A stretch of 37,428 nucleotides of DNA from an uncultured Eubacteriales bacterium (GTDB lineage Bacteria; Bacillota; Clostridia; Peptostreptococcales; Anaerovoracaceae), in assembly GCA_902775345.1 (NCBI GenBank), contig CACYLW010000014.1:1-37428 (forward strand), given 5' to 3'. The stretch's first letter is position 1. Each line of letters starts with the position of its first letter. This document shows, in pieces, positions 1 through 37,428 of this stretch. Below the pieces are notes generated by a model, which saw nothing but the letters and a program-made list of their open reading frames with translations, did not search any database and was not told where the DNA came from. The position numbers and the translations under genes are program-made.

Positions 1-108
1 CAGCAACCCATCGAGTGGGAGGAGGAAAATACCAATCCACAGCATCCTTAACAGCATAGCCTAAATCCTATGAAATGGCTATGACACAATAATACGAGGG
101 GAGGAAAA

Positions 109-813
109 ATGATATTCGGAGTAATACTTGGGGGAGGACTCGGCAGCCGCATGGGCAATACCGATAAGCCGAAGCAGTTCCTGCATATAGGGAAAAAGCC
201 TATTCTGATCCATACCTTGGAGAAAATGATCATCAATGAGAGGTTCGATAAAGTAATCGTGACCTGCCCTGATCAGTGGATGGCTTACACAAAGGATATG
301 GTAAAAAAGTATCTGCCGGACTGCGATGTCGACATAATTCTTGGCGGTGCCACCCGCAACGGAACCATTCTGAATTCGATCTTACATGTCGAGAAGAACT
401 ACGGACTTGATGATGAGACCGTGGTCGTTACCCACGATGCCGTGAGACCTTTCGTAACTCAGAGGATACTCGACGAGAACATAGACGCCGCAATAAACGG
501 TGTCGCATGCGATACGGTAATACCTGCGGCGGATACGATAGTAGAGAGCATAAACGGGGAGGTCATCAGCTGCATCCCTAACAGGGCCCACTATTATCAG
601 GGTCAGACCCCGCAGAGCTTCAAGGCCAAGATGTTCAAGGATCTCTATGAGAGCATGAGCGAAGAAGACAAGGCGATACTTACCGATGCGTGCAAGGTGT
701 TCGTCGTAAACGGCAAGGACGTCACGATCGTGAAGGGAGAGACCTTCAATAATAAGGTGACATATGCGTATGATCTGAGGCTTGCAGAGACTCTTCTCGG
801 AGGAAACGAGTAG
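109..813 (+). CDS. tarI: D-ribitol-5-phosphate cytidylyltransferase (TarI-type)
   Basis: Makes CDP-ribitol from ribitol 5-phosphate and CTP in the cytoplasm, the activated unit for ribitol-phosphate teichoic acid. The 234-residue protein has the IspD/TarI nucleotidyltransferase fold: the N-terminal loop GGGLGSRMG (residues 8-16) followed by DKPKQF, and a central VVTHDAVRPF segment typical of IspD/TarI. The next gene is a TarJ reductase, which separates TarI from the isoprenoid enzyme IspD. The ATG at 109 sits 4 bases after a strong GAGGGGAGG ribosome site (96-104). Its TAG stop overlaps the GTG start of tarJ by one base, so the two are translationally coupled. IspD remains a formal alternative but context argues strongly against it. 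Confidence 0.9.
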   Translation: MIFGVILGGGLGSRMGNTDKPKQFLHIGKKPILIHTLEKMIINERFDKVIVTCPDQWMAYTKDMVKKYLPDCDVDIILGGATRNGTILNSILHVEKNYGLDDETVVVTHDAVRPFVTQRILDENIDAAINGVACDTVIPAADTIVESINGEVISCIPNRAHYYQGQTPQSFKAKMFKDLYESMSEEDKAILTDACKVFVVNGKDVTIVKGETFNNKVTYAYDLRLAETLLGGNE

Positions 814-1838
814 TGCTTAACACAGTATACAGACTAGTAGAACCAAGACGGATAGAAGCCGAATTCTGCGATATCGATGTGGCAGGAGATGACATTCTGA
901 TACGTCCGACTCATCTGTCGATATGCAATGCCGACCAGAGATACTTTCAGGGAACAAGGCCTGCGGAGATATTGAGGAAAAAGCTCCCTATGGCTCTGAT
1001 CCATGAGGGGATCGGCAGGGTCGTCTATGATCCTAAAAAGGAACTGCCGTCAGGAACCAGGGTAGTCATGGTTCCGAACACACCTTTTGAGGATGACCCG
1101 ATCGTCGCTGAAAACTACAGAAGAAGCAGCAAGTTCAGGGCGAGCGGATTCGACGGATTCATGCAGGACCTCGTGTCGATGAGGCGCGACCGTATTGTTG
1201 TTCTGCCTGATGACATAAACGAGTATGTAGCTTCTTTTACGGAGCTCGTATCCGTTTCGTATCATACGATCGACAGGTTCCTCACAAGATCTCATGAACG
1301 CAGGGACGTTCTGGGAGTATGGGGCGACGGAAATGTAGCATTCATTACAGCGCTTCTGCTCAAAAAGAGATTGCCTGAAAGCAAGGTCCTCATATTCGGC
1401 AAGCACGAATACAAGATGAACGACTTCGTATTTGCCGATGACTGCTACCACATAGATGACATCCCGGGAGACCTTCTCATCGATCACGGTTTTGAGTGCG
1501 TAGGACGCACGGGGGTGTCGACGTCGATCAACCAGATCATAGATCACATCAGACCTGAAGGCTGCATAGCAACCATGGGTGTCAGTGAAGACAATGTGCC
1601 GATCAATACAAGGATGATCCTTGAGAAAGGACTTACTCTGTTCGGAAGCAGCCGCAGCGGAGTCAAAGACTTTGAGAACCTGCTCAACCTTTACAGGGAA
1701 AAACCTGAGATCGTGGAATACCTTCAGCGCATTGTCGGTGAGACAATAAACGTGAAAACCATAGAAGACATGACCAGAGCCTTTGATACAGATATCCAGA
1801 AAAAAGGCGGAAAGACCATCATGGTGTGGAATAAGTAA
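813..1838 (+). CDS. tarJ: Ribulose-5-phosphate reductase (TarJ-type)
   Basis: NADPH-dependent, zinc-type alcohol dehydrogenase that reduces ribulose 5-phosphate to ribitol 5-phosphate for TarI. The 341-residue protein has the TarJ signature ICNADQRYFQGTRP followed by KLPMALIHEGIG, with the likely zinc ligands Cys38, His64 and Glu65, and a nucleotide-binding stretch GVWGDGNVAF near residue 170. Length matches TarJ. The start is GTG at 813, overlapping the tarI stop; the SD is the GGAGGAAACGAG region at the end of tarI. Its own stop overlaps the ATG of tarG by one base. TarI and TarJ together indicate that the organism makes CDP-ribitol, although the polymerases in this window cannot be assigned to ribitol or glycerol by sight. 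Confidence 0.9.
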   Translation: MLNTVYRLVEPRRIEAEFCDIDVAGDDILIRPTHLSICNADQRYFQGTRPAEILRKKLPMALIHEGIGRVVYDPKKELPSGTRVVMVPNTPFEDDPIVAENYRRSSKFRASGFDGFMQDLVSMRRDRIVVLPDDINEYVASFTELVSVSYHTIDRFLTRSHERRDVLGVWGDGNVAFITALLLKKRLPESKVLIFGKHEYKMNDFVFADDCYHIDDIPGDLLIDHGFECVGRTGVSTSINQIIDHIRPEGCIATMGVSEDNVPINTRMILEKGLTLFGSSRSGVKDFENLLNLYREKPEIVEYLQRIVGETINVKTIEDMTRAFDTDIQKKGGKTIMVWNK

Positions 1839-2644
1839 TGGAAACCATCAAAACAATCATCAAGGAACACATAACATACAGGGACCAGATCTTCATGCTT
1901 GCGAAGTCCGACCTAATAAAGACTTACCGCGGCGCAGCTCTGGGATGGGCATGGGCAGTGGTAAAGCCTATGGTCACTTTGTTTGTATTCTGGTTCGCTT
2001 TCACCATCGGACTGAGAGCGGGCAAGCCGATAGCCGGCTATCCGTACTTCCTGTGGCTTGTCGCAGGAATGCTGCCTTGGTTCTACATGCAGGAGCTTAT
2101 CACCGGAGGAGCGGGCTGTATCAGAAAGTACAGCCATCTCGTCACGAAGATGAGGTTCCCGATTTCGATCATCCCTACATATTTCAATATATCCCACCTG
2201 TTCACGCATCTCATACTGCTGGGGATCACGATAGTCCTGTTCATGCTGTTCGGACATCTTCCGGATATCTATTATCTGCAGATCCCGCTGTACATGCTGA
2301 TGATGGTAGCGTTTTTCACGGTGTGGTCCCTTCTTTCCGGACTGCTTTCGGCCATCAGCAAGGACTTCCAGAACCTGGTCGCTGCTTTTTCAACCGCGAT
2401 CTTCTGGATGTCAGGCATACTGTATGATGTTGACAAGATAAGACACGGGTGGGTCAGGCTGATCCTTAAGTTCAACCCGGTAACGGTTATTTCAAGCGGA
2501 TACCGCAAGACCTTTATCTATAAGCAGTGGTTCTTTGAAGACAAGGTCGAGCTGTGCTGCTACATGACTACACTGATAGTATTCACGCTGTTTGCTCTCT
2601 GGGCATACCGCAAGCTGCGCAAAGAGATCCCTGACGTTCTGTAG
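1838..2644 (+). CDS. tarG: Teichoic acid ABC exporter, permease subunit (TarG/TagG-type)
   Basis: ABC-2 type integral membrane permease that, with the ATPase encoded next, moves an undecaprenyl-diphosphate-linked polymer across the membrane. The 268-residue protein begins with an amphipathic cytoplasmic segment (about residues 1-30, with the family sequence KSDLIKTYRGAALGWAW) followed by about six hydrophobic segments. Length and N-terminal motif match TagG/TarG and the related O-antigen exporters Wzm/RfbD. The ATG overlaps the tarJ stop by one base, which ties export to CDP-ribitol synthesis. A Wzm-like O-antigen permease would look similar; the TarIJ neighbours favour teichoic acid export. 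Confidence 0.88.
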   Translation: METIKTIIKEHITYRDQIFMLAKSDLIKTYRGAALGWAWAVVKPMVTLFVFWFAFTIGLRAGKPIAGYPYFLWLVAGMLPWFYMQELITGGAGCIRKYSHLVTKMRFPISIIPTYFNISHLFTHLILLGITIVLFMLFGHLPDIYYLQIPLYMLMMVAFFTVWSLLSGLLSAISKDFQNLVAAFSTAIFWMSGILYDVDKIRHGWVRLILKFNPVTVISSGYRKTFIYKQWFFEDKVELCCYMTTLIVFTLFALWAYRKLRKEIPDVL

Positions 2645-2667
2645 ATTCAATTAATGGAGATAAGTAA

Positions 2668-3396
2668 ATGAGTGACGCAGTAGTCGTAAAATTTGATAAC
2701 GTTACAAAACTCTATAAGCTGTACAAAAGCGACAAGGCACGTTTCAAAGGCCTCTTCAGCAAGAAGGTCCCTTACAAGGAGAACCGCGCGGTGAACGGCC
2801 TGTCGTTTGAAGTGCACAGGGGAGAGAGTGTCGCGCTTTTCGGAAGGAACGGCGCCGGAAAATCCACCATTCTCAAGATGGTTACCGGTGTAGCGTTTCC
2901 TACGGAGGGAGAGATCTTTGTCGACGGAAAAGTAAGCGCTCTTCTCGAGCTAGGCGCGGGCTTTGATGCCGAGTCCACAGGAAGAGAGAACATACGCTTC
3001 AAGTGCAGCCTGATGGGAATGTCCGAATCTGAGATCGCTGAAGTAGAGGATGACATCATTGCGTTTGCCGACATCGGCGACTATATCGATCAGCCGCTCA
3101 GATCCTATTCAAGCGGTATGAAAGCAAGGCTCGGTTTCGCGATAAGCGTCAACGCGCAGCCTGACATACTGATAGTAGATGAGGCGCTAAGTGTAGGAGA
3201 CAGAAACTTCCAGCAGAAGTGCAAGAAAAAAGTAGGCGAGATAATGTCGGATGAGGACGTGACGCTCCTCTTCGTTACGCATTCGCTCCAGACGGCAAAA
3301 GACTTCTGCAAGAGGGGCATCGTTCTAGAAAGAGGAAAGAAGCTCTTCGACGGAGACATCGACGAAGCTATAGAGTTTTACAATTCAAGTCACTAG
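2668..3396 (+). CDS. tarH: Teichoic acid ABC exporter, ATP-binding subunit (TarH/TagH-type)
   Basis: Cytoplasmic ATPase partner of the TarG permease. The 242-residue protein shows Walker A GRNGAGKST (residues 59-67), the signature YSSGMKARLGFA, Walker B ILIVDEALSVGD and a switch His in LLFVTHS. The N-terminus FDNVTKLYKLYKSDKARFK is typical of the TagH/Wzt group of polysaccharide exporters. It lacks the long C-terminal extension of B. subtilis TagH and the carbohydrate-binding domain of many Wzt proteins, so it is the short form. The ATG at 2668 has an upstream GGAGA ribosome site. It closes the tarIJGH block; the next gene converges on it only 6 bases away. Confidence 0.9.
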   Translation: MSDAVVVKFDNVTKLYKLYKSDKARFKGLFSKKVPYKENRAVNGLSFEVHRGESVALFGRNGAGKSTILKMVTGVAFPTEGEIFVDGKVSALLELGAGFDAESTGRENIRFKCSLMGMSESEIAEVEDDIIAFADIGDYIDQPLRSYSSGMKARLGFAISVNAQPDILIVDEALSVGDRNFQQKCKKKVGEIMSDEDVTLLFVTHSLQTAKDFCKRGIVLERGKKLFDGDIDEAIEFYNSSH

Positions 3397-3402
3397 GAGA
3401 GA

Positions 3403-4869
3403 TCATCTCCCGAACAATCTGGCTGCCTGCTTCAGAACGGAATAACGCGAGACCGTTAAACCTGTTTTGCTGCGGCATATGAGGCTGCTCCCTGATCTGA
3501 GGGAGCCGTTCTTTTTATCGAGAGGACCTGAAGTCACATATTTAGGCCCTGAGACGAAACGTTTTCCGTCGAACTCGACATAGAAGGTGAATTCGTTCTC
3601 AACTGAAAGATCGATACGTTCTTCGATCATGTAATCATAATCAGCCCTGATAACGCCATGCAGATAAGTCTTGGCGTTTTTGTTTGTGGCTGTAAGCGGG
3701 AGATCCCTGACGGATCCGTTTACAGAGTACAGCAGCCTGAAACGGTCTTCCAGGAAAGGGAAGGCTGCGTGACCTCTGACGGCGAGAACATCTCCTCTGA
3801 CATCAACACCTTCTACCCACAGGACCAGTCTGCCCGACAGGTCAAAAATGACACGGTCGCCATAGCGTATGACTCCGCTGTCATCTACGGCGCAGTTACG
3901 TGACACGTCTTCCCCGTGTTTCATATCAAGGGCAAAGAGCTGTATGGCAAGAGCGATCCTCTTCTGATCGAGGATTATGTCATCGTCTATCTGTTGCAGA
4001 AGCCCCTGAAGCAGGCCGGTGTATACTGTCTGATCTTCTTTGCTCAGGCCGGTCTCTTTGAGAGGTATCTTAAGACGCCATCTGAGATCATACATGACGC
4101 AGAACTGCAGGTATCTCAGCACATGGCCGAATCTGCTGACGGACAGATCGAACAGATATCTGTAGACATCCGTGCATGTAGGGATGTAATATGCGGCATC
4201 ATGAGTCGAGCTCTGTATCGCTGAGTCGTTAGTCGGACGCCTTCTGTACCAGTATACGGGGTCTTTAAGCAGCATCATGCGGCATGTATCGAGAAGGATC
4301 TCGTTGATATAGCGGAAGTCCTCCGAGTATTTGATGCCCGGCGTGAAGCTGTGCTGCCTTGCGATATCGCCGCGTATGAAAACCGACGAGGAACTAAGCT
4401 GAGGACAGTTGTATTCCTCGCGGATATCGGCTATGCGGTCCTCTGTATATTTATAGTTGAGCTGGTGCTCTCCGCTTTCCCCGTCAAAGAAGACCATCCT
4501 GCAGCTGAATACGCTGATCTCAGGATTGCGCTCGTAAGCCGCGAAGGCCGTGCTGAAGGAGTCAGAGCTCCACTTGTCATCTCCGTCGAGGAAGGTGACG
4601 AGCTCGCCTTCGGCATGACTGAGGCCGTTGTTGCGCGCAACTGCGACACCGGAATTTTCCTGAGGCAGGTAAAGAACATTGTCAGGATAAGCATCACGGT
4701 ATTTCTCGCAGATCTCCCATGAGTTGTCAGGCGACCCATCATTAACAAGGATCAGCTGGATGTTCTCAAAACCCAGAGTCTGACCCGTTACGCTTTCCAG
4801 ACACTCCTCCAGATAATCCCGGACGTTGTATACAGGAACTATTACAGATACCTTGTATTTCTTCTTCAT
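3403..4869 (-). CDS. GT2 glycosyltransferase, teichoic-acid type with C-terminal beta domain
   Basis: The 488-residue protein has an N-terminal GT-A domain of family GT2 (VSVIVPVYNVRDYLEECL at residues 7-24, LVNDGSPDNS at 41-50, NSGVAVARNNG, and the metal-binding DGDD at about 95-98). The last 120 or so residues are beta-rich rather than catalytic, a layout seen in teichoic acid glycosyltransferases. The acceptor and donor cannot be read from sequence; a sugar on, or a linkage step of, the polymer made by this locus is likely. It lies on the minus strand, convergent with tarH. The ATG at 4869 has no visible ribosome site, but a TGnTAGAAT extended -10 ends 9 bases upstream, so the transcript may be nearly leaderless. 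Confidence 0.8.
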   Translation of the reverse strand: MKKKYKVSVIVPVYNVRDYLEECLESVTGQTLGFENIQLILVNDGSPDNSWEICEKYRDAYPDNVLYLPQENSGVAVARNNGLSHAEGELVTFLDGDDKWSSDSFSTAFAAYERNPEISVFSCRMVFFDGESGEHQLNYKYTEDRIADIREEYNCPQLSSSSVFIRGDIARQHSFTPGIKYSEDFRYINEILLDTCRMMLLKDPVYWYRRRPTNDSAIQSSTHDAAYYIPTCTDVYRYLFDLSVSRFGHVLRYLQFCVMYDLRWRLKIPLKETGLSKEDQTVYTGLLQGLLQQIDDDIILDQKRIALAIQLFALDMKHGEDVSRNCAVDDSGVIRYGDRVIFDLSGRLVLWVEGVDVRGDVLAVRGHAAFPFLEDRFRLLYSVNGSVRDLPLTATNKNAKTYLHGVIRADYDYMIEERIDLSVENEFTFYVEFDGKRFVSGPKYVTSGPLDKKNGSLRSGSSLICRSKTGLTVSRYSVLKQAARLFGR

Positions 4870-4878
4870 GATATGACT

Positions 4879-4887
4879 ATTCTAACA
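4879..4887 (-). promoter_or_regulatory. Extended -10 promoter element for the GT2 gene at 3403-4869
   Basis: Read on the minus strand this is TGTTAGAAT, an extended -10 (TGn + TAGAAT). No good -35 is visible 16-18 bases upstream. The -10 ends 9 bases before the ATG, which would put transcription start within a few bases of the start codon. Confidence 0.4.
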
Positions 4888-5020
4888 CAGAAGAGGGCGG
4901 CGATTATTAATAAAACGTAATATAAAAGGCTGTATAGGTTTATTGCGGCTTTTTTGAATCGTTTATAACATAATATGCGGATTACTATACGCAAATACGC
5001 TTGTATGGAGGTTGAGTTCT

Positions 5021-6682
5021 ATGAAAAGGCTCAGGATCGTTAATTTGCTGTTGTCTTTGTGCCTGGCTTTGACGCTGGCATTCCCGGCGGTCGAGGCTTA
5101 TGCCGCAGCAAGCACGGTAAAGATCAGCAATTATACTTCACCTACGACAGTGACCTTTGGATCTTCTTTCACGCTGAAGGGAAAGATCACGGCGAACATG
5201 AAGATCAAAAGAGTTGAAATAGGTGTAGTTGACAGCAACAACAGATGGACTGCCCAGAAATATGATAATTCTGCAGTAAACGCCACATCGTTCGATATTG
5301 CGAAGGCAGATCCTTCGATCAGGTTCGGCAAGCTCGCGGCAGGCTCATATAAATACAGGATCTATGCCCATACAAGTGACGGGCAGGTCCATATTGTGCT
5401 GAATAAAGCCTTTACAGTAAAGAAAGCGGCAACAACAACTACGACCGTTAAGAGCACCGCAAAGATAAGCGGCTACACTGCGCCTTCGACAGTGACCCTG
5501 GGCTCCCCGTTTACCCTGAAGGGAACGGTCACGTCAAACATGCAGATAAAAAGGGCTGTAGTCGGCGTCACTTATACCAGCAACAAGTGGACCGCGCAGA
5601 AGTATATAAACGCAGCAGTCAACTCAAAAACATTCGATGTCGGGAAAGCGGATCCTTCGATCAGGTTCGGAAAGCTTTATGCAGGCACTTATAAATACAA
5701 GGTGATAGTCCGCACTGCTGACGATAAGTATCACACGGTACTGAACAAGGAGTTCACGGTCAAGAAGCCTGCAACATCTACAACTGCAGCTTCAACGAAC
5801 ATGCCTGCCACAAAAAAGACCACCAACGTTGTAAAGATCACCGGATACAACAGGCCGGGTGACTACAGGGTCGGCAGGAAATTCAATGTTAAGGGAACAC
5901 TCACATCCACTAAAAAGATCAGACGTGTCGAGATCGGCATTGTGCTTGCAGCTACAAATAAGTGGACTGAGTACAAGTATGACAAGCGCTGGCTGTCTTC
6001 CAAGACCTTTGATATCTCGAGGGCGGCTTCCACGCTGAAGTTTGACCAGCTGCCGGGAGGCACTTACCGTTACCGTATATATGTGCATACGACCGACGGC
6101 GCTCAGCTGGTTCTCAACAGGAAATTTACGGTGACTCCGAGCTCAAAACCTAGGGCGGCTGTCAACTGGGCCAAGAGGATCGCTGCCGACAACTCATTTA
6201 CATACGGAGCAAAGCCGGCCGCTAATGCTGTAGGATGCTACTTCTGCGGCACGAATCACGGACCGGTAAAATATACAAAGCCTAAGGGCTATGAGAAGAC
6301 ATACGTGTGCCTGACATTCATAGGCGCTGCGTACGCACACGGAGCAAAGGATCCGGAGATACTGAGCGAGTGCAAGCGCGGAAGAATGACCATGTATGAG
6401 ACGGATTCCAATTTCAGCAGGTTCTCATGCTGGATGAAACTGGGCAAGTGCAAGGAACTGTCCGTAAGCGATCTTCAGGTAGGCGATGTAATAATAAAGT
6501 GGTCCAACTATAACGACAACAGCGGACACGTTTGTATGTACATCGGCAATAATAATATAGTAGAATCAAGCGGAGGAGGCTGGGGAGCCAACTCGATAGC
6601 CGTCAAATACGGCGTCGCGGCAAGCAGGCTCAGAAGCCTCTCTTCAGACAGCAGAAACTATGTAATGAGGTACAGGCGTTAA
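5021..6682 (+). CDS. Secreted wall enzyme: three repeats plus Cys-rich NlpC/P60-like domain
   Basis: Secreted protein of 553 residues. A signal peptide (about residues 1-28, ending in VEAYAA) precedes three tandem copies of a roughly 100-residue beta-rich repeat, each with FTLKG, KRVEIGV-like, WTAQKY, FDI...DPSIRFGKL and YKYRIYAHT-like blocks, joined by Thr-rich linkers. The C-terminal 175 residues form a divergent NlpC/P60-like hydrolase domain: probable nucleophile Cys430 in TYVCLTF, a GDVIIKW strand, and His503 in SGHVCMYIGN. Extra cysteines occur in CYFC (406, 409), FSCW and GKC. It probably cleaves peptidoglycan peptides; the exact bond is unknown. ATG 5021 is chosen over the in-frame TTG at 5012 because GGAGG at 5007-5011 is 9 bases away. 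The next gene starts 4 bases after the stop. Confidence 0.8.
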   Translation: MKRLRIVNLLLSLCLALTLAFPAVEAYAAASTVKISNYTSPTTVTFGSSFTLKGKITANMKIKRVEIGVVDSNNRWTAQKYDNSAVNATSFDIAKADPSIRFGKLAAGSYKYRIYAHTSDGQVHIVLNKAFTVKKAATTTTTVKSTAKISGYTAPSTVTLGSPFTLKGTVTSNMQIKRAVVGVTYTSNKWTAQKYINAAVNSKTFDVGKADPSIRFGKLYAGTYKYKVIVRTADDKYHTVLNKEFTVKKPATSTTAASTNMPATKKTTNVVKITGYNRPGDYRVGRKFNVKGTLTSTKKIRRVEIGIVLAATNKWTEYKYDKRWLSSKTFDISRAASTLKFDQLPGGTYRYRIYVHTTDGAQLVLNRKFTVTPSSKPRAAVNWAKRIAADNSFTYGAKPAANAVGCYFCGTNHGPVKYTKPKGYEKTYVCLTFIGAAYAHGAKDPEILSECKRGRMTMYETDSNFSRFSCWMKLGKCKELSVSDLQVGDVIIKWSNYNDNSGHVCMYIGNNNIVESSGGGWGANSIAVKYGVAASRLRSLSSDSRNYVMRYRR

Positions 6683-6686
6683 GGCA

Positions 6687-7880
6687 ATGAGCGAAAAAAA
6701 GGTACTTATACTTGGTGCAGGAAGAGGTCAGGTTGATCTTTATAAAGCTGCAAAAAAAATAGGCGCGCATACTGTTGCGGTGAGTATTCCGGGAGACTAT
6801 CCGGGATTCCCGTTTGCCGATGAGATCGAGTATGTGGACATAAGGGACAAGGAAGGCGTACTGAAAGCTGCGGAGAAGCATGGCGCTGACGCTGTAGTGA
6901 CGGCGTGCGTGGACATCCCTGTCCCGGCAGTCGGATATGTATGCGACAATATGGGACTGAAAGGCATTTCTTATGAAGCGGCGGTCGTAAGCACCAACAA
7001 GCTTCTGATGAAAAGAGCGTTTGAAAAGGACGGAGTAAGAACGGCAAGATTCGTCGAATGCATGCCGGGCGATGATCCTGTTTCTGTAAGCTCCCATCTG
7101 AACTATCCTCTTATAGTCAAGCCGGTCGACCTCGCAGGCAGCAGAGGGATACAGATCGTCGAAAACGAGAGGGACCTTTCGGAAGCTGTCGGTCTTACAA
7201 TGAGCGAGACCTCCGAGGATTACTGCATAATAGAAGAGTACATCGACGGATATGAGTTCAGCGCGACAGCGTTCGTCCTCGACGGAGAAATACTGTTCGT
7301 TCTGCCGATGGGCGACGTAAGATACGGAGAAAATGACGAGATACCTGCAGGACACTACCTGCCTTACGAAGATGAACCGGGCGTTCTGGAAGATTTCGAC
7401 AGACAGATGAGAGCCGGCATCCGCGCGCTCGGACTCGATAACTGTGCGGTAAATGCCGATGTCATGCGTAAGGACGGAAAAGTCTACATCATAGAGATGA
7501 CAGGCAGGCTCGGCGCCAACTGCATACCTGAACTGACATCCATCTACATGGGATATGATATTGACAGGATGATCGTAGAGGCTGCCCTCGGTGAGAAAGG
7601 CTTTCTGGAGTCCATCATGGACGGAAAAGCGCCTGAGACACCATGCTATGCGCAGATGATCATCTCGGAAAAGAGCGGTATCCTGAAGGACGTGCACGTA
7701 GACAGCAGTGTCAGGGAGCAGGCAGACATACTGTTCTTCTCCAAACCGGGAAATGAGATCCGCAAGTTCAGCTGCACGAATGACTGCGTAGGGCAGATCG
7801 TTACAAGCGGCAGAACTCTTGAGGAAGCAAAAGAAAAGGCTGCCGCAGCGGCAGCCGGGATCACACTTGATCTTGAATAA
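6687..7880 (+). CDS. ATP-grasp ligase 1
   Basis: ATP-grasp enzymes join a carboxylate, through an acyl phosphate, to an amine or other nucleophile. This 397-residue protein has a pre-ATP-grasp Rossmann-like N-terminus (VLILGAGRGQVDLYKAAK), the STNKLLMKRAFEKDGV segment, the nucleotide-binding loop KPVDLAGSRGI (Lys145, loop 146-155) and the metal-binding stretch IIEMTGRLGAN. A C-terminal domain of about 100 residues follows. It is related to the ATP-grasp proteins at 11367 and 13559. The gene starts 4 bases after the secreted NlpC/P60-like gene, so the two are probably cotranscribed, and a terminator follows at 7918. The substrate is unknown; a biotin carboxylase or PurK role is unlikely because no partner genes are present. 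Confidence 0.8.
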   Translation: MSEKKVLILGAGRGQVDLYKAAKKIGAHTVAVSIPGDYPGFPFADEIEYVDIRDKEGVLKAAEKHGADAVVTACVDIPVPAVGYVCDNMGLKGISYEAAVVSTNKLLMKRAFEKDGVRTARFVECMPGDDPVSVSSHLNYPLIVKPVDLAGSRGIQIVENERDLSEAVGLTMSETSEDYCIIEEYIDGYEFSATAFVLDGEILFVLPMGDVRYGENDEIPAGHYLPYEDEPGVLEDFDRQMRAGIRALGLDNCAVNADVMRKDGKVYIIEMTGRLGANCIPELTSIYMGYDIDRMIVEAALGEKGFLESIMDGKAPETPCYAQMIISEKSGILKDVHVDSSVREQADILFFSKPGNEIRKFSCTNDCVGQIVTSGRTLEEAKEKAAAAAAGITLDLE

Positions 7881-7896
7881 TTAAGGATCAGACTTA

Positions 7897-8631
7897 TCAG
7901 GACTGATCATCACCGGAACCGGACGCTTTTGCCGTCCGGTCTGTTTTTTTCAGGGACCTGGTGCTCGCGTCCATGGCTTTCAGGAACACTTCCTTTGACT
8001 CTTCATCGTAGAGGATGCCTTCAAGGACATATACCGAGATACCCTTGTTTCCCGAAACAGCAAAATACAGAGTGCGCGGAGTCCTGGTACTCATGTCCTG
8101 ACTGTCTTCAGGCGGTGACACGAGGAAGCCTCTGAATTCTCCGGCCTCCACCTTCTCGTTGTTCATTCTCGAACCTTCAGTCTCACCGGTCTTCCACTCA
8201 TCGAACCAGTTGACAGGAGTCTTGCCTTCAGGGATATCCTCCTTTGGCGTAAAGCTGTCTCTGTACAGCGATATCTCGTAAAGAAGCTCGCCCTCCTTGT
8301 CACGGTATGATGCGATGACGGCGCGCGGGATGGTAGGATATTCGGTATCGGTCTCTGCCCAAGAATACGATATGTCATACTCAGGCTTGCCCTTTGTAGG
8401 GACGCTTGCCGACACATTGTTTACGATCAGCTTGCCTTCGCCGCAGCTTATTTTATCTGTGACACCTTCATCGGCGAACTTTATCTTGTCTTTGTCGTTG
8501 ATGGTAACTGACCTCATTAGAAGCGTTATCATCAGCAGAGCAAGGAGGATCTCAATGATGAAAAGGAGCAGAGGCGGTCTTTTTCTCCTTCTTTTTGCTT
8601 TTTTCTTTTTTTCTTCAGCCGTTTTTTTCAT
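7897..8631 (-). CDS. Membrane-anchored protein of unknown function
   Basis: I do not recognise this 244-residue protein. It begins with a very basic stretch (residues 1-19, rich in Lys and Arg), followed by one hydrophobic segment (about 20-40) and a domain of roughly 200 residues predicted to lie outside. The outer domain has alternating strands with many Glu, Asp and Ser, and a polar C-terminal tail. The basic-inside rule supports an N-in, C-out anchor. It is transcribed alone, divergent from the second NlpC/P60-like gene. The ATG has no ribosome site, but a well-formed promoter ends 7 bases upstream. Its last codons contain a terminator for the opposite strand. Confidence 0.7.
   Translation of the reverse strand: MKKTAEEKKKKAKRRRKRPPLLLFIIEILLALLMITLLMRSVTINDKDKIKFADEGVTDKISCGEGKLIVNNVSASVPTKGKPEYDISYSWAETDTEYPTIPRAVIASYRDKEGELLYEISLYRDSFTPKEDIPEGKTPVNWFDEWKTGETEGSRMNNEKVEAGEFRGFLVSPPEDSQDMSTRTPRTLYFAVSGNKGISVYVLEGILYDEESKEVFLKAMDASTRSLKKTDRTAKASGSGDDQS
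7918..7950 (+). terminator. Rho-independent terminator after ATP-grasp 1
   Basis: An 8-bp stem, ACCGGACG (7918-7925) with CGTCCGGT (7933-7940), is followed by CTG and seven T residues (7944-7950). It ends the plus-strand transcript of the NlpC/P60-like and ATP-grasp pair. It lies inside the 3' coding end of the convergent gene at 7897-8631. Confidence 0.8.
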
Positions 8632-8638
8632 AGAACAA

Positions 8639-8667
8639 AAGATACCATTTAATTGTTTGTTTGTAAA
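8639..8667 (-). promoter_or_regulatory. Promoter of the anchored-protein gene (minus strand)
   Basis: On the minus strand: -35 TTTACA (8662-8667), a 17-base spacer, and -10 TATCTT (8639-8644) preceded by TGG, giving an extended -10. The -10 ends 7 bases before the ATG at 8631, so the message may have no leader. It overlaps the divergent plus-strand promoter. Confidence 0.55.
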
Positions 8668-8681
8668 TAATATGGTAGAAT
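8653..8681 (+). promoter_or_regulatory. Promoter of the second NlpC/P60-like gene
   Basis: -35 TTGTTT (8653-8658), 17-base spacer, -10 TAGAAT (8676-8681) preceded by TGG as an extended -10. The expected start point leaves a leader of roughly 25 bases that contains the GGGGGAGA ribosome site. Confidence 0.55.
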
Positions 8682-8711
8682 ATCAGCGCTTATCAAAATG
8701 GGGGAGATTTC

Positions 8712-10133
8712 ATGTCTACAGCACTTAAGGTGATCAACACAATACTGGCGGTCTGCCTTATCACAGCATGCGGAGTCGTGCTGTCTTTTGCTGAAGATGA
8801 ACCTGAGCTCTCCATCTACAATACAAGGATCATCACCAATGATGTCGACACTACATACATTGAAGGAGAAGTACCTGTAGCCTGCGGACAGAGGATAATC
8901 GTTTCCAACGGATTCACGGCCATAGCGACTAAGGCTCTGCCGGATACGAACGCGAAAGCAGGATTCCGTATCAAGATCCCGGCTAACAGGATCAGCAAGT
9001 CAAGAGTTACTGTACTTTATGTAAGGACGGACGGCGGCGAAGGACAGAACCAGCTCCTCGGAAAGAGAGTCGAGATCAACTATAAGGAGAAAAAGTCCCA
9101 GAAGATAAGCGTTGAGGACGAAGAAGTCTCACTGACATATCCGGGTCTTGACGAAACACTCGGCGCCAAGGCAACATCCGGAGACGAGCTTATGTATGTC
9201 TCGAGCGATCCTGCGGTTGCAAAGGTCGATGAAAACGGCACGATCACACCTGTAGGCGAGGGTGAGGCAAAGATATCAATCCGGCAGATCGGCACCGGAG
9301 AATATAAGAAGGCGGAAAAGTCCGTGAAAGTGGCAGTCGAGGCGATCAACGCATATACTGTAACGTTCCATTCAAGCGCTGACGAGGATGAGACCAGTAC
9401 GCAGATCATCCCTACTGACACGACAGAGCCGCTTCAGGCAAATGAGTTTGAGAACGGATCGCATCAGTTCCTCGGATGGGCGACTGAGGACGACGGACTC
9501 GTCAAGTACACAGATGCTGAATCAGTGGCAGACATAGCAGAAAAGGGCGAGAATACCGACCTCTATGCTGTCTGGACCGGAGACGGCGCGCGTGCTGCTG
9601 TTGCATGGGCCATCATGATCGCGAATGACGATTCCTTCGCTTACGGCGCGAAGCCTGCGGCGAATGCCATAGGATGCTATTTCTGCGGAACCAACTGCGG
9701 ACCGGTAAAGAAGAACAAGCCGAAGGGCTATGAAAAGACATATGTATGTCTTACGTTCGTAGGCGCGGCGTATGCTCACGGGGCAGAGGACCCTGAGATC
9801 CTCTATGCCGACCAGCACGCCAAGATGCCTCTCTATGAGAACAACAACAACTTCTCCAAGTTCTCGTGCTGGACTAAAGTCGGAAACTGCTCGGCTCTGA
9901 GCATCTCTGACCTGCAGCCGGGAGATGTTGTCATCCAGTGGTCTGACCGCAACGACAACAGCGGACACGTATGGATGTATGCAGGCGATGACCAGATCGT
10001 AGAAAGCACCGGAGGCGGCTGGGGAGCAAACTCCATCGCTCTCAAGGGCGGAGCATCCGGAAGACTTGCAAGCTACGGCAGAAACGGCAGAAACTTCGTG
10101 ATGAGATATACGGGAGCGAACGCCGGAAATTAA
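8712..10133 (+). CDS. Secreted wall enzyme: Ig-like and InlB-type repeats plus Cys-rich NlpC/P60-like domain
   Basis: Secreted protein of 473 residues. A signal peptide (about 1-27, ending in LSFA) is followed by a beta-rich segment, a bacterial Ig-like (BIG2-type) domain with VSSDPAVAKVDENGTITPVGEGEAKI-like features around residues 155-190, and an InlB/Flg_new-type repeat (YTVTFHSS...FLGWA...LYAVW) near residues 215-292. The C-terminal 175 residues closely match the catalytic domain of the protein at 5021-6682: the CYFC motif (322, 325), probable nucleophile Cys346 in TYVCLTF and His419 in SGHVWMY, with the same 73-residue Cys-His spacing. The presumed activity is peptidoglycan peptide hydrolysis. 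It has its own promoter and a downstream terminator. The two enzymes share a catalytic domain but have unrelated targeting regions. Confidence 0.82.
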   Translation: MSTALKVINTILAVCLITACGVVLSFAEDEPELSIYNTRIITNDVDTTYIEGEVPVACGQRIIVSNGFTAIATKALPDTNAKAGFRIKIPANRISKSRVTVLYVRTDGGEGQNQLLGKRVEINYKEKKSQKISVEDEEVSLTYPGLDETLGAKATSGDELMYVSSDPAVAKVDENGTITPVGEGEAKISIRQIGTGEYKKAEKSVKVAVEAINAYTVTFHSSADEDETSTQIIPTDTTEPLQANEFENGSHQFLGWATEDDGLVKYTDAESVADIAEKGENTDLYAVWTGDGARAAVAWAIMIANDDSFAYGAKPAANAIGCYFCGTNCGPVKKNKPKGYEKTYVCLTFVGAAYAHGAEDPEILYADQHAKMPLYENNNNFSKFSCWTKVGNCSALSISDLQPGDVVIQWSDRNDNSGHVWMYAGDDQIVESTGGGWGANSIALKGGASGRLASYGRNGRNFVMRYTGANAGN

Positions 10134-10149
10134 AGACCGGAAACATGAT

Positions 10150-10197
10150 AAAAGCAGCGGGGAAATGTGTCAGACAGCGCAGACCCCGCTTTTCTTA
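10150..10197 (+). terminator. Probable terminator after the second NlpC/P60-like gene
   Basis: AAAAGC (10150-10155) and GGGG (10159-10162) pair with CCCC (10184-10187) and GCTTTT (10188-10193), with a 3-base bulge in the left arm and a long loop. The stem ends in TTTTCTT. It is imperfect but well placed, 16 bases after the stop. Confidence 0.5.
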
Positions 10198-10210
10198 TGA
10201 TTGCTTCAAG

Positions 10211-10239
10211 TTGAGATAATACAGGCGATATGATAATAT
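10211..10239 (+). promoter_or_regulatory. Promoter of the 10267-17854 operon
   Basis: -35 TTGAGA (10211-10216), 17-base spacer, -10 TAATAT (10234-10239). It lies 27 bases before the ATG at 10267, which has its own AGAGG ribosome site at 10253-10257. Genes downstream run on one strand with short gaps to the terminator at 17854. Confidence 0.5.
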
Positions 10240-10266
10240 TCTTCTTGAAATCAGAGGCCTTTCAGC

Positions 10267-11343
10267 ATGAAAAAAAGTAAAAAAAGAGTAGCGATAATAA
10301 GCCGCGAGAGCAATCAGAAAACACTTGATATAAGGCTTCTCGAAGAAGAACTTCTGCGAAGGGGGATCGAAGTAAAAACCCTGTGCAGGCTTCTCACCAA
10401 GGAGAGATCTCTCAAGGCGGCCGGATACATGGGGCATATACTTAAACAGGAGGCGGAGATACTCCGCTCCGATGTTGTTGTGCTCGATACATACTGCATT
10501 CCGGCCAGTCTGCTGCCTCACCGCAAGGGGACAAAAGTAGTCCAGATGTGGCATGCTCTCGGCGCGATCAAGAAATTCGGCTGGCAGACTGTAGGCAAGG
10601 AGGACGGCACGTCCCCTAAGACCGCAAGGCTCATGAGGATGCACCGCGGATACGATCACGTAGTATGTGCAAGCGATATTACTGCCGGGCACTTCTGCGA
10701 AGCTTTTGATGTAAGCCGGGACAGGATCGCCAAATATGGTCTTCCGCGCATCGATCACATACGCAGCGTTGCTCTCGGAAAAGACAGACAGAAGACGGCG
10801 GACAGGATATATGGAAAGTATCCTGAGCTGAAGGGGAAGAAGATCGTACTGTACGCGCCGACTTTCCGCAGGAACGGCACTGACGACGGCGGCAGGCTGG
10901 TAAAGGCTCTGGAAGCCGCGGGTCATTCTGTTGTCGTAAAACTGCACCCGCTGTACAGGAATGCGGATGCGCAGTGCGCAGGCAGCGCGGTTTATGATGA
11001 TGAATTCACATCATATGAGTGGCTCTCAGTCGCGGACGCAATAATCAGCGACTACTCTTCGCTTGTCATAGAAGCGTCGCTTGCGGGAAAGCCGCTTTAT
11101 CTTTACCTGTATGACATCGACGGGTACAGCAGCTCGACAGGACTGAACATAGATTTCAGCAGGGAGCCGGTCGCTCCGTATGCGTTCAAGGATGCTGAGG
11201 AGCTGGCAGCCGCGATCGGCAGGGACTATGACATAAATGCTCTGAATGAGTTCAGAGACAGATATATAGATATTGATACCGGCAGCGTCGATGAGGGATA
11301 CTGCACATCGAAGCTCGCTGACTTTATAGAAAGCCTCATGTGA
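10267..11343 (+). CDS. CDP-alditol phosphotransferase (TagB/TagF family), short form
   Basis: Member of the CDP-glycerol glycerophosphotransferase family, which transfers glycerol or ribitol phosphate from its CDP derivative to a lipid-linked acceptor at the inner membrane face. The 358-residue protein shows the family blocks in order: VVQMWHALGAIKKFG (catalytic-type His), YGLPRIDHI, VLYAPTFRRNG, VVKLHPLY and the acidic ISDYSSLVIEAS. At this length it resembles single-domain primase-type enzymes such as TagB more than large TagF polymerases. It is the first gene of the operon and its stop lies 23 bases before the ATG of ATP-grasp 2. Whether the donor is CDP-glycerol or CDP-ribitol cannot be read from sequence. 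Confidence 0.85.
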   Translation: MKKSKKRVAIISRESNQKTLDIRLLEEELLRRGIEVKTLCRLLTKERSLKAAGYMGHILKQEAEILRSDVVVLDTYCIPASLLPHRKGTKVVQMWHALGAIKKFGWQTVGKEDGTSPKTARLMRMHRGYDHVVCASDITAGHFCEAFDVSRDRIAKYGLPRIDHIRSVALGKDRQKTADRIYGKYPELKGKKIVLYAPTFRRNGTDDGGRLVKALEAAGHSVVVKLHPLYRNADAQCAGSAVYDDEFTSYEWLSVADAIISDYSSLVIEASLAGKPLYLYLYDIDGYSSSTGLNIDFSREPVAPYAFKDAEELAAAIGRDYDINALNEFRDRYIDIDTGSVDEGYCTSKLADFIESLM

Positions 11344-11366
11344 TCATTGAGACTGGAGGTGAAGCG

Positions 11367-12470
11367 ATGGAAAAGAAAAAAATAGCGATACTCGGAGCCG
11401 CGCTGTTTCAGGCGCCGGCAATAGAGAAGGCAAAGGAGATGGGTCTCGAGACTCATGTCTTCGCGTGGAAGACCGGAGACATGGGAGAAAAAATGGCGGA
11501 CTATTTCTATCCGATCAGCATAAGGGATAAGGAAGAGATCCTTGAAGAATGCAGACGCATCGGGATCGACGGCATCACGAGCATAGCGTCCGACCTTGCC
11601 ATGGAGACCGTGAACTACGTGGCTGAAAAGATGGGCCTGCCGGGTAATTCGATCGAAGCCACCAGGATAAGCACCAACAAGCACTGGATGAGGGAAGCTT
11701 TCGAAAAGAACGGAGACCCGAGCCCTAAGAGCATACTGGTTGATTCAGCAACGGACATAGACGAGATCGACCTCGAATTCCCGCTCATCGTCAAACCTAC
11801 CGACAGAAGCGGCAGCAGAGGTGTCCACAAAGTGTACAACAGCAGAAAGCTCAGGGACGCCATAGTACGCGCAAGAGAATACAGCTTTGAGAACAAGGCT
11901 GTCGTAGAGGAATTCGTTGAGGGTGACGAGTACAGCGTAGAATATATTTCCTATGAAGGGAAGCACTACTTCCTTGCGATCACCCAGAAGCTGACGACGG
12001 GAGCACCTTTCTTTATTGAAACGGGGCACAGAGAACCGGCGCCTCTTTCGCCTGAGATGGAGGAAAAGATCAAGGCGGTCTGCGATCATGCGCTCGACAC
12101 GCTGCAGCTCAGAAGCGGCGCAGCTCACATAGAGCTCAAAGTCGATGGAGACAAGATCCGTCTTATCGAGATCGGCGGCAGGATGGGCGGAGACTTCATA
12201 GGAAGCGACCTTGTGGAGCTCTCGACAGGCTATGATTTCGTTAAGGGTGTCATAAACGTTGCGATGGGCAATCCGCCTGAGGTTCCTGAAAACCTGAAGA
12301 GAGAAAAAGCCGGCGTGAATTTCATAATCAACGCGGACGATGTTGCCGAGTATGAGAAATTCAAGGAAGAACACCCGGGAACGATCCTGAGGGAACACAT
12401 CGACAGCGATCTCTCGGATATAGTGACAGACAGCTCCAACCGTCACGGTTATTATATTTTCAAATTCTGA
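11367..12470 (+). CDS. ATP-grasp ligase 2
   Basis: A 367-residue ATP-grasp protein with IAILGAALFQAPAIEKAKEMG at the N-terminus, the segment STNKHWMREAFEKNG, the nucleotide-binding loop KPTDRSGSRGV and the metal-site stretch LIEIGGRMGGDFIGSD. It resembles ATP-grasp 1 (compare STNKLLMKRAFEKDG). The start is set at ATG 11367, 6 bases after the GGAGGT site at 11355-11360; an in-frame GTG at 11340 has no such site. It lies between a CDP-alditol phosphotransferase and a lipid-linked sugar synthase. It probably activates a carboxylate as acyl phosphate for ligation to an amine; the substrate is unknown. It could act before or after the sugar is joined to the polymer. Confidence 0.8.
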   Translation: MEKKKIAILGAALFQAPAIEKAKEMGLETHVFAWKTGDMGEKMADYFYPISIRDKEEILEECRRIGIDGITSIASDLAMETVNYVAEKMGLPGNSIEATRISTNKHWMREAFEKNGDPSPKSILVDSATDIDEIDLEFPLIVKPTDRSGSRGVHKVYNSRKLRDAIVRAREYSFENKAVVEEFVEGDEYSVEYISYEGKHYFLAITQKLTTGAPFFIETGHREPAPLSPEMEEKIKAVCDHALDTLQLRSGAAHIELKVDGDKIRLIEIGGRMGGDFIGSDLVELSTGYDFVKGVINVAMGNPPEVPENLKREKAGVNFIINADDVAEYEKFKEEHPGTILREHIDSDLSDIVTDSSNRHGYYIFKF

Positions 12471-12489
12471 CCACAACGAGGAAAAAAGA

Positions 12490-13434
12490 ATGCTCATTTC
12501 ATTTGTAATACCATGCTACAGATCACAGAATACTCTGCCGCAGGTAGTAAATACGATACAGGAGACCGTAAAGACCAGAAAGGAATTCGATTCGGAGATC
12601 ATACTGGTCAACGACGCTTCCCCGGACGACACCTGGGGAACCATCAGGAAGTTATGCGCCGAATATGATAATGTCAGGGGAGTCAACCTTGCCAAGAACT
12701 GCGGCCAGCAGGCGGCCATCATGGCAGGCCTCAGACACACGAAGGGCGAACTTGTGGCTGTCAGTGATGACGACGGCCAGACGCCTATAGAAACAGTCTT
12801 TGAATTCTATGATCATATGGTTGAAGGCGATTATGACGTAGTCTGCGCGGAATACCAGGACAGGGGAAAGAGATCGCTGTTCCGCAGGCTGGGTTCCTGG
12901 GCAGACAACACGATGATGAGGATGTTCGTCGATACGCCTGAAGGCATAAGGCTTTCGGTATACTTCCTGGCGAAGAGATTCGTGGTCGACGAGATCATCA
13001 AATACCACAACGCATTCCCGCACATGGAGGGACTCCTTATAAGGACGACGCTCAACATAGGTAATGTAAAGGTGAATCAGAAGGAGAGGACGTCCGGAAG
13101 TTCCGGCTACAATCTCAAAAAACTGCTGACGACCTGGATCAACGGACTTACCACGTTCTCGATCAAGCCTCTGAGGATAGCCGTGATACTCGGAATGCTG
13201 ATGGCGCTTATCGGATTCATAATCATAATAGCGCTCGTTATCATAAAACTGACCGGGCCTAAGATGGCACATGGCTGGACATCACTGGTAGCGATCAATG
13301 TGCTCATCGGCGGAATGATAATGATAATGCTCGGGGTGATAGGAGAGTATGTCGGGAGGATATATCAGTGCCTGAACCAGAACCCGCAGTACGTAGTCCG
13401 GGAGACGATAAACTATGAAAGAGCAAAGGAATAA
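12490..13434 (+). CDS. GtrB/ArnC-like polyprenyl-phosphate sugar synthase
   Basis: The 314-residue protein has an N-terminal GT2 domain (SFVIPCYRSQNTLP, LVNDASPDDTW, active-site DDDGQ at residues 93-97) followed by two membrane helices (about 222-252 and 262-285) and the C-terminal IGEYVGRIYQCLNQNPQYVVRE block. This is the layout of DpgS, GtrB, ArnC and CsbB enzymes, which move a sugar from a nucleotide to undecaprenyl phosphate at the inner membrane face. Such lipid sugars are flipped and used outside by GT-C transferases. It lies 19 bases after ATP-grasp 2. A second enzyme of the same build is encoded at 17916-18863. The sugar is unknown. Confidence 0.85.
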   Translation: MLISFVIPCYRSQNTLPQVVNTIQETVKTRKEFDSEIILVNDASPDDTWGTIRKLCAEYDNVRGVNLAKNCGQQAAIMAGLRHTKGELVAVSDDDGQTPIETVFEFYDHMVEGDYDVVCAEYQDRGKRSLFRRLGSWADNTMMRMFVDTPEGIRLSVYFLAKRFVVDEIIKYHNAFPHMEGLLIRTTLNIGNVKVNQKERTSGSSGYNLKKLLTTWINGLTTFSIKPLRIAVILGMLMALIGFIIIIALVIIKLTGPKMAHGWTSLVAINVLIGGMIMIMLGVIGEYVGRIYQCLNQNPQYVVRETINYERAKE

Positions 13435-13522
13435 AAAGCGGAAACATCCGCCGAAAAAGATCCTGAAAAAGCTCGGCAGGAAGATCAGACGTTTTCTTGC
13501 CAGGGTCAATCCGGCACCATAA
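13415..13522 (+). CDS. Possible 35-residue cationic peptide
   Basis: An ATG at 13415, overlapping the end of the GtrB-like gene in another frame, opens 35 codons. A GGAG site lies at 13401-13404, 10 bases upstream. The peptide has 9 Lys and 6 Arg but only one acidic residue, and its middle (KKILKKLGRKIRRFLARV) could form a basic amphipathic helix. It fills most of the otherwise empty gap before ATP-grasp 3. It might be a membrane-associated or regulatory peptide, or a chance reading frame. No family is recognised. Confidence 0.3.
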   Translation: MKEQRNKKRKHPPKKILKKLGRKIRRFLARVNPAP

Positions 13523-13558
13523 GAATCGATACAGTAAGGCAGACAGAAACAATCAGAA

Positions 13559-14689
13559 ATGGCGAAGAAAAGAATACTAATTCTAGGAGCGGGCAACGCT
13601 CAGATAGACGCAATAGATTATTGCAAGGAGCACGGATACGAGGTGGCAGGCTGCAGCTATACGACAGTTGACTGCGGCATACCTCACCTTGATATTTTTG
13701 AGCAGGTTGATATAAAGAACGTGGACGGCGTAGTCGCGCTGGCAGAGAAGTACGGGGTATCGGCTATATATTCAGTAGGCTCTGACCTTGCCATGCCGGT
13801 CGTCATGAAGGCGAGCGAGATACTCGGCCTTCCTCACTTCATAAGCCCGGAAGCGGCTGAGACCTGCCACTCGAAGGGAAAGATGCGCGAGACGCTGGGG
13901 AACGGATTCAAAGGGAACGCGGCTTTCATGGTGTGCGGCACTCTCGAGGAGGCGCTCACATACAGTGACTTCCCTGCCATGATGAAACCTGTGGATTCAC
14001 AGGGGCAGCGGGGCTGCTTCAAAGTGGAGAGCCCGGCAGACATAGAAGAACACTTCGCGGCATCGCTCGACTACTCGTTCGAGGGAAAGGTCATTATCGA
14101 AGAGTTCATCAATGGGCCTGAGGTGTCGGTCAACGCATATCTGCAGGACGGCGAAATGAGATTCGCCATGGTGAGCGACCGCTACGCCTTTGACGAATAC
14201 CCGGGAGGCATCATAAAAGAGCACAGGGTGCCTTCATCGTTTGCCGATGCAGAGGCGGAGGCTGAGACCAGGGATCTTTGCAGAAGGACTGCGGCGAAGA
14301 TCGGGATAGATAACGGACCTTGCTACTTCCAGATAAAGCTCCGCAACGGAAAGGAGCCGGTGATCATCGAAGTGACACCGAGACTCGACGGCTGCCATAT
14401 GTGGAATCTCATAAAGCATTACTGCGGAGCAGATCTGCTCGACGCGTGCTTCAGACATCTGCTCGAGGGAGAGCAGGTACTGAAAGAGGAATATGAGATG
14501 CCGCGTGAAGAGTACAGCCTCAAATTCATGAGCAAGGAGCCGAATACAAAATTCAGAAGGGCTGATTTTGATACTTCCGGCGCCGAGTTCGCCTGCTATT
14601 ATTACAATGACGGCGACAGAGTGCTGAAGATCAACGGATATATTGAAAAGTGCGGATATGTCATCGGCAGAACCGGCCGCACAGTTTAA
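13559..14689 (+). CDS. ATP-grasp ligase 3
   Basis: A 376-residue ATP-grasp protein: N-terminal ILILGAGNAQIDAIDYCKEHG, the segment CHSKGKMRETLGNG in the place of the STNK block of the other two, nucleotide-binding loop KPVDSQGQRGCFKV, and the metal-site stretch VIIEVTPRLDGCHMW. The C-terminal 90 residues differ from ATP-grasp 1 and 2. It is directly followed by the CapK-like adenylating enzyme and the SDR gene, so these three may share a pathway. No clear ribosome site precedes the ATG, which lies 36 bases after the end of the small basic ORF. The ligated substrates are unknown. Confidence 0.8.
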   Translation: MAKKRILILGAGNAQIDAIDYCKEHGYEVAGCSYTTVDCGIPHLDIFEQVDIKNVDGVVALAEKYGVSAIYSVGSDLAMPVVMKASEILGLPHFISPEAAETCHSKGKMRETLGNGFKGNAAFMVCGTLEEALTYSDFPAMMKPVDSQGQRGCFKVESPADIEEHFAASLDYSFEGKVIIEEFINGPEVSVNAYLQDGEMRFAMVSDRYAFDEYPGGIIKEHRVPSSFADAEAEAETRDLCRRTAAKIGIDNGPCYFQIKLRNGKEPVIIEVTPRLDGCHMWNLIKHYCGADLLDACFRHLLEGEQVLKEEYEMPREEYSLKFMSKEPNTKFRRADFDTSGAEFACYYYNDGDRVLKINGYIEKCGYVIGRTGRTV

Positions 14690-14734
14690 CGTAATGATCA
14701 ATATGCCATGCACCGGGCGTAAAGGGAGGCTTAT

Positions 14735-16042
14735 ATGGGCATACAGAAAAAACTCAAAAATGTGTATACGGTATGGTATCTTCTGACGCTTAAGAGGACC
14801 TTTGAAGGAGATCCGAAGAAGATCAAGGCAGACCAGAACCGCAAGATCCACAAGCTGATGAAGAGGGCCTACAGGATACCTGTCTACAGGGAGAAATTCG
14901 AGGCATCCGGGACTACGCCTGACGACTATCATTCGGCAGAGGATCTCGTGAAATTTCCGACGCTTACAAAGCCTGAGCTCAGGCTCTGGATGCAGACGGA
15001 GTGGGACGATCATCCTGAGATCCATGATGACGTCAACATCCTGAGCACCAGCGGCTCTTCGGGAACACCGCTCAAGATGCTCTATACCCAGAAGGAGCAG
15101 GCATGCAGCGACGCGAACTGGGCAAGAGCTCTCGCAGCTGCGGGCTATAAGCCGCTCAGAGGAAAGATGTACTCATTCTCCACGAGCCACAAGGGGCCTC
15201 GTAAAAAGGACAGGGACTCCATAATCCAGAAGTTCGGGCTCATGCGCCGCAAGGTGGTAGGTGAGGATCATATCGTAGGCGACGGCATCGCCGATCTGAT
15301 CAACGATATAAACGAATATAAGCCTGATCTCATCTGCCTGAGACGCAACGTCATGGTAAGGATGGTGGCTTATGCTGAATCACATAACATGAAGATCCAC
15401 AAGCCTTCGTTCTACGCTCCTATCAGCGAGATGGTCGACGAGGTCACGCGCAAGATGCTCGCAAAGGCTCTCGGACCGGGACTCATCGACGCATACGGCG
15501 TATCCGAGATGGGAAGCTTCATCTATCAGTTCCCTGAGAAGGACTTCCGCTATGTGGCGAACGATATCGCTGTAGCGAACGTTTATAACGACAAAAATGA
15601 GCTGGCGGATGACGGCAGAATAGTAGTCACATCGCTCTACAAGCACACATATCCGCTCATCAACTACGAGACGCTGGACCTCGGCAAATCATATGTGAAA
15701 GACGGGATCAGATACTTCACGGATATCGAGGGGCGCATGAACGACCTCGTCAAGCATGAGGGCGGAGCGGACTCATCCGCGCTGCAGCTGATGAGAATAG
15801 CCAACCACACGGTGGGCCTCTCGCAGTTCAGATTCATCGAGGAAACTTACCACGACATGAAGATCCAGCTCGTGGCGGATCCGTTCAACAAGTCGATGAC
15901 TAAGGAACAGATCGAGGAAAGGTTCATCACGGAAGTAGAAAAGCTGTATGGCGACGAGTTCAAGATCACGATCGAGTGGCTCGACGAACTTCCGCCGGAG
16001 AAAACGGGCAAGCAGAGATGCTTCGTCTGCAATGTGGAATAA
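14735..16042 (+). CDS. CapK/PaaK-like adenylate-forming enzyme
   Basis: The 435-residue protein belongs to the phenylacetate-CoA ligase/CapK branch of the ANL superfamily, which activates carboxylates as acyl-AMP. Visible motifs are the P-loop STSGSSGTPLK (residues 104-114), DAYGVSEMGSF for adenine and acid binding, YFTDIEGRMNDLV for the hinge region, and the C-terminal EKTGKQRCF containing the likely catalytic Lys. CapK homologues occur in capsule and O-antigen loci, where their role is largely undefined. The ATG has a GGGAGG site upstream. With the neighbouring ATP-grasp enzymes it suggests that a carboxylic acid is attached to the polymer or to a precursor. It is not close enough by eye to call a true phenylacetate-CoA ligase. 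Confidence 0.8.
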   Translation: MGIQKKLKNVYTVWYLLTLKRTFEGDPKKIKADQNRKIHKLMKRAYRIPVYREKFEASGTTPDDYHSAEDLVKFPTLTKPELRLWMQTEWDDHPEIHDDVNILSTSGSSGTPLKMLYTQKEQACSDANWARALAAAGYKPLRGKMYSFSTSHKGPRKKDRDSIIQKFGLMRRKVVGEDHIVGDGIADLINDINEYKPDLICLRRNVMVRMVAYAESHNMKIHKPSFYAPISEMVDEVTRKMLAKALGPGLIDAYGVSEMGSFIYQFPEKDFRYVANDIAVANVYNDKNELADDGRIVVTSLYKHTYPLINYETLDLGKSYVKDGIRYFTDIEGRMNDLVKHEGGADSSALQLMRIANHTVGLSQFRFIEETYHDMKIQLVADPFNKSMTKEQIEERFITEVEKLYGDEFKITIEWLDELPPEKTGKQRCFVCNVE

Positions 16043-16043
16043 C

Positions 16044-16937
16044 ATGAAGATAGCAGTAACAGGCGCGAGCGGCTTCATCGGAACGGAGCTGCTCGCCGTT
16101 TTAAAAAACAGAGAGAATACAGAAGCGATAGCTCTTACCAGAGACGCCTCGCGCTTCACTGACACAGACTGGTGCGAGTGGCGCAGTACTGATTACAGCG
16201 GGGAGAGCCTGAAAAAAGCGCTTGAAGGAGCAGACTGCGTGATCCATCTCGCAGGCGTAAGGGGTACGGAGAACGACCCGCAGAAATTCGCCGTCAATGA
16301 AGAGATGACAGCGAACATCCTCGAGGCGATGATGCATGACGGGGTGAGGCGCGTAGTCTTCGCGTCGACGATGTCTGTCTACAACGACGATGAGCTCATG
16401 CCGTGGACTGAAGACGCTCCTCTCGGCGGGCGCTCAAGCTACGGGGACTCGAAGGTCAGCTGCGAAAAACTCATAAGAAAAACCGCTGAAGAGAGCGGCT
16501 TTACCTATGGCATCGCGCGCATAGCGCAGGTCGTCGGCGAGGGCGAGAAGCGCAGAGGAATGATGAACGTCTTCCTGGATACCGCGCGCGAGAACGGCAC
16601 CATCAGGGTCATGGGAAGGAGTGTGCTGAAAAAGCAGTACATTTACGTAAAGGACCTCGTGGAAGTGCTTGCGATCCTTGCTGGCGGAAATGAGAGGTTT
16701 GATGCTTCGGAGAACATAGTCGTAAACGTCGGGATGCAGGATGCCTACAGCAACCTCGAGGTGGCGCAGACAGTGAACGCGGTCTTCGGAAACCATACTC
16801 CTATAGACTATGATGACTCGTATCCTGAGAAGGGCCGGCCTTTCCACATGGATATTAGCAGGCTGAGAAACGCGCTTGGATATGAACCTCTGGATATGAG
16901 AGAAGCTGTGACCGCGCTGAGAGATCAGACCGCATGA
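16044..16937 (+). CDS. NAD-dependent epimerase/dehydratase (extended SDR)
   Basis: The 297-residue protein has the Rossmann motif TGASGFIG at the N-terminus, VIHLAGV, a Ser in VFASTMSVY and the catalytic YGDSK (Tyr-x3-Lys). Extended SDRs of this type epimerise, dehydrate or reduce nucleotide sugars, and may also act on other hydroxylated substrates. The substrate here is unknown. The ATG at 16044 follows the capK-like stop by one base and is preferred because the protein then starts at MKIAVTGASGF. The reading frame stays open further upstream, but that part overlaps the preceding gene and looks non-coding. The 3' end overlaps the next gene by four bases (ATGA). Confidence 0.82.
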   Translation: MKIAVTGASGFIGTELLAVLKNRENTEAIALTRDASRFTDTDWCEWRSTDYSGESLKKALEGADCVIHLAGVRGTENDPQKFAVNEEMTANILEAMMHDGVRRVVFASTMSVYNDDELMPWTEDAPLGGRSSYGDSKVSCEKLIRKTAEESGFTYGIARIAQVVGEGEKRRGMMNVFLDTARENGTIRVMGRSVLKKQYIYVKDLVEVLAILAGGNERFDASENIVVNVGMQDAYSNLEVAQTVNAVFGNHTPIDYDDSYPEKGRPFHMDISRLRNALGYEPLDMREAVTALRDQTA

Positions 16938-17854
16938 AGAAAAAGAAACTGGTTATTTCGATAATAGTGATGCTCATGCTCGCAGCCGTTTCTTCGGTGT
17001 GGATAGTACAGCGGCACAAGGCGGTAATGGAAGCCCGCGCGGTCGAGGCTGAACAAAGAGAAAAAGAGCTTGAAAAGAAGCGGGCCGAGGAGGAAGCTGC
17101 CGCAAAAAAAGAGGCGGAAGACGCGGCTGTTGCTTCTCATGTTTACTCGCACCGCGGAAGCGCAGGTCCCGATGAGCACTCGTTCAGGGCTTACGATGCT
17201 GCCATTGAAGCCGGCTCGCGCTATATAGAGCCGGACATCGTCATCTCGTCAGACGGTGTGCTCTACGTATCGCATGATCTCAGCGCCGCGTCGATGACCG
17301 GAGTGAACAGCATGTATGAGTACCTCGACTCGGAAACTGTAGACGGGCTCGAGACATACTCCGGAAACAAAGTCCTGCGTCTGAGTGATGTGTTCGACAG
17401 ATACGGAGACAGCATTAACTATGTGATAGAGATAAAACCATACAGCGATGCGTGCACCGAAGCCTTTGGGGAAATGGTGGATGAGTACGGCCTTGCCGGT
17501 GTGATCACCGTGCAGTCGGTGTATCCTGAAGTGCTCGAGAAGCTCGAGACCCGGTATCCTGACATGCCTAAGCTTTTCGTATGCAAGAGCCAGTACGACT
17601 TCGAATACTACGTGGACGCGCCATACATAGACATATTATCCGTGAAGGCTTCCGCCGGACTGATGACTGAGGGAAACTGTCAGACGGCCCATGAGAACGG
17701 CAAAATGTTCAGCGCCTGGACCCTCGATTCCGAGGAAGAAATAAAGAGCGCGATAGACATGGGCGTCGACACGTATTTTACAAACGATACACCGCTCGCG
17801 CTCTCGCTCGAGAGGGAATACGGACTGGAAGCGCGCGGAGAATCAGGCAACTGA
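16934..17854 (+). CDS. Membrane-anchored glycerophosphodiester phosphodiesterase
   Basis: The 306-residue protein starts with a membrane anchor (about residues 5-25), then a charged coiled-coil-like spacer rich in Glu, Lys and Ala (about 28-66), then a GDPD domain: HRG at 73-75, the EPD metal pair (Glu99, Asp101), SDG at 106-108, His114, the later EIKP and AWT motifs, and TND near the end. This places the enzyme outside, tethered to the membrane. GDPD enzymes such as GlpQ cleave glycerophosphodiesters, including glycerol-phosphate teichoic acids. Coupled by ATGA overlap to the SDR gene, it may trim or recycle the polymer made here. It is the last gene of the operon and ends at a strong terminator. 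Confidence 0.85.
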   Translation: MKKKKLVISIIVMLMLAAVSSVWIVQRHKAVMEARAVEAEQREKELEKKRAEEEAAAKKEAEDAAVASHVYSHRGSAGPDEHSFRAYDAAIEAGSRYIEPDIVISSDGVLYVSHDLSAASMTGVNSMYEYLDSETVDGLETYSGNKVLRLSDVFDRYGDSINYVIEIKPYSDACTEAFGEMVDEYGLAGVITVQSVYPEVLEKLETRYPDMPKLFVCKSQYDFEYYVDAPYIDILSVKASAGLMTEGNCQTAHENGKMFSAWTLDSEEEIKSAIDMGVDTYFTNDTPLALSLEREYGLEARGESGN

Positions 17855-17896
17855 AAAAGACTGGACTCTGTACTGAACAGGGTGCAGTCTTTTTTA
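17854..17896. terminator. Bidirectional rho-independent terminator
   Basis: AAAAAGACTG (17854-17863) pairs with CAGTCTTTTT (17885-17894), and an inner CTCTG/CAGGG pairing extends the hairpin. T-runs exist on both strands, so it can end both the 10267-17854 operon and the minus-strand gene at 17916-18863. Confidence 0.85.
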
Positions 17897-17915
17897 TTGC
17901 TTCTGCCCGGGAGCC

Positions 17916-18863
17916 TTATTCCTTTTTCTCTTTTTCTCCGTATATTTCTCTCACAACGAACTGAGGGTAATTGCCCATCGTCAGGAACATCCGCCCGACA
18001 TATTCACCTACGATACCCAGAGTCAAAAGAATAATTCCGGAGAAGATGATGATGGTCATCATTGTTGATGTCCAGCCGAGGATCTTGGTCTTGCTGATTA
18101 TCTTGCGCACCAGCAGCCAGACAAGGCCGAGAACTCCGCATAAGGTCGTGAAGATCCCGAACTTCTGGGCCATCCTCAGAGGGACTACCGAGAAGCCGGC
18201 GATGTTTGACCACAGACTGAGGAGCTTCTTAAGTGTATAGCCGGACTGCCCGTATGCCCGGTCAAAGTGCTCGATAGGTACGCTGGCTATGCGTTCCGGA
18301 GAGACTGTACGGAGGATCAGTCCCTGCATCTGTGTGTAATGTGCAGGATATGTGATGATGCTGTCGCGGACGTACTTTTTCATCGCCACGAAGCTTGACG
18401 TCTTCATGTCTTTAGGCTTGCCGATGAGGATACGGACGCTCTCGTGCGTGAACCAGGAGCCGAAATTCCTGAAAGGGGAATGTTTCTTGTCTCCGTAGTA
18501 TCCGTAAACTACATCGTGGTCATCATCCAGGCCGCTGAGCATCTTCTTCAGCTGGGAAGGATGTGTCTGCATGTCATCATCCATGAATACAATGACATCG
18601 CCCTCTGCGTAATTGAGCCCGCAGATGAGGGCGTTGTGCTGACCTACGTTATGAGCAAGGGCAATGGCAGTGACACAGTCCAGTTCGCCGGCCAGGGACT
18701 TGAGTGCGCGGACGGTCTCTCCGCCGTCCGGCGAGAAGTCGTCTACCAGGACGAACTCAAAATCATCGATGCCGAGATTGCCGAATTCCTTTATTGTTTC
18801 CTTTACTACAGTCTCTATCGTATGCGACGACTTGTAGCACGGGATCACTATCGAATATTTCAT
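17916..18863 (-). CDS. Second GtrB/ArnC-like polyprenyl-phosphate sugar synthase
   Basis: The 315-residue protein has the same build as the enzyme at 12490: GT2 domain with YSIVIPCYKSSHTIE, VDDFSPDGGE and DDDMQT (95-100), then two membrane helices and the C-terminal GIVGEYVGRMFLTMGNYPQFVVRE block. It should transfer a sugar from a nucleotide to undecaprenyl phosphate. The active-site neighbourhood (DDDMQTHPSQL versus DDDGQTPIETV) differs between the two, so they may use different sugars. The ATG has an AGAGGA ribosome site. It is transcribed away from the polytopic membrane protein at 18983, a plausible partner, as in CsbB/YfhO-type systems of Bacillus. Confidence 0.85.
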   Translation of the reverse strand: MKYSIVIPCYKSSHTIETVVKETIKEFGNLGIDDFEFVLVDDFSPDGGETVRALKSLAGELDCVTAIALAHNVGQHNALICGLNYAEGDVIVFMDDDMQTHPSQLKKMLSGLDDDHDVVYGYYGDKKHSPFRNFGSWFTHESVRILIGKPKDMKTSSFVAMKKYVRDSIITYPAHYTQMQGLILRTVSPERIASVPIEHFDRAYGQSGYTLKKLLSLWSNIAGFSVVPLRMAQKFGIFTTLCGVLGLVWLLVRKIISKTKILGWTSTMMTIIIFSGIILLTLGIVGEYVGRMFLTMGNYPQFVVREIYGEKEKKE

Positions 18864-18903
18864 TGCAGATCCTCTTCTTCAGTCCGATATTTTTACCATT
18901 CCA

Positions 18904-18932
18904 ATTTTATTATGTTTACCGGGGCATGGCAA
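18904..18932 (-). promoter_or_regulatory. Promoter of the minus-strand GtrB-like gene
   Basis: On the minus strand: -35 TTGCCA (18927-18932), 17-base spacer, -10 TAAAAT (18904-18909), about 40 bases before the ATG at 18863. Confidence 0.5.
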
Positions 18933-18966
18933 GTGAAACAGATTATGCAATATTAGCGCCCGGATA

Positions 18967-18975
18967 TGGTATTAT
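18967..18975 (+). promoter_or_regulatory. Extended -10 element before the polytopic membrane gene
   Basis: TGGTATTAT (18967-18975) is an extended -10. It ends 7 bases before the ATG at 18983, again suggesting a leaderless message. No good -35 is visible. If translation instead begins at ATG 18926, this element would be intragenic and not a promoter. Confidence 0.35.
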
Positions 18976-18982
18976 ACAAATA

Positions 18983-20710
18983 ATGGAAAAGCATTTAGAC
19001 AAAAGTAAAAAAGAATACAGGTACAATAATCCGTGGAACTGGCTGATATCCCTGGCAGTCAATGCTGTCATACTTGCGGCAGTGCTGTACGCGACAGACC
19101 TCGTTTATGAAAGCAATGACGACTTTGCGATCGCGCAGGAGATACTGGCCGGATATCCGTTTGTGGGATTCGTCAATTATTATCTGTGCAAAGCGCTTAT
19201 ATTCTTCCAGGGAATGCTGCCTGAAACGAACGCTTTTGTGCTGTCTCAGATAGTGACATCATTCATGGCATTTACCGTGATACTGAAAGTGTTCCTCGAC
19301 AGAAAGAGCAACTTTTTCGAACTGACAGCGGCGGCCTTTATCGTTGCGTTCTTCTCGTTTGATCACTACAGCGCCGTACAGTTCACAAAGACCGCGGCTC
19401 TGCTGATGACTGCGGGACTGCTGTGGGTAGTGGACAATTACTGCAATGAGCGGAATGTGTTCGGCTTTATATTCGGCTTCGCCATGTTCTGGCTCGGAGT
19501 GGCTTACAGGCAAAAGGGGATGTTCCCGGCGCTGGCGTACGCTGCCTGCTTCATGCTCATATGGTGGCTGATCAACGGGAAAGAATTCTTCAAAGGCAGA
19601 AAGGCGCTGCCTGAGATCGCGCTTGTCTTTGTCGTGCTTGTCTTCCTTTTTGCTCCATACGGATTTGATAAACTCTCAGACGCAAAAAACGAAAGCACGC
19701 CCGAACTCAAATACTTCCGCGAATACCAGACCGAAAGGATACTGGTCACAGACTATCCTTTCCTGGACTTTTTTGATCAGAATGAGGACCGTTACAGTGA
19801 GGCCGGCCTGAGTTATAACGACCTCGAAATGATAGACCGGTGGATATTTGACTATGACGGGGCGGCTTCACTGGAGAACCTCAGAACGATAAACGAGATC
19901 AACAAGCCTTATGTACAGAAGACGAAATCCCTGAAAGGCGCGGTAATGAGCACGCTCAGAAGAGCGAAGACCTCTGTGATGGACCTCGATTATAACGGCA
20001 TGCACATTCTAATTGTCGCAGCCATTGTCCTGTACATACTGTTCACAAACAGGCCGAAAGCATGGCTTTACATCCTTGCTTTCGGAGCTTTGAGCATAGC
20101 GGTATACTGTGCGATCTTTTACATGCAGAGACCTCAGTACAGGGCGCTTTATGTAGCTGACGAAAGCGCGGCATTCTGGCTGATGTACGCGGCGATGGCG
20201 AGCGAAAAGTACAAAGCCGCAATTTCAAAGGCTGCAGGAATCCTTGCGCTGGCTGCCTGTGCGGCTCTTATCATCTGGATGACGCCTAACGCGATAGAAC
20301 GGCTTGATTCCATGCACTATCACAACACCACGGTCATAGAATCCCATGAGGTGACAGCGTACTTTGCAGATCATGAGGAAAACTTCTATATCGGACCGAC
20401 AACCACAATGAGGCAGCCTGATTCATATACCACGCCGCTCAGCCTTCCTCTGGCGCCGGTGAACGTGTCGGGAACAGGAGGATGGGAAACCCTGTCGCCA
20501 TACAAGCTGAGCCTTCTCGGAAAGTACGGAGTCACGAATCCTGTCACCGGTCTCATAGATGCTGAAGGAGTTTATTTCTTCGGAAACAGAAAGATCAGCA
20601 TAATGAAGGAATACTATAACAAGTGGTACTGTGAAGAAGGAGAGACCATAGCTTTCGAAAAAGTCGATGAGGTGGGTGAACACGGTATTTACAGAGTCGT
20701 CAGGAGGTGA
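18983..20710 (+). CDS. Polytopic membrane protein, GT-C-like
   Basis: Protein of 575 residues with about ten hydrophobic segments. After the first helix it has YESNDDFAIAQEI, an Asp-Asp pair in the external loop where GT-C glycosyltransferases carry catalytic acids. A large soluble region without helices follows in the C-terminal 120 residues. GT-C enzymes use polyprenyl-phosphate sugars outside the membrane, which suits the adjacent GtrB-like synthase. The family cannot be named by eye. The start is uncertain: ATG 18983 (MEKHLDKSKKE) gives a sensible cytoplasmic N-terminus but has no ribosome site; ATG 18926, with GGGG just before it, would add 19 residues. The frame stays open to 18704 inside the opposite gene, which I discount. 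Confidence 0.7.
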   Translation: MEKHLDKSKKEYRYNNPWNWLISLAVNAVILAAVLYATDLVYESNDDFAIAQEILAGYPFVGFVNYYLCKALIFFQGMLPETNAFVLSQIVTSFMAFTVILKVFLDRKSNFFELTAAAFIVAFFSFDHYSAVQFTKTAALLMTAGLLWVVDNYCNERNVFGFIFGFAMFWLGVAYRQKGMFPALAYAACFMLIWWLINGKEFFKGRKALPEIALVFVVLVFLFAPYGFDKLSDAKNESTPELKYFREYQTERILVTDYPFLDFFDQNEDRYSEAGLSYNDLEMIDRWIFDYDGAASLENLRTINEINKPYVQKTKSLKGAVMSTLRRAKTSVMDLDYNGMHILIVAAIVLYILFTNRPKAWLYILAFGALSIAVYCAIFYMQRPQYRALYVADESAAFWLMYAAMASEKYKAAISKAAGILALAACAALIIWMTPNAIERLDSMHYHNTTVIESHEVTAYFADHEENFYIGPTTTMRQPDSYTTPLSLPLAPVNVSGTGGWETLSPYKLSLLGKYGVTNPVTGLIDAEGVYFFGNRKISIMKEYYNKWYCEEGETIAFEKVDEVGEHGIYRVVRR

Positions 20711-20748
20711 AACCCTCATCTGATGTATTGAAATTCAAATATGTTTAA

Positions 20749-20778
20749 TTGACGGGACAAGCAGTTTATTGATATAAT
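20749..20778 (+). promoter_or_regulatory. Promoter of the FN3/L,D-transpeptidase gene
   Basis: -35 TTGACG (20749-20754), 18-base spacer and a consensus -10 TATAAT (20773-20778). The leader to the ATG at 20835 would be about 50 bases. A perfect inverted repeat covers the spacer and the -10. Confidence 0.65.
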
Positions 20779-20787
20779 AAACTGCTT
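20759..20787. repeat. Perfect 12-bp inverted repeat across the -10 box
   Basis: AAGCAGTTTATT (20759-20770) and AATAAACTGCTT (20776-20787) are exact reverse complements separated by GATAT. The right arm overlaps the TATAAT -10. This could be an operator for a dimeric regulator, or the hairpin of a terminator for the upstream gene, which ends at 20710. The short T-tract makes a terminator less likely. Confidence 0.7.
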
Positions 20788-20834
20788 TAAAATGGCTATG
20801 AAATATATAAATATAAAGTAAGGAAGGAATCGCT

Positions 20835-22775
20835 ATGAAGAGAAAATTAACGGCAATACTGCTGTCTCTGGCAATGCTTCTGGTCTATGCGCCAATAGGA
20901 GTATTTGCTGAAGCCGGAGATACCGTAGGACAGGACGACCTGCTCAAGGTAGAGGCTCAGGACATCAGTGACACAAGCGTAAAGCTGACATGGACTCCGG
21001 TAAACGGATATGAGCCGTCTGAAGATGTAATGTTCACCATTAATAACGGTGAAGAAGATCTGACCGGAGAACTCAGCGCAGTCTCCGAGGATAACGAAGA
21101 AGGCTACGAGTATTCGCCTGAAGAAGGATATTCGTTTGTTGTTGAAGGCCTTGAGGCAGAAACCGAGTATGAGCTGGAAGTCGTTTCGAGTGATGCTGTT
21201 GAAGAAAAGACTCCGTCCGGAAAGGTTCAGTTCACTACTGAAGCTGCTGAAGCCGAGGAAGAGGAAGTAGCTGAAGAGCCGGAGCTCCTTGCTGCAGGCA
21301 ACGGCGAAAAGAGCCTTCTGCTGGCTGCTGAACCGGAAGAAGGAGAGCTTGCTGATATACCTAACCTCGAAGTGAAGCCAACCGGTAATAAGGGCACCAA
21401 GAACTATCTGCAGCTGACCTGGGATGCTGTAGAGGGTGCGGAAAAGTATATCATCTGCTGGTCCGGAGACAACTTTGAGAAGAAGTGGGAGACTCAGAAC
21501 CTCAGCTTCAAAAAGACAATTTCAACCGCAGGTAAGAATTATACGTTCCATGTCGCAGCTGTTGATGCTGAGGGCAACCCTGTATCCCTTGAAACTGAGT
21601 GCAGCGGTAAAGTGCCTAAGATCGCAGTTGCAAGAAAGACAGGTACGACTACAGCTACAACAACCACACTTGTAGTAACTATCCCTGCCGGTCATGCAGG
21701 AACATATAAACTCATAAGCGTCTGCGGCACTGACAAGACTATCAAGAAGGTAATCAACAATGACGGTACAAAGCAGACTCTGACCATCAAAGTGAGCAAG
21801 CTGCTCTCCGCAAAAGCTTATAAGTTCTATGTGGTCAATGTGGATTCAGGCGTTGTATCAAATACAAGAGCCGTAAACACTTCACTTCTCAATGTTACAG
21901 GATTCACTGCGACATCAAGTGCTGATGCGGTAATCCTGAAGTGGAAGAGAGTACCACGCGCTACAGGCTACACCATTACATGGAAGGGCGGCGGCAGAAC
22001 CGGTACAATCAAGGTTGCAAAGGGAACAACGACCACATACCTTGATAACTTCGGAACCAACTACTCGCTGTTACATCCGTACGCAACATCGTACACATAC
22101 AGCATCAAGGCTACAAAGAAGGGATTCCTTGCTTCAAGGAAGGCTGCAAGTGTTACAAGTGACGTTATCAGAACAATGCTTCTGAGCATCACATTCGGTA
22201 CAAGCAGAACTCTTACAAGCCATACAGGCGGCAGCGTTTCCGCTTACTTCGCTAAGGGAACAACAGTTACTGCAACCGGATACACAAACGGAAAATACAT
22301 CTTCTACTACAACGGAAGACAGTATCAGGTATTAAGAGCAAGCATCTCCTCTGCAAGCGTCAAGCAGCTCAACGCAAGCAAGACCTACAGTGCAGCTGAG
22401 GCAACAAGCTATGTAAACAGAATGGGACTGTCGAGCTCGACATCCTACCTTATCTGGGTCAACACATATACTCAGAAAGAGTATGTCTTCAAGGGCTACA
22501 AGGGTCACTGGACACTCGTTCAGGGTCCGTGGCTGATCGCATCAGGCAAGCCGTCATCACCTACATCAACAGGAATGACAAAGATCGTTGACAGAATGGT
22601 AAGCAACGGAGCTCCTTACTGGAACGTAACTTACTGGTTCTCGATCCACGGCAATGCGAGGGTATGGGGTGCTCTCGGATATCCGAAGTCCGGCGCGTGC
22701 GTAAGAAATACAAATGAGCACGCTAAGTGGATCTTCTACAATACTCCGATGTATACAGCCGTATACGTATTCTAA
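20835..22775 (+). CDS. Secreted FN3-repeat protein with L,D-transpeptidase (YkuD) domain
   Basis: Secreted protein of 646 residues. Signal peptide about 1-25 (ending in GVFA), fibronectin type III-like domain about 38-130, an acidic Glu/Ala-rich linker (about 131-172), two or three further FN3-like domains (about 174-445), then a C-terminal YkuD domain (about 500-646). YkuD enzymes make 3-3 peptidoglycan crosslinks or attach proteins through a Cys nucleophile. The catalytic pair reads SIHGN (His605) and SGACVRN (Cys622); the common motif is SHGCVR, so His-Gly is replaced by Gly-Ala here. The ATG has an AAGGAAGGA site and a consensus promoter. It sits alone between two membrane-protein genes, with a hairpin downstream. 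Confidence 0.82.
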   Translation: MKRKLTAILLSLAMLLVYAPIGVFAEAGDTVGQDDLLKVEAQDISDTSVKLTWTPVNGYEPSEDVMFTINNGEEDLTGELSAVSEDNEEGYEYSPEEGYSFVVEGLEAETEYELEVVSSDAVEEKTPSGKVQFTTEAAEAEEEEVAEEPELLAAGNGEKSLLLAAEPEEGELADIPNLEVKPTGNKGTKNYLQLTWDAVEGAEKYIICWSGDNFEKKWETQNLSFKKTISTAGKNYTFHVAAVDAEGNPVSLETECSGKVPKIAVARKTGTTTATTTTLVVTIPAGHAGTYKLISVCGTDKTIKKVINNDGTKQTLTIKVSKLLSAKAYKFYVVNVDSGVVSNTRAVNTSLLNVTGFTATSSADAVILKWKRVPRATGYTITWKGGGRTGTIKVAKGTTTTYLDNFGTNYSLLHPYATSYTYSIKATKKGFLASRKAASVTSDVIRTMLLSITFGTSRTLTSHTGGSVSAYFAKGTTVTATGYTNGKYIFYYNGRQYQVLRASISSASVKQLNASKTYSAAEATSYVNRMGLSSSTSYLIWVNTYTQKEYVFKGYKGHWTLVQGPWLIASGKPSSPTSTGMTKIVDRMVSNGAPYWNVTYWFSIHGNARVWGALGYPKSGACVRNTNEHAKWIFYNTPMYTAVYVF

Positions 22776-22790
22776 TATTCAAAACATAAG

Positions 22791-22842
22791 ACAAGGAAAA
22801 GTGAGAAGCGTCTCAATTTAAAACGGGCGCTTCTTTCCTTGT
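22791..22842. other. Long bulged hairpin between the transpeptidase and flippase genes
   Basis: ACAAGGAA (22791-22798) pairs with TTCCTTGT (22835-22842), and AGAAGCG (22804-22810) with CGCTTCT (22828-22834), leaving a 5-base bulge on the left and a 17-base loop. No T-run follows on the plus strand, so a simple terminator is doubtful. It ends 23 bases before the flippase ATG. Confidence 0.5.
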
Positions 22843-22865
22843 ACGGCACAAATCGAGAAGTACCG

Positions 22866-24152
22866 ATGAACAAACTGAAAGCACTATTCGAAAACTCCAA
22901 TAATGTAATGAGGGACAGCTATATATGGAACACGTTGTCTGCAAGCATCTACGCTATGCAGTCGGCGATCGTTCTCATAGTCATAACCCACGTTACAGGT
23001 CTTGAAGACGCGGGAATCTTTTCGATTGCCTATGCTGTCGCCAGCCTTATGTATTACATAGGAGAATATGGCGTCAGAAAATATCAGGTGAGCGACATAA
23101 ATGAAGAGATGACCTTCACCGACTATCACTCGCACAGGATAGTCGCGTGTACGATCATGCTGGCAGTCAGTCTTCTGTATGTCGCAAACGGATTCTTCAG
23201 ACTCGGTTATTCGCCGTACAAGGCATACATCGTCCTGGTGATCTGCCTCACAAAAGTCGTGGAGGCATATTCGGAGGTATACTTCGGAAGATTCCAGCAG
23301 GTCGGCAGGCTGGATGTGTCGGCAAAGACCAATTTCTACAGGATCATGCTCGGAGTCATAGGCTGCATCATCGCACTTATCATCACGCACGACATGGCGA
23401 TATCCATGACGGTGTGGCTCGTGCTTTCCGTTGTAGCCCTCCTGACGTCGAACATCCTGGTATACAAGGATTTCGGTACTATCGAGCTGAAGTTCAGGTG
23501 GGATAAGATAATGAGGATCTTCGTGGAGTGCTTTGCCCTGTTCGCAGGGTATTTCCTGCTCCTTTATGTAGGAAATGCTCCTAAGTACGCGATCGACGCC
23601 TGCATGAGCGATGTGGATCAGGCATGCTATAACTTCATCTTCATGCCGGTGTTCGCGATAGGCATGTTCGCGAACTTCATCTTCAATCCTATACTGGTAA
23701 AGCTTGCGCACAGATGGGACGAGAACAAGATAAAGGTGTTCACAAAGATAGTCGTCAGGCAGATATTCGTTATCATAGGAATAACGTTGCTGGCAATAGC
23801 GGTCGCGCTCACGATAGGCCCGCCGATACTCGGGATACTGTTCAACGCGGATCTCTCGGGATACAAGATCGATCTCGCCATCCTCATGATAGGCGGCGGC
23901 ATGCTGGCCCTTGTGAACTTCTTCGCGGTAGTCGTAACGGTAATGAGGTTCCAGAAGCACCTGATCTCCGGATACATAGTCATGGCGGTCGCGGCGTGGC
24001 TGATGGCCAATAAAGTGGTGCGTTTATACGGGATAAGAGGAGCCACGATCCTTTATACCATCCTCATGGCGGTACAGGCGCTCATTTTCGCAGGTATCAC
24101 GTTCTACTTCATAAAGAGGAGAAGCAGGGAAGTAAAGACGAAAAAAGCATAA
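22866..24152 (+). CDS. Polysaccharide flippase (Wzx/MOP superfamily)
   Basis: The 428-residue protein has about twelve hydrophobic segments spread along its length, with few charged loops and a basic C-terminus (RRSREVKTKK). The opening NVMRDSYIWNTLSASIYAMQSAIVLIVITHVTG is typical of Wzx-like lipid-linked oligosaccharide flippases: helix 1 starts after a short cytoplasmic tail and the G-x-x-x-A pattern follows. It would move undecaprenyl-linked sugars or oligosaccharides outward. The ATG at 22866 is preferred; the in-frame TTG at 22839 lies inside a hairpin arm. Its ribosome site is weak (GAGAAG). With TarGH also present, the locus has two lipid-linked glycan transport systems, suggesting two products or a polymer plus a side-chain precursor. 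Confidence 0.8.
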   Translation: MNKLKALFENSNNVMRDSYIWNTLSASIYAMQSAIVLIVITHVTGLEDAGIFSIAYAVASLMYYIGEYGVRKYQVSDINEEMTFTDYHSHRIVACTIMLAVSLLYVANGFFRLGYSPYKAYIVLVICLTKVVEAYSEVYFGRFQQVGRLDVSAKTNFYRIMLGVIGCIIALIITHDMAISMTVWLVLSVVALLTSNILVYKDFGTIELKFRWDKIMRIFVECFALFAGYFLLLYVGNAPKYAIDACMSDVDQACYNFIFMPVFAIGMFANFIFNPILVKLAHRWDENKIKVFTKIVVRQIFVIIGITLLAIAVALTIGPPILGILFNADLSGYKIDLAILMIGGGMLALVNFFAVVVTVMRFQKHLISGYIVMAVAAWLMANKVVRLYGIRGATILYTILMAVQALIFAGITFYFIKRRSREVKTKKA

Positions 24153-24181
24153 AAAAAGAAGGTCGCTTCTATGAAGCGACC
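24151..24181 (-). terminator. Terminator for the minus-strand gene at 24169-26259
   Basis: GGTCGCTTC (24161-24169) and GAAGCGACC (24173-24181) form a perfect 9-bp stem with a 3-base loop. On the minus strand the stem is followed by TTCTTTTTTT. The stop codon of the minus gene lies in the loop. There is no T-run on the plus side. Confidence 0.8.
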
Positions 24182-26259
24182 TGGTAGATATCTACATCAT
24201 CATTGGAGAATACCAATGTGTAATCATCCGACGTCAGATCAGGCGTCGGATATATTTTTTTGGTGACCATGACATAGTCGATGCCGAGCTCCCTCGCAAG
24301 CTCTCCGCGCTCCGGATTGTCAGGTTCGTAGAGCATGTCGGTGTTCAGTTTCATCTCGAGGCGCATCTCAGCCTGGCTGTCCTCGAGCGAGAATCCTGAA
24401 CCTTCAAGGTAGAACTTTCGGTCGGAGTAAGAGGCGTACAGGAAGTGGCAATTGTGCCAGCGCTGCGTCACATCATAATCGGATCTATCGATAGAGGCGT
24501 ACATCTGTGTGGCTATAAGGGCATCCTCAGGAGTGTTCTCCTTTAACCACTGTGTTGCTTCGTACTCGTCATCAGTGAGGCTTGCGTAAAGCCCGTAATT
24601 GGCAGACGGATCCGCGTGACTTACCGCGTTAGGTATCATTCCCCTGATATCCAGCGCCATAGTAGCCGAGGTCGCGATGATGACTGCAAAGAACCATACT
24701 GCACATATGATGCGCAGCGCCTTCATGAAAGCGCTCGTCATGTTTTCACGGTCCTCAAGGAACCAGAAGGCTATCAGCGGGGCAAACGCCGCGAGGACGG
24801 TGCCGAAGTAGATCTGACTGTGGCCTGAGTAGTTGAGGAACATCATAAGAACGAATCCGATGAGCGCCGCCGCGTATACTGTGACGCGCGCGAAGTCATA
24901 TTTCTTTCTGCCGGCTATTACCAGTACCAGCTCCCGTATATATCCGACAGCAAAAGGCAGTGTATAAGCGGACAGGAAGAACGCGGTAAATACCATGAGT
25001 ATGACGAGAAGCCTTGCGGATGACGGGATCCCCATTCCCTTAAGCAGCTCTATCAGGTTGTCCTTCCAGAAGCATATGCCTGTCATGTGGCCGAAACTGA
25101 TCACCGAGTCGCCTGTTCCGGCAGCCTGTTCTGAACTCAGAAGGAAGCGGTATATCGCGAAGAATCCCAGTCCGGACAGGAGCGCCGGAGGGGCTGCAGC
25201 CGCGATGCTGACCCTTCTGAATATGATCCCGACCAGCAGAGTGCCGATGACGGCTCCGGCAAATACCATGCCTACAGGAGCTTTTATTCCTGTCAGAAGC
25301 ATGGTAAAGGCAGTGAGCAGCAGCAGATCGCTTATGCTCGTCCTGCCGCGCTCCTCTCTGCTTCTGCAGTAGTGATCGAGGAAAAGCACGCACGCAACGA
25401 TGGCTGCGACACCGAAGCCTCCGTGGTTGTCGTTGGTAAAGATTATCCTGAACAGGTACGATGATGTGGCCGTCCTGGCTATGAACATGTTGGAAAGGAT
25501 GACCGACAATGTATAAAGGCCGGCTCTTTCCTTATTCTTGCAGAACTGCCTGAACATCGAATAGAGCGACAGGCTCATCAGCGAGACCGTAAGATACGGA
25601 CTGCACGACATCACCATGAAATCAGGTGTCAGTGCGAACAGCGAGATCGGAACTGACAGCAGGATCTGCGAGAAGATATGATAGCTCACATTCCTGCCGT
25701 AGACCCACGGATCGACAAGCGGATAGCCATGGGACAGAGATGTTGTCAGTCCCATCTGGTATACCTTGTCTATGCTTGCGTAAATGTTGTCGCAGTGTCC
25801 GGGTGACAGATACAGGAACTGTGTGTTGAGGAACACATACAGCATGATGATGACAAAAGCAATGTAAAAAGCGAGCGGGATCCGTGAAAGACGCGGACGG
25901 TGCAGGCTTATGCGTCCCCTGATGATAAAGAACAGGCAAAGCAGCGATAAGACAGGTCCGAGCAGATACATCAGTATCTTTGTGCCTATAAGGTCTGTCA
26001 CGAAGTATTCTGCTATGACCAGAGCCCATCCCGTGAAGAATGAGAGCAGCGCGGTCACTGACATGTGCTGCAGTCTGACCTTTGCGGCTGACAGTATCAG
26101 GAAGCCCGGAAGCAGTACATAGAACAGCACGTACAGGAGAAAGATGAGGAGTCCTGCCGCTGATGTGTGATAAACAATAACCGAAACAAGCACCATCGCG
26201 GCAGCCGCAATGGTGCATATTATCTTTATTATGCTGGCAAACAGATCGTTGACTTTCAA
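24169..26259 (-). CDS. Large polytopic membrane protein, possible GT-C glycosyltransferase or polymerase
   Basis: Protein of 696 residues with roughly twelve or more membrane segments covering residues 10 to 510, then a soluble C-terminal domain of about 165 residues. An external loop after the early helices carries YLSPGHCDNIYASIDKVYQMG, and the C-terminal domain includes EATQWLKENTPEDALIATQMY, a WLKENTPxDA-type segment also common in GT-C and oligosaccharyltransferase-like proteins. A sugar transfer or polymerase role outside the membrane fits, but I cannot name the family. The start is TTG at 26259, with GGAG 7 bases upstream. The lipoprotein gene lies 12 bases upstream on the same strand, so the two are probably cotranscribed. 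Confidence 0.75.
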   Translation of the reverse strand: MKVNDLFASIIKIICTIAAAAMVLVSVIVYHTSAAGLLIFLLYVLFYVLLPGFLILSAAKVRLQHMSVTALLSFFTGWALVIAEYFVTDLIGTKILMYLLGPVLSLLCLFFIIRGRISLHRPRLSRIPLAFYIAFVIIMLYVFLNTQFLYLSPGHCDNIYASIDKVYQMGLTTSLSHGYPLVDPWVYGRNVSYHIFSQILLSVPISLFALTPDFMVMSCSPYLTVSLMSLSLYSMFRQFCKNKERAGLYTLSVILSNMFIARTATSSYLFRIIFTNDNHGGFGVAAIVACVLFLDHYCRSREERGRTSISDLLLLTAFTMLLTGIKAPVGMVFAGAVIGTLLVGIIFRRVSIAAAAPPALLSGLGFFAIYRFLLSSEQAAGTGDSVISFGHMTGICFWKDNLIELLKGMGIPSSARLLVILMVFTAFFLSAYTLPFAVGYIRELVLVIAGRKKYDFARVTVYAAALIGFVLMMFLNYSGHSQIYFGTVLAAFAPLIAFWFLEDRENMTSAFMKALRIICAVWFFAVIIATSATMALDIRGMIPNAVSHADPSANYGLYASLTDDEYEATQWLKENTPEDALIATQMYASIDRSDYDVTQRWHNCHFLYASYSDRKFYLEGSGFSLEDSQAEMRLEMKLNTDMLYEPDNPERGELARELGIDYVMVTKKIYPTPDLTSDDYTLVFSNDDVDIYQVAS

Positions 26260-26271
26260 ATCTGTACTCCG

Positions 26272-26790
26272 TTATTTCTCGGTAAGGACTGTGTAGAATA
26301 CGTCTTCGCTTCCGGTTTCGACCAGAAGAAGCTTTCCGGACTTTTCATAAGACAGGTCAAAACTGAAAACATCGTTATCCATATGCAGATGATCGCCTTT
26401 GTCTTCCCAGGTGCCGCTCAGTTTTTCATCCGAGACTGTGGCTTCCCAGGTGCCGTCCTCTTTAACTGTTATTTCAAAGCTGCCGTACAGGTATGCGGCG
26501 CGATCTGAAGTCGCTTTCCAGCTTCCGTAGAATTTGGAAGGCTCTGCCTTGACTAAATCGATCTTGGCATCTTCGTATTCTTCTTCAAAAACAATACCGT
26601 TACCCTCCGGCTGGTAGAAGATCTCGGCATTCGGATCAACTTCGTTTTCGATGCCGGACACCTCTGTTTCCTGAGGCTCTTCCTCAGGCGGATTGATCGG
26701 CGCATCATCCGATTTTGAACAGGCGGCAGCCATCATAATTACCATCATGAAAGTCAGCAGTAACGAAATAATTCTTTTAGTGTTTTTCAT
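26272..26790 (-). CDS. Putative lipoprotein with lipocalin-like domain
   Basis: The 172-residue protein starts with a short basic N-terminus and a hydrophobic core, then AAAC with Cys24 as the likely lipidation site. An acidic, Pro-rich spacer (about residues 28-65) follows, then a beta domain with the pattern YGSWKAT...GSFEITVKEDGTWEATV...LSGTWEDKGDHLHM, as in lipocalin-like bacterial lipoproteins. It is presumably anchored on the outer face of the membrane; ligand and role are unknown. The frame continues upstream, but the start is set at ATG 26790, preceded by GGAG and giving a good signal peptide. It is the first gene of a two-gene minus-strand unit with the large membrane protein. Confidence 0.72.
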   Translation of the reverse strand: MKNTKRIISLLLTFMMVIMMAAACSKSDDAPINPPEEEPQETEVSGIENEVDPNAEIFYQPEGNGIVFEEEYEDAKIDLVKAEPSKFYGSWKATSDRAAYLYGSFEITVKEDGTWEATVSDEKLSGTWEDKGDHLHMDNDVFSFDLSYEKSGKLLLVETGSEDVFYTVLTEK

Positions 26791-26837
26791 TCTTGGTGCT
26801 CCATTGTTTAATGAGACAGGCATAAGAGCCATATCCA

Positions 26838-26866
26838 TTGAAATATACGCTATTAACAAGTATAAT
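26838..26866 (+). promoter_or_regulatory. Promoter of the rfbB operon
   Basis: -35 TTGAAA (26838-26843), 17-base spacer and consensus -10 TATAAT (26861-26866), about 48 bases before the GTG start at 26914. Confidence 0.7.
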
Positions 26867-26887
26867 ATAACAGGTATTTTTTGTAAA
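26859..26887 (-). promoter_or_regulatory. Possible divergent promoter of the lipoprotein gene
   Basis: On the minus strand: -35 TTTACA (26882-26887), 17-base spacer, -10 TATACT (26859-26864). The -10 overlaps that of the plus-strand promoter, so the two would compete for RNA polymerase. Confidence 0.4.
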
Positions 26888-26913
26888 ACAGTAATATTTG
26901 CGAGGTAAAAAAA

Positions 26914-27933
26914 GTGAAGATCCTGATCACCGGCGCAGCCGGATTCATAGGCAGCAATTTCGTGTTTCACATGCTGAAGGCGCATCCTGATTACGACATC
27001 GTAGGACTTGACGCTCTGACATACGCGGGCAATCTTGAGACGCTCGCCCCTGTAATGGATGAGCCTCACTTCAGATTCGTAAAGGCAGACATAACGGATG
27101 CTGCCGCTATAGACAAGCTGTTCAGCGAAGAACTTTTCGACGTAGTGGTGAATTTCGCCGCAGAGTCCCATGTTGACAGGTCGATCGAAGATCCGGGACT
27201 TTTCCTCAGAACGAATATACTCGGCACACAGGTGCTGATGGATGCTTCCATAAAATATGGAGTGAAGAGATTCCATCAGGTGGGGACCGACGAGGTATAC
27301 GGAGACCTGCCTCTCGACAGGCCTGATCTGTTCTTCGTCGAGACGATGCCTCTGACAGCCTCAAGCCCGTACTCGGCTTCCAAGGCTTCTGCAGACCTTC
27401 TGGCGATGGCATATCACAGGACTTACGGTCTGCCTGTCACCATAAGCAGATGCAGCAACAACTACGGACCTTATCAGTTCCCTGAAAAGCTGATCCCGCT
27501 AATGATAGCGAATGCGCAGGCTGACAAGCCGCTTCCTGTTTACGGCGAAGGACTCAACGTAAGGGACTGGCTCTATGTAGAAGATCACTGCAGAGCTATC
27601 GACCTCATACTTGAGAACGGCAGGGTCGGCGAAGTCTACAACATCGGCGGTCATAACGAGAAGGCCAACATCGAGGTCGTAAAGATCATCCTTGAACAGC
27701 TCGGAAAGCCTGAAAGCCTCATAACATATGTTACGGACCGCAAAGGTCACGACCAGAGATATGCAATAGATCCTACCAAGATCCACAATGAGCTCGGCTG
27801 GCTGCCTGAGACAAAGTTCGAAGACGGCATCCGCAAGACCATACAGTGGTACCTCGACAACGAGCCTTGGTGGAAGAATATAATAAGCGGAGAATACCAG
27901 CAGTACTACGAGAAGATGTACGGCAACCGCTAA
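26914..27933 (+). CDS. rfbB: dTDP-glucose 4,6-dehydratase
   Basis: Converts dTDP-D-glucose to dTDP-4-keto-6-deoxy-D-glucose in the cytoplasm, using bound NAD. The 339-residue protein has the NAD-binding GAAGFIG (residues 7-13), the active-site TDE (125-127), Tyr153 and Lys157 in YSASK, and [20 protein letters not shown], all typical of RfbB/RmlB. The start is GTG at 26914, 7 bases after GAGGT (26902-26906). It begins the plus-strand operon. The keto sugar made here is the substrate of the aminotransferase encoded 28 bases downstream; no RmlC or RmlD gene is present for rhamnose. Confidence 0.93.
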
Positions 27934-27961
27934 AAAACAGATGTAAAACAGGAGAGAAAAA

Positions 27962-29095
27962 ATGATCAGTTTCAACGTGCCTCCGTATGTAGGCAAAGAG
28001 CAGGAGTATATAGCTGAAGCGATCGCTGCACACAAGATCTGCGGCGACGGAGCTTTTACCAAAAAATGCAATAAGTGGATAGAAGACAAGACAGGTGTCA
28101 GCAAAGCGCTGCTGACTACAGCGTGCTCGACCGCGCTCGACATGGCGGCGATCCTGACTGAAGTAGGTCCGGGAGACGAGGTCATACTGCCTTCGTTCAC
28201 ATTCGTATCCACAGCCAACGCATTCGTGCTCAGAGGCGCAACACTCGTGTTCACAGACATCAGACCAGATACGCAGAATATCGATGAAAAGCTCATCGAA
28301 GACGCGATCACGGACAGGACAAAGGTCATAGTTCCTGTACATTATGCCGGAGTAGGCTGCGAGATGGATACCATCATGGATATCGCGAAACGCCATGACA
28401 TCCTCGTAGTGGAAGACGCGGCCCAGGGTGTCATGTCGACATACAAGGGCAGAGCTCTGGGAAGCATCGGAGATTACGGATGCTACAGCTTCCATGAGAC
28501 AAAGAACTACAGCATGGGAGAGGGAGGAGCACTGCTGATCAAAGACGAAGGAAAGGTTGACAGAGCCGAGATAATCAGAGAAAAGGGCACCGACAGAAGC
28601 AAGTTCCTCAGAGGTGTCGTAGACAAATATACATGGGTGGATATGGGTTCATCATATCTGCCGAGCGAGATGAACGCGGCATATCTGTACGCGCAGCTTG
28701 AGGAAGCGGATACCATCAACAACAGCAGACTCGCAAGCTGGAACGCTTATTACGAGATGCTTAGTCCGCTTGCTGAGGAAGGCCGCATCGAACTCCCTGT
28801 GATACCGGAAGAGTGCAAGCATAATGCTCACATGTTCTATATCAAGACAAAGGACATCGAAGAGAGAAGCGACCTGGCATCCTTCCTCAAGGAGAACGGA
28901 ATACTTGCGGTGTTCCACTACGTTCCGCTCCACAGCGCGCCAGCCGGAAGCAGGTTCGGAAGGTTCCACGGCGAAGACAGATACACGACCAACACATTCG
29001 AGAGGCTGCTGAGACTTCCTATGTTCTACGGTCTCAGCCTCGATCAGACAGAGTTCATCTCTGACAAGATAAAGGAATTTTACAGAAACAGATAG
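27962..29095 (+). CDS. dTDP-4-keto-6-deoxyhexose aminotransferase (WecE/RffA type)
   Basis: PLP enzyme of the DegT/DnrJ/EryC1 family that transfers an amino group to C4 of dTDP-4-keto-6-deoxyglucose, giving a dTDP-4-amino-4,6-dideoxyhexose (Fuc4N with WecE, Qui4N with VioA-type enzymes). The 377-residue protein has SFNVPPYVGKEQEYI at the N-terminus, the LPSFTFVSTANAF block, EDAAQGV, and Lys181 in SFHETKNYSMGEGGAL as the PLP-binding lysine. Overall wording is closest to WecE/RffA as I know it, which favours dTDP-Fuc4N, but the C4 stereochemistry should be treated as unsettled. The ATG follows a good GGAGAG site and the gene is cotranscribed with rfbB. Confidence 0.88.
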   Translation: MISFNVPPYVGKEQEYIAEAIAAHKICGDGAFTKKCNKWIEDKTGVSKALLTTACSTALDMAAILTEVGPGDEVILPSFTFVSTANAFVLRGATLVFTDIRPDTQNIDEKLIEDAITDRTKVIVPVHYAGVGCEMDTIMDIAKRHDILVVEDAAQGVMSTYKGRALGSIGDYGCYSFHETKNYSMGEGGALLIKDEGKVDRAEIIREKGTDRSKFLRGVVDKYTWVDMGSSYLPSEMNAAYLYAQLEEADTINNSRLASWNAYYEMLSPLAEEGRIELPVIPEECKHNAHMFYIKTKDIEERSDLASFLKENGILAVFHYVPLHSAPAGSRFGRFHGEDRYTTNTFERLLRLPMFYGLSLDQTEFISDKIKEFYRNR

Positions 29096-29130
29096 ACATA
29101 CTACGCGAGTAATATGTCCCGGAGGATATA

Positions 29131-30738
29131 TTGGCAAAGACCGTCACACCACTTATTGGGATAATAAGCATGAAAGTGTGCGAAGAAAACGGCTGCATCA
29201 CGGCAGCCGGGTGTTGTGTTGTCAAATTAATGGGAGGAAAGGGAAAAGTTGATACGGACGACATCCGCATAGATATTCCTTTCAAACAGAATGCCGCCCA
29301 TATCAAGTTCGGATCCAGATACGGAAAGACCCTTCCGGGAGGATATCAGCTGAACACCTACAAGCTTTCAGTTGATCTTTCCGAAGCAAAGGAATTCGAC
29401 ATCCAGAACAAGCTGATGCCTGTATACAGGGACAGTGAGCCGGGAAGGTTCCTTTACAGTATTTATGATTTGAAGAAGGGACATAACAGGAACAGCAGGA
29501 TCATCATCAGCGGAGACAAGGCGGTCTACTTCAGACAGACCATATATAACACAATGAACCTGACTGTCCGCGAGGCCAATCAGTACGATACTGAAGAAGG
29601 ACAGAGGCGTCTTGACGAAGCTCTGAAAAAGTCGGCGGCGCTGAAGAACGAAGACATCATCCTCATGTATGAGAAAAACTGCTCAAGATATGAGGAAAGC
29701 GGGTCCGTGCTTTACGAAAGACTGATCGACGCCGGATATGACAACGTATACTTCATTGTCGATACGGACATCCCTGCAGTGCAGGACCTTCCTGAAAAGT
29801 ACAGAAAAAATCTCATCAAAAAGGACAGCGACAAACATCTGGAATACTACTTCGCCTGCAAAAAGTTCATCTCGTCCGAAACGATCGACCACGCCCTGCA
29901 GCTCCGCATAGCAAGCAAGGCCGTCCACGACAAGATCAACGGCAAGGGGCTGTCATATGTATTCCTGCAGCACGGAGTCATGTACATGGTATCCCTGGAT
30001 TCAAAACTCAGGACCGGGTTCAGGAAAAAGAAGGGGTACAAGCTGCACAGGACAGTAGTCTCGTCAGAGGAGGAGGCAAGGCACTTCATCGATCTGGCGG
30101 GAATGGACAGAAGCGATCTGTATATCACGGGACTGGCAAAATTCGACACTTCATACCGCAATGAAGGAGCGGACAGGATCATCATCATGCCGACCTGGCG
30201 CCGCTGGGAGACGAACCTCGCTAATGAGGATGTTGAACAGACCGGATATTACAGGATGCTTGAGCGCATGTATGAGTCCGTGCCTGACGAGCTGAAGGAA
30301 AAAGTCATCATACTTCCGCATCCTCTGATCGCTGAACAGTTCAGGGGAGAAAAGGGACTGGGAGACCACTTCCTGATGGCTGACAGTTATGACAGAGTCT
30401 TCAGGGACTGCGACCTGCTTATAACCGACTACTCATCCATAGCATATGATGCTTTCTACAGAGGAGCCAACGTAGTGTTCGACTGGGAAGATCTTGATGA
30501 GTGCATGGAACACTATGGAGAAGGTTCCCACCTGATGCTTACCGAAGAAAAAGCCTTCGGAAGGGTATGCAGAAGCAGGGCGGAGCTGAAGAGCGCCGTG
30601 CGAGAGAGCTACGGACAGGCGCAGAAAGCGGAAGATATAGAAAAGTACAGGAAAATTGTTGAGTTCCACGACGGAAGGAATTCAGAGAGAATAATAGAAA
30701 AGCTTATTGAAGACGGCATGCTCGGGAAGAGAGCATGA
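29131..30738 (+). CDS. CDP-alditol phosphotransferase (TagF family), long form
   Basis: The 535-residue protein has a C-terminal catalytic domain of the CDP-glycerol glycerophosphotransferase family (about residues 170-530): YVFLQHGVMYM (catalytic-type His), TGLAKFD, IIMPTWRRWE, VIILPHPLI and LLITDYSSIAYDAFYRGANVVF. The first 150 residues form a beta-rich domain with KAVYFRQTIYNTMNLTV, similar in style to accessory domains of teichoic acid transferases such as TarK/TarL/TagF. It may be the polymerase of the locus. Translation most likely begins at TTG 29131, since GGAGG (29121-29125) lies 5 bases upstream; the next in-frame ATG (29170) lacks such a site. Ribitol versus glycerol specificity is not readable. 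Confidence 0.85.
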   Translation: MAKTVTPLIGIISMKVCEENGCITAAGCCVVKLMGGKGKVDTDDIRIDIPFKQNAAHIKFGSRYGKTLPGGYQLNTYKLSVDLSEAKEFDIQNKLMPVYRDSEPGRFLYSIYDLKKGHNRNSRIIISGDKAVYFRQTIYNTMNLTVREANQYDTEEGQRRLDEALKKSAALKNEDIILMYEKNCSRYEESGSVLYERLIDAGYDNVYFIVDTDIPAVQDLPEKYRKNLIKKDSDKHLEYYFACKKFISSETIDHALQLRIASKAVHDKINGKGLSYVFLQHGVMYMVSLDSKLRTGFRKKKGYKLHRTVVSSEEEARHFIDLAGMDRSDLYITGLAKFDTSYRNEGADRIIIMPTWRRWETNLANEDVEQTGYYRMLERMYESVPDELKEKVIILPHPLIAEQFRGEKGLGDHFLMADSYDRVFRDCDLLITDYSSIAYDAFYRGANVVFDWEDLDECMEHYGEGSHLMLTEEKAFGRVCRSRAELKSAVRESYGQAQKAEDIEKYRKIVEFHDGRNSERIIEKLIEDGMLGKRA

Positions 30739-30778
30739 GCCGTGATCCCATGCAGGAAGGCAGGAAGCTGACAGACCG

Positions 30779-31846
30779 ATGAGAAATGTCTCTATCAGAT
30801 CAAGAATAACTGCAATAGCGCTGATACTGCTGATGACCTGCTCAGTGATAGTTTTCGCATGCAGCGAATCGTACGCGGCCGGTCCGGTAAGATTCAGTGA
30901 ACCGGCTTACAGAGTACTGAAGAACAGGTCCGTGAGTCCGAGAAACCTCGGGATAAACCTGAGGACCATGATAGGCGAGGGATATAACGGCTACTCCGTG
31001 GTACAGGGCGGCTGTACGGACGGAACTTATGCCTATTATCTGATGGTATCATCCGCGACGCAGCACGGGCGCGTTCTCAAAGTCAGGATGAGAGACCAGG
31101 TGGTTGTCGGCCGCTCCAAGGTACTGAATACCTGGCACGGAAACGGCATGGCCTATGATTCAAAGCGCAAGAAGCTGGTAGTGATCGCCAGGGAAGACAG
31201 AAAACAGGAGATCACTGTAATCGACGCAAATACCCTTAAGATAACAAGGCAGCAGAACGTAAGGTACAGTCATTACAAGGATGCGGGGATATATTCACTG
31301 AACTCGTTCCATCAGGGCAAAGGTCTGGCGGCGATAGCATATGTCAAAAAATACGACTGCTATATCGCCCTCGAAAGGTCGTACCACAATCTGATAATTT
31401 TCAACCCGGATACCCTTCAGGCTGAAGGCTTCGTAGTAACCAGATTCACTGATAAATACCCGGGTACTTATCAGGCCATGGACGCGGACGCTAAGTATGT
31501 ATACCTTCTGCTGAGCAAGTATCAGGATAACCCGTCCAAGCAGCCTAACAACATCATTCTTGCGGTGGACTGGAACAGTGAAAAAATGCTTCCGGTTATC
31601 AATGCCAAGAATCGGAACAAGGCATACGTAAAGTATGCGTGGTACTGCAGCAACAAGAACAACGGACAGGCTGATGCAGTAATAAAAATAAACTCGAACT
31701 TAGAAGCTGAGAATATCTATCATAAGAATGTAGGCGGAGGAAAGGGACACTTCTACATGTCTGCCTATTATTCACGCAGTGTATACAGCAAGGGCAGATA
31801 TCAGCTCCGCAGAGACGATTATGTGTATGATCTGGGAACCTTCTGA
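30779..31846 (+). CDS. Secreted beta-propeller-like protein of unknown function
   Basis: I do not recognise the family of this 355-residue protein. A signal peptide (about 1-33, ending in ESYAA) is followed by about 320 residues of repeated beta patterns: GGCTDGTYAYYLMV, GNGMAYDSKRKKLVVIARE, ITVIDANTLKITRQQNV, LAAIAYVKKYDCYIAL, LIIFNPDTLQAEGF, YQAMDADAKYVYLLLSK. The recurring 'visible state, then value' strand pairs suggest a beta-propeller. It is secreted or wall-associated. It lies in the rfbB-to-tagB operon, 8 bases before tagO, so a role in polymer or wall handling is plausible but unproven. Confidence 0.7.
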   Translation: MRNVSIRSRITAIALILLMTCSVIVFACSESYAAGPVRFSEPAYRVLKNRSVSPRNLGINLRTMIGEGYNGYSVVQGGCTDGTYAYYLMVSSATQHGRVLKVRMRDQVVVGRSKVLNTWHGNGMAYDSKRKKLVVIAREDRKQEITVIDANTLKITRQQNVRYSHYKDAGIYSLNSFHQGKGLAAIAYVKKYDCYIALERSYHNLIIFNPDTLQAEGFVVTRFTDKYPGTYQAMDADAKYVYLLLSKYQDNPSKQPNNIILAVDWNSEKMLPVINAKNRNKAYVKYAWYCSNKNNGQADAVIKINSNLEAENIYHKNVGGGKGHFYMSAYYSRSVYSKGRYQLRRDDYVYDLGTF

Positions 31847-31854
31847 CGTAAATC

Positions 31855-33120
31855 ATGTTTGCAGACAGTTATGTAATTAAAAAAATAATAGAGGCATTGC
31901 TGATAAGCGTCGCGGTCTCGTACGTGACTGCTCCGCTTAGCATACGCATTGCTCACAGACTGGGCGTAATAGACAGTCCTAAAGATGCAAGACGCGTCCA
32001 TAAGAAACCTATACCGAGATTCGGAGGAATGGCTATCTTCCTGGGCTCCATGGCGGCTCTCCTCATTCCGGCAGGAATGAACGAAAAGATCAAGATAGCT
32101 ATCATGGGCGGCATACTGATGTACGGACTCGGTGTTGCCGATGACATAATGGACATAAAGCCTGTCACAAAATTCGTGGGGCAGCTCTTTATCGCGTCCG
32201 TCATGTACAGCGCAGGCATACGGATCACGTTCATCAGCAACTATTTCGGTGCAAAAGTAACAGATGCGAACGCGAACGTCATTCTCGGCGCCGGAGTTGC
32301 CTACATCATAACGGTCCTCTGGATAGTTGGAATAACCAACGCGGTGAACCTTATGGACGGGCTGGACGGCCTTGCGGCCGGTTCAGTTGCAATAATGGCG
32401 CTTGCTCTCGCATATATCGCATATATCCACGGGCACAAGCTTGGCTCCATGCCTGTATGCATAGCTCTTGTAGCCGTAGCGGGCGGCTGTCTGGGATTTC
32501 TCCCGTACAACTTCTCGCCGGCGAAAACATTCATGGGAGACGGAGGCTCACTGTATCTCGGTTACATGATCGCGGTCCTGTCAGTCATATCCCCTCTGAA
32601 GAGGGCGACGGTGATAGGAGCGCTCGTACCGATGCTTACACTTGCTGTTCCTATTCTCGACACCGGACTCGCGATGCTCAGAAGGACCCTGAGACACGAA
32701 TCGATAATGAAAGCGGACAAAGGCCACCTGCACCATCACCTGATGGCTGCCGGCTTCGGACAGAGGCGGTCAGTGCTTATAATGTACGGAATAGTCGGAA
32801 TCATGGGTGTCGTGGCCGTGCTCATAAGCCGCGAGCTCTACAAGGACGCATTCTTCCTCTTCATGATAGCGCTGCTTTATCTTGGGATCATCATTGTTCC
32901 GAAACAGCCGAACAAGAACCTCAGAAAGATAATCATGCAGGACGCAAATGATATAGAGAAAGAGAACTTTATCGAATACCTCAACTATGAACGCGAGCGC
33001 AGAAGAAAACTTCGCATGGAAAGCGAGGGCAATGAAGAGCCTGACAGCGTAACGACTATAATAACAAAGGAAGAAGCAGAGGAACTCGCTGCTTTGAAAG
33101 GAACAGATGGCAAAGAATAA
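31855..33120 (+). CDS. tagO: Undecaprenyl-phosphate GlcNAc-1-phosphate transferase (TagO/WecA family)
   Basis: Starts wall polymer synthesis by moving a sugar 1-phosphate, usually GlcNAc-1-P, from UDP-GlcNAc to undecaprenyl phosphate. The 421-residue protein has about ten or eleven helices and the family motifs: RVHKKPIPRFGG (48-58), ADDIMD (95-100), NLMDGLDGLA, the GFLPYNFSPAKTFMGDGGS block and the cytoplasmic HLHHHLM loop. The C-terminal 70 residues are a charged soluble tail, longer than in many homologues, whose role is unknown. The start at ATG 31855 has no clear ribosome site and is probably coupled to the gene 8 bases upstream. Its 3' end overlaps the LCP gene by 14 bases. Confidence 0.9.
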   Translation: MFADSYVIKKIIEALLISVAVSYVTAPLSIRIAHRLGVIDSPKDARRVHKKPIPRFGGMAIFLGSMAALLIPAGMNEKIKIAIMGGILMYGLGVADDIMDIKPVTKFVGQLFIASVMYSAGIRITFISNYFGAKVTDANANVILGAGVAYIITVLWIVGITNAVNLMDGLDGLAAGSVAIMALALAYIAYIHGHKLGSMPVCIALVAVAGGCLGFLPYNFSPAKTFMGDGGSLYLGYMIAVLSVISPLKRATVIGALVPMLTLAVPILDTGLAMLRRTLRHESIMKADKGHLHHHLMAAGFGQRRSVLIMYGIVGIMGVVAVLISRELYKDAFFLFMIALLYLGIIIVPKQPNKNLRKIIMQDANDIEKENFIEYLNYERERRRKLRMESEGNEEPDSVTTIITKEEAEELAALKGTDGKE

Positions 33121-34384
33121 AGAAGAACAGAATAAAAGCAAGCACGATCCGGGCAAAAGAAGGCCCATGATCTTTCCAAGAAAACCTGCATACGTGATAC
33201 TCCTTCTTGTCATGGGGCTTGTCGCGGCAGGGCTCATGGGCGCAATGGTCATGGTCAACACCTTCCCGCCTGATCTGACGATGATCATCCTTATCACGAT
33301 GGCGGCGCTTTTCATTCTTGCGGGCGTCATAATGGCAAGACACAAAAAATGGAAAAGGATCGTGGGAATAATTGTTGCGGCTTTATTCATCATCGTATTC
33401 GGCTCAGCGACATATTATCTGGGAAGCACCTACGCGATGATGACCAGCATAAGCAGCGACAGCGAGTTCTCCAACGCCGGAGGAGTCAGGTCAAACATCG
33501 ATCCTGCTGAAAACCCGTTCAACATATATCTGACAGGCATCGACCAGTGGGAAGCAGAGAAGGGTGAGGACCTTGAGCGAAGCGACGTGAACATGATCAT
33601 CACCGTCAATCCGCAGACAAAAAAGGTTCTTCTCACATCCATACCAAGAGACTCCTATGTGAAGCTCCATACTGCACAGCAGATGGATAAACTCACTCAT
33701 ACAGGTATATACGGAGTCGACGAGACACTGAATACCGTAGAGGACTGGCTCGGTATCGACCTTAACTATTACGTAAAGATGAACTTCTCCGGTGCAAGAG
33801 ATATTATCAACGCGATCGGAGGAATAAAGGTATATTCACCGGTAGAATTTGACAGCAGTCTGGCAGGTTACCATTACGTAAAGGGATGGAACCGTCTGAG
33901 CGGCAGGGAGGCGCTGTACTTCGCGAGAGAACGCAAGGCTTTCGAAGGGCAGGATTCCGTAAGGGTAGAGAACCAGCAGAGAGTCGTGGAAGCGATCATC
34001 AAGAGGGTGACTGCGAGCCCGGCGCTGCTTACAAACTACGGCGAAGTCATGGCAGCCTGTGAAAACAACCTGCACACTGACATGAGCTATTCCGAGATCA
34101 GAGATCTCGTAAAGATGCAGCTGAGCGACCTCAGCACATGGGAAATAAAGTCGCAGAAGATAGAAGGCGAATATGACGAAGACTATGTTGCTTCCTTGAC
34201 ACAGTCGATGAAATTCCAGATCTACAGGCCATCGGAAGAGTCCGTAAGCAAGTGCGTAAACGCAATAAACGGCGTTCTCAACCCGACAGAAGAAGAACTG
34301 GCAGCGGCGACCGCAGAGAGGCGGAAGGGATTTATCGGTAACGTAGTGAAACTGATGACCGAACGTGTAAAAAAGGAAGATTAA
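33107..34384 (+). CDS. LytR-CpsA-Psr (LCP) family wall-polymer ligase
   Basis: LCP enzymes move teichoic acid or capsular polymer from undecaprenyl diphosphate to peptidoglycan, outside the membrane. The 425-residue protein has three N-terminal membrane segments (about residues 22-105), then the LCP domain: NIYLTGIDQW, SDVNMIITVNPQTKKVLLTSIPRDSYV (with the conserved Arg-Asp), KLTHTGIYG, and the catalytic region ARERKAF...GQDSVRVENQQRV with conserved Arg residues. A C-terminal tail follows. It starts inside the 3' end of tagO with an AAGGA site and is thus coupled to the first step of the pathway. Which polymer is ligated is not readable from sequence. Confidence 0.9.
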   Translation: MAKNKEEQNKSKHDPGKRRPMIFPRKPAYVILLLVMGLVAAGLMGAMVMVNTFPPDLTMIILITMAALFILAGVIMARHKKWKRIVGIIVAALFIIVFGSATYYLGSTYAMMTSISSDSEFSNAGGVRSNIDPAENPFNIYLTGIDQWEAEKGEDLERSDVNMIITVNPQTKKVLLTSIPRDSYVKLHTAQQMDKLTHTGIYGVDETLNTVEDWLGIDLNYYVKMNFSGARDIINAIGGIKVYSPVEFDSSLAGYHYVKGWNRLSGREALYFARERKAFEGQDSVRVENQQRVVEAIIKRVTASPALLTNYGEVMAACENNLHTDMSYSEIRDLVKMQLSDLSTWEIKSQKIEGEYDEDYVASLTQSMKFQIYRPSEESVSKCVNAINGVLNPTEEELAAATAERRKGFIGNVVKLMTERVKKED

Positions 34385-34396
34385 AGGAGACGATCC

Positions 34397-35284
34397 ATGA
34401 AAGGAATCATACTTGCAGGCGGAGCCGGAACAAGGCTTTATCCGCTCACAATGGTAACGAGTAAGCAGCTGCTTCCGGTCTATGACAAGCCGATGATCTA
34501 TTATCCGCTGTCAACGCTCATGCTGGCGGGCATCAAGGACATACTGATCATCTCTACACCGGAGGACACACCGAGATTCGAGAACCTGCTCGGAGACGGA
34601 TCCCAGTTCGGTATCGATCTTACATATAAGGTGCAGCCGTCACCGGACGGCCTCGCGCAGGCTTTCATAATCGGTGAGGAGTTCCTCGGCGATGAGGCCG
34701 GTGTCATGATCCTCGGCGATAACATATTCTACGGCAACGGTTTCGGAAGGATACTGAGGAAAGCTGTGGATAACGCTGAGGCCGGCAGGGCTACCGTATT
34801 CGGATACTATGTAAACGACCCGGAGAGATTCGGCATAGTCGAGTTTGACGATGAAGGAAGAGTCATTTCCATAGAGGAAAAGCCGAAGCATCCTAAGAGC
34901 AATTACGCCGCAACGGGCCTGTATTTCTATCCGGCAGGCGTAAGCGCAATGGCGAAGCAGGTAAAGCCTTCCGCCAGAGGGGAGCTTGAGATAACCACTC
35001 TGAATGAAATGTACCTGCATGAAGGAAAACTTGATGTGCAGCTTCTCGGCCGTGGATTCGCATGGCTCGATACCGGAACAATGGATTCCCTGGTGGACGC
35101 AGCCGACTTCGTAAGGATGCTCGAGAAGAGGCAGGGCGTCAAGATCTCAGCGCCTGAGGAGATCGCGTTCAGAAACGACTGGATCGATAAAGAGGCGCTT
35201 CTCGAATCTGCCAGGAAATACGGCAAGAGCCCTTATGGAGATCACCTCAAGGCCGTAGCAGAGGGCAGACTTATAACTAAATGA
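34397..35284 (+). CDS. rfbA: Glucose-1-phosphate thymidylyltransferase
   Basis: Makes dTDP-glucose from dTTP and glucose 1-phosphate, the substrate of the dehydratase encoded at 26914. The 295-residue protein has the nucleotide-binding GGAGTR (8-13), the [20 protein letters not shown] block, [19 protein letters not shown], and [18 protein letters not shown], all typical of RfbA/RmlA. The ATG has an AAAGGAGA ribosome site just upstream. It is separated from rfbB by six genes but is on the same strand in the same apparent operon. The ATG at 35281 of the following reading frame overlaps its stop as ATGA. Confidence 0.93.
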
Positions 35285-35298
35285 TCCAGAGGAAAATA

Positions 35299-36555
35299 AT
35301 GGGTATAGGCTCAGTTATAAAAAAGAAAATATTTGATATTGCCAAGGACAGCAAAGCGATCCGTGTCGTGCTCCGCAGCGAGCGCGACGCGCTTTATCGC
35401 GCAAAAATGGTGCTTGACGATCCTTTCGTGAAGATCGATGACAGGCTTGTATACTTCCAGACCTTTTCGGGACGCGGATACAGTGATTCGCCTAAGGCAA
35501 TGTATGAATACATGCTGAAGGCGCCGGAGTACTCGGATTACCGCTTCGTATGGAGCTTCAGAGACGCCGGAAAGTATTCGTTCCTGCTCAATAATGACAG
35601 AACAGAAGTCGTTGAGTTCAGGTCACGCGCAGACAACAAGGCGCTGCGCAGGGCGAAGTACTGGATATCGAATTACCGCATGCTCGACTATCAGTATCCG
35701 CGCAAGGGGCAGGTGTATACACAGTGCTGGCACGGCACGCCGCTCAAGAGGCTTGGTTACGACATACAGGCAAGCGACAACGCGATGAATTCGATCGAGG
35801 AGATCAGAGAAAAGTACAGGACGGATGCGGAGAAGTTCGCGTACATACTCTCGCCTTCACCTTTCGCGACAGAGAAATTCGCGACTGCATGGAATCTTGT
35901 CGCCACAGGGCAGACGGACAAGATCATAGAAGAGGGATATCCGAGAAACGACAGGCTCATCAATGTTTCAGGAGAGGAGCGTACCGGAATAAGGAAGAGC
36001 CTGGGCGTCGATGACAAGAAGGTCATCCTGTATGCTCCTACATGGCGCGACAATCAGCACGTCAGCGGAGAGGGATATACGTATAAGACGGAGGTCGATT
36101 TTGACAAGCTCAGAAGCGCGCTGGGAGATGAGTACGTGATACTGTTCAGGGCGCATTATCTGGTTGCCAACAGCTTTGACTTCAACCGTTACGGAGACTT
36201 CGTGCGCGATGTGTCCTCCTACAGCGACATAAACGACCTTTATATCGCCGCAGACCTCCTGATCACGGACTACTCCAGTGTCTTCTTCGACTATTCGAAC
36301 CTGATGAAGCCTGTGCTGTTCTACATGTATGACCTTGAGCAGTACGCAAATGAACTGAGGGGATTTTATCTGTCGCTGGATGAACTTCCGGGACCGGTCA
36401 TCAGGGATGAAGATACCCTGATAGCAGCCATAAAGGAAACCGGCGGATGGAAGCCTGATGAAAAGTACATCGAGTTCAACAAACGCTTCAATCCGTATGA
36501 GGACGGAAATGCGTCGGCCCGTGTGCTCAGGAGGGTGATCGGAACTTCCCGTTAA
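35299..36555 (+). CDS. CDP-alditol phosphotransferase (TagB/TagF family), medium form
   Basis: Third member in the window of the CDP-glycerol glycerophosphotransferase family, 418 residues from the chosen start. The blocks are VYFQTFSGRGYSDSPKAMYEYM at the N-terminus, VYTQCWHGTPLKRLGYD (catalytic-type His), EGYPRNDRL, ILYAPTWRDNQ, YVILFRAHYLV and LLITDYSSVFFDYS, a TagF/TarL-like pattern without an accessory domain. Start choice: ATG 35299 has AGAGGA (35288-35293) 5 bases upstream; ATG 35281 overlaps the rfbA stop as ATGA and would add six residues, and cannot be excluded. It is the last gene of the operon before a strong terminator. With the two other enzymes, it could separate primase, linker and polymerase roles. 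Confidence 0.87.
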   Translation: MGIGSVIKKKIFDIAKDSKAIRVVLRSERDALYRAKMVLDDPFVKIDDRLVYFQTFSGRGYSDSPKAMYEYMLKAPEYSDYRFVWSFRDAGKYSFLLNNDRTEVVEFRSRADNKALRRAKYWISNYRMLDYQYPRKGQVYTQCWHGTPLKRLGYDIQASDNAMNSIEEIREKYRTDAEKFAYILSPSPFATEKFATAWNLVATGQTDKIIEEGYPRNDRLINVSGEERTGIRKSLGVDDKKVILYAPTWRDNQHVSGEGYTYKTEVDFDKLRSALGDEYVILFRAHYLVANSFDFNRYGDFVRDVSSYSDINDLYIAADLLITDYSSVFFDYSNLMKPVLFYMYDLEQYANELRGFYLSLDELPGPVIRDEDTLIAAIKETGGWKPDEKYIEFNKRFNPYEDGNASARVLRRVIGTSR

Positions 36556-36585
36556 GAACGCTGAATAAGATATAATGATAAAAGA

Positions 36586-36615
36586 AAAAGAGATCTGCTT
36601 GCGCAGATCTCTTTT
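36586..36615. terminator. Strong bidirectional rho-independent terminator
   Basis: AAAAGAGATCTGC (36586-36598) and GCAGATCTCTTTT (36603-36615) form a perfect 13-bp stem with a TTGC loop. It serves both the plus-strand polymer operon and the minus-strand gcvPB gene, and marks the edge of the surface-polymer locus. Confidence 0.9.
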
Positions 36616-36631
36616 ATTCCTTTTGATTCGA

Positions 36632-37428
36632 CTAGTCGAATGTGTAACGCAGATGCGGTTCTCTTGCTGCCTTTGTGTCGTCGAGTCTCAGTACCGGCGT
36701 GGTCTGCGGTGCCATCTGTACGCTCTCAGGAGCATTGAAGATGCGGTCGTAGATCTCGCGGAATGCTGTGATAGCCTCGTCGAGCGTCTCCTTCGTCTCT
36801 GTCTCTGTAGGCTCGATCATGAGGGCCTCGTGGACGATCAGAGGGGAGGCCGATTACGAACTCGTGCATGCAGGTGGTATCGAATGCGATCGGATAGATA
36901 TCCTTCAGCTTCTCCTGCATGTAGTTTGCGTTCAGTACAGCGTTCTGAGCCAGAGTGTATACTTCCTTTCCGATGGTAAGCAGGTATGTGTAAGCCTTTA
37001 CCATTACGAGGAAGTTGCCGTAGAAGCCTGTCAGGTTACCGATGGACTTCTCAGCTCTCTCATAGTTCTCGCCGTCCTTGCATACCAGACCAGGTGCGAA
37101 TGGCGCCAGGAATTCCTTGTATGCGCATGGACCGCTGCCAGGACCGCCGCCGCCGTGAGGTGTAGAGAATGTCTTGTGCAGGTTCATATGGATTACGTCG
37201 AATCCGATGTCTGCCGGACGTACGATACCGATTACAGCGTTGAGGTTAGCTCCGTCATAGTAGCAGAGTCCGCCGGCCTCATGGACGAGTCTTGTGATCT
37301 CCATGATGTTAGGGTCGAAGAGACCGACTGTGTTAGGGTTGGTCAGCATCAGACCTGCAGTCTTAGGACCGAGGTGAGCCTTGAGGTCATCGATATCAAC
37401 TGTACCGTTCTCGTTCGACTTGATGACG
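36632..37428 (-). pseudogene. gcvPB: Glycine dehydrogenase (decarboxylating) subunit 2, GcvPB, 3' part with internal deletion and frame change
   Basis: The PLP subunit of the glycine cleavage P-protein; the gene runs off the right edge of the window. From the edge the frame reads VIKSNENGTVDIDDLK, LMLTNPNTVGLF, YYDGANLNAV, and the PLP-lysine block MNLHKTFSTPHGGGGPGSG, and continues to CMHEFVIGL. At about 36850 the family sequence then jumps to [24 protein letters not shown] in a different frame, ending at the TAG at 36632-36634. The segment usually found between (about 30 residues containing the GVxxxDxAKxL and HPPT parts) is missing and the frame is broken. This is either a real deletion making the gene a pseudogene or an assembly fault. 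Identity is certain; functional state is not. Confidence 0.85.

Follow-up and report, generated by a model that had tools for sequence, protein, structure and literature searches.

ATP-grasp ligases and a PaaK-like enzyme in a teichoic-acid locus: probable decoration of a wall sugar with amino acids or hydroxy acids

What do three ATP-grasp ligases (GRASP1-3) and a PaaK/CapK-like adenylating enzyme (ANL) do inside a wall-teichoic-acid locus? The question is raised by a 37,428-nucleotide stretch of DNA (the window; contig CACYLW010000014.1) from a gut bacterium related to Mogibacterium, in which a sequence-only reading had placed these four open reading frames and in which we find all four. Our analysis indicates that amino acids or hydroxy acids are probably attached to a wall sugar, in a way that differs from the known D-alanine system.

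Pfam domains and gene order confirm the wall-teichoic-acid setting. TarI, TarJ, TarG and TarH lie at 109..3396 on the forward strand (PF01128, PF08240/PF00107, PF01061 and PF00005; assigned by domain and order), with an IspD-type TarI and a zinc-dehydrogenase TarJ for CDP-alditol supply and TarGH as the teichoic ABC exporter. The locus also contains three Glyphos_transf genes, a TagO/WecA-family initiator and an LCP ligase (these last two at 31855..34384, forward strand; PF00953, 131 bits, and PF03816, 129.3 bits). TagF1, of the CDP-alditol phosphotransferase family (10267..11343, forward strand; PF04464, 151 bits), heads a gene run spanning GRASP2 to GDPD. A TagA/TarA glycosyltransferase is absent from the Pfam matches of the 30 window ORFs scanned.

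The 4-amino sugar predicted earlier for this locus is likewise supported, since the transaminase WecE (dTDP-4-amino-4,6-dideoxyhexose; 27962..29095, forward strand) scores above two NCBIfam cut-offs (TIGR02379, 633.1 against 434.85 bits; NF008687, 632.7 against 375 bits), and RfbA, a glucose-1-phosphate thymidylyltransferase (34397..35284, forward strand; TIGR01207, 472.5 against 360.65 bits), and RfbB, a dTDP-glucose 4,6-dehydratase (26914..27933, forward strand; TIGR01181, 489.3 against 365.1 bits), score above theirs. These are the first three enzymes of the RfbA, RfbB, WecE and WecD pathway to the Fuc4NAc of enterobacterial common antigen, a sugar reported, within the scope of one survey, in Gammaproteobacteria only (PMC7725333). 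Unlike in that pathway, a WecD-kind acetyltransferase domain was not found by Pfam among the 30 window ORFs scanned, and ligases are present instead.

GRASP1 (6687..7880), GRASP2 (11367..12470) and GRASP3 (13559..14689), all on the forward strand, exceed the 27-bit cut-off of PF13535 (ATP-grasp_4) with 53.8, 87.4 and 46.4 bits, respectively, and GRASP1 also carries an L-amino-acid-ligase C-terminal domain (LAL_C2; PF18603, 41.1 bits). The GRASP2 score is for the ORF from 11340, where an alternative GTG start overlaps TagF1 by 4 bp; the ATG at 11367 is the conservative choice. All three keep the nucleotide-loop Lys and the Gly-rich stretch noted earlier, along with the catalytic Glu/Arg. In the textbook ATP-grasp metal-ligand motif, ExN, the second ligand is Asn; alignment places Thr (GRASP1), Gly (GRASP2) and Thr (GRASP3) at this position, which in the amino-acid ligase BL00235 is likewise occupied by Gly. 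BL00235 is the closest characterised relative of GRASP2 by sequence (3vot_A, E 1.4e-25), with an E-x-G-x-R motif common to both, and GRASP1 matches 4dim_A best (E 3.9e-94), with BacD next. For GRASP3, the nearest characterised enzymes by sequence and by fold are L-amino-acid ligases, one of which is the best fold match by Z, with PurT and biotin-carboxylase folds close behind; its identity to 3vot is 16%. Membership of a primary metabolic family, which would have spoken against the sequence-only reading, received no support, and we rejected purine, biotin-carboxylase, Ddl and purT identities, as no NCBIfam cut-off was reached among the matches listed (for the three ligases, the best 25 of 40, the best 25 of 46, and 12 of 12). 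GRASP1-3 have the ATP-grasp fold, and we class them as putative L-amino-acid-ligase-like enzymes. They share with BL00235/3vot, BacD/3vmm and RizA/4wd3 this fold, the Lys/Gly-rich loop, the Glu/Arg pair and, in GRASP1, LAL_C2, and differ from them in their low identity and in sitting among amino-sugar and lipid-carrier genes.

Two polyprenyl-phosphate glycosyltransferase-like proteins are encoded close by. ArnC1 (12490..13434, forward strand), the partner of GRASP2, follows it after a gap of 19 bp and scores below the cut-offs of the PgfS model (151.4 against 500 bits) and of the ArnC model NF007986 (149.4 against 529 bits). ArnC2 (17916..18863, reverse strand; PF00535, 84.6 bits) has as its divergent neighbour GTC1 (18887..20710, forward strand), a multi-pass membrane protein that by eye and by position is a candidate extracellular glycosyltransferase; nothing in Pfam, YfhO included, matches it at E 0.01. 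GRASP3 is the partner of ANL and of an NDP-sugar epimerase/reductase-like SDR (16032..16937, forward strand) that overlaps ANL and matches 3m2p_A at E 2e-38 (the query for this search started at 16029; the ATG is at 16032).

ANL (14735..16042, forward strand) has no Pfam match at E<=1e-3 and reaches no NCBIfam cut-off among the matches listed, including that of the PaaK phenylacetate-CoA ligase model TIGR02155 (73.6 against 646.3 bits). Its AlphaFold model (pLDDT 80.6) has PaaK1 and PaaK2 among the first PDB matches in Foldseek, and TSGSSGxP, YGxxE, Asp315 and a C-terminal Gly-Lys (Lys426) are invariant in 16 sequences. By fold and adenylation motifs, ANL is a PaaK-like member of the ANL superfamily. 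Orthologues were not found in the class sample outside its own genome, where the best other match is at E 5e-17. As judged from neighbouring genes, ANL probably activates a 2-hydroxy acid, because ketopantoate-reductase family genes (12 loci) or L-LDH family genes (7 loci) occur in 19 of 80 ANL-centred loci, always within two genes of ANL; none occurs in 76 other regions, and neither a ketopantoate-reductase nor a lactate-dehydrogenase gene was found in our own window. The one ketopantoate reductase scanned (L102) scores above its subfamily model (195.6 against 141.35), and the one LDH scanned (L143) barely above the L-LDH model (309.4 against 303.55). Four of the seven LDHs have the loop AGRNRRVGEDR, which the search pattern missed in the remaining three. 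Arg at the position that sets LDH specificity points to a dicarboxylic acid, for instance malate, and lactate as the LDH substrate is therefore only a tentative assignment. An apparent LCP-LDH fusion in L125 was rejected, as its 824-aa ORF crosses assembly Ns; its LDH part stays among the seven.

A lack of conservation of the neighbourhood would have refuted the sequence-only reading; we observe that the arrangement is conserved in relatives and is therefore not due to chance. Of the 94 ATP-grasp genes in the 80 ANL-centred loci, 59 directly adjoin an ArnC-labelled gene (within-locus shuffle mean 18.0, maximum 33; 1000 shuffles), and 23 more adjoin ANL. In one point this comparison changes the earlier reading: the ATP-grasps form three separate clades instead of one set, each with its usual partner genes, GRASP2 with ArnC1, GRASP1 relatives with ArnC2, and GRASP3 with ANL and the NDP-sugar SDR. 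ArnC2 homologues adjoin GRASP1-like ATP-grasps in relatives, and GRASP1 itself groups with these genes (support 0.47 at a 45-member node and 1.0 at a 67-member node), while GRASP2 forms a clade with genes near WecE in L157 and L167 (support 1.0). For example, L098 has WecE, ArnC2, GRASP1 and ANL in a row with gaps of 4, -4 and 12 bp; L157 has a WecE-ArnC1-GRASP2 cluster, its GRASP2 57% identical to ours; and in L167 a GRASP2 (50%) adjoins WecE. WecE, ArnC and ATP-grasp genes also cluster together in other families of the class, and two other genomes of the class (L168/L197 and L177) encode GRASP3::SDR fusions, one a 690-aa ORF within the order RfbA-RfbB-u895-u393-membrane protein-ArnC2-[GRASP3::SDR]-WecE (L197), the other a 656-aa ORF adjoining ArnC2 (L177). 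BLAST gave no match between GTC1 and the L197 membrane protein.

The association extends to whole genomes. In the class sample minus our own genome, with genomes counted individually and kinship ignored, 16 of the 23 genomes that have a WecE match also have an ATP-grasp match, against 22 of the 221 that have no WecE match (Fisher p 6e-10); when WecE identity is at least 58%, the counts are 10 of 14 against 28 of 230 (p 1.7e-6). A DegT transaminase occurs in 11 of 20 ATP-grasp regions and in none of the 36 control regions (p 1e-6). Five regions (L169, L170, L172, L174 and L175) with a recurring set of DegT transaminase, GT2, ATP-grasp and ABC transporter were not counted as the same module; they remain in the genome-level WecE/ATP-grasp count, L169 and L170 also in the 58% subset. 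The transporter in these five is NMT1/SsuA-like, as named by eye.

We consider it reasonably likely that the product of the locus is a teichoic-type wall polymer, with amide-linked amino-acyl or hydroxy-acyl groups that are added to its side sugars in the cytoplasm. RfbA, RfbB and WecE, whose enzyme families are clear, would make dTDP-4-amino-4,6-dideoxygalactose (dTDP-Fuc4N). The ATP-grasps would use ATP to convert the carboxylate of an amino acid to an acyl phosphate, which would then react with the sugar's free 4-amino group or with an amino acid attached earlier. Another acid, for use together with GRASP3, would be adenylated by ANL; it is probably a 2-hydroxy acid. The SDR may adjust the sugar. 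ArnC1 and ArnC2 would then transfer the acylated sugars to undecaprenyl phosphate, a step modelled on the loading of formylated Ara4N by ArnC, and a flippase and membrane glycosyltransferase would move them to the wall polymer outside. The decoration proposed earlier is partly supported by the conserved neighbourhood and by the lack of a primary-family match among the NCBIfam models listed. The 4-amino sugar gains support from the shared WecE/ArnC/ATP-grasp clusters and genome co-occurrence as one candidate acceptor, beside a prior amino acid and the polymer. Gram-negative O-antigens offer precedents in 4-(N-acetyl-D-alanyl)amino-4,6-dideoxyglucose and an N-[(R)-3-hydroxybutyryl]-L-alanyl form, both described in PMC3210612.

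Other explanations draw on parts of the same evidence. The ATP-grasps could make free dipeptides or amidated acids as building blocks that other enzymes attach, leaving the sugar itself untouched, as their nearest characterised enzymes, 3vot (BL00235) and BacD, are amino-acid ligases that form dipeptides; we hold this unlikely, since the tight ArnC/SDR pairing, the WecE clusters and the two GRASP3::SDR fusions point to a sugar-nucleotide substrate. Still less probable is that ANL alone acylates the 4-amino group via acyl-CoA or acyl-AMP, the ATP-grasps serving another polymer or cofactor. Some PaaK-like ligases do form amides, 2-hydroxyacid dehydrogenases lie near ANL, and ANL and WecE are direct neighbours 9 times (shuffle mean 3.2, maximum 9), but the L197 and L157 regions hold the WecE-ArnC-ATP-grasp set with no ANL gene (in G069, the genome of L197, the sole PaaK-like match is distant, at 23%, and lies on another contig), and the ATP-grasp/ArnC adjacency is far above shuffle level.

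We give an equally low probability to ligases whose substrate for amidation is a uronic acid or another carboxyl sugar, or that act on the polymer as teichuronopeptide-type peptide ligases. ATP-grasp proteins (TupA) are connected to teichuronopeptide, which favours this explanation; no UDP-glucose/GDP-mannose dehydrogenase domain was found by Pfam among the 30 window ORFs scanned, and the co-occurring sugar genes produce a 4-amino sugar, which argue against it. ATP-grasp ligases on surface polymers are discussed, and a teichuronopeptide structure paper cited, in PMC2824669.

Acylation of a 4-amino sugar in the cytoplasm, our preferred reading, resembles several known systems in part. In the Ara4N pathway (ArnA-ArnC-ArnT) N-acylation of a 4-amino sugar is followed by ArnC-catalysed transfer to undecaprenyl phosphate and by passage to the outside, as proposed here; that pathway uses UDP-Ara4N, a formyltransferase and lipid A, whereas ours would use dTDP-Fuc4N, ATP-grasps and a wall polymer. 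Like DltABCD, the locus would acylate a teichoic polymer by way of an activated carboxylate, the activation here being due to ATP-grasps and a PaaK-type ANL. That the route differs from Dlt agrees, at the DltA level, with a profile search of our own genome (90.5% complete), in which no DltA scored above the cut-off (best 109.5 against 559.85 bits). ATP-grasp ligases in surface-glycan loci have been predicted before: in Iyer et al. 2009, surface-polysaccharide loci were reportedly predicted to encode ATP-grasp amino-acyl ligases, with amino acids proposed to be attached to surface sugars, as here; teichoic genes, WecE, ArnC-type enzymes, an SDR fusion and an ANL/hydroxy-acid partner set the present system apart. 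One such predicted ligase is listed for Clostridium acetobutylicum (PMC4000134). In CsbB/YfhO glycosylation, ArnC-like CsbB and a membrane transferase decorate LTA or WTA outside (PMC5836110), and in L101 a YfhO protein (357.9 bits) adjoins WecE-ArnC2-GRASP1; the present system differs in its 4-amino sugar with acylating enzymes and in a GTC1 that lacks a YfhO match. New in the present case are the lipid-carrier module, the link to hydroxy acids and the teichoic setting, and among the literature matches listed there was no report of an ATP-grasp/ArnC/ANL teichoic module.

Relatives differ in their ATP-grasp sets, and decoration should therefore vary between strains. A bolder and, to us, rather doubtful extension is that many gut and rumen Clostridia carry a strain-variable amino-acyl/2-hydroxy-acyl code on a wall 4-amino sugar, in which each swappable ATP-grasp/ArnC pair would add one building block to lipid-linked Fuc4N and ANL, supplied by a dedicated hydroxyacid dehydrogenase, would cap the chain, as a cytoplasmic counterpart of extracellular Dlt D-alanylation. 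Dlt is the textbook route for tuning teichoic charge in Gram-positive bacteria; if our reading is true, a cytoplasmic, amino-sugar-based route would be a second, open to a wide range of acids and differing from strain to strain, in gut bacteria on whose wall polymers there has been little work. ATP-grasp families that lack a function would thereby gain testable ones, as would PaaK-like proteins of surface-glycan loci; among the former is the GRASP1 relative 4dim, a solved structure bearing only a purine-pathway name.

Our check of open reading frames and domains found all four of the genes that the sequence-only reading had reported in this teichoic-acid locus: three ATP-grasp ligases, GRASP1 (6687-7880), GRASP2 (11367-12470) and GRASP3 (13559-14689), and the adenylating enzyme ANL (14735-16042). 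The window is all of contig 14 of a 2.25-Mb genome (26 contigs, 90.5% complete), and its close relatives among public contigs are MAGs whose titles read either Mogibacterium sp. (from the intestine of goat and sheep) or Clostridiales with RUG numbers, RUG denoting the rumen. A same-strand run at 10267-17854 comprises TagF1 (CDP-alditol phosphotransferase family, 10267-11343), GRASP2, ArnC1 (polyprenyl-phosphate glycosyltransferase-like, 12490-13434), GRASP3, ANL, SDR (NDP-sugar epimerase/reductase-like, 16032-16937) and GDPD (glycerophosphodiester phosphodiesterase, 16934-17854), with gaps, in order, of 23, 19, 124, 45, about -11 and -4 bp when the ATG at 16032, and not 16029, is taken as the SDR start. 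This single direction and these short gaps make it likely that the run is one operon. GDPD, the last gene, has by eye an N-terminal hydrophobic stretch, and could trim the polymer.

All three ligases contain a Pfam ATP-grasp_4 domain, with GRASP1 additionally containing an L-amino-acid-ligase C-terminal domain. Their sequence relatives in the PDB are 4dim, which carries the name phosphoribosylglycinamide synthetase, the L-amino-acid ligase BL00235 and BacD. The predicted model of GRASP3 (pLDDT 89.8) gave 4dim, 3vot (BL00235) and BacD as first Foldseek matches and, ranked by Z, 3vot (35.5) stood ahead of PurT (34.1), biotin carboxylase (33.9) and 4dim (31.8). In a tree of 131 ATP-grasps (FastTree, midpoint root), GRASP2 clusters with those of regions L157 and L167 from other genomes (11 members, support 1.0), and GRASP3 with both fused GRASP3::SDR proteins (27 members, support 1.0). 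GRASP1 falls among ATP-grasps linked to ArnC2, the second ArnC-like gene (17916-18863), in a 45-member node with support 0.47 and a 67-member node with support 1.0. From these separate groupings we infer that the three are distinct families, not recent duplicates.

ANL was matched in 29 of 35 same-genus relatives (E 1e-77 or better), and across L039-L068, the 30 regions read from relatives, GRASP3 adjoins ANL in 14 and GRASP2 adjoins ArnC1 in 6. The ATP-grasp set varies among these genomes, reaching four within a single teichoic locus in L049, where three are labelled GRASP2-like and one GRASP3, and where two lie in tandem, 30-33% identical to the window GRASP2. A scan of genome contigs identified 214 ANL relatives, from which 80 loci were kept, part of them on the same contigs as among the 30 regions; record titles name Mogibacterium and Lachnospiraceae, one each of Atopobiaceae, Oscillospiraceae and Eubacterium, and many only an order or phylum. 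Within the fetched flanks, which are often incomplete and where genes are labelled by best BLAST match to window proteins, an ATP-grasp is present in 65 of the 80 loci, an ArnC-labelled gene in 62 and WecE in 22. Among the 94 ATP-grasps in these loci, 59 adjoin ArnC, a further 23 adjoin ANL and 12 neither. This ATP-grasp/ArnC adjacency is well over that in 1000 shuffles of gene order within each locus (mean 18.0, maximum 33). Adjacencies involving ANL are partly built in, since the loci were selected by ANL: in the same number of shuffles, ANL/SDR (18) is well over expectation (mean 4.0, maximum 10), ATP-grasp/ANL (28) barely above the maximum (mean 14.8, maximum 27), and ANL/WecE (9) equal to it (mean 3.2, maximum 9). 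Again with 1000 shuffles each, ArnC/WecE (9) lies inside the range (mean 3.6, maximum 11) and ATP-grasp/WecE (1) under the mean (mean 4.4, maximum 11).

An independent sample of 245 genomes of the class, with our own genome excluded from counts, showed an ATP-grasp match in 16 of the 23 genomes that match WecE versus 22 of the 221 that do not. The 20 WecE regions fetched, from 20 of these 23 genomes, include the arrangements WecE-ArnC1-GRASP2, GRASP2-WecE and GRASP3::SDR-WecE, in three genomes of three families. The last sits within a one-strand run, RfbA-RfbB-u895-u393-membrane protein-ArnC2-[GRASP3::SDR]-WecE, where most genes overlap; u895 and u393 have surface-repeat-type Pfam matches only, and the 601-aa membrane protein has no Pfam match. 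In another genome, a 656-aa GRASP3::SDR fusion adjoins ArnC2. We also analyzed another 20 ATP-grasp regions, drawn from 19 genomes: 16 out of the 22 that have an ATP-grasp match but lack one to WecE, and 3 that have both. A DegT transaminase is present in 11 of these regions (319 kb), versus 0 of 36 control regions (608 kb). Of the controls, 16 belong to those same genomes, several of these being short, and 20 to four additional genomes of the sample. Regions L169, L170, L172, L174 and L175, from other genomes of the class, share a recurrent cluster of DegT transaminase, short GT2 and ATP-grasp, with an NMT1/SsuA-like lipoprotein, an ABC permease and an ATPase (a transporter named by eye) as partners; the transaminase gene of L169 and L170 is ~12 kb from the ATP-grasp.

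ANL has a PaaK fold and keeps the adenylation motifs, its score is below the NCBIfam cut-off that would make it PaaK, and its profile weakly matches 2-hydroxyisobutyryl-CoA synthetase (E 1.6e-7; Foldseek rank 24). In 12 of the 80 loci (2 with the gene on the other strand, 5 near copies), a ketopantoate-reductase-family gene stands no more than two genes away from ANL, directly beside it in 9, and an L-LDH-family gene adjoins ANL directly in 7 (one in an ORF with Ns); neither family was found in 76 regions that had been retrieved for other purposes. That two unrelated dehydrogenases making 2-hydroxy acids adjoin the same adenylating enzyme suggests that its substrate is a 2-hydroxy acid. The ANL partner in the window is SDR, so for this genome such a substrate is suggested by homology only.

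The locus is most simply explained by a predicted N-aminoacylation or N-acylation of Fuc4N, which would take place either before this sugar is loaded on undecaprenyl phosphate or afterwards, since the sugar produced by WecE bears a free 4-amino group, the window showed no acetyltransferase resembling WecD, and amide formation is the reaction of the closest characterised ATP-grasps. The carrier logic of this proposed route is modelled on ArnC. It also follows CsbB/YfhO (PMC5836110; PMC12826051). Groups of the N-aminoacyl or N-acyl kind are known chemically on 4-amino-4,6-dideoxyglucose in Gram-negative O-antigens (PMC3210612). ATP-grasp ligases in surface-glycan loci are already a known prediction; our literature search, with most subscription papers outside it, returned no report of the lipid-carrier module, the SDR fusion, the ANL hydroxy-acid partner or the teichoic setting.

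One relative locus, L078, encodes a DltA-like enzyme (13636-15156; 238.6 bits against the DltA model, whose cut-off is 559.85), its gene being the second downstream of GRASP3-ANL-SDR and on the other strand; by cluster, L077 has one also. With MBOAT-labelled genes in 13 of the 80 loci, this indicates that some relatives may combine the ATP-grasp/ANL route with Dlt-like O-acylation. The window's teichoic locus also contains an L,D-transpeptidase (YkuD) that carries a fibronectin III domain (20835-22775), and similar proteins recur near ArnC2 in relatives. On either side of GRASP1, 5012-6682 and 8712-10133 encode proteins with secreted-like starts and with C-terminal Cys/His amidase-like domains that, by eye, clearly resemble each other, the NlpC/P60 match of the former being weak and below cut-off; proteins like these recur in the loci of relatives.
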